DNA of 64,000 nucleotides from contig OY987226.1 in the NCBI GenBank assembly GCA_963920705.1, positions 2,172,501-2,236,500 of the forward strand, in the 5' to 3' direction. Below, piece after piece: positions 1 to 64,000 of this stretch (the first letter of the stretch is position 1; every line of letters begins with the position of its first letter). A program made the position numbers and the translations under genes. A model generated the notes under the pieces. It had not been told where the DNA came from. It saw only the letters and a program-made list of their open reading frames with translations, and did no database searches. The stretch comes from Odiellus spinosus. Lineage: Eukaryota > Arthropoda > Arachnida > Opiliones > Phalangiidae.

Positions 1-302
1 CCAAAAAAGTCAGGGAATTTTAAGATATTTTAAAAAGTCAGGGAATTTAAAGATCTTTCAAGAAGCCAGGAAATTGCAATCATTATCCGCGGAAAAGATT
101 CTCAGCTGACCGTGTCAGTTGTATAGATTACAACAAAGATACGCCTGCAACAAAGTTTGGCGAACGCGATTATATAAAAAATAAAAGGTTAAAAATTGGG
201 TAGTATTAGCCGAAAACGGTCAGGGAAAATCGTTGGAAAAGGTCAGGGAAAACCCTGCAAAAATCAGGGAATTTGAATCTGAAAAAATTGTGGCAACCCT
301 GT
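1..302. repeat. Dispersed AT-rich element with GTCAGGGAA sub-repeats (copy 1)
   Basis: The motif GTCAGGGAATTT and close variants (GTCAGGGAAAAT, AATCAGGGAATTT) recur through this stretch, which ends in GTGGCAACCCTGTG. Most of it recurs almost unchanged at about 10,891-11,178, including the unique middle part with TATCCGCGGAAAAG. The same ending closes a shorter element at 50,638-50,788 that has clear terminal inverted repeats, so this is probably the right part of a MITE whose left end lies outside the window or is lost. There is no coding potential. Confidence 0.7.
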
Positions 303-780
303 GATAGTGCTGTCATTAATGCTTGATTGGTCTCATTTTTCCCTTTACTGTAATTCAAAGCCCTAAAAGTTTTGATAACTGCTTAGTCGTAATTTGGGAT
401 AATGAAATTCCAAAAAAGTTCTAGTTCATTAGTAAAAATTATAAACAAATCTTATTTTTCCAAACCATTTTATCATAAAGACTTCAGCTTATCTGGGATT
501 CAAATAGAAGTTGTAAAGACGCGGTAACTTAGACATTAGGACATTCAGTAACAAATGATCGCGAGTTTCTACCCAATTCTTGTAGTATTATTTAAAATTT
601 TAAAGGTTAACACGGTGTTAAATTAGAAATATGAATAGGCCGAAATTTTGGCCACTCCCTCTCCTGAAAATGAAAATTTTTCTCGAAAAGAAACAGAGTA
701 AAAAGCAAATTTAAAATCCTCTTTACGAGAAAACTGTTGAATTTTTTGGAGTGTAATTTTTTAAAGCCTCTTTTTAGAAC
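303..780. other. AT-rich sequence, nothing recognised
   Basis: Only short chance open frames are present. I see no splice-consistent exon, RNA gene or repeat that I could match elsewhere in the window. Confidence 0.5.
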
Positions 781-905
781 ATTTAAGCACGGCCCGCCTA
801 ATTCCAACACTCTCTCCCGACTCTAAAATATCGAGGAAGAGTCCAAATCACTCGAGCAAGACAGGGGTGTTAACTTTTTTGTCTATTTTTAAGTGATGGG
901 CTATG
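781..905 (+). repeat. Dispersed 125-bp repeat (copy A)
   Basis: The segment running from CGGCCCGCCTAATTCCAAC through GGAAGAGTCCAAATCACTCG to AAGTGATGGGCTATG is found inverted at about 2,840-2,960 and, shortened, at about 6,226-6,318. It looks like one end of a non-autonomous transposon. I could not define its boundaries. Confidence 0.65.
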
Positions 906-1641
906 ACGTATACCTGAACCTTTGCTGATAGTTGTTTACTTTTATGGAAATGAAATAATAGACTTCTGAATATACCCATTTTGCCACGTGCCACCCACCC
1001 TTTAATTTAATATTTAAAAATATATATTTCAAAGGAATGATTTTTTTCACACCCCCTTTAAAGTTTTGCTCTTTAAAGTTCATTCATTAGACTCGGGCGA
1101 ATATGAGTCTTAACTTAGTAAAGGGGAAAGTTTCCCGCGGCTGAAGTTATTAAGGAACTTGTAGATAAACAAAGATTCGTTTCAAAGCTTTTTTATCCAA
1201 CAAGGCAAGTTTAAAAAAAAAAAAAAAGTTTATATATATTTATATATATATATAAGAAAATAGTTTTTCTGGTGTAGCAAAGTGTCGTCTACGAGAATTT
1301 GGCGCCAACTTTTTATTTTGGAAAGAAAAAAAAAAAGAAAACACGATTTCTTTCCTTTAACGTTTTAATAGAAAAAGATTTCGCGTTTGAATCAGACGCT
1401 TTAATCTTAAACCACCCTTCTTTGGAATTTAAACATTTTTAGCCTAGTAGGAACTAGGAAAAAAAAATGTTTCTATATACATTTAAAAGCAGAAATATTG
1501 TTTGTTTTGTGGCGCCATCTTTGGTAAGGTTTAAATACGATGTGTTTGGGTGTTGGAGTGATATTAATGTTACTTAATATTTTCTTGTAAAATTAAATGA
1601 CGAATTTAATCTGTAACATCTGCAAGAAGGTTTACTTTTTA
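906..1641. other. AT-rich gene-free stretch with simple repeats
   Basis: It holds an A-run near 1,213-1,226, a TA/TATATA tract at about 1,229-1,253, and A-rich runs near 1,326-1,340. No coding or RNA feature was recognised. Confidence 0.5.
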
Positions 1642-2105
1642 ATTGGATGGTTAAGAACCAATTATATACGTTTTGATCGAATTTGCTATCTCATTGGATG
1701 ATTAAGAACCAATTATATACGTTTTGATTGAATTTACCATCTAATTGGATCATTAAGAACCAATTATATACGTTTTGATCGAATTTGCTATCTCATTGGA
1801 TGGTTAAGAACCAATTATATACGTTTTGACTGAATTTACAATCTCATTGGATCATTAAGAAGCAATTATATACGTTTTGATCGAATTTGCTATCTCGTTG
1901 GATGGTTAAGAACCAATCGTTTACGTTTTGATTGAATTTACCATCTAATTGGATCATTAAGAACCAATTATATACGTTTTGATCGAATTTACAATCTCAT
2001 TGGATGATTAAGAACCAATTATATGCGTTTTGACTGAATTTGCTATCTCATTGGATGATTAAGAACCAATCGTTTACGTTTTGACTGAATTTACCATCTC
2101 AATGG
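1642..2105. repeat. 51-bp tandem repeat, about nine copies
   Basis: Successive units start at 1,642, 1,693, 1,744 and 1,795, an exact 51-bp period. Each unit has the form ATTGGATNNTTAAGAACCAAT followed by TATACGTTTTGATYGAATTT and a variable CTATCTC or CCATCTA link. ATTGG and CCAAT at the two ends of the first part form a small inverted repeat, so each unit shows a CCAAT-type box on both strands. A decayed unit may continue to about 2,165. Confidence 0.9.
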
Positions 2106-2839
2106 ATGATGAAAACGTGTCGATGGTAAATATACTTGTTCGTAGATTGGATGGTAAGGAACCAATGGTAATTCCGTCTTAATTTATATACCATCTGATT
2201 GAGTGTCTCGAATCAGAATCTGCCTTTACATAACGTGATAGACATTTGGTACTATTTTATATAGTGAGAAACCGTTAGGACATGAAAAAAAAATATGTCA
2301 GTTACTTGTTTGACAGACTATAAGATCGAACTCGTAAGCTATCCGTGGTAAATGTGTCTTAAATGATTAGTGGAAATGAATACACGCGCGTCACCAAGTA
2401 GAGCGAGCAAGGGCTCGATTTGTTTGGGCGCGCGTCGCTTGGCGCCATCTCATTTCTTCGAAGGCGAAGGTAATTAAGAACACGAACCCGCACTTAAAGA
2501 AGATCGCGAGAAAATGTTCTAGCTTTTTTCCGTCCTAGATTTTAACTTAATTTTAATCTCGTTTTTTTTCTTTTGGCTTTTTTTTATCGGGCCGTTTAAC
2601 GTGGGCTAAACCATCTCATTCGTTCGGATCGGGGTGTAACCGAACCTTCGAAAAATAGCGCTACCTTTTATGATAAGTTTAACCTTCTTTTTAACGAGAC
2701 TTCTTAATTGTATTCGATAAATGTCATCCCCAATCGACGATTTATTCGAAGGATTTTTTGTTTTAACGAAAGGCACTGTTTTAATTGTACTACCAAAAGT
2801 CCACCATCAAAGTAAACTATCAGCAAAGGGATAGGTAGA
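2106..2839. other. Gene-free stretch
   Basis: There is a GC-richer pocket at about 2,385-2,480 (GCGCGCGTCGCTTGGCGCC) but no open frame, splice pattern or RNA gene that I can support. Confidence 0.5.
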
Positions 2840-2960
2840 CATCATAGCCCATCACTTAAAAATAACCAAAAAAGTCATCACCCCTGTCTGGCTCGAGTGA
2901 TTTGGACTCTTCCTCGATATTTTGAGTCGGGAGAGAGTGATGGAATTTAGGAGGGCTGTG
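2840..2960 (-). repeat. Dispersed 125-bp repeat (copy B, inverted)
   Basis: The reverse complement matches 781-905 almost base for base over AAATATCGAGGAAGAGTCC and its surroundings. It lies about 1.9 kb from copy A in opposite orientation. Confidence 0.65.
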
Positions 2961-3207
2961 TCCCTCCCAACTCCTGAATTTCTCCACATAGTGGCGCTTC
3001 CAATACACCACTTTGCTCTTCCACTGTGCGCATGCCCGCGTTCGAAACGCTTACTAGTGGCGAAAAAAAAAACGTTCACTTGGTGAGGCGCGCGTAGTAT
3101 CCCGCGTATTACCCCATGCAGATTTTTTTCCCTGCAATTTTCACCAAGTGAAAGTTCGCCCTATGCCGCTATGGCGCCATATGGGATTTTATTCATTCAA
3201 GTTAAAC

Positions 3208-3544
3208 CAGAAGCCGATGAAACCCTCCTTTGAAGTCTACTACTCCAATGTTCCATATAGCGCTCCTCTCTGTATGGGTAAAATTCACAATTTTACGAGT
3301 TATAAGGGGTCCTACTTCATCCCCCCTGTCTACGGAAAATTGGAAATTCTCTCTCTCCACAAACGACGACGTTTTTTGGACGAACTCCAAGGCTGCTAGA
3401 GATATTCGCTCGACGAGCTCCCGCTCCGAAAACATCTACCGTTAGGAGGCGTACGAATCGCTCCTTTTGAGAATAACCCATACAGAGAGGGGTAGACAAG
3501 ACCCGGGAGTAATAGACTTCTAAGGAGGCTTTCATCGGTTTCTG
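3208..3544 (+). mobile_element. 337-bp MITE, family 1, copy a
   Basis: It begins CAGAAGCCGATGAAACCCTC and ends with the inverted form. The imperfect inverted repeats continue to about 85 bp from each end, both containing CTCTCTGTATGGGT. The flanks are GTTAAAC before and GTTAGAC after, a 7-bp target duplication with one change. Five more copies of 337-338 bp occur in the window (5,526; 10,128; 49,286; 59,428; 60,488). Open frames of 60-80 codons inside it also occur in the other copies and are not genes. Confidence 0.93.
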
Positions 3545-3975
3545 GTTAGACCCAGGTGTGTGTAAAATAAAGCGCGAAATTACGGAAAAGCATTTTCTTT
3601 TTAAGCTCGAAGTACAATTTTTAACCTAATTATCGTATCGTGTATATATTACCTTGTCGATAACTTAACTTCTTTTAAAAACGTTTTATAATCTTTGTGA
3701 AATCTCTTTGGAAATTTCGCAATCGTACGGGCCTTCCCTTGTCAAAAAATCAAAATAAAGAAATTTCAAACAGCCTAGACCTTTCGTTCAAAATACGTCC
3801 TCATTTTCCATATGAAAAACGAATAAGAAAATCTTGGGGGAATTAGGTAAAGGGATCACAGAATTTTTCAGTGTTTTGATTAAGTTGGCTTTGCTACTAC
3901 TCAAACCTTGCCCAAATTGGACAGTAACTGATCAACTGGCAATCCTGAATGTTTGAGGCTCTGGGCTAACAAGCT

Positions 3976-4275
3976 CTACTGTCAGTTGGGTACCCTCTAC
4001 TGTCCGTCGGTGACAACCTCTAATGTCAATCGGTGACAATCTCAACTGCCAGGTGGTGACAACCTCTTCTGTTAGTCGGTGAAAACCTCTATTGTCAGTC
4101 GGTGACAACCTTTATGATAACATCTTCTGTCAGTCTATGACAACCTCTACTGTCAGTCTATGACAACCTCTACTGTCAGTCTATGACAACCTCTACTGTC
4201 AGTCTATGACAACCTCTACTGTCAGTCTATGACAACCTCTACTGTCAGTCTATGACAACCTCTATTGTCAGTCTT
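3976..4275. repeat. 23-bp tandem repeat
   Basis: The unit is GTCAGTCTATGACAACCTC plus TACT. Six near-identical units lie at the right end. More diverged units to the left have CGG instead of CTA in the middle (GTCAGTCGGTGACAACC). The gradient from diverged to uniform copies suggests recent expansion of the right side. Confidence 0.9.
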
Positions 4276-4716
4276 TAACTCCCTCTTATAATTCCTCCAA
4301 TCTCACTCGATTCTTGTTTCATTTTTTGGCAAAGAAACCCAATTTCATTAGATGTCGTAGTAATAATAAGGTGGGTAGTTTCCCACCCTATCTTCCCATG
4401 TACCGTATTCGAGGTCTATACTAGACGCCATCATCCCTCGCTGGTGTCTCTTATCTACAAACCACCATCATCGTGGTCGTTGTTGGAGTTCCTCCAAGAG
4501 ACGGAATAATCACAATTCCTTCTCGTTCAATGGGAAAAGAAAAAAATCTTTCTAACCATTCCATTCATGATTAGACACTCGCTGTTGTTACGCCTGTATT
4601 TGTAGCGCTAAGGGTTTACGTATATTGGAATTAAAGGTGGACAGACGGCGAATTTTAATTAGCGATTCCATTATTCATATTTGCTTTGCCTAATCCACCA
4701 GCGAAAAAAAATTACG

Positions 4717-4983
4717 AACAAATATTAAACTAGAAATAAATTTAAAACTTACCATCAAAATAGGCTTAGCAGGATTCATTCAGATCAGCTGATTTCCTCG
4801 CGTATAAGGTCGTAGCGACCAATCGAACGCGATTGTAAGTCTCGTGTAGATCTCGCGTGAACGATATGCCTTGCCTTATTGGTGGCTAGACCTTACACGG
4901 AGGCGATTCAGCTGATCGCCATGAATCCCGCTAAGCCTATTTTCTGGGTAAGTTTTAAATTTATTTCTAGTTTAATATTTGTT
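4717..4983. mobile_element. Fold-back element with about 70-bp arms
   Basis: The left arm runs from ACAAATATTAAACTAG through AATAGGCTTAGC to CAGATCAGCTGA. The right arm is its reverse complement, TCAGCTGATCGCC through GCTAAGCCTATTTT to CTAGTTTAATATTTG, with few mismatches. About 115 bp separate the arms. This is a MITE-like hairpin element with no open reading frame. Confidence 0.85.
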
Positions 4984-5525
4984 TTGTAAACTTTTTATCG
5001 GTAGATTAGGATTATTTAAACGATAAGGAATCGATTAAAAATCACTCGTTATTAGGTTGCATTCTCCCTTTAAAATCGTAGTGAAAATATTTGAAAAATT
5101 ATAATAAAAAGAAGAAGAAGAAAAAAAAAAAAATGGCTCTAGGCATTTTTTAGTATACGTTTTTTTTTTAATATTCAAAATGTGGGTTCCTCTATATGAT
5201 TCTTGTGGCCCGTCTTTTAGTTTTTATTTTTTTGATACATTATTTTTCGCGATCTCCCATTCTGATAAGCGTTTCTTCAGGGGATTATGAAATTTTTCTA
5301 CATTACTATTGAATGTAAAACGGCTTTCATTCAAGTTTATTCCATTTTTTTTATATATATATATTTACTATACATATACTGGTTTATTGATAAGATTTTT
5401 TAACATAGAACTCTTATCAAAGGTCTATCACTTTATTAAATAAAAGTAAACAACGCCTTGTAGCTTAATACTATCAGTAAAGGTCCGTGTAAATGTACCA
5501 CCAGATTCTGCAGAATAGTCCTGGT
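4984..5525. other. AT-rich stretch with a dispersed short motif
   Basis: A segment at about 5,018-5,075 (AACGATAAGGAATCG, then TTAGGTTGCATTCTCCCTTT) recurs at about 50,123-50,176. A-rich and TA-rich simple tracts follow. No gene was recognised. Confidence 0.5.
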
Positions 5526-5863
5526 CAGAAGCCGATGAAACCCTCCTTTGAAGTCTATTACTCCCGGGTCTTGTCTACCCCTCTGTGTATGGGTAATTCT
5601 CAAAAGACGCGATTCGTACGCCTCCTAACGGTAGATATTTTCGGAGCTGGAGTTCGTCGAGCGAATATCTCTAGCAGCCTTGGAGTTCGTCCAAAAAAAC
5701 GTCGTCGTTTGTGGCGAGAGAGAATTTCCAATTTTCCGTAGACAGGGGGGATGAAGTAGGACCCCTTCTAACTCGTAAAATTGGGAATTTTACCCATACA
5801 GAGAGGAGCGCCATATGGAACATTGGAGTAGTAGACTTCAAAGGAGGATTTCATCGGCTTCTG
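5526..5863 (-). mobile_element. 338-bp MITE, family 1, copy b
   Basis: It lies in the opposite orientation to copy a, so the CCCGGGTCTTG side comes first. It starts CAGAAGCC and ends GGCTTCTG and is flanked on both sides by TCCTGGT (TCCTGGTC if the shared C is counted). An inverted paralogue of the host sequence at about 6,108-6,130 reads, as reverse complement, GAATAGTCCTGGTCGATTT without the insert. It serves as an empty-site copy and supports the duplication. Confidence 0.95.
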
Positions 5864-7078
5864 TCCTGGTCGATTTCCAAAACCGGAAGTCTAGAGACCC
5901 TCGCGAAAATTTTGGCGGGGAAAACTTTTGTCACGTGATCGTCGCCATCTTTTTGTAGTGTCAAATTTTCGTCTGCTCTAGTGATCTGTTCTTGTGGAGA
6001 GAGACAGACTAACAACTTGAATTTGGTTTGTGGGAAATAAAATTAGAAATAGTCTGGCAGCCTGTTACTACAAAAATATGGCGGCGTGGCTATGAGACAA
6101 GCGCCCATTTCCGGCAAATCGACCAGGACTATTCGAGACATTCTAGCGGCCGTAGACGCCGTGTAAATAGTGAAATCAGAAGCGCCACTCTTTGGAGACA
6201 TTACGGAGGGAAAACAATATTGACAAGCGCGGCCCGCCTAAATTCCAACACTCTCTCTTGACTGAAAATATCCAGGAAGAGTCCAAATCACTCGAGGCAG
6301 ACAGGGGTGATGACTTTATTGCCTAGAATTCGAAATTGAAGAGGAACTTGCAGGGGAACACTATTTACGCGCCGATCTGTTTTTAAAGATGTCCCTATTG
6401 TAGTTCCCATTCTGATCGAGACTAGCAACGGGTGTAATACGTGGATAGGTACAAGAGAGCGAGAGATAGAGAGAGGCGCCATCTATCGCGATAATCCACC
6501 ATTATATTTGTACCCCAATGGCCGTAGCTCCTGGATCAGTTGGGTTTAAGAGTATGCAAATTTCGTCATTTAGTCTTAGTGGCGCCAACATTTAGACGTT
6601 TTAGCCTCTACGTTTTTAAACGTCAAAATTTAAAAGATTTAAAACGCTTAAAATTTTCCCCAAAACTCGTAAAATAACGGAAAACCCTGGCTTGAGCAAA
6701 AAAACGTCCATTACGAAAAACGCTATTGACCTAGAAACATTTTTCATTATTATCGTGGCATGCCTGGCTCATTTAGAAACTGAAAAGCCGCGGCGTTAAT
6801 GGAAGTTTCATTGGGAAGAATTTAGAAAAAAAAAATTCATTCATTCTTGGTTACAACGCGAGAGGGGGCTGCCATTCTCAATTTTTAAAATTAAGTTTCC
6901 GCCAAGGAGGATTAATTTTCAGAAGTGAAGAACTGTTAATTCACTATTTCACTTTTTAAAAATAGAATAATTAAAGTATGTCATTAATTAGTTGTTTAAA
7001 CGAATTTTAACTGAAAAAGTTAACAAATTATTAATTACTACTTTATGAAGCCTACTTAATTTAATTACTGCTAACCAG
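5864..7078. other. Gene-free stretch with a partial dispersed repeat
   Basis: About 6,226-6,318 is a shortened copy of the 125-bp repeat seen at 781-905. About 6,108-6,130 is the inverted empty-site paralogue of the host of MITE copy b. The GC-richer part at 6,060-6,200 has an open frame of 77 codons but no supporting splice or start context, and I do not call a gene. Confidence 0.5.
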
Positions 7079-7458
7079 AGCCGCGTTCATACTAGGCCTG
7101 GAGTCGTGTGAACGGGAAATGATCTATTTTCGAATCATTCGCTACGTTCACACTTAACACTTTGAAATCGTTTTCAAACCGTTTCGAATGTTCAAATCGA
7201 CTTTTAAAGATATTAATTTTGTTCCTCGATCAAAGGTCTACACGGGTGACCCCAAAATTTTATAATTTGACCTTTCGAAAACGGTTAAAAACGGTTTCAA
7301 AGTCTGTAGTGTGAACACAGCTAATTTGAAGCTAGGATAAATCGATTTATAACGATATTGCGTGAACACATGACGCTTAAAAGGATTCCTAGCGATTTAA
7401 ATATCGGTTTGATTTTACCGTTTCAAATCGATTAAGAAATGCTAGTGTGACCGTAGCT
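7079..7458 (+). mobile_element. MITE family 2 (AATCGATTT-rich), copy 1
   Basis: The ends are AGCCGCGTTCATACTAGGCC and, on the other side, the inverted form of AGCTACGGTCACACTAGC. These make an imperfect inverted repeat AGCYRCGKTCAYACTAG. The interior repeats AATCGATTT and its relatives. Related copies lie at 9,338, 10,543, 14,435-14,856 and 16,226. Confidence 0.8.
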
Positions 7459-9337
7459 TAAATTGTCAAAAATTGTTCGATTTTTGTATTTCCAAAGCCA
7501 TTTTGAAAGTGTTAAAGTTTCGCTTTGAATCTTTATTTTACGTTAACCTTGATTATTTGTATCAAATATTAATAATAACCATGTTTTTTCTCTTTTCAAT
7601 CTAGTACGTCGTTCGATATCGTAGAGGCATTTTTGAGAATGACTAAGTCTGTCTGGCTTTCCAATGAATGAAAACGTTTTTATCAGAGCCTGCCTGGACA
7701 GCTGTTGTCGTCTATACGAAGCTGACACTCCAATATCCCGCAGTCAAAGAATTTCCAAGCCCACCAATCGATAGTCTTCTCTACACCCACACAAAGTTCT
7801 TTCATACTCCATTCAGGTAAGCCCCCGTATTGCTTCTACTCTTACTAAGCCTTGGCTTTTCAATTTTCACTTTGTACAACCATATGATACGTAATACTGG
7901 GCCTTAATGCTCATGCGCGGTTTAGTAATTCCGGCCAAGTTATTCTGGCTAGTACATTTGCACTTTATATAGTACATTTTAAATTTTTGGCGCGTTATTT
8001 AGTACTTTTTCAATTTACTAGTAAGAAAAATCCTTTTTGAATTTTCAAATCTTCAAACTAGGCCACATTTTCCCCAAAACTCATTACAAGTCACAAATTT
8101 CGGCAATTAACCCTAGACTAACGGTTGAAAATGAAAATACCCCACTCTTTTTAGACGAAAACGCGGAATAAAATGGTATCTTCACCATTCTGCGTTTAAT
8201 TATCATTTTATGGAAATATTTTTTATCCTAGATGGCGCTTGTTGTTAGGGTGCATCCTCCCTTTAAATAAATATCTTGGAAACATTTTAAAACTTAAATT
8301 TAACTTTTAGTCTCCTTGAAAGTTAAATTTTCTTGATAGTGAGAGTATATAAGACCGGAAGTAGCAATCGCAGAAGCGGAAGTGAGTGTAGGATTAGCTA
8401 GTATATACGTAAACTTAACTTACTCGGAGGGAAAGTTACTGAGACTTTATTTTTCTTCATCATGGCCCACCGGAAGTTCTCCCTTTAGCTTTTAGCCGCC
8501 ACTTCCTGCATCGGTATGTTTGCGTTTCTATATAAATACGTTTATTTTTTCTACGCTTTTTTTTTTCCCAACATCCTCTCGCCTTCGGAATCTCTCCTCT
8601 CTAGTGATTTCAATCAATTCTATATGGGCCTCACTTAGACCTGGGTCCTGGGCCAAGAAAAAAAATATTCTTGCATGAGAGATATAAGTCAAATTTGCAT
8701 TCTTACGCCATGGAAGACACTAAAAAATAGTACAGGCGTGTTAAAATATCCCTCCGCGGTAGCTTACTTACTAGTTTTGTCAATTAAATAACCCGAATTC
8801 AACCTGAAGTGTACCAAAATACATTTTTAATTTTAGTCTAGTTATTTCATTTGGTCTAATTGGTTGAATTCTGTTGGAATTTTCCAATTTGAACCTATTA
8901 AAGTTTTTCATGATTGTGTAATCCGATATCTTTGGTTTTTCTGTAGGAGCAAATTGAAATGAAAGTAAAACCGACGTCACGCGTATGTAAAGACTTCAGA
9001 CTCGTGATTAAATGTCGAATATGAATTTGACAAGGAGCTTAAAATGATGTGTATCTATCCCTTTAATGACGCTGACGTTGAGAGCATGATATGGCGATGT
9101 CATCGGCCCTGTCATATCAGCGCTCTATTATCCCACCCTCTAGCCCACTCCGCCAAGGCTTCAATTAGATAAAATTACGCAATTTTGTGTAGATTGTTTT
9201 CGACTGTTTAAGCCCTTGTATTTTCTCATATACGTCAACGCCTGCCTACTAATTTTTGGGGCTCGATCCTTTAAACGGATAGTTAGATATTTAAATTTTT
9301 AAAGTGAAGCTATCACGGATTCTTATAAAAACTCCAA
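7459..9337. other. Gene-free stretch
   Basis: A TATATAAG motif at 8,346-8,353 with GC-richer sequence behind it (ACCGGAAGTAGCAATCGCAG) could be a promoter. The first ATG behind it, at 8,462, opens only eight codons, so I do not call a gene. About 8,930-9,040 matches part of the element family at 57,287-57,502 (GACGTCACGCGTATGTAAA). Otherwise nothing was recognised. Confidence 0.4.
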
Positions 9338-9605
9338 AGCCCCGTTCATACTAGGCCTTGGAATCGATTTAAAGCGTTTCCCTAGAGTCGCGTGAACGGG
9401 AAACCGTCTTTTATCAAATCGATTTGATTGGATTTCTCGAAACTGCTTCGGGAACCAGTTTCGTACCGATTCGGCTGGTTTCAACAACCGATAGATGAAG
9501 AAGCTACGATAAATCGATTTATAAGGATAAAGAGTGAACGCGTGACGCTTAAAATGATTCTTGGCGATTTGAATACCGATTTAGAAATGCTAGTGTGATC
9601 GTAGC
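9338..9605 (+). mobile_element. MITE family 2, copy 2
   Basis: It starts AGCCCCGTTCATACTAGGCC and ends GCTAGTGTGATCGTAGC. It contains the CGAAACTGCTTCGGGAACCA segment shared with copies 3 and 4. Confidence 0.8.
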
Positions 9606-10127
9606 GAATAATCTATCCGTTTGAAAAGAAAAATTAAGAATTTTCACCTTTTGAAACCGTTAAAATCGATTTTGAAGTATGTAGTGTGAACACAGCTCAT
9701 ATCTTCAAACCTTTATTCTAATTCCATATTATAACAATCTCTTTGAAAGTATTTGCCATCGATACGTTTAACTGGTAACTGATGAGTCGCATGGCCTCGA
9801 AGATAATCTCTCTTGTGATTACTGATACTAATATAGATTATAGACACAAATGAATCTGGCATCATAATCTGTTAGGTTAGTGTTCTAAGACAGCGACCGA
9901 GTTGGGGGAGGGGGAGGGAACCAAATCCAGACTTTTTGTTACAATATCTCGAGTGGTTAAGGACTATTCAAGTTTCTGTTTTCATAACAATATTTTTAAA
10001 TTATTTTTTTATTCAGTTTTAACCAAAGTTGCGCGATATCACCTTGTCTAAATTATCAAGTGTTTACTGGCGAAGTTTAGACTAAGTGACGTTATCTCTA
10101 ATACAAAAACAGGAATTGATATCATAC

Positions 10128-10464
10128 CAGAAGCCGATCAAACCCTCCATTGAAGTCTACTACTCCAATGTTCCATATAGCGCTCCTCTCTGTATGGGTA
10201 AAATTCCCAATTTTACGAGTTAGAAGGGGTCCTACTTCATCCCCCCTGTCTACGGAAAATTGTAAATTCTCTCTCTCCACAAACGACGACGTTTTTTGGA
10301 CGAACTCCGAGGCTGCTAGAGATATTCGCTCGACGAGCTCCCGCTCCGAAAATATCTACCGTTAGGAGGCGTACGAATCGCGCTTTTTGAAACTAGCCCG
10401 TACAGAGAAGGGTAGACAAGACCCGGGAGTAATAGACTTCTAAGGAGAGTTTCATCGGCTTCTG
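10128..10464 (+). mobile_element. 337-bp MITE, family 1, copy c
   Basis: Same orientation as copy a. It starts CAGAAGCCGATCAAACCCTC and ends TTTCATCGGCTTCTG. A perfect 7-bp duplication, ATCATAC, lies directly outside both ends. Confidence 0.95.
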
Positions 10465-10542
10465 ATCATACTTCAATATTAAGAAGAGTTTTTACCATCT
10501 CAGATTCAACTCTGTTTACGGTAAGGTTTCGCGTGTGTGTTT

Positions 10543-10822
10543 AGCTACGGTCACACTAGCATTTCTAAATCGATTTGAAACTGTAAAATCAAACCGATAT
10601 CGTTTTAAGCTTATCACGCGTTATGTTTATAAATCGATTTGTCGTAGCTTCATCTATCGGTTGTTGAAACCAGCCGAATCGGTACGAAACTGGTTCCCGA
10701 AGCAGTTTCGAGAAATCCAATCAAAATCGATTCTAGAAAAGACGGTTTCCCTTTCACATGACACTAGGCGAAACGTTTTGAAGCCGTTTAAATCGATTCC
10801 AAGGCCTAGTATGAACGCGGGT
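10543..10822 (-). mobile_element. MITE family 2, copy 3 (inverted)
   Basis: It runs from AGCTACGGTCACACTAGC to GGCCTAGTATGAACGCGG, the reverse orientation of copies 1 and 2. A 123-codon open frame that crosses it reads repeat sequence and is not supported as a gene. Confidence 0.8.
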
Positions 10823-10890
10823 TGCGTGTTTGTTGCTCTTGACATGCGCAGTTCGAAATCGGAGCAATCGTTTTATCACTTAGGGGATCA

Positions 10891-11178
10891 TTTAAAGATA
10901 TTTTAAAAAGTCAGGGAATTTAAAGATCTTTCAAGAAGCCAGGAAATTACAATCATTATCCGCGGAAAAGATTCTCAGCTGACCGTGTCAGTTGTATAGA
11001 TTAGAACAAAGATACGCCTGCAACAAAGTTTGGCGAACGCGATTATATAAAAAATAAAAGGTTAAAAATTGGGTAGTATTAGCCGGAAACGGTCAGGGAA
11101 AATCGTTGGAAAAGGTCAGGGAAAAACCTGGAAAAGTCAGGGATCAATTTGAATTTGAAAAAATTGTCACAACCCTGT
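10891..11178. repeat. Dispersed GTCAGGGAA element (copy 2)
   Basis: Nearly identical to positions 15-300, including the unique AGAAGCCAGGAAATT and CCGCGGAAAAGATTC parts. It ends TTGTCACAACCCTGTTG, slightly changed from the GTGGCAACCCTGTG end of copy 1. Confidence 0.75.
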
Positions 11179-11713
11179 TGAAAAAACTTAAATCTTTAAA
11201 ATAGTACCAGTCTGTTCCTTGAAAAATTAATGGCAAGTTTGAAAGTGCTTCTTAGAAAAGAGAGTTTTTTAAGGATCTTAAATCAGCGCTGCTTAAACAT
11301 TTCAACAGAAATCAATTTTGCCCCCTGCTTTTTATTAAAGGTTTTCCAAAGATAAGCTAGGAAAAAACCAAATCGAAAAGGCGTTTTTTATTTAAGATTA
11401 AAATGAAAAAAAAAAAAAAAAATCTTTAGGTCTCGTGGCAGGGACGCCTCTTCTTGCAATTTTCAAAACCAATGCTTATATATGTACTCACTCGATGCCT
11501 GTCTCCTTAGGAGGATTCTTTACCAAGGAGTATTCATAAAAGTGGAGGCGTTATTTTAAAGAAATTTATACAGTTATTAAGGATATTAGCAAAAACCCGT
11601 GCAGCTCAAAATTCATGAATAGATTCAATAGAAAAGCATTTTCTTTTTTTAATTCTTTATTCGACAAAATTGGAAACTAATTTCAGATTTATTTTGCAGA
11701 ATGTTCTAAAGTT
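11179..11713. other. AT-rich sequence, nothing recognised
   Basis: It contains an A-run at about 11,405-11,421 and no gene or RNA that I can support. Confidence 0.5.
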
Positions 11714-11933
11714 TTCTAGAATATTCTAGAATTTTGTAGAATATTCTATAATATTCTAGGATTTTCTATAATATTCTAGAATTTTCTATAATATTCTAGA
11801 ATTTTCTATAATTTTCTGGAATTTTATATAATATTCTAGAATTTTCTATAATTTTCTGGAATTTTATATAATATTCTAGAATATTTTAGAATATTCTAGA
11901 ATATTTTAGAATATTCTAGAATATTTTAGAATG
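11714..11933. repeat. 10-bp tandem array of heat-shock-element-like palindromes
   Basis: Twenty-two units of 10 bp, consensus TTCTAGAATA, run without a phase change. Read as pentamers they give alternating nTTCn and nGAAn blocks (for example GAATATTCTAGAATTTTC), which is the established form of the binding site of trimeric heat shock factor (HSF). Some units carry single changes (TTCTATAATA, TTTTAGAATA, TTCTGGAATT), but most keep at least one intact arm. No heat-responsive gene is visible beside it, so a regulatory role is only a hypothesis. Confidence 0.85.
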
Positions 11934-11961
11934 TTACTTGCATTAGGAGGAGTCTTACTTG

Positions 11962-12340
11962 CAGTGGGGAAATATTATTTTCATGGGAGGAAATCATACT
12001 TTCATGGGAGGAAATCTTACTTTCATGGGAGGAATTCTTACATTCATGGGAGGAAATCATACTTTCATGGGAGGAAATCATACTTTCATGGGAGGAAATC
12101 TTACTTTCATGGGAGGAAATCATACTTTCATGGGAGGAAATCATACTTTCATGGGAGGAAATCTTATTTTCATGGGAGGAAATCATACTTTCATGGGAGG
12201 AAATCTTACTTTCATGGGAGGAAATCATAATTTCATGGGAGGAAATCTTACTTTCATGGGAGGAAATCTTACTTTCATGGGAGGAAATCATACTTTCATG
12301 GGAGAAATTCTTACGTTCATGGGAGGAAATCATACTGTCA
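11962..12340. repeat. 21-bp tandem repeat
   Basis: The unit reads TTTCATGGGAGGAAATCWTA plus C, in about 17-18 copies, starting some 30 bp after the 10-bp array. Because 21 is a multiple of three and the unit has no stop in three of its frames, overlapping open frames of 99-135 codons appear on both strands (for example the heptapeptide FMGGNHT). There is no start context or splice support that would make this a gene. Confidence 0.92.
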
Positions 12341-13507
12341 TCAACTGTGGGAAGTAAATCTTACATTATAGGGGGAAAACTTGCTTGAAATGTTTCCTTC
12401 TTTACCTGGAAGAATTTGTAGTATTTTTACGCACTTAATAAATCTCCATCTTGATTTTTTTTGTCGAAATTGAAAAAACAAATTGTAGCGTGAACTAAAT
12501 ACACGTCTGTAACACCATAAGCAGGTGATTTTCGTAACAATTGAATGCAATTTAAATTTGCATTAGGTTTTGTTTTGTCAGGGAAACTCTGAGATTGCGT
12601 CGTCTGCTAAGATATTACTCCTGAGTTTCCCTTTCAAAACTGACAGGGCAGATTTGTACATCAAGGCAAATCTTAGTATTATTGATTTTAGGCCTAAAAT
12701 AGGCATAATGTCGATTTTGCGGGACCACTCGCGCCATCTGGTTAGATCTTTAGAGTTACAATCAATACGTCTCCTTGGAGTCCGTCCATACTCCTAGTTT
12801 CCTTTGGCTGTTATAAAAAAACCATTGACAGAGAGACGGTTTTAGCCTGTTGCTTTGGGATGTGTTTTATCCCCTGAAAAAAATGCTCGTTTGTTAGTTT
12901 AGAAGCGTGTGGCGGCCCCTATCGAGAAAGGGCCTAACCCTAAAAATAAAATAAAAAAAAAGTGAAAAAGAAGCTCAGCATCTTGGCGCTCGTTGCCTGT
13001 CTAGCATACATCGCCCCTTTTAAGATAAATTTTTTATAGCGCTGCGTGTTCGACGATAGTGGATAAAGGTCGTAAAAACAGAGTGTAAGGTGATAAACCA
13101 AGGTCGTAGCCGCTCCTTAAAGGAAGACGGACGGACAAATTTATCTTTAATTCTATTTTAAAACCAAGGTTATTAAATTGGCATGGCCTAAGAAACGATG
13201 ACGTCAATCTACCTCACTTAAAACCGTCACTGTAATACAGACAGACCAATTTATCTTTGAAGTGCATTAGTTTTATCATTGACTTTCTCGATCAAGTACT
13301 TTTACGAAAAAGACGGCGCGAAAGCGACCTTATCAGTCGTGAGAGATTTGTGGTCAGTCAGATTTGGCGGGAATGATTACTGGAAACTGTCCACACAAAG
13401 GATGTAGATGGGAAAGGGTGATATGAAGGACTACTTAAGGACAAAGGACATGGGTTTCGAACAGGACAACTGATACGTCACTCTTGATTTTATTGTACAC
13501 CTGAGTC
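12341..13507. other. Gene-free stretch with a dispersed repeat fragment
   Basis: About 13,264-13,350 is an inverted fragment of the family at 50,460-50,880 and 51,320-51,640 (ACGGCGCGAAAGCGACCTTA). No gene was recognised. Confidence 0.5.
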
Positions 13508-13792
13508 GAGGGGTCAGACACTCTTGAATTCGCTGTACACCTGAGTTCACTGAGTTCAGCTTTGACAGTGCATTAACTCCGAACCGAGGGGGCAGACACT
13601 CGCAAACTCAGGTGTACAAAATTTTTGAACTCAGAGTTCATTCAATGCACTGTCAAACCTCAACTCATTGAACTCAGGTGTACAGCGAATGCAAGAGTGT
13701 CTGACCCCTCGGTCCGAACTCTGAGTTCAACTTTGATAGTGCGAAAAGCTCACACATTACGTCCACCTGAGTTCTCAAGTGTCTGACCCTTC
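13508..13792. mobile_element. MITE family 3 with nested inverted repeats
   Basis: The outer ends are GAGGGGTCAGACACTC and its inverted form, AAGTGTCTGACCCTTC. Inside, the same terminal motif recurs at about 13,588 (GGGGGCAGACACTCGC) and 13,697 (GAGTGTCTGACCCCTC), with CTCAGGTGTACA and TGAACTCAGAGTTCA boxes in both orientations. This suggests one copy inserted into another, or an internal duplication. A simpler relative lies at 61,026-61,268. Confidence 0.8.
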
Positions 13793-14434
13793 GAGGACAG
13801 CATCCAATCTCTTCCACTGTGGTGACAGTTTACAGGAATACGCCGACATATCCAATAATTTACCAGTAATATTTAAAACAAAACTATCTGTCCTCCTTTA
13901 AGCCTCGGCTCGAGCCAGCATCGTCTCCCATTTTCCCGCCAAAAAAAAAAAGGAAAAAAAAAAATGAAATAAGAAAATACTTGAGAAAATATCTCTTCCT
14001 GATTATCTGTCCATATAATCTTCTAAGGAATTAAGGGATCTCGTAAAATATTCGGCGAGAGTGTGGCGCTAATTGAAGAGCAGTTTATTTTTAATACAGG
14101 GAATGCGTTTAAAATGGTTTTCAGATTAGTATTAGTTTGACGTCACGACTCTGCACGGAGTCAGCGCCCTCCCGTTGAGTCCCAAGTTGTGTAAATATTT
14201 TTCTTCTTTTTGATATTGCGAAAGCCGCGTTCTTAAGCAATCAATACGCACTTCACCTTGGTTTATATTATTTTTTGAATTGATATGTCAGACTCAAAAA
14301 TGAATTACCAATTCAGTTTTAGTATACGGTGTAACATCTATGTTTGGCAAAACCTTGGAAGAACTTTAGACGGAGTTGTAGACTGCTTAAATGGTATCTT
14401 CACTCCTACGCATGCGTGAAAGCTACTTTACAAA
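13793..14434. other. Gene-free stretch
   Basis: A-rich tracts lie at about 13,940-13,965. No gene, RNA or matched repeat was recognised. Confidence 0.5.
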
Positions 14435-14856
14435 AGCCTCGTTCATACATAAACCGTTTAAAATGTTTCGATAGAGTCGTGTGAACGGGAAACCCTCTTT
14501 TCTCGAATCGATTTGATTGGATTTCTCGAAACTGCTTCGGGAACCAACCGATAAATGAAGCTACGATGAATCGATTCTAGTTACGTTGTCACACTAGCGT
14601 TTCTTAATCGATTTGAAACATTAAAATCAAACCGATATTTAAATGGTCATTAATCGTTTTAAGCCTCATGTGTTCGCGCGTAGCTTCATCTATTGGTTGT
14701 TGAAACCAGCCGAATCGGTACTAAACTGGTTCCCGAAGCAGTTTCGAGAAATCCAATCAAATCGATTCGAAAAAAGACGGTTTTCCATTCACACTACTCT
14801 AATGAAACGTTTCGAAACGGTTTAAATCGATTCCAATACCTAGTATGAACGCGGCT
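14435..14856. mobile_element. MITE family 2, copy 4 (two abutting fragments)
   Basis: About 14,435-14,575 reads in one direction (AGCCTCGTTCATACATAAAC, then the CTGCTTCGGGAACCA segment). About 14,578-14,856 reads in the opposite direction (ACGTTGTCACACTAGCGTTT to CCTAGTATGAACGCGGC). The first fragment lacks its far end. Confidence 0.75.
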
Positions 14857-16225
14857 TTAAGGTGTTATACAGTATAAAGAAACCCTTTAAATTCTACTAG
14901 GCCTATTTCCCATTCTTGAGATTTAAAAAAGCGCTGTTAAGTTCTCCGTGCAATGGAACTAAGAGGACGTAAGTTACGACCCTTAGGAATGCTAAATCTT
15001 TCTACCCTGCCAATTTCCTAGCATTTTAATATCTTCACGTTCATCATATAGCCTAATTGCGCAACGATTCTTGTTAGGAAATGTAAACAGTTAAAGTGAG
15101 GCTGCCACAGATTTTCCATGAACTCCAAATGGAAATTGAGTATCATTTTAAAGTGTCTTAAGAACACTTCAATATGCAGTTTGAGGTATAAAATTTTGGG
15201 TATTATAAAACTAAAAAGTATAATCCATAGCTGCACATTTAAAAGGCAAAGGCCAAGGCCTAATTCCCTTTTTTTTTTTTTTTTTTTTTTTTCGCGCTTT
15301 AGGCCTAGTGCACGCGCCAGTTGTTTTCGCGCCAAAATTGCCTTCTACGTTAGTATTAAGATTCAGCTATCACGTTACTCTATATCTAAATGACAAAAAC
15401 ACGTAACTCAAGTTACTCAATCCTATCAGAAAGGGATAAATGGAAAAGGTAGCCCACTAATTCTTTAGTAATTACGAGTAATTGCGTAATTTGAATCTTA
15501 TAATAAGTACAATAATTAGTGAAGCGATCACAAGAGTAAAATATACCTCATGTAGTGATTTCAGTGTTAATTTCCCATAGAAATTTTAAGGATTTTAATA
15601 TTGATTTTTCATTGATATTTTGTGAATTTTAATTTTAATTTCAAACTTAATTGCCCAAAGTGTACGGTGTTTAGGCCTATTTCTGGCCACTCGCCAACTA
15701 TTAGGACAGGTTTGAAGCTAATTAAGGTACGCAAAATACAAGATTATAAAAACAAAAAGATCGAGATGGCTATATTTTATCATAGATCAATTAATAAAAA
15801 AGAAAACAGCTTAATTATTTACTTCACCATCACTTTAATTTAAAATTTTATTAAAATTTCGGCTTAATCTTAATTACGTTGTTTTTGTTCTGAACTGGCG
15901 TCGCTACTCGCTAGCTCTCGCACCTCTCGCGATAAAATGGGACGGCCCGGAAGTTCCCACGGTTAAAGTGTCCTTATCCAGTCGTGTAGTGTTGTGATTT
16001 TTAGCATGTAGAAGGCCAACTGTAGAAGCCATATGGTATCTCCCGCGTGGAATAATTGGCCGACATGCCTCCTTAGCATTTAAAGTGACGCTGGCACCAT
16101 TTTTCAAGAACACCTTTGGTTTTATTACCTTATTAAAACATATCAAAATTGTAAATATCTGGGTTAACGCCTGCTATATTATAATGTTAAAAATATATAT
16201 AAATGCGATTAATTCGGAAAATAAT
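14857..16225. other. Gene-free stretch with a poly-T tract and a repeat fragment
   Basis: A run of 24 T lies at 15,269-15,292. About 15,090-15,165 (AAAGTGAGGCTGCCACAGAT, then CATGAACTCCAAATGGAAA) matches the left part of the family at 50,460 and 51,327. The open frames here of up to 105 codons cross the poly-T and are not credible genes. Confidence 0.5.
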
Positions 16226-16450
16226 AGCTACTGTCACAAGTAGCATTTTTTAATCGATTTCAAACGGTAAAATCAAACTGATATTCAAATCGCCAGGAAT
16301 CGTTCGTGTTCTCTTTATAAATCGATTTTTTGTAGCTTCGTCTATCGGTTGTTGAAATCGAATCGATATGGAACTGGTTTCCGAATCAAATCGATTCACA
16401 CGACTCTAGCGAAACCTTTAAATCGATTCTAAGGCCTAATACGAACGCAG
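16226..16450 (-). mobile_element. MITE family 2, copy 5 (decayed)
   Basis: It runs from AGCTACTGTCACAAGTAGC to AAGGCCTAATACGAACGCAG, with AAATCGATT motifs inside. It is shorter and more diverged than the other copies. Confidence 0.7.
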
Positions 16451-16847
16451 ATGTGGTATTTAAGCTGCCTCGATAGTACGTCATACAAATATATTCATCT
16501 TAATTTTTTCACTGGTTTTTGATACGAATGTTCTTGTAAAATAGATAATCCTTAACATTTTTTTTTGTAATTCGGATAATTGGTTGAATAGTTAAAAACT
16601 TTAAACAAACCGGGGGTTTGAATGTTTGCACGCATGAACTAGAAAATTACGATAAATTATTTTATTAGCGTACTCTCATAAGATACATTAAAAACCACTA
16701 TGCGCGGATTGTCAAATATAAACAAATTTACATAAAAAACATATTCAACAAAACTAAAGTCCATCGTTGGATACTATAGGGTCATTCAAAATTAAATTAA
16801 GGGATACGAGTCATTGTTAAAATCATCACGATAGAATCTGTCAAAGG

Positions 16848-18832
16848 TTAAGCTGGATGAAGGGTCAGTGGTGAAGTTTGATGAGCGTCAAGTTTGTCCT
16901 TGTCGTCACCTTTCTTCAATAACAGGGTCAGGATGTCGTCGAGTTCCTTGCCGTCACCTTTGGCATTCTTGTTCCGTAACAGCGATAGAATCTCGTCCAA
17001 TTCTTTCGTGTCAACTTTTTCTTTGTTACTCAGTAAGAGTGATAAGATGTCGTCCACATGTTTGCCATCACCTTTCCCTTTCTTGTTCAGTAAGAGCGAG
17101 TGGATGTCGTCAAATTTGTTGTCGTCACCTTCCCCTCCTTTCTTTTTCAATAGGACCGATAGGATGTGGTCCAATTCCTTGCCGTCACCTTTCCCTTTCT
17201 TGTTCAGCAACAGCGATAGGATGTCGTCCTTGCCGTCACCTTTGCCTGTCTTGTTCAATAAGAGCGATAGGATGTCGTCCTGGCCGTCACCTTTCCCTTT
17301 CTTGCTCAGTAGCAGCGATAAGATGTTGTCCAATTCCTTGTCGTCACCTTTGCCTTGGTTGTTCAACAAGAGTGTCAAAATTTCGTCGAACCCTTTGTCG
17401 TCAACTTTTGAACCTTTACAGAAGAAAAAAAAAAAAATTATGTATATTAAATGAACATGCGAAGTTCCTCCTTCCCCATGGAAACTTAAATTTTGCTACG
17501 GAAGAAGTTAAATTTAAAAACACCGAATACCGGAACCTGAAGTCGAGAACTTTTCAGACGCTTTGATTTTGGTGAACAAGAGTGCCAAGGTTTCGAATAA
17601 TTTCTTATCGTCCAAATCCGGACTAAATGGCACGTTGCATTTCACGTTCTTCTGTGTCTCGTCACAATTCTTAACGATGGCGACCGTGACGTTGATGGAA
17701 TTGCGCTTATTGCCAAAGTTTTCAATTTGAGTGGATCCAGAATGGTAGGGCAACGATAAAGATTGATGTTTGCTGGGTGTGACTAAAGCGTAGTTGATAT
17801 CAGAAGTCTTCAGTCCGGTTGTTGGCAGAGAAGGCCATTTCTGAAATCAAAATGTTGGGTTTTAATTTCGCGCAGTTTACTCGAAACTTCGTGCCTTACC
17901 CAAGCTGGCAAAGATTTAAGAGGAACGTATGTTTTAAGCGGGGCAAAGGTTGGATAGACTAATGGCTGAATCTGGATGGATTTCGCGGGCAATGGCTTCA
18001 AAGACGGAAAGACGAATGGCTTGAACGTCGGCATGGGCCAAGATTTAACGGGGGCGAAAGTTTGAAAAGGTTTCAACGATGGAAGAACCAAGGGCTTGAA
18101 CTGCGGCAACGCCAAGGATTTAACTGGAAGTGGCTTCAAAGATGGAAAGACGAATGGCTTGTATTGGGGCATCGGCAAAGATTTAACTGGTAGTGGCTTC
18201 AAGGATGGAAAGACGAATGGCTTGTATTGAGGCATCGGCAAAGATTTAACTGGTAGTGGCTTCAAGGATGGAAAAACGAATGGCTTGTATTGGGGCATCG
18301 GCAAAGATTTCATCGGAGGCAACGTGGGGAATTTGTATGGAACAGGCTTGAAGACGGGTAACGGCGCCATTTTAGGATACTGGTAGATTGGATACTGATA
18401 GACGTATTTCACTGACTGGTAGACGGGTATGGATTTCATTTGCACCTGGGATTGTTTTAAAATTGCCATTTTATATTAAACAAAGACGGAAAGAAATTCA
18501 GGTGAAATCTTACTGGAGGATATCCGCATGGCCTGTATTTCGCAATCTGCATTTGGTTATCATCGTAACACGGTGTTATTTCGTCGTAATGCTTGCTTTG
18601 CCTTGATTTCCCGTCATTTAGTTCGAAGATAGAATGTCTACTGATTTGTTGATTAGTACCATTATGTAATATTTGTTGTAAACTCGTCTCGTTTCCGCCT
18701 GTAAGGGAATGGTACTCGAAAATTGAAGCAGAAGATTAATCACAGCTTCCCTGAATACTTACCTTCTGTACTGGCCACTACAGCAACGACGAATCCGCAA
18801 AGAACCACGCTTATCATTGAAAAGTTACTCAT
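16848..18832 (-). CDS. Secreted Lys/Pro-rich modular repeat protein, copy 1 (558 aa, 5 exons)
   Basis: Not a family I recognise. The exons, in order of translation, are 18763-18832, 18514-18698, 17900-18445, 17531-17840 and 16848-17413. All junctions are GT-AG and the phases are 1, 0, 0, 1. Exon 1 is a signal peptide (core ISVVLCGFVVAVVA, likely cut before STEG). Exon 2 gives 61 residues with two sequons (NET, NGT) and two Cys (TPC, RPCGYPP). Exon 3 is Lys/Pro/Tyr/Phe-rich: VYQYPIYQYP, then three 21-residue units built on YKPFVFPSLKPLP, then two diverged units. Exon 4 has a third sequon (NVT) and two Cys (NCDET, VKCNV). Exon 5 carries nine amphipathic units like DDILSLLLNKKGKGDGK and ends TSPLTLHPA. 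Unlike copies 2-5 there is no sixth exon, and the tail repeat is expanded from five to nine. It may be a structural or adhesive extracellular protein; that is inference. Confidence 0.75.
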
Positions 18833-18910
18833 GATAATTGACTACCCGTCTTATTTTCAACTCCTTAAACGGCTCGACCTTTGATGATCGGTTTAGAAGA
18901 CTGTTAAGGG

Positions 18911-18918
18911 TTTATATA
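18911..18918 (-). promoter_or_regulatory. TATA box of repeat-protein gene copy 1
   Basis: TATATAAA on the minus strand, 79 bp before the ATG at 18,832. The same box at the same distance (79-81 bp) precedes all five copies. Confidence 0.7.
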
Positions 18919-20384
18919 CCAATTAACCGTGGTCTTTTTTTAAATGTTTTTTTTTATAATAGGCCAAAAACATTGTGGTTGTGTTTACACTATATATTTT
19001 TAATTTCAATGTTATGACGTTAACAAATAATTAAAATAAACTTGAGAAGATAAAAACTGCAGGGGTAATTTCAAACGGGTGAAACTAAAAATAACTTTTT
19101 TCTTTTTTAATTTATAAACGAGTAAAAAAAATCAAAAACAATAGATGGTGCAAGGATCGATTTGTATAAATCTATTGATTTGCAGTAAAGTTTTAAATGG
19201 TCGCGCTCTGGAAATTCAAACTCGGATTCCGAACACGTCACGTTGTATTGCGATTGGCGTTAGGTGCTACTTAACCCCGTCTCTTTACTAACTTTGGTCG
19301 CCATTAGTGGGACTTGATGGTTAAATTAGTTAATTAGAAATATGCAATAATTCAAATTCAATTAGACACTAATTTTAACCAAAAATATTCAAGGACCATG
19401 GTTCAAATAAGGATGATTCCTAATAATTTTGTAATACAGAAAAACGCGTGCCTAGAGCTAATGGGATCTTTAACCCAGTGGTGACTTTCTATTCTAGCCT
19501 CTAAAATATTAGTTTACATTCTCATGTATGTCGCGCCAATGTTCTATTCATTACTGATCAATGAACGAATCATTTTAGTTAATTCGGGTACCAATTGCAG
19601 TGTTTCTTTGTAGTACAAACTGTGTAATTTTGACTTTTAACCAATTGTAATTGGCCCTGATGAACTCCATCTCTAGTTTTTTGGAAGTCTACAAAAACTG
19701 CGGAATGGTTCGCGTATAAATTTTGATATTGTATCTCACCGAGGTTGTAAATTCATCAATAGCAGTAATTTTTCGATTTTCTACGAACAGTGCAGCACAT
19801 TTCCTTACTTATATTACAATTTATTCAAATAATATTGCAATTTCCATCAAATTTCAAGTTGATTTGTTCTTTCCAAGTAATGTAATCGCCAGGAATTAAT
19901 ATCGAAGTCTTTTTAACAAAGATAGTGGCCAGTGGTTAGTTACGAAATAAACGCTAATCACTTGCCTTCTAACTTTTCCCGACTGGATAAGGAATAAATT
20001 AAGGCAAGTTATAGGTTGAACGAGCAGTATTATCTTTAAAACTGAAGTATCAGGATTAAAATCAAAATTAAACTTTCATATTATACCTATATGTCTTGCA
20101 AGTGAATATTTAGCATATTGTTAAGGATTATTGTATGTACTTATGCACAGTAATCAAAACAAGGTTTTACAGACGAATGAAGAAAGCAAATAAATACGAT
20201 AAATTTAATTTATTATCATTTCCCATTTTATTTACATTAAAAATGTTACCTCGGGAATGTCGTACAAATATAATTTTATTATAAAACAATTAAATTATGT
20301 CCAACAGAACAAGTCGCTTAGTATAGCGCATAGTTGAGATACTAGCGTCATTCATTAAATTAAAAATCGAATCATATTCATAAG
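18919..20384. other. Spacer between copies 1 and 2
   Basis: AT-rich. Up to about 19,537 it matches the region upstream of copy 3 (25,861-26,479). Beyond that it is a diverged form of the unit spacer seen three times further right. A minus-strand AATAAA at 20,275-20,280 is a candidate polyadenylation signal for copy 2. No other gene was recognised. Confidence 0.55.
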
Positions 20385-22207
20385 TTAGGCCGGATGAAGC
20401 AGCAGTGGTGAGGTTGAAAGAGTTCCATTAACTTCCATCGGGTCAAGTTCAAGTTGCCTGAAATCAATGTCGTCCGTTAATTCCGCGAGTGACAGGAGTT
20501 TCATAAGCGAGGGGATATCTTCTGGTACATCCGTGGATTCTGTTTCAGAACCGAAAAACAAAGAATTATACTACGCTTTATATATCGAAACCAAGAGATC
20601 ATACGTACTATTGTTTCCGTTGTTGTTCAGTAACAGTGATAGGATGTCGTCCTTGCCGCCACCTTTGCCTTTTTTATTCAGTAACAGTGATAGGATGTCG
20701 TCCTTGCCCTTCTTGTTCAATAAGAGCGAGAGGAGTTCGTCCTCGCCGTCACCTTTGCCTTTGCCTTTCTTGTTCAGTAAGAGCGATAGGATGTCGTCAA
20801 ATTCCTGGTCTTTCTTGCTAAACAAGAACGTCATAATTTCGTCGAGCCCTTTGTCAACTTTTGACCCTTTACAAAAGAAAAGAAAAAAAATGTATATTAA
20901 AATGAACATGCGAAGTTCCTCCTACCCCATGAAAAAATTATAGAAGTTAAATTTAATCATTCAATACCGGAACCTAAAGTCGAGAGCTTCTCATACGCTT
21001 CGATTTTGGCGAACAAGAGTGCCAAGGTTTCGAATAATTTCTTATCGTCCAAATCCGGACTCGCTGGTACGTTGCATTTCACATTCTTCTGTGTCTCGTC
21101 ACAATTCTTAACGATGGTGACCGTGACGTTGATGGAATTGCGCTTATTGCCAACGTTTTGAACTTGAGTGAATCCAGAATGGTGGGGCAACGACAGAGAT
21201 TGATGTTCGCTGGGTGTGACTAAAGCGTAGTTGATATCAGAAGTCTTCAGTCCGGTTGTTGGCAGAGAAGGCCATTTCTGAAATCAAAATTGTTCGGTTT
21301 TAATTTTGCTTAGTTTACTCGAAACTTCGTGCCTTACCCAAGCTGGCAAAGATTTAAGAGGAACGCATGTTTTAAGCGGGGCAAAGGTTGGATAGACTAA
21401 TGGCTGAATCTGGATGGATTTCGCGGGCAATGGCTTCAAAGACGGAAAGACGAATGGCTTGAACGTCGGCATGGGCCAAGATTTAACGGGGGCGAAAGTT
21501 GGAAAAGGTTTCAACGATGGAAGAACCAAGGGCTTGAACTGCGGCAACGCCAAGGATTTAACTGGTAGTGGCTTCAAAGATGGAAAGACGAATGGCTTGT
21601 ATTGCGGCATCGGTAAAGATTTAACTGGTAGTGGCTTCAAGGATGGAAAAACGAATGGTTTGTATTGGGGCATCGGCAAAGATTTCATCGGAGGCAACGT
21701 GGGGAATTTGTATGGAACAGGCTTGAAGACGGGTAACGGCGCCATTTTAGGATACTGGTAGATTGGATACTGATAGACGTATTTCACTGGCTGGTAGACG
21801 GGGATGGATTTCATTTGCACCTGGGATTGTTTTAAAATTGCCATTTTATATTAAACAAAGACGGAAAGAAATTCAGGTGACATCTTACCGGAGGATATCC
21901 GCATGGCCTGTATCTCGCAATCTGCATTTGGTTATCATCGTAACAAGGTGTTATTTCGTCGTAATGCTTGCTTTGCCTTGATTTCCCGTCATTTAGTTCG
22001 AAGATAGAATGTCTACTGATTTGTTGATTAGTACCATTGTGTGATATTTGTTGTAAACTCGTCTCGTTTCCGCCTGTAAGGGAATGGTACTCGAAAATTG
22101 AAGCAGAAGATTAATCACAGCTTCCCTGAATACTTACCTTCTGTACTGGCCACTACAGCAACGATGAATCCGCAAAGAACCACGCTTATCATTGAAAAGT
22201 AACTCAT
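20385..22207 (-). CDS. Secreted Lys/Pro-rich modular repeat protein, copy 2 (486 aa, 6 exons)
   Basis: Exons: 22138-22207, 21889-22073, 21338-21820, 20968-21277, 20609-20866, 20385-20539, all GT-AG, phases 1, 0, 0, 1, 1. The signal peptide has the core ISVVLCGFIVAVVA. Exon 3 is 63 bp shorter than in copy 1: two YKPFVFPSLKPLP units instead of three. Exon 5 has five amphipathic units, and two of them are irregular (KGKGKGDGEDELL, NKKGKDDILS). Exon 6 encodes STDVPEDIPSLMKLLSL, a fourth sequon (NGT) and the ending TSPLLLHPA, which matches the end of copy 1 and so supports the exon 5/6 splice. Function unknown. Extracellular or secretory location is inferred from the signal peptide and sequons. 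Confidence 0.78.
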
Positions 22208-22285
22208 GATAATAGACTACCCGTATTATTTTCAACTCCTTAAACGGCTCGACCTTTGATGATCGTTTTAGAAGACTGTTAAGGG

Positions 22286-22293
22286 TTTATATA
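22286..22293 (-). promoter_or_regulatory. TATA box of repeat-protein gene copy 2
   Basis: TATATAAA on the minus strand, 79 bp before the ATG at 22,207. Confidence 0.7.
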
Positions 22294-23886
22294 CCAATTA
22301 ATCGTGGTCTTTTTTAAATGTTTTTTTTATTTTTATTTTTATAATAGGCCAAAAACCTTGTGGTTGTGTTTACACTATATATTTTTAATTTCAATGTTAT
22401 GACGTTAACAAATAATTAAAATAAACTTGAGAAGATAAAAACTGCAGGCGTAATTTCAAACGGGTGAAACTAAAAATAACTTTTTTCTTTTTTAATTTAT
22501 AAATGAGTAAAAATACACGTATCTTTCTTACTATTGTCGCCATCAAAGCTTGGGTTGATAAAAATACAGGTTAAACCTTCTCTGACGTCAACAACAAAAC
22601 CACGTGACTGTTCGTAATCCGGGCTTTATAATCAAAAACAATAGATGGTGCAAGGATCGATTTGTATAAATCTATTGATTTGCAGTAAAGTTTTAAATGA
22701 TCTATAGCTCTGGGAATTCAAGCTCAGATTCCGAACACGTCACGTTGTATTGCGATTGGCGTTAGGTGCTACTTAACCCCGTCTCTTTAACTAACTTTGG
22801 TCGCCATTAGTGGGACTTGATGGTTAAATTAGTTAATTAGAAATATGCAATAATTCAAATTCAATTAGACACTAATTTTAACCAAAAATATTGAAGGACC
22901 AGGTTTCAAATAAGGATGATACCTAATATTTTTGTAGTAAAGAAAAACGCGTGCCTAGAGCTAATGGGATCTTTAACCCAGTGGTGACTTTCTATTCTAG
23001 CCTCTAAAATATTAGTTTACATTCTCATGTATGTCGCGCCAAGACAGTGTCATGTCCTATTCATCATTGAACAATGAACTAATCATTTTAGTTAATTCGG
23101 GTACCAATTGTAGTGCGTATTTGTTGATCAAACTGTATAATTTCACTTTTAACCAATTGTGTATGGCCCGAACTCTAGTCGAGCTAGGAAGTCTAAAAAA
23201 AATTGCTGGCATAGGAATTTTGATATCTTACCGATGTAGTAAAGTTATCAATTTCTGTAATTTTCGATTTTCAACGACTATTGTGATTGGTGTTTTTCAT
23301 ATTTCCTAGCTAGAGTTACACTAAAATTCAAGTTGAGTTCTTTGTAAATAATGTAAACGCCAGGAATTTATATCCAACTGTCACTTTAACAAAGATAGTG
23401 GCCATTGTTAGTGACGAGTTGAACGCTAACCACCGGTTTTCTTAAGTTTCCTGATTATATATGAAGTAACTTGAACACTAGTTTTACGGTTGAAACAGAC
23501 AGTATGATTTACCGTTGAAACTGACAGTATTAAGTTAGAAAACCGAATATATCCGGACTACATGTTGAAATTAATTTTTATTATATCAAGCCTATAGGTT
23601 TTACAATTTTTAATGAGGTTCTATGAAGTGTATATTTAAGTCTAGTGCACAGTACTCAAAACAAGGGTTTACAGACGAATGAAGAAAGCAAATAAATACG
23701 ATAAATTTAATTTATTATCATTTCCCATTTTATTTACATTAAAAATGTTACCTAGGGAATGTCGTACAAATATAATTTGATTATAAAACAATTAAATTAT
23801 GTCCAACAGAACAAGTCGCTTAGTATAGTGCATAGTTGAGATACTAGCGTCATTGATTAAATTAAAAATCGAGTCATATTCATAAG
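22294..23886. other. Spacer between copies 2 and 3
   Basis: It carries about 115 bp (about 22,513-22,628, with TACACGTATCTTTCTTACTA) that is absent upstream of copies 1 and 3 but present upstream of copy 4. The 23,031-23,309 part with its 92-codon plus-strand open frame recurs unchanged at 26,470 and 29,977. The older form of that sequence downstream of copy 2 is disrupted, so I do not call it a gene. Confidence 0.55.
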
Positions 23887-25774
23887 TTAAGGATGAAGCA
23901 GCAGTGGTGAGGTTGAAAGAGTTCCATTAACTTCCATCGGGTCAAGTTCGAGTTGGCTGAAATCAATGTCGTCCGTTAATTCCACGAGTGATAGAAGTTT
24001 CATAGGCGAGGGGATATCTTCTGGTACATCCGTGGATTCTGTTCCAGAACCGAAAAAATAGAATTATACTACGCTTTATATATCGGAACCAAGAGATCAT
24101 ACGTACCACTGTTTCCTTTGTTCTTCAGTAACAGTGATAGGATGTCGTCCTTGCCGCCACCTTTCCCTTTCTTGTTCAACAACAGCGATAGGATGTCGTC
24201 CTTGCCGCCACCTTTCCCTTTCTTGTTCAACAACAGCGATAGGATGTCGCCCTTGCCGTCACCTTTGCCTTTCTTGTTCAGTAAGAGCGATAGGATGTCG
24301 TCAAATTCCTGGTCTTTCTTGCTGAACAAGAGCGTCATAATTTCGTCGAGCCCTTTGTCGTCAACTTTTGAACCTTTACAAGAGAAAAAAATATATATTA
24401 AATGAACATGCGAAGTTCCTCCTGCCCCATGAAAAAAATTGTGGAACAAGTTGTATTTAATCATTCAATACCGGAACCTAAAGTCGAGAGCTTCTCATAC
24501 GCTTCGATTTTGGCGAACAAGAGTGCCAAGGTTTCGAATAATTTCGTATCGTCCAAATCCGGACTAAATGGCACTTTGCATTTCACGTTCTTCCGTGTCT
24601 CGTCACAATTCTTTACGATGGTGACCGTGACGTTGATGGAATTGCGCTTATTGCCAACGTTTTGAACTCGAGTGAATCCAGAATGGTAGGGCAACGATAA
24701 AGATTGATGTTCGCTGGGTGTGACTAAAGCGTAGTTGATATCAGACGTCTTTAGTCCGGTTGTTGGCAGAGAAGGCCATTTCTGAAATCAAAATTGTTGG
24801 GTTTTAATTTCGCGCAGTTTATTCGAAACTTCGTGTCTTACCCAAGCTGGCAAAGATTTAGAAGGAACGTATGTTTTAAGCGGGGCAAAGGTTGGATAGA
24901 CTAATGGCTGAATCTGGATGGATTTCACGGGCAATGGCTTCAAAGATGGTAAGACGAATGGCTTAAACGTCGGCATGGGCCAAGATTTAACGGGGGCGAA
25001 AGTGGGAAGAGGTTTCAACGATGGAAGAACCAAGGGCTTGAACTGCGGTAACGACAAGGATTTAACTGGAAGTGGCTTCAAAGATGGAAAGACGAATGGC
25101 TTGTATTGGGGCATCGGCAAAGATTTAACTGGTAGTGGCTTCAAGGATGGAAAGACGAATGGCTTGTATTGAGGCATCGGCAAAGATTTAACTGGTAGTG
25201 GCTTCAAGGATGGAAAAACGAATGGCTTGTATTGGGGCATCGGCAAAGATTTCATCGGAGGCAACGTGGGGAATTTGTATGGAACAGGCTTGAAGACGGG
25301 TAACGGCGCCATTTTAGGATACTGGTAGATTGGATACTGATAGACGTATTTCACTGACTGGTAGACGGGTATGGATTTCATTTGCACCTGGGATTGTTTT
25401 AAAATTGCCATTTTATATTAAACAAAGACGGAAAGAAATTCAGGTGAAATCTTACTGGAGGATATCCGCATGGCCTGTATTTCGCAATCTGCATTTGGTT
25501 ATCATCGTAACACGGTGTTATTTCGTCGTAATGCTTGCTTTGCCTTGATTTCCCGTCATTTAGTTCGAAGATAGAATGTCTACTGATTTGTTGATTAGTA
25601 CCATTATGTAATATTTGTTGTAAACTCGTCTCGTTTCCGCCTGTAAGGGAATGGTACTCGAAAATTGAAGCAGAAGATTAATCACAGCTTCCCTGAATAC
25701 TTACCTTCTGTACTGGCCACTACAGCAACGACGAATCCGCAAAGAACCACGCTTATCATTGAAAAGTTACTCAT
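23887..25774 (-). CDS. Secreted Lys/Pro-rich modular repeat protein, copy 3 (509 aa, 6 exons)
   Basis: Exons: 25705-25774, 25456-25640, 24842-25387, 24472-24781, 24107-24373, 23887-24038, same phases as copy 2. Exons 1-2 and most of exon 3 follow copy 1 (three YKPFVFPSLKPLP units, same signal peptide). Exon 5 has five units ending LLLKNKGNS. A 3-bp deletion removes the last residue, so the protein ends LLLHP rather than HPA. The adjoining tract 20,957-25,002 is repeated at 27,903-31,948. The gene is a mosaic of copy-1-like and copy-2-like parts. Function unknown. Confidence 0.78.
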
Positions 25775-25852
25775 GATAATTGACTACCCGTCTTATTTTC
25801 AACTCCTTAAACGGCTCGACCTTTGATGATCGGTTTAGAAGACTGTTAAGGG

Positions 25853-25860
25853 TTTATATA
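25853..25860 (-). promoter_or_regulatory. TATA box of repeat-protein gene copy 3
   Basis: TATATAAA on the minus strand, 79 bp before the ATG at 25,774. Confidence 0.7.
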
Positions 25861-27325
25861 CCAATTAACCGTGGTCTTTTTTTAAATGTTTTTTTTTATA
25901 ATAGGCCAAAAACATTGTGGTTGTGTTTACACTATATATTTTTAATTTCAATGTTATGACGTTAACAAATAATTAAAATAAACTTGAGAAGATAAAAACT
26001 GCAGGGGTAATTTCAAACGGGTGAAACTAAAAATAACTTTTTTCTTTTTTAATTTATAAACGAGTAAAAAAAATCAAAAACAATAGATGGTGCAAGGATC
26101 GATTTGTATAAATCTATTGATTTGCAGTAAAGTTTTAAATGGTCGCGCTCTGGAAATTCAAACTCGGATTCCGAACACGTCACGTTGTATTGCGATTGGC
26201 GTTAGGTGCTACTTAACCCCGTCTCTTTACTAACTTTGGTCGCCATTAGTGGGACTTGATGGTTAAATTAGTTAATTAGAAATATGCAATAATTCAAATT
26301 CAATTAGACACTAATTTTAACCAAAAATATTCAAGGACCATGGTTCAAATAAGGATGATTCCTAATAATTTTGTAATACAGAAAAACGCGTGCCTAGAGC
26401 TAATGGGATCTTTAACCCAGTGGTGACTTTCTATTCTAGCCTCTAAAATATTAGTTTACATTCTCATGTATGTCGCGCCAAGACAGTGTCATGTCCTATT
26501 CATCATTGAACAATGAACTAATCATTTTAGTTAATTCGGGTACCAATTGTAGTGCGTATTTGTTGATCAAACTGTATAATTTCACTTTTAACCAATTGTG
26601 TATGGCCCGAACTCTAGTCGAGCTAGGAAGTCTAAAAAAAATTGCTGGCATAGGAATTTTGATATCTTACCGATGTAGTAAAGTTATCAATTTCTGTAAT
26701 TTTCGATTTTCAACGACTATTGTGATTGGTGTTTTTCATATTTCCTAGCTAGAGTTACACTAAAATTCAAGTTGAGTTCTTTGTAAATAATGTAAACGCC
26801 AGGAATTTATATCCAACTGTCACTTTAACAAAGATAGTGGCCATTGTTAGTGACGAGTTGAACGCTAACCACCGGTTTTCTTAAGTTTCCTGATTATATA
26901 TGAAGTAACTTGAACACTAGTTTTACGGTTGAAACAGACAGTATGATTTACCGTTGAAACTGACAGTATTAAGTTAGAAAACCGAATATATCCGGACTAC
27001 ATGTTGAAATTAATTTTTATTATATCAAGCCTATAGGTTTTACAATTTTTAATGAGGTTCTATGAAGTGTATATTTAAGTCTAGTGCACAGTACTCAAAA
27101 CAAGGGTTTACAGACGAATGAAGAAAGCAAATAAATACGATAAATTTAATTTATTATCATTTCCCATTTTATTTACATTAAAAATGTTACCTAGGGAATG
27201 TCGTACAAATATAATTTGATTATAAAACAATTAAATTATGTCCAACAGAACAAGTCGCTTAGTATAGTGCATAGTTGAGATACTAGCGTCATTGATTAAA
27301 TTAAAAATCGAGTCATATTCATAAG
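25861..27325. other. Spacer between copies 3 and 4 (chimeric)
   Basis: Up to about 26,395-26,479 it matches the spacer upstream of copy 1 (6,942 bp to the left). From there on it matches the spacer at 23,040 onwards (3,439 bp to the left). The switch marks a recombination junction. No independent gene was recognised. Confidence 0.6.
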
Positions 27326-29153
27326 TTAAGCCGGATGAAGCAGCAGTGGTGAGGTTGAAAGAGTTCCATTAACTTCCATCGGGTCAAGTTCGAGTTGGCT
27401 GAAATCAATGTCGTCCGTTAATTCCACGAGTGATAGAAGTTTCATAGGCGAGGGGATATCTTCTGGTACATCCGTGGATTCTGTTCCAGAACCGAAAAAA
27501 TAGAATTATACTACGCTTTATATATCGGAACCAAGAGATCATACGTACCACTGTTTCCTTTGTTCTTCAGTAACAGTGATAGGATGTCGTCCTTGCCGCC
27601 ACCTTTCCCTTTCTTGTTCAACAACAGCGATAGGATGTCGTCCTTGCCGCCACCTTTCCCTTTCTTGTTCAACAACAGCGATAGGATGTCGCCCTTGCCG
27701 TCACCTTTGCCTTTCTTGTTCAGTAAGAGCGATAGGATGTCGTCAAATTCCTGGTCTTTCTTGCTGAACAAGAGCGTCATAATTTCGTCGAGCCCTTTGT
27801 CGTCAACTTTTGAACCTTTACAAGAGAAAAAAATATATATTAAATGAACATGCGAAGTTCCTCCTGCCCCATGAAAAAAATTGTGGAACAAGTTGTATTT
27901 AATCATTCAATACCGGAACCTAAAGTCGAGAGCTTCTCATACGCTTCGATTTTGGCGAACAAGAGTGCCAAGGTTTCGAATAATTTCTTATCGTCCAAAT
28001 CCGGACTCGCTGGTACGTTGCATTTCACATTCTTCTGTGTCTCGTCACAATTCTTAACGATGGTGACCGTGACGTTGATGGAATTGCGCTTATTGCCAAC
28101 GTTTTGAACTTGAGTGAATCCAGAATGGTGGGGCAACGACAGAGATTGATGTTCGCTGGGTGTGACTAAAGCGTAGTTGATATCAGAAGTCTTCAGTCCG
28201 GTTGTTGGCAGAGAAGGCCATTTCTGAAATCAAAATTGTTCGGTTTTAATTTTGCTTAGTTTACTCGAAACTTCGTGCCTTACCCAAGCTGGCAAAGATT
28301 TAAGAGGAACGCATGTTTTAAGCGGGGCAAAGGTTGGATAGACTAATGGCTGAATCTGGATGGATTTCGCGGGCAATGGCTTCAAAGACGGAAAGACGAA
28401 TGGCTTGAACGTCGGCATGGGCCAAGATTTAACGGGGGCGAAAGTTGGAAAAGGTTTCAACGATGGAAGAACCAAGGGCTTGAACTGCGGCAACGCCAAG
28501 GATTTAACTGGTAGTGGCTTCAAAGATGGAAAGACGAATGGCTTGTATTGCGGCATCGGTAAAGATTTAACTGGTAGTGGCTTCAAGGATGGAAAAACGA
28601 ATGGTTTGTATTGGGGCATCGGCAAAGATTTCATCGGAGGCAACGTGGGGAATTTGTATGGAACAGGCTTGAAGACGGGTAACGGCGCCATTTTAGGATA
28701 CTGGTAGATTGGATACTGATAGACGTATTTCACTGGCTGGTAGACGGGGATGGATTTCATTTGCACCTGGGATTGTTTTAAAATTGCCATTTTATATTAA
28801 ACAAAGACGGAAAGAAATTCAGGTGACATCTTACCGGAGGATATCCGCATGGCCTGTATCTCGCAATCTGCATTTGGTTATCATCGTAACAAGGTGTTAT
28901 TTCGTCGTAATGCTTGCTTTGCCTTGATTTCCCGTCATTTAGTTCGAAGATAGAATGTCTACTGATTTGTTGATTAGTACCATTGTGTGATATTTGTTGT
29001 AAACTCGTCTCGTTTCCGCCTGTAAGGGAATGGTACTCGAAAATTGAAGCAGAAGATTAATCACAGCTTCCCTGAATACTTACCTTCTGTACTGGCCACT
29101 ACAGCAACGATGAATCCGCAAAGAACCACGCTTATCATTGAAAAGTAACTCAT
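27326..29153 (-). CDS. Secreted Lys/Pro-rich modular repeat protein, copy 4 (489 aa, 6 exons)
   Basis: Exons: 29084-29153, 28835-29019, 28284-28766, 27914-28223, 27549-27815, 27326-27480, phases as in the other copies. The exon 3 and 4 protein segments are identical to copy 2 (two YKPFVFPSLKPLP units). Exon 5 is identical in protein to copy 3. Copy 4 is therefore a chimera of a copy-2 front and a copy-3 back, with the switch near intron 4 (about 27,900). It ends HPA, unlike copy 3. Function unknown. Confidence 0.78.
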
Positions 29154-29231
29154 GATAATAGACTACCCGTATTATTTTCAACTCCTTAAACGGCTCGACC
29201 TTTGATGATCGTTTTAGAAGACTGTTAAGGG

Positions 29232-29239
29232 TTTATATA
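29232..29239 (-). promoter_or_regulatory. TATA box of repeat-protein gene copy 4
   Basis: TATATAAA on the minus strand, 79 bp before the ATG at 29,153. Confidence 0.7.
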
Positions 29240-30832
29240 CCAATTAATCGTGGTCTTTTTTAAATGTTTTTTTTATTTTTATTTTTATAATAGGCCAAAA
29301 ACCTTGTGGTTGTGTTTACACTATATATTTTTAATTTCAATGTTATGACGTTAACAAATAATTAAAATAAACTTGAGAAGATAAAAACTGCAGGCGTAAT
29401 TTCAAACGGGTGAAACTAAAAATAACTTTTTTCTTTTTTAATTTATAAATGAGTAAAAATACACGTATCTTTCTTACTATTGTCGCCATCAAAGCTTGGG
29501 TTGATAAAAATACAGGTTAAACCTTCTCTGACGTCAACAACAAAACCACGTGACTGTTCGTAATCCGGGCTTTATAATCAAAAACAATAGATGGTGCAAG
29601 GATCGATTTGTATAAATCTATTGATTTGCAGTAAAGTTTTAAATGATCTATAGCTCTGGGAATTCAAGCTCAGATTCCGAACACGTCACGTTGTATTGCG
29701 ATTGGCGTTAGGTGCTACTTAACCCCGTCTCTTTAACTAACTTTGGTCGCCATTAGTGGGACTTGATGGTTAAATTAGTTAATTAGAAATATGCAATAAT
29801 TCAAATTCAATTAGACACTAATTTTAACCAAAAATATTGAAGGACCAGGTTTCAAATAAGGATGATACCTAATATTTTTGTAGTAAAGAAAAACGCGTGC
29901 CTAGAGCTAATGGGATCTTTAACCCAGTGGTGACTTTCTATTCTAGCCTCTAAAATATTAGTTTACATTCTCATGTATGTCGCGCCAAGACAGTGTCATG
30001 TCCTATTCATCATTGAACAATGAACTAATCATTTTAGTTAATTCGGGTACCAATTGTAGTGCGTATTTGTTGATCAAACTGTATAATTTCACTTTTAACC
30101 AATTGTGTATGGCCCGAACTCTAGTCGAGCTAGGAAGTCTAAAAAAAATTGCTGGCATAGGAATTTTGATATCTTACCGATGTAGTAAAGTTATCAATTT
30201 CTGTAATTTTCGATTTTCAACGACTATTGTGATTGGTGTTTTTCATATTTCCTAGCTAGAGTTACACTAAAATTCAAGTTGAGTTCTTTGTAAATAATGT
30301 AAACGCCAGGAATTTATATCCAACTGTCACTTTAACAAAGATAGTGGCCATTGTTAGTGACGAGTTGAACGCTAACCACCGGTTTTCTTAAGTTTCCTGA
30401 TTATATATGAAGTAACTTGAACACTAGTTTTACGGTTGAAACAGACAGTATGATTTACCGTTGAAACTGACAGTATTAAGTTAGAAAACCGAATATATCC
30501 GGACTACATGTTGAAATTAATTTTTATTATATCAAGCCTATAGGTTTTACAATTTTTAATGAGGTTCTATGAAGTGTATATTTAAGTCTAGTGCACAGTA
30601 CTCAAAACAAGGGTTTACAGACGAATGAAGAAAGCAAATAAATACGATAAATTTAATTTATTATCATTTCCCATTTTATTTACATTAAAAATGTTACCTA
30701 GGGAATGTCGTACAAATATAATTTGATTATAAAACAATTAAATTATGTCCAACAGAACAAGTCGCTTAGTATAGTGCATAGTTGAGATACTAGCGTCATT
30801 GATTAAATTAAAAATCGAGTCATATTCATAAG
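29240..30832. other. Spacer between copies 4 and 5
   Basis: It matches the spacer between copies 2 and 3 at a constant offset of 6,946 bp, including the 115-bp insert and the 92-codon open frame. No independent gene was recognised. Confidence 0.6.
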
Positions 30833-32594
30833 TTAAGGATGAAGCAGCAGTGGTGAGGTTGAAAGAGTTCCATTAACTTCCATCGGGTCAAGTTCGAGTT
30901 GGCTGAAATCAATGTCGTCCGTTAATTCCACGAGTGATAGAAGTTTCATAGGCGAGGGGATATCTTCTGGTACATCCGTGGATTCTGTTCCAGAACCGAA
31001 AAAATAGAATTATACTACGCTTTATATATCGGAACCAAGAGATCATACGTACCACTGTTTCCTTTGTTCTTCAGTAACAGTGATAGGATGTCGTCCTTGC
31101 CGCCACCTTTCCCTTTCTTGTTCAACAACAGCGATAGGATGTCGTCCTTGCCGCCACCTTTCCCTTTCTTGTTCAACAACAGCGATAGGATGTCGCCCTT
31201 GCCGTCACCTTTGCCTTTCTTGTTCAGTAAGAGCGATAGGATGTCGTCAAATTCCTGGTCTTTCTTGCTGAACAAGAGCGTCATAATTTCGTCGAGCCCT
31301 TTGTCGTCAACTTTTGAACCTTTACAAGAGAAAAAAATATATATTAAATGAACATGCGAAGTTCCTCCTGCCCCATGAAAAAAATTGTGGAACAAGTTGT
31401 ATTTAATCATTCAATACCGGAACCTAAAGTCGAGAGCTTCTCATACGCTTCGATTTTGGCGAACAAGAGTGCCAAGGTTTCGAATAATTTCGTATCGTCC
31501 AAATCCGGACTAAATGGCACTTTGCATTTCACGTTCTTCCGTGTCTCGTCACAATTCTTTACGATGGTGACCGTGACGTTGATGGAATTGCGCTTATTGC
31601 CAACGTTTTGAACTCGAGTGAATCCAGAATGGTAGGGCAACGATAAAGATTGATGTTCGCTGGGTGTGACTAAAGCGTAGTTGATATCAGACGTCTTTAG
31701 TCCGGTTGTTGGCAGAGAAGGCCATTTCTGAAATCAAAATTGTTGGGTTTTAATTTCGCGCAGTTTATTCGAAACTTCGTGTCTTACCCAAGCTGGCAAA
31801 GATTTAGAAGGAACGTATGTTTTAAGCGGGGCAAAGGTTGGATAGACTAATGGCTGAATCTGGATGGATTTCACGGGCAATGGCTTCAAAGATGGTAAGA
31901 CGAATGGCTTAAACGTCGGCATGGGCCAAGATTTAACGGGGGCGAAAGTAGGAAAAGGTTTCAACGATGGAAGAACCAAGGGCTTGAACTGCGGCAACGC
32001 CAAGGATTTAACTGGTAGTGGCTTCAAAGATTTAAAGACGAATGGCTTGTATTGCGGCATTGGCAAAGATTTCATCGGAGGCAACGTGGGGAATTTGTAT
32101 GGAACAGGCTTGAAGACGGGTAACGGCGCCATTTTAGGATACTGGTAGATTGGATACTGATAGACGTATTTCACTGGCTGGTAGACAGGGATGGATTTCA
32201 TTTGCACCTGGGATTGTTTTAAAATTGCCATTTTATATTAAACAAAGATGGAAAGAAATTCAGGTGAAATCTTACCGGAGGATAGCCGCATGGCCTGTAT
32301 CTCGCAATCAGCATTTGGTTATCATCGTAACACGGTGTTATTTCGTCGTAATGCTTGCTTTGCCTTGATTTCCCGTCATTTAGTTCGAAGATAGAATGTC
32401 TACTGATTTGTTGATTAGTACCATTATGTAATATTTGTTGTAAACTCGTCTCGTTTCCGCCTGCAAGGGAATGGTACTCGAAGATTGAAGCAGAAGATTA
32501 ATCACAGCTTCCCTGACTACTTACCTTCTGTACTGGCCACTACAGCAACGATGAATCCGCAAAGAATCACAGTTATCATTGAAAGATAACCCAT
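30833..32594 (-). CDS. Secreted Lys/Pro-rich modular repeat protein, copy 5 (467 aa, 6 exons)
   Basis: Exons: 32525-32594, 32276-32460, 31788-32207, 31418-31727, 31053-31319, 30833-30984, same phases. Exons 4-6 and the 3' part of exon 3 repeat copy 3 at an offset of 6,946 bp. The rest of exon 3 is copy-2-like and has a single YKPFVF unit with a P-to-K change (YKPFVFKSLKPLP). The signal peptide is the most diverged (ITVILCGFIVAVVA) and the start sits in CCATGG. The promoter side also differs most, so this is probably the oldest front end, at the edge of the array. Function unknown. Confidence 0.78.
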
Positions 32595-32674
32595 GGTACT
32601 TGACTTCAGCGAAAGACCGAACTAACTTACAAAACGATTCGACCTTTGATGATCGATTATGAAGACTGTGAGGG

Positions 32675-32682
32675 TTTATATA
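32675..32682 (-). promoter_or_regulatory. TATA box of repeat-protein gene copy 5
   Basis: TATATAAA on the minus strand, 81 bp before the ATG at 32,594. Confidence 0.7.
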
Positions 32683-33112
32683 CCAATTAATCATGGTCTT
32701 TATTTTTTAAATATTCTCATAATAGGCCAAAAAACACACTCAAAGGGACAGAAATTAAAAATTGTTGAAATCTCATTTTAAAGGGAAACTGAAAGCTAAC
32801 TTTATTGAATTTATTTTCTGATTGGTTCTATTTTATACTTCACTTACATTTTAACTTTACCAAACTTTAGAAATTAATTTAAATATTTAGAACGTATCCA
32901 ATAATTTAAAAAAAATCTGGAATTCGTTTTTGGCATCCGGTGATTCTAAAAATAAATTCAAAAGCTGTTCCAATTTTAGCTGCTTCCTTCCCTTTAATAC
33001 TTTTGGATGTACTAGTTAATGTTTCTGTTATTTCTCCTATATTTTCCTTTGCGTTATTTCTAGTTTATTGTCATATTATTCGCTTTCTAAAATTCCGATT
33101 TTTTTCCAATCG
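32683..33112. other. AT-rich sequence between the gene array and the satellite block
   Basis: No gene was recognised. The last six bases (33,107-33,112, CAATCG) are repeated right after the block, at 49,226-49,231. Confidence 0.6.
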
Positions 33113-33500
33113 CAGGGTGACCACTTTTCCTATATTTCCTATTTTTTCCTATATTTTCACCTCCTTCCTATTTTCTCCTATAATTTAATGGCAATTCCTA
33201 TAATCTCCTATATTTCTACACAAAATCTCTAGTTAAGGGTAAAGTTCTGAACCATACAGTCAGCTGTGGCTGTATAAGATTATACATATAAATTCCATAC
33301 TATTTAAGCAATTGGATCGTATTAAAACCGTGTTTAAACCGGTGGCGAGAGTTGTGACGCGATAATAAACATGGTTCCTACTTTTAATTAATTATTTTCC
33401 TATTTTATCATATATTTTACACTTATTTCTTCCTATATTTTCCTATATTTCGCAAAGAAATTTCCTATATAGGATTTTCAAATTTTCAGTGGTCACCCTG
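33113..33500 (+). mobile_element. 388-bp MITE (TATATTTCC family), left copy
   Basis: The ends are CAGGGTGACCACT and its exact inverted form AGTGGTCACCCTG. Next to each end are sub-repeats of the type TTTCCTATATTTCC. The interior has CAGTCAGCTGTGGCTGTA and TTTAAACCGGTGG, shared with the right copy. The satellite starts directly after its last base. Confidence 0.92.
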
Positions 33501-36500
33501 CCCTTGTCTTACCACTTTTCCCTTGTCTTACCACTTTTCCCTTGTCTTACCACTTTTCCCTTGTCTTACCACTTTTCCCTTGTCTTACCACTTTTCCCTT
33601 GTCTTACCACTTTTTCCCCTGTCTTATACCACTTTTTCCCCTGTCTTACCACTTTTTCCCCTGTCTTACCACTTTTTCCCCTGTCTTACCACTTTTTCCC
33701 CTGTCTTACCACTTTTCCCTTGTCTTACCACTTTTCCCTTGTCTTACCACTTTTCCCTTGTCTTACCACTTTTTCCCCTGTCTTATACCACTTTTTCCCC
33801 TGTCTTACCACTTTTCCCCTGTCTTACCACTTTTTCCCCTGTCTTACCACTTTTTCCCCTGTCTTACCACTTTTTCCCTTGTCTTACCACTTTTTCCCCT
33901 GTCTTACCACTTTTTCCCCTGTCTTATCACTTTTTCCCCTGTCTTACCACTTTTCCCTTGTCTTACCACTTTTCCCTTGTCTTACCACTTTTCCCTTGTC
34001 TTACCACTTTTTCCCTTGTCTTACCACTTTTTCCCCTGTCTTATACCACTTTTTCCCCTGTCTTACCACTTTTCCCCTGTCTTACCACTTTTTCCCCTGT
34101 CTTACCACTTTTTCCCCTGTCTTACCACTTTTTCCCCTGTCTTACCACTTTTTCCCCTGTCTTACCACTTTTTCCCCTGTCTTACCACTTTTTCCCCTGT
34201 CTTACCACTTTTCCCTTGTCTTACCACTTTTCCCTTGTCTTACCACTTTTCCCTTGTCTTACCACTTTTCCCTTGTCTTACCACTTTTTCCCTTGTCTTA
34301 CCACTTTTTCCCCTGTCTTATACCACTTTTTCCCCTGTCTTACCACTTTTTCCCCTGTCTTACCACTTTTTCCCCTGTCTTACCACTTTTTCCCCTGTCT
34401 TACCACTTTTCCCTTGTCTTACCACTTTTCCCTTGTCTTACCACTTTTCCCTTGTCTTACCACTTTTTCCCTTGTCTTACCACTTTTTCCCCTGTCTTAC
34501 CACTTTTTCCCCTGTCTTACCACTTTTCCCTTGTCTTACCACTTTTCCCTTGTCTTACCACTTTTCCCTTGTCTTACCACTTTTCCCTTGTCTTACCACT
34601 TTTTCCCTTGTCTCACCACTTTTTCCCCTGTCTTATACCACTTTTTCCCCTGTCTTACCACTTTTTCCCCTGTCTTACCACTTTTTCCCCTGTCTTACCA
34701 CTTTTTCCCCTGTCTTACCACTTTTCCCTTGTCTTACCACTTTTCCCTTGTCTTACCACTTTTCCCTTGTCTTACCACTTTTTCCCTTGTCTTACCACTT
34801 TTTCCCCTGTCTTATACCACTTTTCCCCTGTCTTACCACTTTTCCCCTGTCTTACCACTTTTTCCCCTGTCTTACCACTTTTTCCCCTGTCTTACCACTT
34901 TTTCCCTTGTCTTACCACTTTTTCCCTTGTCTTACCACTTTTCCCTTGTCTTACCACTTTTCCCTTGTCTTACCACTTTTTCCCTTGTCTTACCACTTTT
35001 TCCCCTGTCTTAACACTTTTTCCCCTGTCTTACCACTTTTCCCTTGTCTTACCACTTTTCCCTTGTCTTACCACTTTTCCCTTGTCTTACCACTTTTCCC
35101 TTGTCTTACCACTTTTTCCCTTGTCTTACCACTTTTTCCCCTGTCTTATACCACTTTTTCCCCTGTCTTACCACTTTTTCCCCTGTCTTACCACTTTTTC
35201 CCCTGTCTTACCACTTTTTCCCCTGTCTTACCACTTTTCCCTTGTCTTACCACTTTTTCCCCTGTCTTATACCACTTTTCCCCTGTCTTACCACTTTTCC
35301 CTTGTCTTACCACTTTTCCCTTGTCTTACCACTTTTCCCTTGTCTTACCACTTTTTCCCTTGTCTTACCACTTTTTCCCCTGTCTTACCACTTTTTCCCC
35401 TGTCTTACCACTTTTTCCCCTGTCTTACCACTTTTCCCTTGTCTTACCACTTTTCCCTTGTCTTACCACTTTTCCCTTGTCTTACCACTTTTCCCTTGTC
35501 TTACCACTTTTTCCCTTGTCTTACCACTTTTTCCCCTGTCTTATACCACTTTTTCCCCTGTCTTACCACTTTTTCCCCTGTCTTACCACTTTTTCCCCTG
35601 TCTTACCACTTTTTCCCCTGTCTTACCACTTTTCCCTTGTCTTACCACTTTTCCCTTGTCTTACCACTTTTTCCCCTGTCTTATACCACTTTTCCCCTGT
35701 CTTACCACTTTTCCCTTGTCTTACCACTTTTCCCTTGTCTTACCACTTTTCCCTTGTCTTACCACTTTTTCCCTTGTCTTACCACTTTTTCCCCTGTCTT
35801 ATACCACTTTTTCCCCTGTCTTACCACTTTTTCCCCTGTCTTACCACTTTTTCCCCTGTCTTACCACTTTTTCCCCTGTCTTACCACTTTTCCCTTGTCT
35901 TACCACTTTTTCCCTTGTCTTACCACTTTTTCCCCTGTCTTATACCACTTTTCCCCTGTCTTACCACTTTTTCCCCTGTCTTACCACTTTTTCCCCTGTC
36001 TTACCACTTTTCCCTTGTCTTACCACTTTTCCCTTGTCTTACCACTTTTCCCTTGTCTTACCACTTTTCCCTTGTCTTACCACTTTTTCCCTTGTCTTAC
36101 CACTTTTTCCCCTGTCTTATACCACTTTTTCCCCTGTCTTACCACTTTTTCCCCTGTCTTACCACTTTTTCCCCTGTCTTACCACTTTTTCCCCTGTCTT
36201 ACCACTTTTCCCTTGTCTTACCACTTTTCCCTTGTCTTACCACTTTTCCCTTGTCTTACCACTTTTTCCCTTGTCTTACCACTTTTTCCCCTGTCTTATA
36301 CCACTTTTTCCCCTGTCTTACCACTTTTCCCCTGTCTTACCACTTTTTCCCCTGTCTTACCACTTTTTCCCCTGTCTTACCACTTTTCCCTTGTCTTACC
36401 ACTTTTCCCTTGTCTTACCACTTTTCCCCTGTCTTACCACTTTTTCCCCTGTCTTACCACTTTTTCCCCTGTCTTACCACTTTTTCCCCTGTCTTACCAC

Positions 36501-39500
36501 TTTTTCCCCTGTCTTACCACTTTTTCCCCTGTCTTACCACTTTTTCCCCTGTCTTACCACTTTTTCCCCTGTCTTACCACTTTTTCCCCTGTCTTACCAC
36601 TTTTCCCTTGTCTTACCACTTTTCCCTTGTCTTACCACTTTTCCCTTGTCTTACCACTTTTCCCTTGTCTTACCACTTTTTCCCTTGTCTTACCACTTTT
36701 TCCCCTGTCTTATACCACTTTTTCCCCTGTCTTACCACTTTTTCCCCTGTCTTACCACTTTTCCCTTGTCTTACCACTTTTCCCTTGTCTTACCACTTTT
36801 CCCTTGTCTTACCACTTTTTCCCTTGTCTTACCACTTTTCCCCTGTCTTATACCACTTTTCCCCTGTCTTACCACTTTTCCCCTGTCTTACCACTTTTTC
36901 CCCTGTCTTACCACTTTTTCCCCTGTCTTACCACTTTTTCCCCTGTCTTACCACTTTTCCCTTGTCTTACCACTTTTTCCCCTGTCTTATACCACTTTTC
37001 CCCTGTCTTACCACTTTTCCCTTGTCTTACCACTTTTCCCTTGTCTTACCACTTTTCCCTTGTCTTACCACTTTTTCCCTTGTCTTACCACTTTTTCCCC
37101 TGTCTTACCACTTTTTCCCCTGTCTTACCACTTTTTCCCCTGTCTTACCACTTTTCCCTTGTCTTACCACTTTTCCCTTGTCTTACCACTTTTCCCTTGT
37201 CTTACCACTTTTCCCTTGTCTTACCACTTTTTCCCTTGTCTTACCACTTTTTCCCCTGTCTTATACCACTTTTTCCCCTGTCTTACCACTTTTTCCCCTG
37301 TCTTACCACTTTTTCCCCTGTCTTACCACTTTTTCCCCTGTCTTACCACTTTTCCCTTGTCTTACCACTTTTCCCTTGTCTTACCACTTTTTCCCCTGTC
37401 TTATACCACTTTTCCCCTGTCTTACCACTTTTCCCTTGTCTTACCACTTTTCCCTTGTCTTACCACTTTTCCCTTGTCTTACCACTTTTTCCCTTGTCTT
37501 ACCACTTTTTCCCCTGTCTTATACCACTTTTTCCCCTGTCTTACCACTTTTTCCCCTGTCTTACCACTTTTTCCCCTGTCTTACCACTTTTTCCCCTGTC
37601 TTACCACTTTTCCCTTGTCTTACCACTTTTTCCCTTGTCTTACCACTTTTTCCCCTGTCTTATACCACTTTTCCCCTGTCTTACCACTTTTTCCCCTGTC
37701 TTACCACTTTTTCCCCTGTCTTACCACTTTTCCCTTGTCTTACCACTTTTCCCTTGTCTTACCACTTTTCCCTTGTCTTACCACTTTTCCCTTGTCTTAC
37801 CACTTTTTCCCTTGTCTTACCACTTTTTCCCCTGTCTTATACCACTTTTTCCCCTGTCTTACCACTTTTTCCCCTGTCTTACCACTTTTTCCCCTGTCTT
37901 ACCACTTTTTCCCCTGTCTTACCACTTTTCCCTTGTCTTACCACTTTTCCCTTGTCTTACCACTTTTCCCTTGTCTTACCACTTTTTCCCTTGTCTTACC
38001 ACTTTTTCCCCTGTCTTATACCACTTTTTCCCCTGTCTTACCACTTTTCCCCTGTCTTACCACTTTTTCCCCTGTCTTACCACTTTTTCCCCTGTCTTAC
38101 CACTTTTCCCTTGTCTTACCACTTTTCCCTTGTCTTACCACTTTTCCCCTGTCTTACCACTTTTTCCCCTGTCTTACCACTTTTTCCCCTGTCTTACCAC
38201 TTTTTCCCCTGTCTTACCACTTTTTCCCCTGTCTTACCACTTTTTCCCCTGTCTTACCACTTTTTCCCCTGTCTTACCACTTTTTCCCCTGTCTTACCAC
38301 TTTTTCCCCTGTCTTACCACTTTTCCCTTGTCTTACCACTTTTCCCTTGTCTTACCACTTTTCCCTTGTCTTACCACTTTTCCCTTGTCTTACCACTTTT
38401 TCCCTTGTCTTACCACTTTTTCCCCTGTCTTATACCACTTTTTCCCCTGTCTTACCACTTTTTCCCCTGTCTTACCACTTTTCCCTTGTCTTACCACTTT
38501 TCCCTTGTCTTACCACTTTTCCCTTGTCTTACCACTTTTTCCCTTGTCTTACCACTTTTCCCCTGTCTTATACCACTTTTCCCCTGTCTTACCACTTTTC
38601 CCCTGTCTTACCACTTTTTCCCCTGTCTTACCACTTTTTCCTCTGTCTTACCACTTTTTCCCTTGTCTTACCACTTTTTCCCCTGTCTTACCACTTTTTC
38701 CCCTGTCTTACCACTTTTTCCCCTGTCTTACCACTTTTCCCTTGTCTTACCACTTTTCCCTTGTCTTACCACTTTTTCCCTTGTCTTACCACTTTTTCCC
38801 CTGTCTTACCACTTTTCCCTTGTCTTACCACTTTTCCCTTGTCTTACCACTTTTTCCCTTGTCTTACCACTTTTTCCCCTGTCTTTACCACTTTTTCCCC
38901 TGTCTTACCACTTTTTCCCCTGTCTTACCACTTTTTCCCCTGTCTTACCACTTTTTCCCCTGTCTTACCACTTTTTCCCCTGTCTTACCACTTTTCCCTT
39001 GTCTTACCACTTTTCCCTTGTCTTACCACTTTTCCCTTGTCTTACCACTTTTCCCTTGTCTTACCACTTTTTCCCTTGTCTTACCACTTTTTCTCCTGTC
39101 TTTACCACTTTTTCCCCTGTCTTACCACTTTTTCCCCTGTCTTACCACTTTTTCCCCTGTCTTACCACTTTTTCCCCTGTCTTACCACTTTTCCCTTGTC
39201 TTACCACTTTTCCCTTGTCTTACCACTTTTCCCTTGTCTTACCACTTTTTCCCTTGTCTTACCACTTTTTCCCCTGTCTTATACCACTTTTTCCCCTGTC
39301 TTACCACTTTTCCCCTGTCTTACCACTTTTTCCCCTGTCTTACCACTTTTTCCCCTGTCTTACCACTTTTTCCCTTGTCTTACCACTTTTTCCCCTGTCT
39401 TACCACTTTTTCCCCTGTCTTACCACTTTTTCCCCTGTCTTACCACTTTTCCCTTGTCTTACCACTTTTCCCTTGTCTTACCACTTTTCCCTTGTCTTAC

Positions 39501-42500
39501 CACTTTTTCCCTTGTCTTACCACTTTTTCCCCTGTCTTATACCACTTTTTCCCCTGTCTTACCACTTTTCCCCTGTCTTACCACTTTTTCCCCTGTCTTA
39601 CCACTTTTTCCCCTGTCTTACCACTTTTCCCTTGTCTTACCACTTTTCCCTTGTCTTACCACTTTTCCCCTGTCTTACCACTTTTTCCCCTGTCTTACCA
39701 CTTTTTCCCCTGTCTTACCACTTTTTCCCCTGTCTTACCACTTTTTCCCCTGTCTTACCACTTTTTCCCCTGTCTTACCACTTTTTCCCCTGTCTTACCA
39801 CTTTTCCCTTGTCTTACCACTTTTCCCTTGTCTTACCACTTTTCCCTTGTCTTACCACTTTTCCCTTGTCTTACCACTTTTTCCCTTGTCTTACCACTTT
39901 TTCCCCTGTCTTATACCACTTTTTCCCCTGTCTTACCACTTTTTCCCCTGTCTTACCACTTTTCCCTTGTCTTACCACTTTTCCCTTGTCTTACCACTTT
40001 TCCCTTGTCTTACCACTTTTTCCCTTGTCTTACCACTTTTTCCCCTGTCTTATACCACTTTTTCCCCTGTCTTACCACTTTTGCCCCTGTCTTACCACTT
40101 TTTCCCCTGTCTTACCACTTTTTCCCCTGTCTTACCACTTTTCCCTTGTCTTACCACTTTTCCCTTGTCTTACCACTTTTCCCCTGTCTTACCACTTTTT
40201 CCCCTGTCTTACCACTTTTTCCCCTGTCTTACCACTTTTTCCCCTGTCTTACCACTTTTTCCCCTGTCTTACCACTTTTTCCCCTGTCTTACCACTTTTT
40301 CCCCTGTCTTACCACTTTTTCCCCTGTCTTACCACTTTTCCCCTGTCTTACCACTTTTTCCCTGTCTTACCACTTTTCCCTTGTCTTACCACTTTTTCCC
40401 TTGTCTTACCACTTTTTCCCCTGTCTTACCACTTTTTCCCCTGTCTTACCACTTTTTCCCCTGTCTTACCACTTTTTCCCCTGTCTTACCACTTTTCCCT
40501 TGTCTTACCACTTTTCCCTTGTCTTACCACTTTTCCCTTGTCTTACCACTTTTCCCTTGTCTTACCACTTTTCCCTTGTCTTACCACTTTTTCCCTTGTC
40601 TTACCACTTTTTCCCCTGTCTTACCACTTTTTCCCCTGTCTTACCACTTTTTCCCCTGTCTTACCACTTTTTCCCCTGTCTTACCACTTTTTCCCCTGTC
40701 TTACCACTTTTCCCTTGTCTTACCACTTTTCCCTTGTCTTACCACTTTTCCCTTGTCTTACCACTTTTTCCCTTGTCTTACCACTTTTTCCCCTGTCTTA
40801 CCACTTTTTCCCCTGTCTTACCACTTTTCCCCTGTCTTACCACTTTTTCCTGTCTCCCTTTCCTGTCTTACCACTTTTTCCCCTGTCTTACCACTTTTTC
40901 CCCTTGTCTTACCACTTTTCCCCTGTCTTACCACTTTTCCCTTGTCTTACCACTTTTCCCCTGTCTTACCACTTTTCCCCTTGTCTTACCACTTTTCCCT
41001 TGTCTTACCACTTTTCCCCTTGTCTTACCACTTTTTCCCCTGTCTTACCACTTTTTCCCCTGTCTTACCACTTTTCCCCTGTCTTACCACTTTTTCCCCT
41101 GTCTTACCACTTTTTCCCCTGTCTTACCACTTTTTCCCCTGTCTTACCACTTTTTCCCCTGTCTTACACTTTTTCCCCTGTCTTACCACTTTTTCCCCTG
41201 TCTTACCACTTTTTCCCCTGTCTTACCACTTTTCCCTTGTCTTACCACTTTTCCCTTGTCTTACCACTTTTCCCTTGTCTTACCACTTTTCCCTTGTCTT
41301 ACACTTTTTCCCTTGTCTTACCACTTTTTCCCCTGTCTTATACCACTTTTTCCCCTGTCTTACCACTTTTTCCCCTGTCTTACCACTTTTTCCCCTGTCT
41401 TACCACTTTTTCCCCTGTCTTACCACTTTTCCCTTGTCTTACCACTTTTCCCTTGTCTTACCACTTTTTCCCTTGTCTTACCACTTTTCCCCTGTCTTAT
41501 ACCACTTTTCCCTGTCTTACCACTTTTCCCCTGTCTTACCACTTTTTCCCCTGTCTTACCACTTTTTCCCCTGTCTTACCACTTTTTCCCTGTCTTACCA
41601 CTTTTCCCTTGTCTTACCACTTTTTCCCCTGTCTTATACCACTTTTCCCCTGTCTTACCACTTTTCCCTTGTCTTACCACTTTTCCCTTGTCTTACCACT
41701 TTTCCCTTGTCTTACCACTTTTTCCCTTGTCTTACCACTTTTTCCCCTGTCTTACCACTTTTTCCCCTGTCTTACCACTTTTTCCCCTGTCTTACCACTT
41801 TTCCCTTGTCTTACCACTTTTCCCTTGTCTTACCACTTTTCCCTTGTCTTACCACTTTTCCCTTGTCTTACCACTTTTTCCCTTGTCTTACCACTTTTTC
41901 CCCTGTCTTATACCACTTTTTCCCCTGTCTTACCACTTTTTCCCCTGTCTTACCACTTTTTCCCCTGTCTTACCACTTTTTCCCCTGTCTTACCACTTTT
42001 CCCTTGTCTTACCACTTTTCCCTTGTCTTACCACTTTTTCCCCTGTCTTATACCACTTTTCCCCTGTCTTACCACTTTTCCCTTGTCTTACCACTTTTCC
42101 CTTGTCTTACCACTTTTCCCTTGTCTTACCACTTTTTCCCTTGTCTTACCACTTTTTCCCCTGTCTTATACCACTTTTTCCCCTGTCTTACCACTTTTTC
42201 CCCTGTCTTACCACTTTTTCCCCTGTCTTACCACTTTTTCCCCTGTCTTACCACTTTTCCCTTGTCTTACCACTTTTTCCCTTGTCTTACCACTTTTTCC
42301 CCTGTCTTATACCACTTTTCCCCTGTCTTACCACTTTTTCCCCTGTCTTACCACTTTTTCCCCTGTCTTACCACTTTTCCCTTGTCTTACCACTTTTCCC
42401 TTGTCTTACCACTTTTCCCTTGTCTTACCACTTTTCCCTTGTCTTACCACTTTTTCCCTTGTCTTACCACTTTTTCCCCTGTCTTATACCACTTTTTCCC

Positions 42501-45500
42501 CTGTCTTACCACTTTTTCCCCTGTCTTACCACTTTTTCCCCTGTCTTACCACTTTTTCCCCTGTCTTACCACTTTTCCCTTGTCTTACCACTTTTCCCTT
42601 GTCTTACCACTTTTCCCTTGTCTTACCACTTTTTCCCTTGTCTTACCACTTTTTCCCCTGTCTTATACCACTTTTTCCCCTGTCTTACCACTTTTCCCCT
42701 GTCTTACCACTTTTTCCCCTGTCTTACCACTTTTTCCCCTGTCTTACCACTTTTCCCTTGTCTTACCACTTTTCCCTTGTCTTACCACTTTTCCCCTGTC
42801 TTACCACTTTTTCCCCTGTCTTACCACTTTTTCCCCTGTCTTACCACTTTTTCCCCTGTCTTACCACTTTTTCCCCTGTCTTACCACTTTTTCCCCTGTC
42901 TTACCACTTTTTCCCCTGTCTTACCACTTTTTCCCCTGTCTTACCACTTTTTCCCCTGTCTTACCACTTTTCCCTTGTCTTACCACTTTTCCCTTGTCTT
43001 ACCACTTTTCCCTTGTCTTACCACTTTTCCCTTGTCTTACCACTTTTTCCCTTGTCTTACCACTTTTTCCCCTGTCTTATACCACTTTTTCCCCTGTCTT
43101 ACCACTTTTTCCCCTGTCTTACCACTTTTCCCTTGTCTTACCACTTTTCCCTTGTCTTACCACTTTTCCCTTGTCTTACCACTTTTTCCCTTGTCTTACC
43201 ACTTTTCCCCTGTCTTATACCACTTTTTCCCCTGTCTTACCACTTTTCCCCTGTCTTACCACTTTTTCCCCTGTCTTACCACTTTTTCCTCTGTCTTACC
43301 ACTTTTTCCCTTGTCTTACCACTTTTTCCCCTGTCTTACCACTTTTTCCCCTGTCTTACCACTTTTTCCCCTGTCTTACCACTTTTCCCTTGTCTTACCA
43401 CTTTTCCCTTGTCTTACCACTTTTTCCCTTGTCTTACCACTTTTTCCCCTGTCTTACCACTTTTCCCTTGTCTTACCACTTTTCCCTTGTCTTACCACTT
43501 TTTCCCTTGTCTTACCACTTTTTCCCCTGTCTTTACCACTTTTTCCCCTGTCTTACCACTTTTTCCCCTGTCTTACCACTTTTTCCCCTGTCTTACCACT
43601 TTTTCCCCTGTCTTACCACTTTTTCCCCTGTCTTACCACTTTTCCCTTGTCTTACCACTTTTCCCTTGTCTTACCACTTTTCCCTTGTCTTACCACTTTT
43701 CCCTTGTCTTACCACTTTTTCCCTTGTCTTACCACTTTTTCTCCTGTCTTTACCACTTTTTCCCCTGTCTTACCACTTTTTCCCCTGTCTTACCACTTTT
43801 TCCCCTGTCTTACCACTTTTTCCCCTGTCTTACCACTTTTCCCTTGTCTTACCACTTTTCCCTTGTCTTACCACTTTTCCCTTGTCTTACCACTTTTCCC
43901 TTGTCTTACCACTTTTTCCCTTGTCTTACCACTTTTTCCCCTGTCTTATACCACTTTTTCCCCTGTCTTACCACTTTTCCCCTGTCTTACCACTTTTTCC
44001 CCTGTCTTACCACTTTTTCCCTTGTCTTACCACTTTTTCCCTTGTCTTACCACTTTTTCCCCTGTCTTACCACTTTTTCCCCTGTCTTACCACTTTTTCC
44101 CCTGTCTTACCACTTTTCCCTTGTCTTACCACTTTTCCCTTGTCTTACCACTTTTCCCTTGTCTTACCACTTTTTCCCTTGTCTTACCACTTTTTCCCCT
44201 GTCTTATACCACTTTTTCCCCTGTCTTACCACTTTTCCCCTGTCTTACCACTTTTTCCCCTGTCTTACCACTTTTTCCCCTGTCTTACCACTTTTCCCTT
44301 GTCTTACCACTTTTCCCTTGTCTTACCACTTTTCCCCTGTCTTACCACTTTTTCCCCTGTCTTACCACTTTTTCCCCTGTCTTACCACTTTTTCCCCTGT
44401 CTTACCACTTTTTCCCCTGTCTTACCACTTTTTCCCCTGTCTTACCACTTTTTCCCCTGTCTTACCACTTTTCCCTTGTCTTACCACTTTTCCCTTGTCT
44501 TACCACTTTTCCCTTGTCTTACCACTTTTCCCTTGTCTTACCACTTTTTCCCTTGTCTTACCACTTTTTCCCCTGTCTTATACCACTTTTTCCCCTGTCT
44601 TACCACTTTTTCCCCTGTCTTACCACTTTTCCCTTGTCTTACCACTTTTCCCTTGTCTTACCACTTTTCCCTTGTCTTACCACTTTTTCCCTTGTCTTAC
44701 CACTTTTTCCCCTGTCTTATACCACTTTTTCCCCTGTCTTACCACTTTTGCCCTGTCTTACCACTTTTTCCCCTGTCTTACCACTTTTTCCCCTGTCTTA
44801 CCACTTTTCCCTTGTCTTACCACTTTTCCCTTGTCTTACCACTTTTCCCCTGTCTTACCACTTTTTCCCCTGTCTTACCACTTTTTCCCCTGTCTTACCA
44901 CTTTTTCCCCTGTCTTACCACTTTTTCCCCTGTCTTACCACTTTTTCCCCTGTCTTACCACTTTTTCCCCTGTCTTACCACTTTTTCCCCTGTCTTACCA
45001 CTTTTCCCCCTGTCTTACCACTTTTTCCCCTGTCTTACCACTTTTCCCTTGTCTTACCACTTTTTCCCTTGTCTTACCACTTTTTCCCCTGTCTTATACC
45101 ACTTTTTCCCCTGTCTTACCACTTTTTCCCCTGTCTTACCACTTTTTCCCCTGTCTTACCACTTTTCCCTTGTCTTACCACTTTTCCCTTGTCTTACCAC
45201 TTTTCCCTTGTCTTACCACTTTTCCCTTGTCTTACCACTTTTCCCTTGTCTTACCACTTTTTCCCTTGTCTTACCACTTTTTCCCCTGTCTTATACCACT
45301 TTTTCCCCTGTCTTACCACTTTTTCCCCTGTCTTACCACTTTTTCCCCTGTCTTACCACTTTTTCCCCTGTCTTACCACTTTTCCCTTGTCTTACCACTT
45401 TTCCCTTGTCTTACCACTTTTCCCTTGTCTTACCACTTTTTCCCTTGTCTTACCACTTTTTCCCCTGTCTTATACCACTTTTTCCCCTGTCTTACCACTT

Positions 45501-48500
45501 TTCCCCTGTCTTACCACTTTTTCCCCTGTCTTACCACTTTTTCCCCTGTCTTACCACTTTTTCCCTTGTCTTACCACTTTTTCCCCTGTCTTACCACTTT
45601 TCCCTTGTCTTACCACTTTTCCCTTGTCTTACCACTTTTCCCTTGTCTTACCACTTTTCCCTTGTCTTACCACTTTACCCTTGTCTTACCACTTTTTCCC
45701 CTGTCTTACCACTTTTTCCCCTGTCTTACCACTTTTTCCCCTGTCTTACCACTTTTTCCCCTGTCTTACCACTTTTTCCCCTGTCTTACCACTTTTTCCC
45801 CTGTCTTACCACTTTTTCCCCTGTCTTACCACTTTTTCCCCTGTCTTACCACTTTTTCCCCTGTCTTACCACTTTTTCCCCTGTCTTACCACTTTTCCCT
45901 TGTCTTACCACTTTTCCCTTGTCTTACCACTTTTCCCTTGTCTTACCACTTTTCCCTTGTCTTACCACTTTTTCCCTTGTCTTACCACTTTTTCCCCTGT
46001 CTTATACCACTTTTTCCCCTGTCTTACCACTTTTTCCCCTGTCTTACCACTTTTTCCCCTGTCTTACCACTTTTTCCCCTGTCTTACCACTTTTCCCTTG
46101 TCTTACCACTTTTCCCTTGTCTTACCACTTTTCCCTTGTCTTACCACTTTTTCCCTTGTCTTACCACTTTTTCCCCTGTCTTATACCACTTTTTCCCCTG
46201 TCTTACCACTTTTCCCCTGTCTTACCACTTTTTCCCCTGTCTTACCACTTTTTCCCCTGTCTTACCACTTTTTCCCCTGTCTTACCACTTTTTCCCCTGT
46301 CTTACCACTTTTTCCCCTGTCTTACCACTTTTTCCCCTGTCTTACCACTTTTCCCTTGTCTTACCACTTTTCCCTTGTCTTACCACTTTTCCCTTGTCTT
46401 ACCACTTTTCCCTTGTCTTACCACTTTTTCCCTTGTCTTACCACTTTTTCCCCTGTCTTATACCACTTTTTCCCCTGTCTTACCACTTTTTCCCCTGTCT
46501 TACCACTTTTTCCCCTGTCTTACCACTTTTTCCCCTGTCTTACCACTTTTCCCTTGTCTTACCACTTTTCCCTTGTCTTACCACTTTTCCCTTGTCTTAC
46601 CACTTTTTCCCTTGTCTTACCACTTTTTCCCCTGTCTTATACCACTTTTTCCCCTGTCTTACCACTTTTCCCCTGTCTTACCACTTTTTTCCCTGTCTTA
46701 CCACTTTTTCCCCTGTCTTACCACTTTTTCCCTTGTCTTACCACTTTTTCCCCTGTCTTACCACTTTTCCCTTGTCTTACCACTTTTCCCTTGTCTTACC
46801 ACTTTTCCCTTGTCTTACCACTTTTCCCTTGTCTTACCACTTTACCCTTGTCTTACCACTTTTTCCCCTGTCTTACCACTTTTTCCCCTGTCTTACCACT
46901 TTTTCCCCTGTCTTACCACTTTTTCCCCTGTCTTACCACTTTTTCCCCTGTCTTACCACTTTTTCCCCTGTCTTACCACTTTTTCCCCTGTCTTACCACT
47001 TTTCCCTTGTCTTACCACTTTTCCCTTGTCTTACCACTTTTCCCTTGTCTAACCACTTTTTCCCTTGTCTTACCACTTTTTCCCCTGTCTTATACCACTT
47101 TTTCCCCTGTCTTACCACTTTTCCCCTGTCTTACCACTTTTTCCCCTGTCTTACCACTTTTTCCCCTGTCTTACCACTTTTTCCCTTGTCTTACCACTTT
47201 TTCCCCTGTCTTACCACTTTTCCCTTGTCTTACCACTTTTCCCTTGTCTTACCACTTTTCCCTTGTCTTACCACTTTTCCCTTGTCTTACCACTTTACCC
47301 TTGTCTTACCACTTTTTCCCCTGTCTTACCACTTTTTCCCCTGTCTTACCACTTTTCCCCCTGTCTTACCACTTTTTCCCCTGTCTTACCACTTTTTCCC
47401 CTGTCTTACCACTTTTTCCCCTGTCTTACCACTTTTCCCTTGCAGGGTGACCACTTTTCCCTTGTCTTACCACTTTTTCCCCTGTCTTATACCACTTTTT
47501 CCCCTGTCTTACCACTTTTCCCCTGTCTTACCACTTTTTCCCCTGTCTTACCACTTTTTCCCCTGTCTTACCACTTTTTCCCTTGTCTTACCACTTTTTC
47601 CCCTGTCTTACCACTTTTTCCCCTGTCTTACCACTTTTTCCCCTGTCTTACCATTTTTCCCTTGTCTTACCACTTTTCCCTTGTCTTACCACTTTTCCCT
47701 TGTCTTACCACTTTTCCCTTGTCTTACCACTTTTCCCTTGTCATACCACTTTTTCCCCTGTCTTACCACTTTTTCCCCTGTCTTACCACTTTTTCCCCTG
47801 TCTTACCACTTTTTCCCCTGTCTTACCACTTTTTCCCCTGTCTTACCACTTTTTCCCCTGTCTTACCACTTTTCCCTTGCAGGGTGACCACTTTTCCCTT
47901 GTCTTACCACTTTTTCCCCTGTCTTATACCACTTTTTCCCCTGTCTTACCACTTTTCCCCTGTCTTACCACTTTTTCCCCTGTCTTACCACTTTTTCCCC
48001 TGTCTTACCACTTTTTCCCCTGTCTTACCACTTTTTCCCCTGTCTTACCACTTTTTCCCTTGTCTTACCACTTTTTCCCCTGTCTTACCACTTTTTCCCC
48101 TGTCTTACCACTTTTTCCCCTGTCTTACCACTTTTCCCTTGTCTTACCACTTTTCCCTTGTCTTACCACTTTTCCCTTGTCTTACCACTTTTCCCTTGTC
48201 TTACCACTTTTCCCTTGTCTTACCACTTTTTCCCCTGTCTTACCACTTTTTCCCCTGTCTTACCACTTTTCCCTTGTCTTACCACTTTTCCCCTGTCTTA
48301 CCACTTTTCCCTTGTCTTACCACTTTTCCCTTGTCTTACCACTTTTCCCTTGTCTTACCACTTTTCCCTTGTCTTACCACTTTTTCCCTTGTCTTACCAC
48401 TTTTTCCCCTGTCTTACCACTTTTTCCCCTGTCTTACCACTTTTTCCCCTGTCTTACCACTTTTTCCCGTCTTACCACTTTTTCCCCTGTCTTACCACTT

Positions 48501-48765
48501 TTCCCTTGTCTTACCACTTTTCCCTTGTCTTACCACTTTTCCCTTGTCTTACCACTTTTCCCTTGTCTTACCACTTTTTCCCCTGTCTTACCACTTTTTC
48601 CCCTGTCTTACCACTTTTTCCCCTGTCTTACCACTTTTTCCCCTGTCTTACCACTTTTTCCCCTGTCTTACCACTTTTTCCCCTGTCTTACCACTTTTTC
48701 CCCTGTCTTACCACTTTTCCCTTGCAGGGTGACCACTTTTCCCTTGTCTTACCACTTTTCCCTTG
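33501..48765 (+). repeat. 15.3-kb satellite array of 19/20/22-bp units
   Basis: About 770 units of three forms: CTTACCACTTTTTCCCCTGT (20 bp), CTTACCACTTTTCCCTTGT (19 bp), and a 22-bp form with an extra TA (CTTATACCAC). Mixed forms also occur. The plus strand is mostly pyrimidine. Rare point variants (CTCTGTC, CTCCTGTC, TTTACCC, TTGCCCC) recur at fixed distances and show higher-order periods of 1,720 bp and about 4.65 kb. Long open frames (up to 4,781 codons in three forward frames) exist only because the unit lacks a forward stop. They end at the TGA inside MITE-end motifs. Confidence 0.97.
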
Positions 48766-48779
48766 CAGGGTGACCACTT
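47443..48779 (+). repeat. MITE-end motifs embedded in the satellite
   Basis: The string CAGGGTGACCACTTTTCC, the terminal motif of the flanking MITE, occurs at 47,443, 47,880, 48,725 and 48,766. At the first three it runs straight back into satellite units. At the fourth it continues into the complete right MITE copy. Confidence 0.9.
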
Positions 48780-49225
48780 TTCCTATATTTCCTATTTTTT
48801 CCTATATTTTCACCTCCTTCCTATATTCTCCTATAATTTAATGTCAATTCCTATAATCTCCTATATTTCTACTCAAAATCTCTAGTTAAGGGTAAAGTTC
48901 TAAATCATACTGTCAGCTGTGGCTGTATAAGATTATTTTAGCTTAACTGTACATTTTCCAGTTAAAATAGTCTGTAACATTCCATACTATTTAAGCAATT
49001 GGGTCATATTAATACCACGTTTAAACCGGTGGAGAGAGTTGTGACACAATAATAAACATGGTTCCTAATTTTAATTATTTATTTTCCTATTTTATCATAT
49101 ATTTTACACTTCTTCCTATATTATCCTATATTTTACATAAAATTCTTCCTATATTTTCCTATATTTCGCAAAGAAATTTCCTATATTTCCTATATAGGAT
49201 TTTCAAATTTTCAGTGGTCACCCTG
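48766..49225 (+). mobile_element. 460-bp MITE (TATATTTCC family), right copy
   Basis: Same ends as 33,113-33,500 and clearly related inside, but with extra sequence around 48,933-48,980 (TTTAGCTTAACTGTACATTT) and scattered substitutions, so the two copies are not recent twins. CAATCG follows at 49,226-49,231. Confidence 0.9.
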
Positions 49226-49285
49226 CAATCGTTGAACGCAGAATAAATCATTTTTCTTCCTTTTCGTCGGACCTTTTAAATATAT

Positions 49286-49623
49286 CAGAAGCCGATGAAA
49301 CCCTCCTTTGAAGTCTATTACTCCCGGGTCTTGTCTACCCCTCTCTGTATGGGTTATTCTCAAAAGGCGCGATTCGTACGCCTCCTAACGGTAGATGTTT
49401 TCGGAGCGGGAGCTCGTCGAGCGAATATCTCTAGCAACCTTGGAGTTCGTCAACCAAACGTCGTCGTTTGTGGAGAGAGAGAATTTCCAATTTTCCGTAG
49501 ACAGGGGGGTATGAAGTAGGACCCCTCCGATCTCGTAAAATTGGGAATTTTACCCATACAGAGAGGAGCGCTATATGGAACATTAGAGTAGTAGACTTCA
49601 AAGGAGGGTTTCATCGGCTTCTG
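49286..49623 (-). mobile_element. 338-bp MITE, family 1, copy d
   Basis: CCCGGGTCTTG side first, as in copies b and f. It starts CAGAAGCC and ends GGCTTCTG. The flanks AAATATAT and ATTATACT are AT-rich and only loosely alike, so no clean target duplication remains. Confidence 0.9.
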
Positions 49624-50002
49624 ATTATACTTAGATTAAATTATATTTTTTGCAAACCAAATATTTGTTCATAGAGTTCGTTTTTCAGCCCTTTTTTTTT
49701 TATTAATTTAGATAATTCTTTTTAATATCATAACTGTTAGATGTTGGGATTGAAATTTTCACAACTAGTTTGAGCTGGTTTTATTTTCCAGGGAAAACTT
49801 ATAACTACTGTTTAATACTTTGAGACGATTAGTTCTAATTAAATTTGGAATTAAGAGAAGCATGTATCCTGTTTCATTGTCATACTTATTTCCCGCTTAT
49901 TGTTTAAAATAATATCGCGCTTAACAGATGGCGAAATAATAATTTAATCTTTTAAAATTCTCAATTACACTTAATTGTTCCAACGTTTGGTGATGAAACC
50001 CC
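49624..50002. other. AT-rich sequence, nothing recognised
   Basis: No gene, RNA or repeat was recognised. Confidence 0.5.
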
Positions 50003-50122
50003 AAGGAAATTGATTATAAAATAAGGAAATATTTTTGGTGAGTTATATTATTGTTTTTCTCATTATTTTAGCATTCTTAATCGATTAAAAATAGGTTGTT
50101 TTGGCCTTTCATTCTCCCTTTA
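50003..50122 (+). repeat. Single arm of the 490-bp fold-back element
   Basis: It matches the right arm at 58,036-58,156 closely (GATTATAAAATAAGGAAATA through TTTGGCCTTTCATTCTCCC). The left arm is missing here. Confidence 0.85.
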
Positions 50123-50459
50123 AACGATAAGGAATCGTTAAAAAATCGCGTGTTAGGTTGCATTCTCCCTTTAAATACTTCAATTATTCTAGTTTTAAAT
50201 GGTGAAACAGATTAGTTTCCAAAACTAAATTTATGGAAAAACTATCTTGAACCATAGTAGCGTGTTTGACTTTTTTTAATTCATAAAAAACTATATTTTA
50301 CTATTCTATTTTAATAGCTCGTGTTTCTATAATTTGCATACCGGTAATGATATAACTTAGATCACAATATTATCATATAATTATCCACGCCCATAATAGT
50401 TTTCTAACTTTTAAGGCAGCTTTAGCAGAAGGCGATCACGTGAGAAGTTAATTTCTATA

Positions 50460-50880
50460 AAACTTTAAAGTGAGGCTATCACGGATTTTTCAAAATGGAA
50501 ATTGAGTAGCATTAGGTGAAGATCGTTTATATTCAATTATATTAACATAACAGTAAAAATATTTTTAAAATAAATATTTCAGACAATACGACGTCATCAC
50601 TATGGTCGCGTGATTTCGTTATTGTAGAGCCTACAGAAGGGTTGCCACAGGTCAGGGAAAACAGGGAAAGGTCAGGGAATTTGAAAATGAACCATAAAAG
50701 TCAGGGGAATGTCAAGGAATTTAAAAATTAACCAAAAAAATTAGGAAAAAGTCAGGGAATTTGAATCTGAAAAAACTGTGGCAACCCTGTACAGTTGATT
50801 TTCGCGCGTTCTGGTATCGCTGATAAAGTCGTTTTCGTGCGGTCTTTTTTGTGAAAGTACTTAATTCAGAAAGTCTCACT
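50460..50880 (+). repeat. Dispersed repeat family 4, copy 1, with nested MITE
   Basis: It is shared with 51,320-51,640: AAATTGAGT, then a middle part, then ACGTCATCACTATG and a common 3' end (AAAGTACTTA, CAGAAAGTC). Fragments lie at 13,264-13,350 and 15,090-15,165. The copy is interrupted by the element at 50,638-50,788. Confidence 0.7.
50638..50788. mobile_element. 151-bp MITE with 13-bp perfect inverted repeats
   Basis: The ends AGGGTTGCCACAG and CTGTGGCAACCCT are exact inverted repeats. The interior consists of GTCAGGGAA-type sub-repeats like those at 1-302. TACAG occurs next to both ends with a 1-bp offset and may be the target duplication. Confidence 0.88.
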
Positions 50881-51319
50881 TTTCGTATCAAAATTAACGT
50901 CCCAGAAATAATCTACGTCATAAATGGTATTTAAGAAAGTGTGGAGAAATTCACTTCTAACGTGATCAGCTTCTGATTGTAGAAATGGAAAAAATACCTA
51001 TTATTCAAATCATGTTTTGGTTGGATTTACATACCGGTATAGCACTAATAGACTCAATATTATATTCACACCTCTAGGCGTAATTTTTATTTTTTTTTAA
51101 TTAACTTTATATACATTACTACAATAATTAGGTATTCGTATATTTAAATTACATTTTAAATTAGCTTATTCTACCCTGGAACCTTATGGAAAGACTTAAA
51201 TGATGTTTTAATGTTTTATCATTTTAATTCATTTAATTTGTGGACTATAATATAAGTGCAATGACCTCTTAACTCATTGGGTCACATGGGTTCAGTCATT
51301 TAGATTGAGTCTTACCTAT

Positions 51320-51640
51320 AAATGGAGAGTTTTTCATGAACTCCAAATATAAATTGAGTCATATTTTCGGAAAGATCGTTAAAAAACGATTCAAAATATA
51401 TATACATATGTTATAGAACAAAATTACAACGACAGTAAAAATACATATTTTAGAATCGCCATTTTCGAAATTTTTAAAATAAAAATTCCCGGCGATACTA
51501 CGTCATCACTATGATCACGTGGCGAAACCACGTAGCTATTGTAGCTACTACTACGTTCTGGCACGTGATAAGGTCGCTTTCGCGCCGTCTTTTTCGTAAA
51601 AGTACTTATTACAGAAAGTCAATGATAAAACTAATAATAT
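51320..51640 (+). repeat. Dispersed repeat family 4, copy 2
   Basis: It lacks the nested MITE and so serves as an approximate empty site for 50,460-50,880. It contains CATGAACTCCAAATATAAA, ACTACGTCATCACTATGATC and GGTCGCTTTCGCGCCGTC. Confidence 0.7.
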
Positions 51641-52227
51641 AATCCTTAGACAGGACCTCTAACCATATAAAATATAAAACCTAGTAATTAATTTTTGGTT
51701 GAGGTTTGACCATTAATCGGCGTCTAATTAAAGACCGAAATAGCGCGCAGAAGAGCGTTAAAATTACTTTTTTCTTGGTATTTTTTTGGTTTTCTTCTTC
51801 TGATTGAAATCTATCGTACCGCTATCTTGGAAAGCTAGTTTTAACCTCGCTTTCAGACAAGGGATCCTCTATTTCTTATAGAAATAAATATTTATTACAT
51901 TTTCTTCATACGCCAAGTCTGTCTCACTTCCGGTGGCGTGATTGGCATGAAGAATTTGACGAAAAACGATAGATCTTTAAGCCACGCGTTGCTGGTTTCG
52001 CGTTAAGGCCTATTCAAACGTTGCGTAAACTCGAGTTTAGTACACTAAATTAAACTGATTGTTTGAATTGAACGAGTTGAGTCATCAAAATGTATCATGT
52101 GTTAGAAACAAGATGGTCTATTGGGTCACGGTAGTTGAGCAACATAAGATGTTAAAGGACCTACCTGCTCTGAACTTTGCCCCTTTAAAATGCTCTTCCC
52201 TTAGGCACACAGCCTAGCTTTGACTCT
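51641..52227. other. Gene-free stretch
   Basis: No gene, RNA or repeat was recognised. Confidence 0.5.
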
Positions 52228-52996
52228 ACAATTTGTTATGGACAACGTCGTCTGCTAAGCTAAAAAATTAAAACATGCGATTCGTGCGCTATCTTTGACT
52301 GTACAAAGTTGCTAGAATGTTAAAAAAAGCATTTGAATAATGCTAAATCTAGTTCTTGATTATTTTCACGCGTACAGTGCGTGCCACGGATATTTCATGA
52401 AGCCAAATGTGTGGTTCTTTAATTAGCGGAAGGTTCTACTTTTTATTAAATGCCAAAATCTGAATCTTTTCCGTTTTTTTAACATTTCAAAGACATTTCA
52501 TTTCACCAAGTCTTATTTTTAGTAGTAGAACGAATTAAATCATTTTTATTTTCCTCTTCACCCTCCCTTTAATTATATCGCTAAGCCTAATCCATTATCA
52601 TGGAGATCCGTCTCAGTCTTAAATGTAATATTCTGTATAGCTACACCACCTGGGGCGTGCCAACCTAAGGGCAGCGGGGAAACATTTTCCCCGCCCTTTT
52701 TTCAATATCGCATTTTTTATGAGTAGGTGCGTGGGGTGGGGTTAGTCCTAAACACTTTGGCATAGCCCTGTAGGCCTCTTGCCTGTAGGGAGAGGTTCGT
52801 TCTACGCTCCAAGTCTCCTAAGCCTACTCCCACGGTCCGAAGACTCCGGACCTTGCAGGCTCTACAGCTTGGAGCCGTTGAATTTGTACCAAGAATAGAT
52901 TTGCGTCTATGGGTTTCGCAGTGCTCCTGGAGGCCGAGAGCGGTACAACGAAATACGCTATTATTTTAGCAGACGACGTTGGCCATAACAAATTGT
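52228..52996. repeat. Inverted repeat pair enclosing about 700 bp
   Basis: ACAATTTGTTATGGACAACG and the following TCGTCTGCTAAGC at 52,228-52,268 recur inverted at about 52,962-52,996. The enclosed DNA has a perfect small hairpin (GCGGGGAAA, then TTTCCCCGC, at about 52,674-52,696) and is GC-richer than its surroundings. It could be a MITE or the remnant of another element. An 89-codon minus-strand open frame that crosses the right arm is not supported. Confidence 0.65.
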
Positions 52997-53866
52997 TCTG
53001 CAATCTGCAGCCTGCACACAAAACTTGGCTGTGTTCAATTGTGCAGATAGGGTCTTTATTATAAAATAATATTATAAAATTATAATCGTTCATTTAAAGC
53101 TAATTAAAGGAAAAGATTTTTGGGATTTTTGATTAGAAAACAATTCATGATTGATTCAATAATACAATTTACCAGTTTTTCCTGGACATAAGCCATTCAA
53201 GTTATTAGCTTGAATAACAACATGATAAAAAAGAAAATTGATCCAAAATGGATGCGTAAAAGGTTTCGCTACATTAGGCCAAATGTAATGAAGAAAGAAA
53301 ATAGTAATTGTGGGGCTTCATAATGGTAATTCATTTAATTTTCATAAGATAATAAATACTTTAATTCCCTCTTATGAATTTAAAAAGTCCAGTATGTTTT
53401 TTCTGTTAGAAATTTAAGTTGTTTACTTAGGATTTGCTAAGCCTAAAGACCGGGTCTAAAAGTGCTTGAGTAGCGTTACTATTATAGCCACGTTAAGCCT
53501 TAGCGTTAATTTATTCATAATTTCTTGAATTTACCAGATATTACATTACACACTTTAATAAATAAAAGTTTCGTGTATTTTAACTGTTATACAATTAATA
53601 ATCGCTGTTACGAGAGTTTAAAGGGCCAGGTATTATTTGATTATCAAAGTATCGTAACTGTCTTTAAGCGAATGATTGTGGAAGCTGTGTATAAAAACAA
53701 GGGTCCAAATTAAACCTAATGGTTAATTAAGGGTACAGTGTTTTTCCCTATGTTATTGGCAACGTGTGTTACGTTTTGCGAGTAGTTTTCAAACCTACAT
53801 TAATCTGATCCGTGCAATTTTGGTAAACGAAAGTGTATGTTAATGTAAGATAAATTCATCTTTCAG
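52997..53866. other. Sequence upstream of the first USP exon found
   Basis: AT-rich. It ends in the acceptor TTCATCTTTCAG. I searched it for the short N-terminal exon expected for USP12/46 and did not find one. Confidence 0.5.
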
Positions 53867-56619
53867 GGAGCCAACGCCTCTCAGTTGGAGAAAGAGATTG
53901 GTCAAGATCAGTTCCCCTCCAACGAACATTATTTTGGGCTAGTTAATGTAAGATCATTGTAAAATTTGAAACAATACCTATAATTGTTAACGTTAATACG
54001 TATTTTCTTATTCTTCAGTTTGGGAACACTTGCTATTGCAATTCCGTACTGCAAGCTCTTTATTTTTGCAAGCCGTTTCGCGATAAAGTCCTCGACTATA
54101 AAGCCAAAAACAAGAGAACGAAAGAGACGTTATTAACGTGCCTGGCTGATCTTTTCTACAATATTGCCACGCAGAAAAAGAAAACTGGCACTCTCGCTCC
54201 CAAAAAATTCATCGCTAGATTACGGAAAGAAAATGATCTTTTCGATAACTATATGCAGCAAGATGCTCACGAATTTCTCAATTATTTATTGAACACCATA
54301 GCTGACATTCTTCAAGGTAAGGATCAAATAATTTCTTAAAACCTTTCACCTATTTTAATTTTTTATAAATTCTCCAATTCTTTTAACCGCAATTTTTCTC
54401 TTTTACAAAATGTTAACAGCAGAAAAACAACAACAAACCAATGCAAAAGGTAAAATGGGTGTTCTAAACGGCGAACCCCCTCATCAACCTCCTCACATTC
54501 AATCGCAAAATCAGCAACAGTCAAATAGTAAACCAGAACCAACGTGGGTTCATGATATCTTCCAGGGGACCTTAACGAATGAAACTAGGTGTTTAAATTG
54601 CGAAACGGTGAGCAAAAATTTACAAAAACCCCACATTACAGGGAGGGTGAAGAGGAGAATTTGGTTTATATTTGGTCCTTTTGATCTTAAGAATTTGCTC
54701 CCTATTTGCTTCTTATCTATAGAATTTGGTCCCTGTTTGGTTCTTATCTTTAGAATTTGGTTATTATCTTTAGAATTTGGTCCCTATTTGGTTATTATCT
54801 TTAGAATTTGGTCCCTGTTTGGTTCCTATTTTTAGAATTTGGTCCCTATTAGGTTCTTATCGTTAGAATTTGGTCCCTGTTTGGTTATTACCTTTAGAAT
54901 TTGGTCTCTATTTGGTTCTTACCTTTAGAATTTGGTCCCTATTTCATTCTTATCTTTAGAATTTGGTTCCTATCTTTAAAATTTGGTCCCTTATTTGGTG
55001 CCTGTCTTTAGAATTTGATCCCTATTTGGTTCCCATCTTTCGAATTTGGTTCCTATCTTTAGAATTTGATTCCTATCTTTAGAATTTGGTCCCTACTTGG
55101 TTCCTATCTTTAAAATTTGGCCCTTATTTGGTTCCTATCTTTAGAATTTGGTCCCTATTTGGTTCCTATCTTTAAAATTTGGTCCTTATTTGGTTCATAT
55201 CTTTATAATTTGGTCCTTATTTGGTTCCTATCTTTAGAATTTGGTTCCTATCTGTAGTATTTGTTTCCTATCTTTAGAATTTGGTTCCTATCTGTAGTAT
55301 TTGTTTCCTATCTTTAGGATTTGTTCCCTATATGGTTTCTATCTATAGAATTTGATCCCTATTTGGTTCTCATCTTTCGAATTTGGTTCCTATCTTTAGA
55401 ATTTGGTCCCTATCTTTAAAATTTGGTCCTTATTTGGTGCCTGTCTTTAGAATTTGGTCTCTATTTGGTTCCTATCTATAGAATTTGATCCCTATTTGGT
55501 TCCCATCTTTAGAATTTGGTCCCTATCTTTAGAATTTGGTCCCTACTTGGTTCCTATCTTTAGAATTTGGTTCCTATCTTTAGAATTTGGTTCCTATCTT
55601 TAAAATTTGGCCCTTATTTGGTTCCTATCTTTAGAATTTGGTTCTTATTTGGTTCCTATCTTTAAAATTTGGTCCTTATTTGGTTCCTATCTTTAGAATT
55701 TGGTCCCTATTTGGTTCCTATCTTTATAATTTGGTTTGTATATTATTTTATGATAAATTCCTTTTTCTATCAGATTTTGGTTGGAGCCCTGAGAATCAAT
55801 AAAAACAAAATCCTTGATTTTTTTCTTCTTCACTTTCCCTTCCAATTCAAATAGAAAACTGTTTAATTTTCATATTATTTTCCTAAAATCCTTCAGGTTA
55901 GCAGTAAAGACGAAGATTTTTTGGATTTATCGGTTGACGTAGATCAAAATACGTCTATTAGCCATTGTTTACGGGGTTTTAGCAATACGGAAACGCTTTG
56001 TTCCGAACATAAGTATTATTGCGAAAATTGTTGTAGTAAACAGGAAGCTCAGAAAAGGTAACGCCGAGTTTGAATACGATTATCGAGCGAAATGATCTAA
56101 TTACTATTTTGATTTGATTTAGAATGAGGGTGAAGAAATTACCAATGATTCTTGCCTTACATCTCAAACGTTTCAAATATATGGAACAGCAAAACCGACA
56201 CACCAAGTTGTCTTACAGGGTTGTCTTCCCACTAGAACTTCGCCTATTTAACACGGTAAATATAGTTCATTTTACTTATCGAGTCGCTCGTCACGTTTCA
56301 TCAAAATCTCCGTAGTTTTATTGTAGAATAGCAGGTGGTAATGAACAATTTGTAACAATATTTTGCTCAATATTGGCCGTAGCATGAGGAGAGGGAGATT
56401 CGACGCTTCATTACTCTTTTTTTAATTAACGCAGATATAATTAAACCATTATTTAAATTTTTTTATTTTAATCAGTCGGACGATGCTTACAACCCTGATC
56501 GTCTGTACGATCTGGTAGCTGTCGTGATCCATTGCGGCAGTGGACCAAACCGCGGCCATTACATCTGCATAGTCAAGAGTCACGGACTCTGGTTACTTTT
56601 TGATGACGACATTGTAGAG
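53867..56619 (+). CDS. USP46: Ubiquitin carboxyl-terminal hydrolase 12/46 orthologue, six exons, incomplete at both ends
   Basis: Exons: 53867-53947, 54019-54316, 54420-54607, 55897-56057, 56123-56255, 56476-56619, all GT-AG and in phase, 335 codons. USP12 and USP46 are cysteine proteases that remove ubiquitin and work with WD-repeat cofactors (WDR48, WDR20). The sequence follows the family from end to end: NEHYFGLVN, then the Cys box [56 protein letters not shown], zinc-finger Cys pairs (CLNC and CENC), [11 protein letters not shown], and the His box [10 protein letters not shown] followed by [10 protein letters not shown]. The catalytic Cys, His and Asp are all present. Vertebrate proteins are about 366-370 residues, so about 12 N-terminal and 33 C-terminal residues are missing. 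They should lie in an upstream exon and in a last exon outside the window or not recognisable. The loop after DILQ is Gln/Asn/Pro-rich and is the least conserved part. Confidence 0.97.
54657..55737 (+). repeat. Intronic minisatellite of 31-bp and 20-bp units
   Basis: It fills most of the third visible USP intron (54,608-55,896). The full unit combines TATCTTTAGAATTTGGTCCC with TATTTGGTTCC (31 bp). A short form, TATCTTTAGAATTTGGTTCC (20 bp), alternates irregularly with it. An open frame that runs from the preceding exon into this repeat is read-through, not protein. Confidence 0.92.
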
Positions 56620-57286
56620 GTAAGATTGGTAAGCCACACCACTCTTTTAAAAATTATTTGCTTTTTTTATTAAACGCGTGACAAAAACTGTCCCCAAACC
56701 TATTCTAGGGCCGGTAGAGGTCCTATAATACCTATAAAATCCTATATTTTTGCAAATAATCCTATAAAATCCTATATTTTTGCAAATAATCCTATAAAAT
56801 CCTATATTTTCGCAAAAATGCGCGAAAAGTCCTATAAAATCCTATAATTTGGAAATTTTGCGGATTTTACCCAACCTAAATGCAATCAACCTCGCGGTAA
56901 TAGTAAATTTGGTAGTTTTAAACATTCGGGCTCGTTTCGGTTGCGAGCGCTGAATGTTCATCACGCGCGAGGCAGTCTTGATCTCGCTTATGCAGCTAGA
57001 CAAGATATCTGGTGAATAATCGCTTGTAAGGCACGGATTAAGCTTATCTTCCGCTAGTTTTAATTAGTGAAAAAGCGCGAAAAGTCCTATGACATCCTAT
57101 AATTTTGACAAAAATCATTGAAAATCCTATAATTTCGGAGAAAAAATTGTATATTTCCTTGTATAAATTTTGAAATTCGTTTGGGGGGTCCTTACTATTC
57201 TACTTTTTAGTTGAGCAGGAGGCATTTAGACTTATTAGGAATGGAAATCTATGTTTAAAGTAGGCACAAAACTGTCGACTTAATTC
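56620..57286. other. Start of a long USP intron, with a CCTATAAAATCC repeat
   Basis: About 56,725-56,850 repeats CCTATAAAATCCTATA with a TTTTTGCAAATAAT link, and decayed units continue to about 57,140. The style resembles the MITE sub-repeats at 33,113 and 48,766 but is not identical, and no inverted ends were found. Confidence 0.6.
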
Positions 57287-57502
57287 GGGGAGATTGTCAA
57301 ATTGATCTCGTGCCAAGCTCGCGAATTTATTCTTTAGAAATTAAAGAGTTTCCATGAAGATATGTTTTACTTTTAGTTTATTCTACAGGAATACGTTAAA
57401 ATGAAAAGAAAAACTGACATCATGTGTATGTATAAAACAGCATCGCAGATATCTTGAGATTAGATTCGCGAGCTTGGCGCAAGATCAATTTGACAAGACC
57501 CC
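57287..57502. mobile_element. MITE family 5, copy 1
   Basis: The left end reads GGGGAGATTGTCAAATTGATC, then GTGCCAAGCTCGCGAA. The right end is the inverted form (GCGAGCTTGGCGCAAGATC, AATTTGACAAGACCCC). The interior has AAAACTGACATCATGTGTAT. A longer relative is at 59,982-60,383, and a fragment lies at about 8,930-9,040. Confidence 0.82.
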
Positions 57503-57539
57503 AATTGAGTTCCCATTCCGTGCTTTTTTTATTAAAGAG

Positions 57540-58342
57540 GAAAAACAAAATCTGGTGTTCATAAGCATCCTCTAATGGCTAAAACAGTGCAGGCTTAAAT
57601 AGGAACCCTTACGAAAAAAAAGTTAGTTTTAAGAGGTCTTGGGAAAGTCTTTCATTATGTCAAGAAGTCTTAAAGGGAGAATGAAAGGCCGAAACAACCT
57701 ATTTTTAATCGATTAGAATGCTAAAATAATGAGAAAAACAAAAATATAACTCATCAAAAATATTTCGTTATTTTATAATCAATTTCCAAAGTTCCAATGC
57801 TAAGCCTAGACTGCCTAGCTCGGTGAACTAGGCTAGCACGACCTGTATTTTTTTTAATATTCGCGGCTGTTCTTGTCGCCAATCACTAGCGAGTACGCGT
57901 ATTTTAAAAATACTCGTACTCGCTCATGATTGGCGACTAGATTAGACGGGAATATTAAAAACAAATGCTGCTCGTGCTCTCCTTGTTCGCTGAGCTAGGC
58001 AGCCAAGGCTTAGCATCTGCAAGTTTCGGAACTTTGGAAATTGATTATAAAATAAGGAAATATTTTTGGTGAGTTATATTATTGTTTTTCTCATTATTTT
58101 AGCATTCTTAATCGATTAAAAATAGCTTGTTTTGGCCTTTCATTCTCCCTTTAAAGACTTCCCCAAGACTTCTGTAGTGTTCTTGAAGACCTCTTCGGAT
58201 CAGACTAACTTTTTTCACTAAAGGAACTAACAAAACCTGGTGCGTGTCCGCTATTGATAAAGAATAAGCGGATGCGCGCGTAATTTTGTTATTTCCCAAT
58301 TTTTAGAGGGCGCTTATGAATGCCAAGTTTTGTTATTCACCT
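57540..58342. mobile_element. Palindromic element (family 6) split by another fold-back element
   Basis: The left outer part is ATCTGGTGTTCATAAGC through GGAACCCTTACG to TAAGAGGTCTTGGG. The right outer part is the inverted form (CTTCCCCAAGACTTC, GACCTCTTCGGATCAGAC, GCTTATGAATGCCAAG). An unsplit relative lies at 62,691-62,948. The fold-back at 57,669-58,157 sits exactly at the palindrome centre. Confidence 0.75.
57669..58157. mobile_element. 490-bp near-complete palindrome (fold-back element)
   Basis: It starts AAAGGGAGAATGAAAGGCC and ends with the inverse, GGCCTTTCATTCTCCCTTT. The two halves match imperfectly all the way to the centre (GTCGCCAATCACTAGCGAG on the left, its inverse on the right, around TATTTTAAAAATA near 57,905). 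It lies inside a presumed USP intron, so transcripts could form a hairpin of about 240 bp. Confidence 0.85.
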
Positions 58343-59427
58343 TCGTCCATTGTTAATACTCTTTGAAAGACTTCAATGTCAGAAACACTTAACAATATGA
58401 ATGTTATTTTAAACTCTGTCATATAATTGTGGCATTGCAACCGTTATATATTTCGAAACTTAAACCTAAGTTAATGAATGGGTTCAAGGTTGCGTAGGAT
58501 TGTTTACTTCGTATTATTCCGCAGTTTTAGACCTCAAAGTTTCACTCTCCCCATCGTATCCATTGTTTAGTTAAATTGGGCATTGCGCAATATTTAAAAA
58601 ATGTCCATTCAGTTGTCAACATTGACACTTTATTCTAGATTGAAATATTAATGAAATTAATTGAATTTGTGTTAAAAATTTGAAGCCTCGGTAACGTACA
58701 TTGAATAGGGAATATATTTTGTTTGGGAGTTACATTTTGCGTGCGTGAATCGTTTCTTAAACGACCTTACGGACAAAAGTAAGAACTTATTTATGTAAGA
58801 ACGAGGAAATAAGCCACTGGTACTATCCTCATATACGTTGTAGCCAAAATTCGTCCGCTATTTGGTTTCCCAGATCTTTAAAAAACACTAAGATCCATTC
58901 TTGAGGATGATTCCCTGTGAAATAAGGTTATTTTTTAAACTAGTCCTCGAAGACCAATGCAGCCATTGCAGTCTAGAATATTAAACTGGTCCTACGGACC
59001 AGTGACCTATCCCTAAATATTTTTTACACTATCAACTTGTTATTACATCATTAGATAATTTACTTGACTCAGTTTAAATATAAACTTTAAGGAAATTGAT
59101 GCTATTTAATAATTGGGGAAACTTACAATATCAACTTGTCATTACGTCACTAGATAATTGGGAAACTTGCCCCTAAATTACTTGTTCCGTGTTAACCAAC
59201 ACGTTCGGGACACGCCACCTCTATAGAAAATACATAAACTAGTAACTTACTATCTACGATATACAGCGCAGCGCGAAACTGGGAAAAACTCTACTTAATA
59301 ATTGAACAAACTTGCTTTTAAAACATTTGACATAACGCCAATTGATAATTGGGGAAATTTGTTTTGTTATAATTAGGGAAACTTGTCTAATTAGTTGAGT
59401 TTCTGCGAAACAAAGTTAAACCATTCC
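58343..59427. other. Gene-free stretch, presumed USP intron
   Basis: A small perfect palindrome, ACTGGTCCTACGGACCAGT, lies at 58,985-59,003. Nothing else was recognised, including the expected last USP exon. Confidence 0.5.
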
Positions 59428-59765
59428 CAGAAGCCGATGAAACCCTCCTTTGAAGTCTACTACTCAAATGTTCCATATAGCGCTCCTCTCTGTATGGGTA
59501 AAATTCCCAATTTTACGAGATCGGAGGGGTCCTACTTCATACCCCCCTGTCTACGGAAAACTGGAAATTCTCTCTCTCCACAAACGACGACGTTTTTTTG
59601 ACGAACTCCAAGGCTGCTAGAGATATTCGCTCGACGAACTCCCGTTCCGAAAATATCTACCGTTAGGAGGCGTACGAATCGCGCTTTTTGAAACTAACCC
59701 ATACAGAGAGGGGTAGACAAGACCCGGGAGTAATAGACTTAAAAAGAGGGTTTCATCAGCTTCTG
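59428..59765 (+). mobile_element. 338-bp MITE, family 1, copy e
   Basis: Same orientation as copies a and c. It starts CAGAAGCCGATGAAACCCTC, ends TTCATCAGCTTCTG, and is flanked by the perfect 7-bp duplication CCATTCC. Confidence 0.95.
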
Positions 59766-59981
59766 CCATTCCTTATATCAATAAGTTGTTTATTTAGAGA
59801 TGAAGGAAACCCATGTATTCTTCCTCATACTGACAACTGAAATAGTAACAGGTCGCCTATAGATAAGTGGGGAGACACGCCCATTAGTTACGCGCACTTG
59901 CCACAACTTGATTAGATAATAAGGGAACAGTCATGAAGAATAAACTCACTCTTAAGTAGATAAGCAACCTGACTCGATTCT

Positions 59982-60383
59982 GGCTGCATCAAATTGATCC
60001 TCACCCCAAGCTTTCAAATTTAATCACGAGATATTGAAAAAATTCCCCAGGCTGTTTTTACCTACTCGTGACGTCAGTTTTACTTCTCATTTCAATGCGC
60101 TCCCATAGGAAAAACAAAGAAATCTGCATTGCCAATGAGAAAAAAAATCAAGTAAATTAGTTAAAAATTATCTAAATTGAAAAATTCATCAGAAATGGAT
60201 CATTTTTGACCAAATTAGTCATTTATATATTTTTTCATGATTGGGTAAGCTATCTTTTGTCAGTCTATGGTAGCAAATTGAAAAGTAAAACTGACGTCAC
60301 GCGTATGTAAAAACAGCCTCGCTGATTTTTCCATTTCTTGTTAAATTGGCGAGCTTGGCACTAGATAAATTTGACAAGGCCCC
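59982..60383. mobile_element. MITE family 5, copy 2
   Basis: The left end is GCATCAAATTGATCCTCACC, then CCAAGCTTTC. The right end is the inverted form (GGCGAGCTTGGCACTAG, AAATTTGACAAGGCCCC). GACGTCAGTTTTACTT and its inverse AAAACTGACGTCACGC lie inside, so the element is partly palindromic throughout. Confidence 0.78.
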
Positions 60384-60487
60384 AATTGAGTCATTTGCGA
60401 CAAAAGTTAAATACATATTGTCTATAATCTAGATAATAGGAGAATTTGCCCATAGATTGGAATGTTAAGATTATGAATAATTAATAC

Positions 60488-60825
60488 CAGAAGCCGATGA
60501 AACCCTCCTTTGAAGTCTATTACTCCCGGGTCTTGTCTACCCCTCTCTGTATGGGTTAGTTTCAAAAAGCGCGATTCGTACGCCTCCTAACGGTAGATGT
60601 TTTCGGAGCGGGAGTTCGTCGAGCGAATATCTCTAGCAGCCTCGGAGTTCGTCAAAAAAAACGTCGTCGTTTGTGGAGAGAGAGAATTTCCAATTTTCCG
60701 TAGACAGGGGGTACGAAGTAGGACCCCTCCGATCTCGTAAAATTGGGAATTTTACCCATACAGAGAGGAGCGCTAAATGGAACATTGGAGTAGTAGACTT
60801 CAAAGGAGGGTTTCATCGGCTTCTG
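60488..60825 (-). mobile_element. 338-bp MITE, family 1, copy f
   Basis: CCCGGGTCTTG side first. It starts CAGAAGCCGATG and ends CATCGGCTTCTG. The flanks TTAATAC and TTAATAG form a 7-bp duplication with one change. Confidence 0.93.
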
Positions 60826-61025
60826 TTAATAGTAATATCCGCTTTTAATTCATCAAAAATTAAAAGTTTTAAAAAATTTATTTTTTAATAAATACAAGAA
60901 ATACAGAATTAATATATTTAAATAATGATACTGCCAAAAATATGAAAGATAATCACACTAGGAAGAGCCTAAGATAGCTGAAATCATTTTTATCAGTGAA
61001 CCAGCCAAGAGTTACGTCACTCATC

Positions 61026-61268
61026 GAGGGGTCAGATACTTGCCATTATTTTGTATTGGATTTTTGGATTTTGAAGAGATTTTGGGATTTTAAAGGTGTT
61101 ATTGAGAGATTTTGGGAAAATAAAGGTGTTATTGAGAGAGATTTTGGGATTTTAAAGGTGTTATTGAGAGAGATTTTGGGAATTCAATGTTAATTTCGAA
61201 CCGAGAACGTTAAGATATTTCGGATTTCAGCGATAGTGTACGATATTATGCCAAGTGTCCGACCCCTC
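61026..61268. mobile_element. MITE family 3, simple copy
   Basis: It runs from GAGGGGTCAGATACTTGCC to the inverted end CCAAGTGTCCGACCCCTC. Inside, a 35-36-bp unit containing GATTTTGGGATTTTAAAGG and TGTTATTGAGAG is repeated about three times. Confidence 0.78.
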
Positions 61269-61766
61269 AGGACTAATGCTTCGACGTGTAGTGTATAAAT
61301 ATGATCTCACAGCTGTGTTAGGTTTTTTTTTTTTTGGTAAACTAGTTATAAATTATTAATTTTATCAAAAAGGCATGGGAAAGTCTTAAGAAAATCTGTA
61401 ACAAGGGAAAATAATACAAATAAGACAGTATTTAAGTATGGGGCAAAGTTTAATGATAAACATTCGAGTGAGTGTTTCTGTAATCAGTAGATATATTTTG
61501 TCTGTCAATAAGTTTTCACATAAAGCCATTATTTCCAATTTTAGTTCAAACACGAACTATTTTGAGATTTTACAAAAATGTCCTCCGACTATTAAAGGGA
61601 TACTAGTAAAAATTGTATTAAAACTCAGCAAAAGTCTCGCTTTAATTGTTAATTATCAAAGTTGCAATCAAGACTAACTAAGCCTAAATCCATTTCGAAG
61701 ACATTTTAGTAAAAATTCTCGATAAAAATTGAGTTTCGGATGCAAACGAAAAAAAAATGAAGTAAT
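61269..61766. other. Gene-free stretch, presumed USP intron
   Basis: It contains a short T-run at 61,323-61,335. No gene, RNA or matched repeat was recognised. Confidence 0.45.
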
Positions 61767-61950
61767 AGATATTACCATAAGTAATATAATATCCATAAAT
61801 ATGCCAGTAAAGTAAATTATTTACTAACACCTTGTTTAAAGGACATGACGTAAATTATGGTTCGTGTAGAACAAGGTCTTAGTAAATATTTTGTATGGAA
61901 GAGATTATTTTTGGCATGCTTATGGATATTATGTTACTTATGATATTACA
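61767..61950. mobile_element. 184-bp fold-back element
   Basis: The left arm ATATTACCATAAGTAATATA, ATATCCATAAATATGCCA pairs with the right arm TGGCATGCTTATGGATATT, ATGTTACTTATGATATTA. A second inner pair (TTACTAACACCTTGTTT with AACAAGGTCTTAGTAAA) makes it nearly a complete palindrome. Confidence 0.8.
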
Positions 61951-62690
61951 TGTACTATAAAAATGGGAAATATTATAGCTCTTTTCAACCTTGGAAGCAA
62001 CGTAATATTGCCGTTAAATAGAACCTGTTTCTTGGGGAAATGTATCCTTTTTTCATGGTTGCAACCGTAAACCGCGAGATATTTCTAACAAACCTATTTT
62101 TTAAAGATGAACTGTTAGATTGGCATCAGAGCAATTGAGTCCTTTTCAGATTAATCAAATTTCTTGGAGCCTAATTTTGCAAATTTGATAATTAACCGCA
62201 ATTACCACGTGTCTTAAAGCATATTTTAACAATCTAAATAGATTGAAAATAACTTATTTCCAGAGATTAGTATCCCTCTTAGTTTTTAAGAACATCTCAA
62301 GTTTGAAAGTCGATTTTAAACTAGAAATTTTAGTCTATAAAATAATTAGGAATTTTATTAATCAAGGTCATTAATAATTGGTTTGGAAACTTTTATTTGA
62401 TATACGACAGTGTTTATGATAATGTAATTTTGGCGAATTAATACAATATGATAATGCTTGTACGAGATTTGATCAAAAAATACGGTGAATAATTTTATTA
62501 CGAAGAAAATATTTAAATCATATGAAGGAATACGTAACCATAAACAAAAAAGTTGAAGATCTTACATGGCCAAATGTTTGGCCTATGACTATTAACAATA
62601 AGGACACGTATCCTAATAGATAAAAGATGAACAACCTAACCTGGCGTTAATAAGCGACCACTAACGGCCAAACCAGTACATGTTAATTAA
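61951..62690. other. AT-rich gene-free stretch
   Basis: No gene, RNA or repeat was recognised. Confidence 0.5.
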
Positions 62691-62948
62691 GTAACAAAAC
62701 ATGTTTCGTAGCTGCTATGGATAAAGAATAGGCAGACTCATCTGGTTTTGTTAGTTCCCTTACCGAAAAAAGTTAGTCTGATCTGAAGAGGACCTCAAGA
62801 ACACTACAAAAGTCTCGGGGAAGTCTGTAAGACTTCCCCAAGACCTCTTAAGACTGTTTTTGGTAAGGGTTCCTTCTTTTGCCGAAATCTTGTTTTACCG
62901 TTAGAGGACGCTTATGAAGCCCCGGTTTTGTTATTCATCTATATCTAT
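62691..62948. mobile_element. Palindromic element (family 6), unsplit copy
   Basis: The arms meet at AGTCTGTAAGACTT (about 62,838). The left arm has AAGTTAGTCTGATCTGAAG and CTCGGGGAAGTC; the right arm has GACTTCCCCAAGACCTC and CGCTTATGAAGCCCCGG. It corresponds to the outer element at 57,540-58,342 without the inner insertion. Confidence 0.78.
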
Positions 62949-64000
62949 TAAGATTCGTGTACATTGTTACGCAGAAGTTTCTGTGGATCGTGGATAATTG
63001 AGTTAAGTGTGTTTGCGGTTGTATATTACTTTAATGGTTAAATTTAATTTCCTCGAAAAAAAATATTATCTAATAAATTAAGTCCCGTACACCATTCTAT
63101 ATTGTTATTAATTTAAAAAAAACTGATCAAAAGTTTTAAAATTTATTAAAAACACAAGTATTTCACGCGTGATATGAAGAACTTTAGCGTGTACCACATT
63201 TTAAAATTAGTTAGCTGTTCATGTGTTTGGTTTTCACCATGAACTTACAAAGTTTTGTTTACACGTGAATTGAATATGCTTTTTCAACAGTATTTTTTTC
63301 GTTAACTTTTTTTCAATCTTTGTTCCAAATTGTACCAAAGTGAAAATTTATATTAGTCGTGTTTAATTTTGGCAGCCCATCTTTTACCACAAATTGGAAT
63401 TACCAATTAACTAATTCTGGTATAATTAGAATGCTTGATTTTGACTAGAACACTGAAAATATCTAGGAACTTTGTAAGCTGAAAGGTTAAGACTAAGCCT
63501 TCATGTACTCTGTCGTACGAGAACTGCGTCGGTTTATTTAGAAGATCCTATTTGCTTTAGGTAGAGTTATTGATTTGCCAACATCACGTGACCTAGCTTT
63601 CCAATTGGTCTATTGATACCACATAATCATTAGAAGACATAGATCAAGTACTAAATACACTTCATTGTTACGTAATTCACATCTTTTGTTAACACGCTGG
63701 CTTAATTGTACTCTCGATGTTGAAGACCGGATATCCTTCATAATGGCACTAACAGTTGAACTGTTTGGGTCCCATTTCTGTTCTTTGGCATCGAGAGATC
63801 AATTGGAAAACTAGATCCAAGTATCTCCCTATGTCTTCAAAGCTTTTGTTCACTAAACCACTACACTTGAGAAATAACACCTTGATAATGAGGTCGCTGC
63901 TGTATCTGATTTAACTTTTGCGTGATTTTTTCTATCACCACTTTTTTTTTAAACGTTTCTTCGGACCAATGCAAATAAATTTGCGTGGTAACGGCGTCTT
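62949..64000. other. AT-rich gene-free stretch to the window end
   Basis: I see no credible exon, including the expected C-terminal USP12/46 exon, and no RNA gene. Confidence 0.5.

Follow-up and report, generated by a model that had tools for sequence, protein, structure and literature searches.

Tandem repeats riding on MITEs of Xenopus have reportedly been described as Xstir by Hikosaka and Kawahara in 2004 and as miDNA4 by Scalvenzi and Pollet in 2014. Excerpts of the later literature state that MITE, array and composite forms of Xstir coexist (PMC12628747; PMC9659126), that the authors of miDNA4 suggest capture of a pre-existing repeat (PMC12628747) and, in the wording of another excerpt, that the miDNA4 monomer was born within a MITE (PMC9659126). 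Both systems resemble the Odiellus spinosus locus described here in that a MITE family carries tandem arrays whose copy number varies; in these excerpts, however, the array lies inside the element or comes from its sequence, whereas in Odiellus an array of up to 15 kb stands between two whole MITEs in direct orientation (PMC12628747; PMC9659126). Tetris / TIR-220 of Drosophila virilis is likewise non-autonomous, with repeats that share 37 bp with the end region and arrays of kb size both within the element and away from it, but the excerpted account is of a foldback element with repeats inside long TIRs and 8-10-bp duplications, and not of a direct MITE pair (PMC4079207). Helitron/Helentron and pearl elements are also mobile elements with satellite-like arrays, and the passages available describe them, unlike the Odiellus case, without a full MITE pair and a 6-bp duplication (PMC12628747, PMC7492417, PMC9659126). 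Finally, macrotransposition, in which two nearby elements move en bloc, is mentioned for P elements; as far as the excerpt goes, the likeness lies in the joint use of the outer ends of two neighbours with the intervening DNA carried along, and the difference in the satellite that forms the Odiellus cargo and in the presence of one package at several sites (PMC1562414). Satellite-carrying MITEs are known, and what is new here, on our best reading, is a pair of direct MITEs with an array between them that has moved as a composite. Ac/Ds and bacterial composite transposons also move in a macrotransposition-like manner.

Layout of the package and the MITE family

The window (the whole stretch analysed, 64,000 nucleotides of contig OY987226.1, positions 2,172,501 to 2,236,500 of the forward strand) contains, in order, a target duplication CAATCG (33107-33112), a MITE of 388 bp (MITE-L, 33113-33500, plus strand), a satellite array (33501-48765, plus strand), a second MITE of 460 bp in the same orientation (MITE-R, 48766-49225, plus strand) and again CAATCG (49226-49231). 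The layout read in the initial annotation, with a satellite between two MITEs and CAATCG on either side, is thus exact to the base, and the one CAATCG pair outside the whole package bears out its proposal of a single insertion with one target duplication. Both MITEs carry a perfect 13-bp terminal inverted repeat, CAGGGTGACCACT, and can be aligned end to end (80.2% counting gaps, 94.0% at aligned bases), MITE-L being shorter through internal indels. Each is therefore complete with both TIRs, and the array does not lie within the TIRs of one element as in a MITE of the miDNA4 kind. A reading of the two copies as LTR-like direct terminal repeats was dropped, because each has its own inverted ends and solo MITEs with an equal duplication length are common.

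The array consists mostly of 19-22-bp units, with CCCTTGTCTTACCACTTTT and CCCCTGTCTTACCACTTTTT as main forms; TRF reports 773 copies of period 20 with 95% matches (33501-48759). An exact 1766-bp repeat at a lag of 1720 bp (35156-38641, plus strand) may be a sign of recent growth on the kb scale, or an assembly effect. CCCTTG followed by the first 18 bases of the MITE occurs three times within the satellite, on the plus strand (47437-47460, 47874-47897 and 48719-48742), the third time 41 bp before MITE-R. CCCTTG is also the inner flank of MITE-L (33501-33506) and of MITE-R (48760-48765), in satellite phase and, at 6 bp, as long as the target duplication; we interpret the copy beside MITE-L as what is left of an older target duplication.

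Of 1325 candidates, 40 were scored, and these gave 59 matches. The features of the family are those of a MITE, namely a length of 388-460 bp, the 13-bp TIR, a constant duplication length and many copies, coding capacity being judged by length alone. Among 19 solo MITEs with both ends readable, flanks read by eye showed a perfect 6-bp duplication in nine, a 5/6 match in three, a 4/6 match in one and none in six. Identical copies (L007/L024, L008/L025, L026/L039, the second L027 copy/L040 and L028/L041) were each counted once; outside the tally stand L054, in which no end was found, the dimer L037/L064, the truncated L038, the copy downstream at C5, whose left end is altered, and a second, different element in L028. 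Six base pairs is the usual target duplication length of this MITE, and a duplication of another length in other copies, which the initial annotation had named as evidence against its reading, appeared in none of these 19 solos. The CAGGG start is, we assume, hAT-like. Target duplications of 8 bp are typical of the hAT superfamily, whereas packages and solos alike show 6 bp.

Packages and empty targets elsewhere in the genome

MITE-to-satellite junctions were found at seven loci genome-wide at up to three mismatches, and five of these, the window's included, are packages with both ends readable. The other four, with both MITEs, lie at C3, C4, C5 and C15 and share an identical architecture, the same satellite and the same phase; inner flanks are CCCTTG throughout the five, except for CCCTTA on the right at C5. 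All five packages have perfect outer 6-bp duplications, each different: CAATCG in the window, ACCTAG (C4), GAAGTA (C5), TGTAGG and CCTTTG. The scoring covered these five, the right ends at C7 and C14 being unscorable: MITE-R is unreadable at C14 owing to an assembly gap, and at C7 the array runs out into other sequence. The flanks at C7 (left TGATGG, right CAATGG) agree at only four of six positions, so that excision of MITE-R with a footprint is no more than a suggestion there.

Empty paralogous targets were searched for genome-wide for two of the five packages (C4 and C5), and found for both. The C4 target is a tandem repeat, and the joined, unfilled 27-base site occurs at 638 places at up to three mismatches, 25 of them exact; fetched sequence gave 23 alignments, some from overlapping loci, with ACCTAG exact in 12 of the 16 listed. 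The C5 target is a dispersed repeat, and 17 alignments span the junction, with a single GAAGTA in all 16 listed. Six of the 17 lie inside the window, which holds an empty paralogue at 49482-49572 (plus strand) with its one GAAGTA at 49513-49518.

Since the package stands at four more loci with other duplications, and empty targets exist for two of them, it predates its arrival in the window. The initial annotation had instead proposed that one MITE inserted here, dimerised in place and had a satellite born and grown between its ends, which would make the locus a direct view of satellite birth. The single CAATCG duplication, the kinship of the two MITEs and an 11-bp overlap between satellite and MITE end all speak for such a course. 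When other MITE copies with arrays are tabulated, as the annotation recommended, the claim nevertheless fails: the same package, satellite and phase recur at four loci with a perfect 6-bp duplication particular to each, two targets have empty paralogues, and an array edge form is common to several packages. We regard birth and growth at this site as very improbable; what happened locally is limited to later change of the array.

Misjoined repeats could also have placed MITEs on both sides of an array. The C14 array does hold a 200-N gap, and an array of alternating orientation lies on C6, but the layout stands at five loci whose outer flanks differ and whose duplications are perfect and distinct, two of these loci having empty paralogues, and an assembly artefact is barely conceivable.

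The structure of the package, with two related elements round a cargo and one duplication for the whole in all five readable cases, its presence at several target sites, the two empty paralogues and the close kinship of the MITEs are direct evidence. We consider it probable that 33113-49225 holds a copy of a composite, non-autonomous transposon, made of two direct MITEs with a short-unit satellite as cargo and moved by macrotransposition. At the start, one MITE would have entered or seeded the satellite; standing in or beside it and flanked by CCCTTG, its own 6-bp duplication, the MITE may have been duplicated together with the array by unequal exchange, leaving array between the copies. A transposase from elsewhere would then bring together the two outer ends of the package, the left one in MITE-L and the right one in MITE-R, so that these ends carry the whole package to a new site and a 6-bp target duplication is made. 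There, arrays presumably grow and shrink by unequal exchange, within the range of 2.0-15.3 kb.

Seven places combine the 13-bp end with another continuation, and neither a transposase nor an autonomous relative was seen in the three candidates read. C3:11142899 (L070) is 601 bases long and, over the first 400 bases inspected, MITE-like with tandem repeats; C7:11190136 proved to be the solo L053. At C7:23425749 (L071, L072), the one candidate read over 7 kb, no second end was found within that distance at up to two mismatches, and its two ORFs of more than 120 codons were not transposase-like by eye.

Kinship of the package MITEs

Twenty solos, the C5 downstream copy among them, went into the tree and the substitution table. 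None of the 20 has any of five substitutions (alignment columns 130, 161, 164, 265 and 280) that both MITEs carry at C3, C5 and C15; C4 has the five in MITE-R and C7 in MITE-L. Because five solo-absent substitutions occur in both MITEs at three loci, the two MITEs derive from one, and the common origin put forward in the initial annotation holds in this respect. In the tree, one group contains 11 of the 12 package MITEs (84/97), the twelfth, MITE-L of C14, falling among the solos.

The pattern is uneven in places. MITE-L of C4 has three of the five substitutions and MITE-L of C14 none, and in the window not one is found in both MITEs: MITE-L carries 130, 161 and 164, and MITE-R the other two. 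This split shows that the MITEs have exchanged sequence, and because of it we weighed the composite transposon slightly lower, and ectopic gene conversion slightly higher. Conversion would have turned pre-existing solo MITEs, each with its own duplication, into packages by copying from one, and solo states are indeed found in the left part of the window's MITE-R, in the right parts of its MITE-L and of C4 MITE-L, and in MITE-L of C14. Such copying would require tracts of 2-15 kb at every site, and it fits poorly with columns 295 and 330, which mark MITE-R in 5/5 copies and 0/20 solos, and with the presence of all five substitutions in both MITEs of C3, C5 and C15. We therefore judge conversion to be an unlikely source of the packages.

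The satellite: origin, free arrays and spread

The 19-bp unit, when arrayed, matches the MITE start over 11 bases. Among base-shuffled units, a match at least this long turned up in 1 of 4000 when they were compared with the terminal 25 bases of both ends, and in 4 of 400 when the comparison took in the whole MITE. The overlap would be compatible with satellite birth from the MITE in an ancestor: the unit may have been made once from CCCTTG plus the MITE start inside a dimer, the package then transposed, and free arrays lost their MITEs. Besides the rarity of the match in shuffles, the unit CCCTTG-TCTT-ACCACTTTT parallels CCCTTG-CAGGGTG-ACCACTTTT(CC), the junction beside MITE-R, and MITE-start forms lie near the right array edge. 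The change from CAGGGTG to TCTT, however, is left without explanation, and later slippage over the common ACCACTTTT accounts for the MITE-start forms equally well. At C6, moreover, a 19-bp CATTTG unit continues directly into 16-bp units next to another MITE-like family, where, judged by eye, ACTTTTCATTTGTC and the MITE end are about equally similar to the satellite; the 19/16-bp hybrid and this likeness suggest an older satellite. Ancestral birth is a possibility that we doubt, and we lean towards a satellite captured rather than born from the MITE end.

Exact CCCTTG plus MITE start occurs at nine places in the genome, all within packages, and a source locus of the form satellite-MITE-satellite is absent among these nine in the assembly. 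A MITE at C2:1442768 with CCCTTG on its left was rejected as source, being a fused MITE dimer with a mismatched right flank. Exact 20-bp units number 1847 in the genome, of which 919 are at the seven junction loci, their flanks and the inverted part of C14 included.

A search by edge patterns, which catches part of the possible edges, found arrays without a MITE pair at least at C1, C2, C5 and C7 (23.56 Mb), and a mixed one at C6; those at C1, C2, C5 and C6 were read in part, reading at C5 stopping short of the array's right edge. Arrays of this kind, too, point to an older satellite. The initial annotation had named satellite without the MITEs at the orthologous site as evidence against its reading; the arrays found lie at other places. 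Left edges without a MITE begin with CCCTTG (C6), CCTTG (C1, C2) or TTG (C7, 23.56 Mb), so that four of the five seen are at the MITE-junction phase, and right edges without a MITE come directly after CCCTT in four of five, two of these edges being those of the damaged package at C7 and of a fragment at C3; the phase classes were picked after the data were seen. This clustering on both sides also favours ancestral birth with later loss of MITEs.

It is an open question how satellites spread along chromosome arms to many places far apart, and the package offers one probable route. Carrier, ends, target duplications and empty targets are all visible here, so that transposition of a whole array can be tested against birth in place or circle reintegration. 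Tentatively, and with the odds against it, MITE pairs might be a general engine of satellite dispersal: at least two families (starts CAGGGTGACCAC and CAGGGGTGTAGCTA) would bracket related arrays of 16-20-bp units, and composites of 2-15 kb would move, enlarge after landing and be freed by excision of a flanking MITE. Such excision would explain why edges of free arrays cluster at the MITE-junction phase.

Loci that share descent can be compared to follow how arrays change after landing. Arrays in the five packages measure 15.3, 5.6, 2.0, 3.8 and 4.2 kb, as assembled from near-identical repeats. A 41-bp right-edge form with the MITE start is common to the packages of the window, C4 and C5, and array sequence has therefore travelled with the MITEs. 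Among the six arrays compared (C7 left out), locus-private variants were found, and 19-bp units lie at the array edges.

The composite unit and its outer duplications

Reading of the sequence bore out the layout proposed in the initial annotation, CAATCG / MITE / satellite / MITE / CAATCG, in the window (C2:2172501-2236500 of a 443-Mb genome). The left CAATCG starts at 33107, the left MITE (MITE-L) spans 33113-33500, and the satellite occupies 33501-48765 with about 773 copies of a 20-bp unit (main forms CCCTTGTCTTACCACTTTT, 19 bp, and CCCCTGTCTTACCACTTTTT, 20 bp); the right MITE (MITE-R, 48766-49225) and the right CAATCG, which ends at 49231, follow. Both MITEs have the same orientation, and each is bounded by a perfect 13-base inverted repeat, CAGGGTGACCACT. 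Beyond the annotation's view, CCCTTG adjoins both MITEs on the array side. Comparison of solo copies showed that the usual MITE target duplication has the same length, 6 bases; by our own reading of the 19 solos with both ends readable, it is perfect in nine, matches at 5/6 bases in three and 4/6 in one, and shows no match in six.

A genome-wide search for the MITE-to-satellite junction, allowing up to 3 mismatches, returned seven places, on contigs C2 (the window), C3, C4, C5, C7, C14 and C15. The whole arrays of C3, C4, C5 and C15 were fetched, and all four terminate in a second MITE in the same orientation. Outer 6-bp duplications are perfect and each distinct: CCTTTG (C3), ACCTAG (C4), GAAGTA (C5), TGTAGG (C15) and CAATCG (window). 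The C14 array reaches a 200-N gap and then an inverted array, and that of C7 stops at unrelated sequence without a second MITE, so that neither locus could be scored for an outer duplication.

Evidence of empty sites covers two of the five packages. The C4 package lies within a tandem repeat, and its joined, unfilled 27-base target occurs at 638 genome places within 3 mismatches (25 exact); 23 alignments in fetched sequence, some from overlapping loci, cross this target, with exact ACCTAG in 12 of the 16 listed. The C5 package lies within a dispersed repeat, whose unfilled target is crossed by 17 alignments in fetched sequence (6 within the window), with a single GAAGTA in all 16 listed. Collectively, these findings indicate that the package probably moves as a whole.

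The C4 tandem repeat has a unit of about 172-180 bp with ACCTAG, around C4:19846500-19849000 and at many other places. Since further MITEs start just after ACCTAG (C1:21996314, C1:22281149, C7:18966900), insertion into this repeat may be favoured. The C5 target is a repeat of the same kind as a dispersed ~340-bp repeat with 40-nt inverted arms (49284-49323 / 49586-49625) and six window copies (3.2k, 5.7k, 10.2k, 49.3-49.6k, 59.5k and 60.7k).

Among the open-licence papers that our searches listed, we noticed none on a satellite between two direct MITEs moving as a unit, which is not a claim of absence. Xenopus Xstir and miDNA4 are described as MITEs with tandem arrays (PMC12628747, PMC9659126, reviews), the long TIRs of Tetris hold repeats that have 37 bp in common with its end (PMC4079207), and two P copies can move en bloc by macrotransposition (PMC1562414).

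Kinship of the MITEs and change in the arrays

Five substitutions (columns 130, 161, 164, 265 and 280) are found in none of 20 solos. At C3, C5 and C15 both MITEs carry the full set, as do C4 MITE-R and C7 MITE-L; C4 MITE-L carries three of the five and C14 MITE-L none. In the window, three lie in MITE-L and the other two in MITE-R, and thus none is common to both. Columns 295 and 330 mark 5/5 MITE-R copies and 0/20 solos, and column 170 distinguishes MITE-L at five of seven loci. One group of the tree holds 11 of the 12 package MITEs (ultrafast bootstrap 84, SH-aLRT 97), within the tree the MITE-R copies of four loci cluster (94/76), and C14 MITE-L is placed among the solos. We read these sequences as suggesting that a single MITE was duplicated to a pair before the package spread, and that the MITEs exchanged sequence afterwards. 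Because such exchange counts against an entirely clean history, ectopic gene conversion of solo MITEs stays a rival origin for the packages.

The arrays of the five readable packages measure 15.3 (window), 5.6 (C4), 2.0 (C15), 3.8 (C3) and 4.2 kb (C5). Among six arrays compared, some unit variants are private to one, such as a 21-bp form found 46 times in C4 only. The 19-bp CCCTTG units lie at array edges and 20-bp units mid-array, and a 41-bp right-edge form with the first MITE bases is common to the window, C4 and C5. Taken together, these results indicate that the array travelled with the package and changed afterwards. In the window array, a 1766-bp stretch recurs exactly with an offset of 1720 bp, as do 1640-bp stretches with offsets of 4647 and 6367 bp; unless made by the assembly, these repeats reflect recent growth through large exchanges.

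Origin of the satellite

The satellite could have been born from a MITE end, as ACCACTTTTCC is common to the unit's array and MITE bases 8-18. This 11-base match was reached by 1 of 4000 base-shuffled units against the terminal 25 bases of both ends, and by 4 of 400 when the comparison took in the entire MITE. Counting toward an older satellite are at least five arrays without a MITE pair, of which the C7 array alone was read over its full length: on C1 (edges ~13 kb apart), C2 (~6.297-6.307 Mb), C5 (from 16.92 Mb, reading having stopped short of the right edge), C7 (23.56 Mb) and C6 (in alternating orientation, twice abutting a truncated MITE end). Array edges with no MITE beside them cluster at the MITE-junction phase (4/5 left and 4/5 right edges seen), in phase classes picked after looking; this clustering would fit MITE loss.

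Also counting toward an older satellite is a stretch on C6 (L069) in which unit CATTTGTCGCACCACTTCT directly abuts 16-bp units of form GTTTCATTTGTCACCC, which adjoin a second MITE-like family starting with CAGGGGTGTAGCTA. On C5 (L060), three CATTTGTCTTACCACTTTT units lie against the start of this family and 16-bp units lie within the element; ~15-23 kb past the C4 package, blocks of the 16-bp GTTTCATTTGTCACCC unit and a 19-bp TTCAAGTGTCGTCGTTTGT unit alternate with the same start. We prefer capture of an older satellite, which stands somewhat ahead of birth from the MITE. Both readings have been voiced for miDNA4: capture of a pre-existing repeat is given as a proposal in PMC12628747, and PMC9659126 phrases the origin as birth within the MITE.

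Neighboring families and other features

The second family alternates with GTTTCATTTGTCACCC arrays in C4:19859300-19869299 and in L069, and on C4 also with TTCAAGTGTCGTCGTTTGT arrays, and may be a parallel example of satellites bracketed by MITEs. The CCCTTG array at C6:16407826-16424906 (L063, L068, L069) has many orientation flips, whose junctions follow a GAAAAAGTGGT-CTTACCAC pattern. At C3:21141500-21143583, a different satellite, GGGTCCGACTTTTCGTTTT, directly abuts the CCCTTG satellite; next come CCCTTCAAG and MITE bases 1-18, which run into a sequence nearly identical to the C3-package left flank. Two fused MITEs form one longer element with a single pair of ends at C2:1442768 (L037/L064), and an internal stretch is matched repeatedly in other MITE copies, e.g. 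C18:8969245-8969603. On the minus strand of the window (16848-32231), five tandem ORF copies at ~3.5 kb spacing, with tandem repeats between them, encode a proline- and lysine-rich repeat protein of 165-219 aa.
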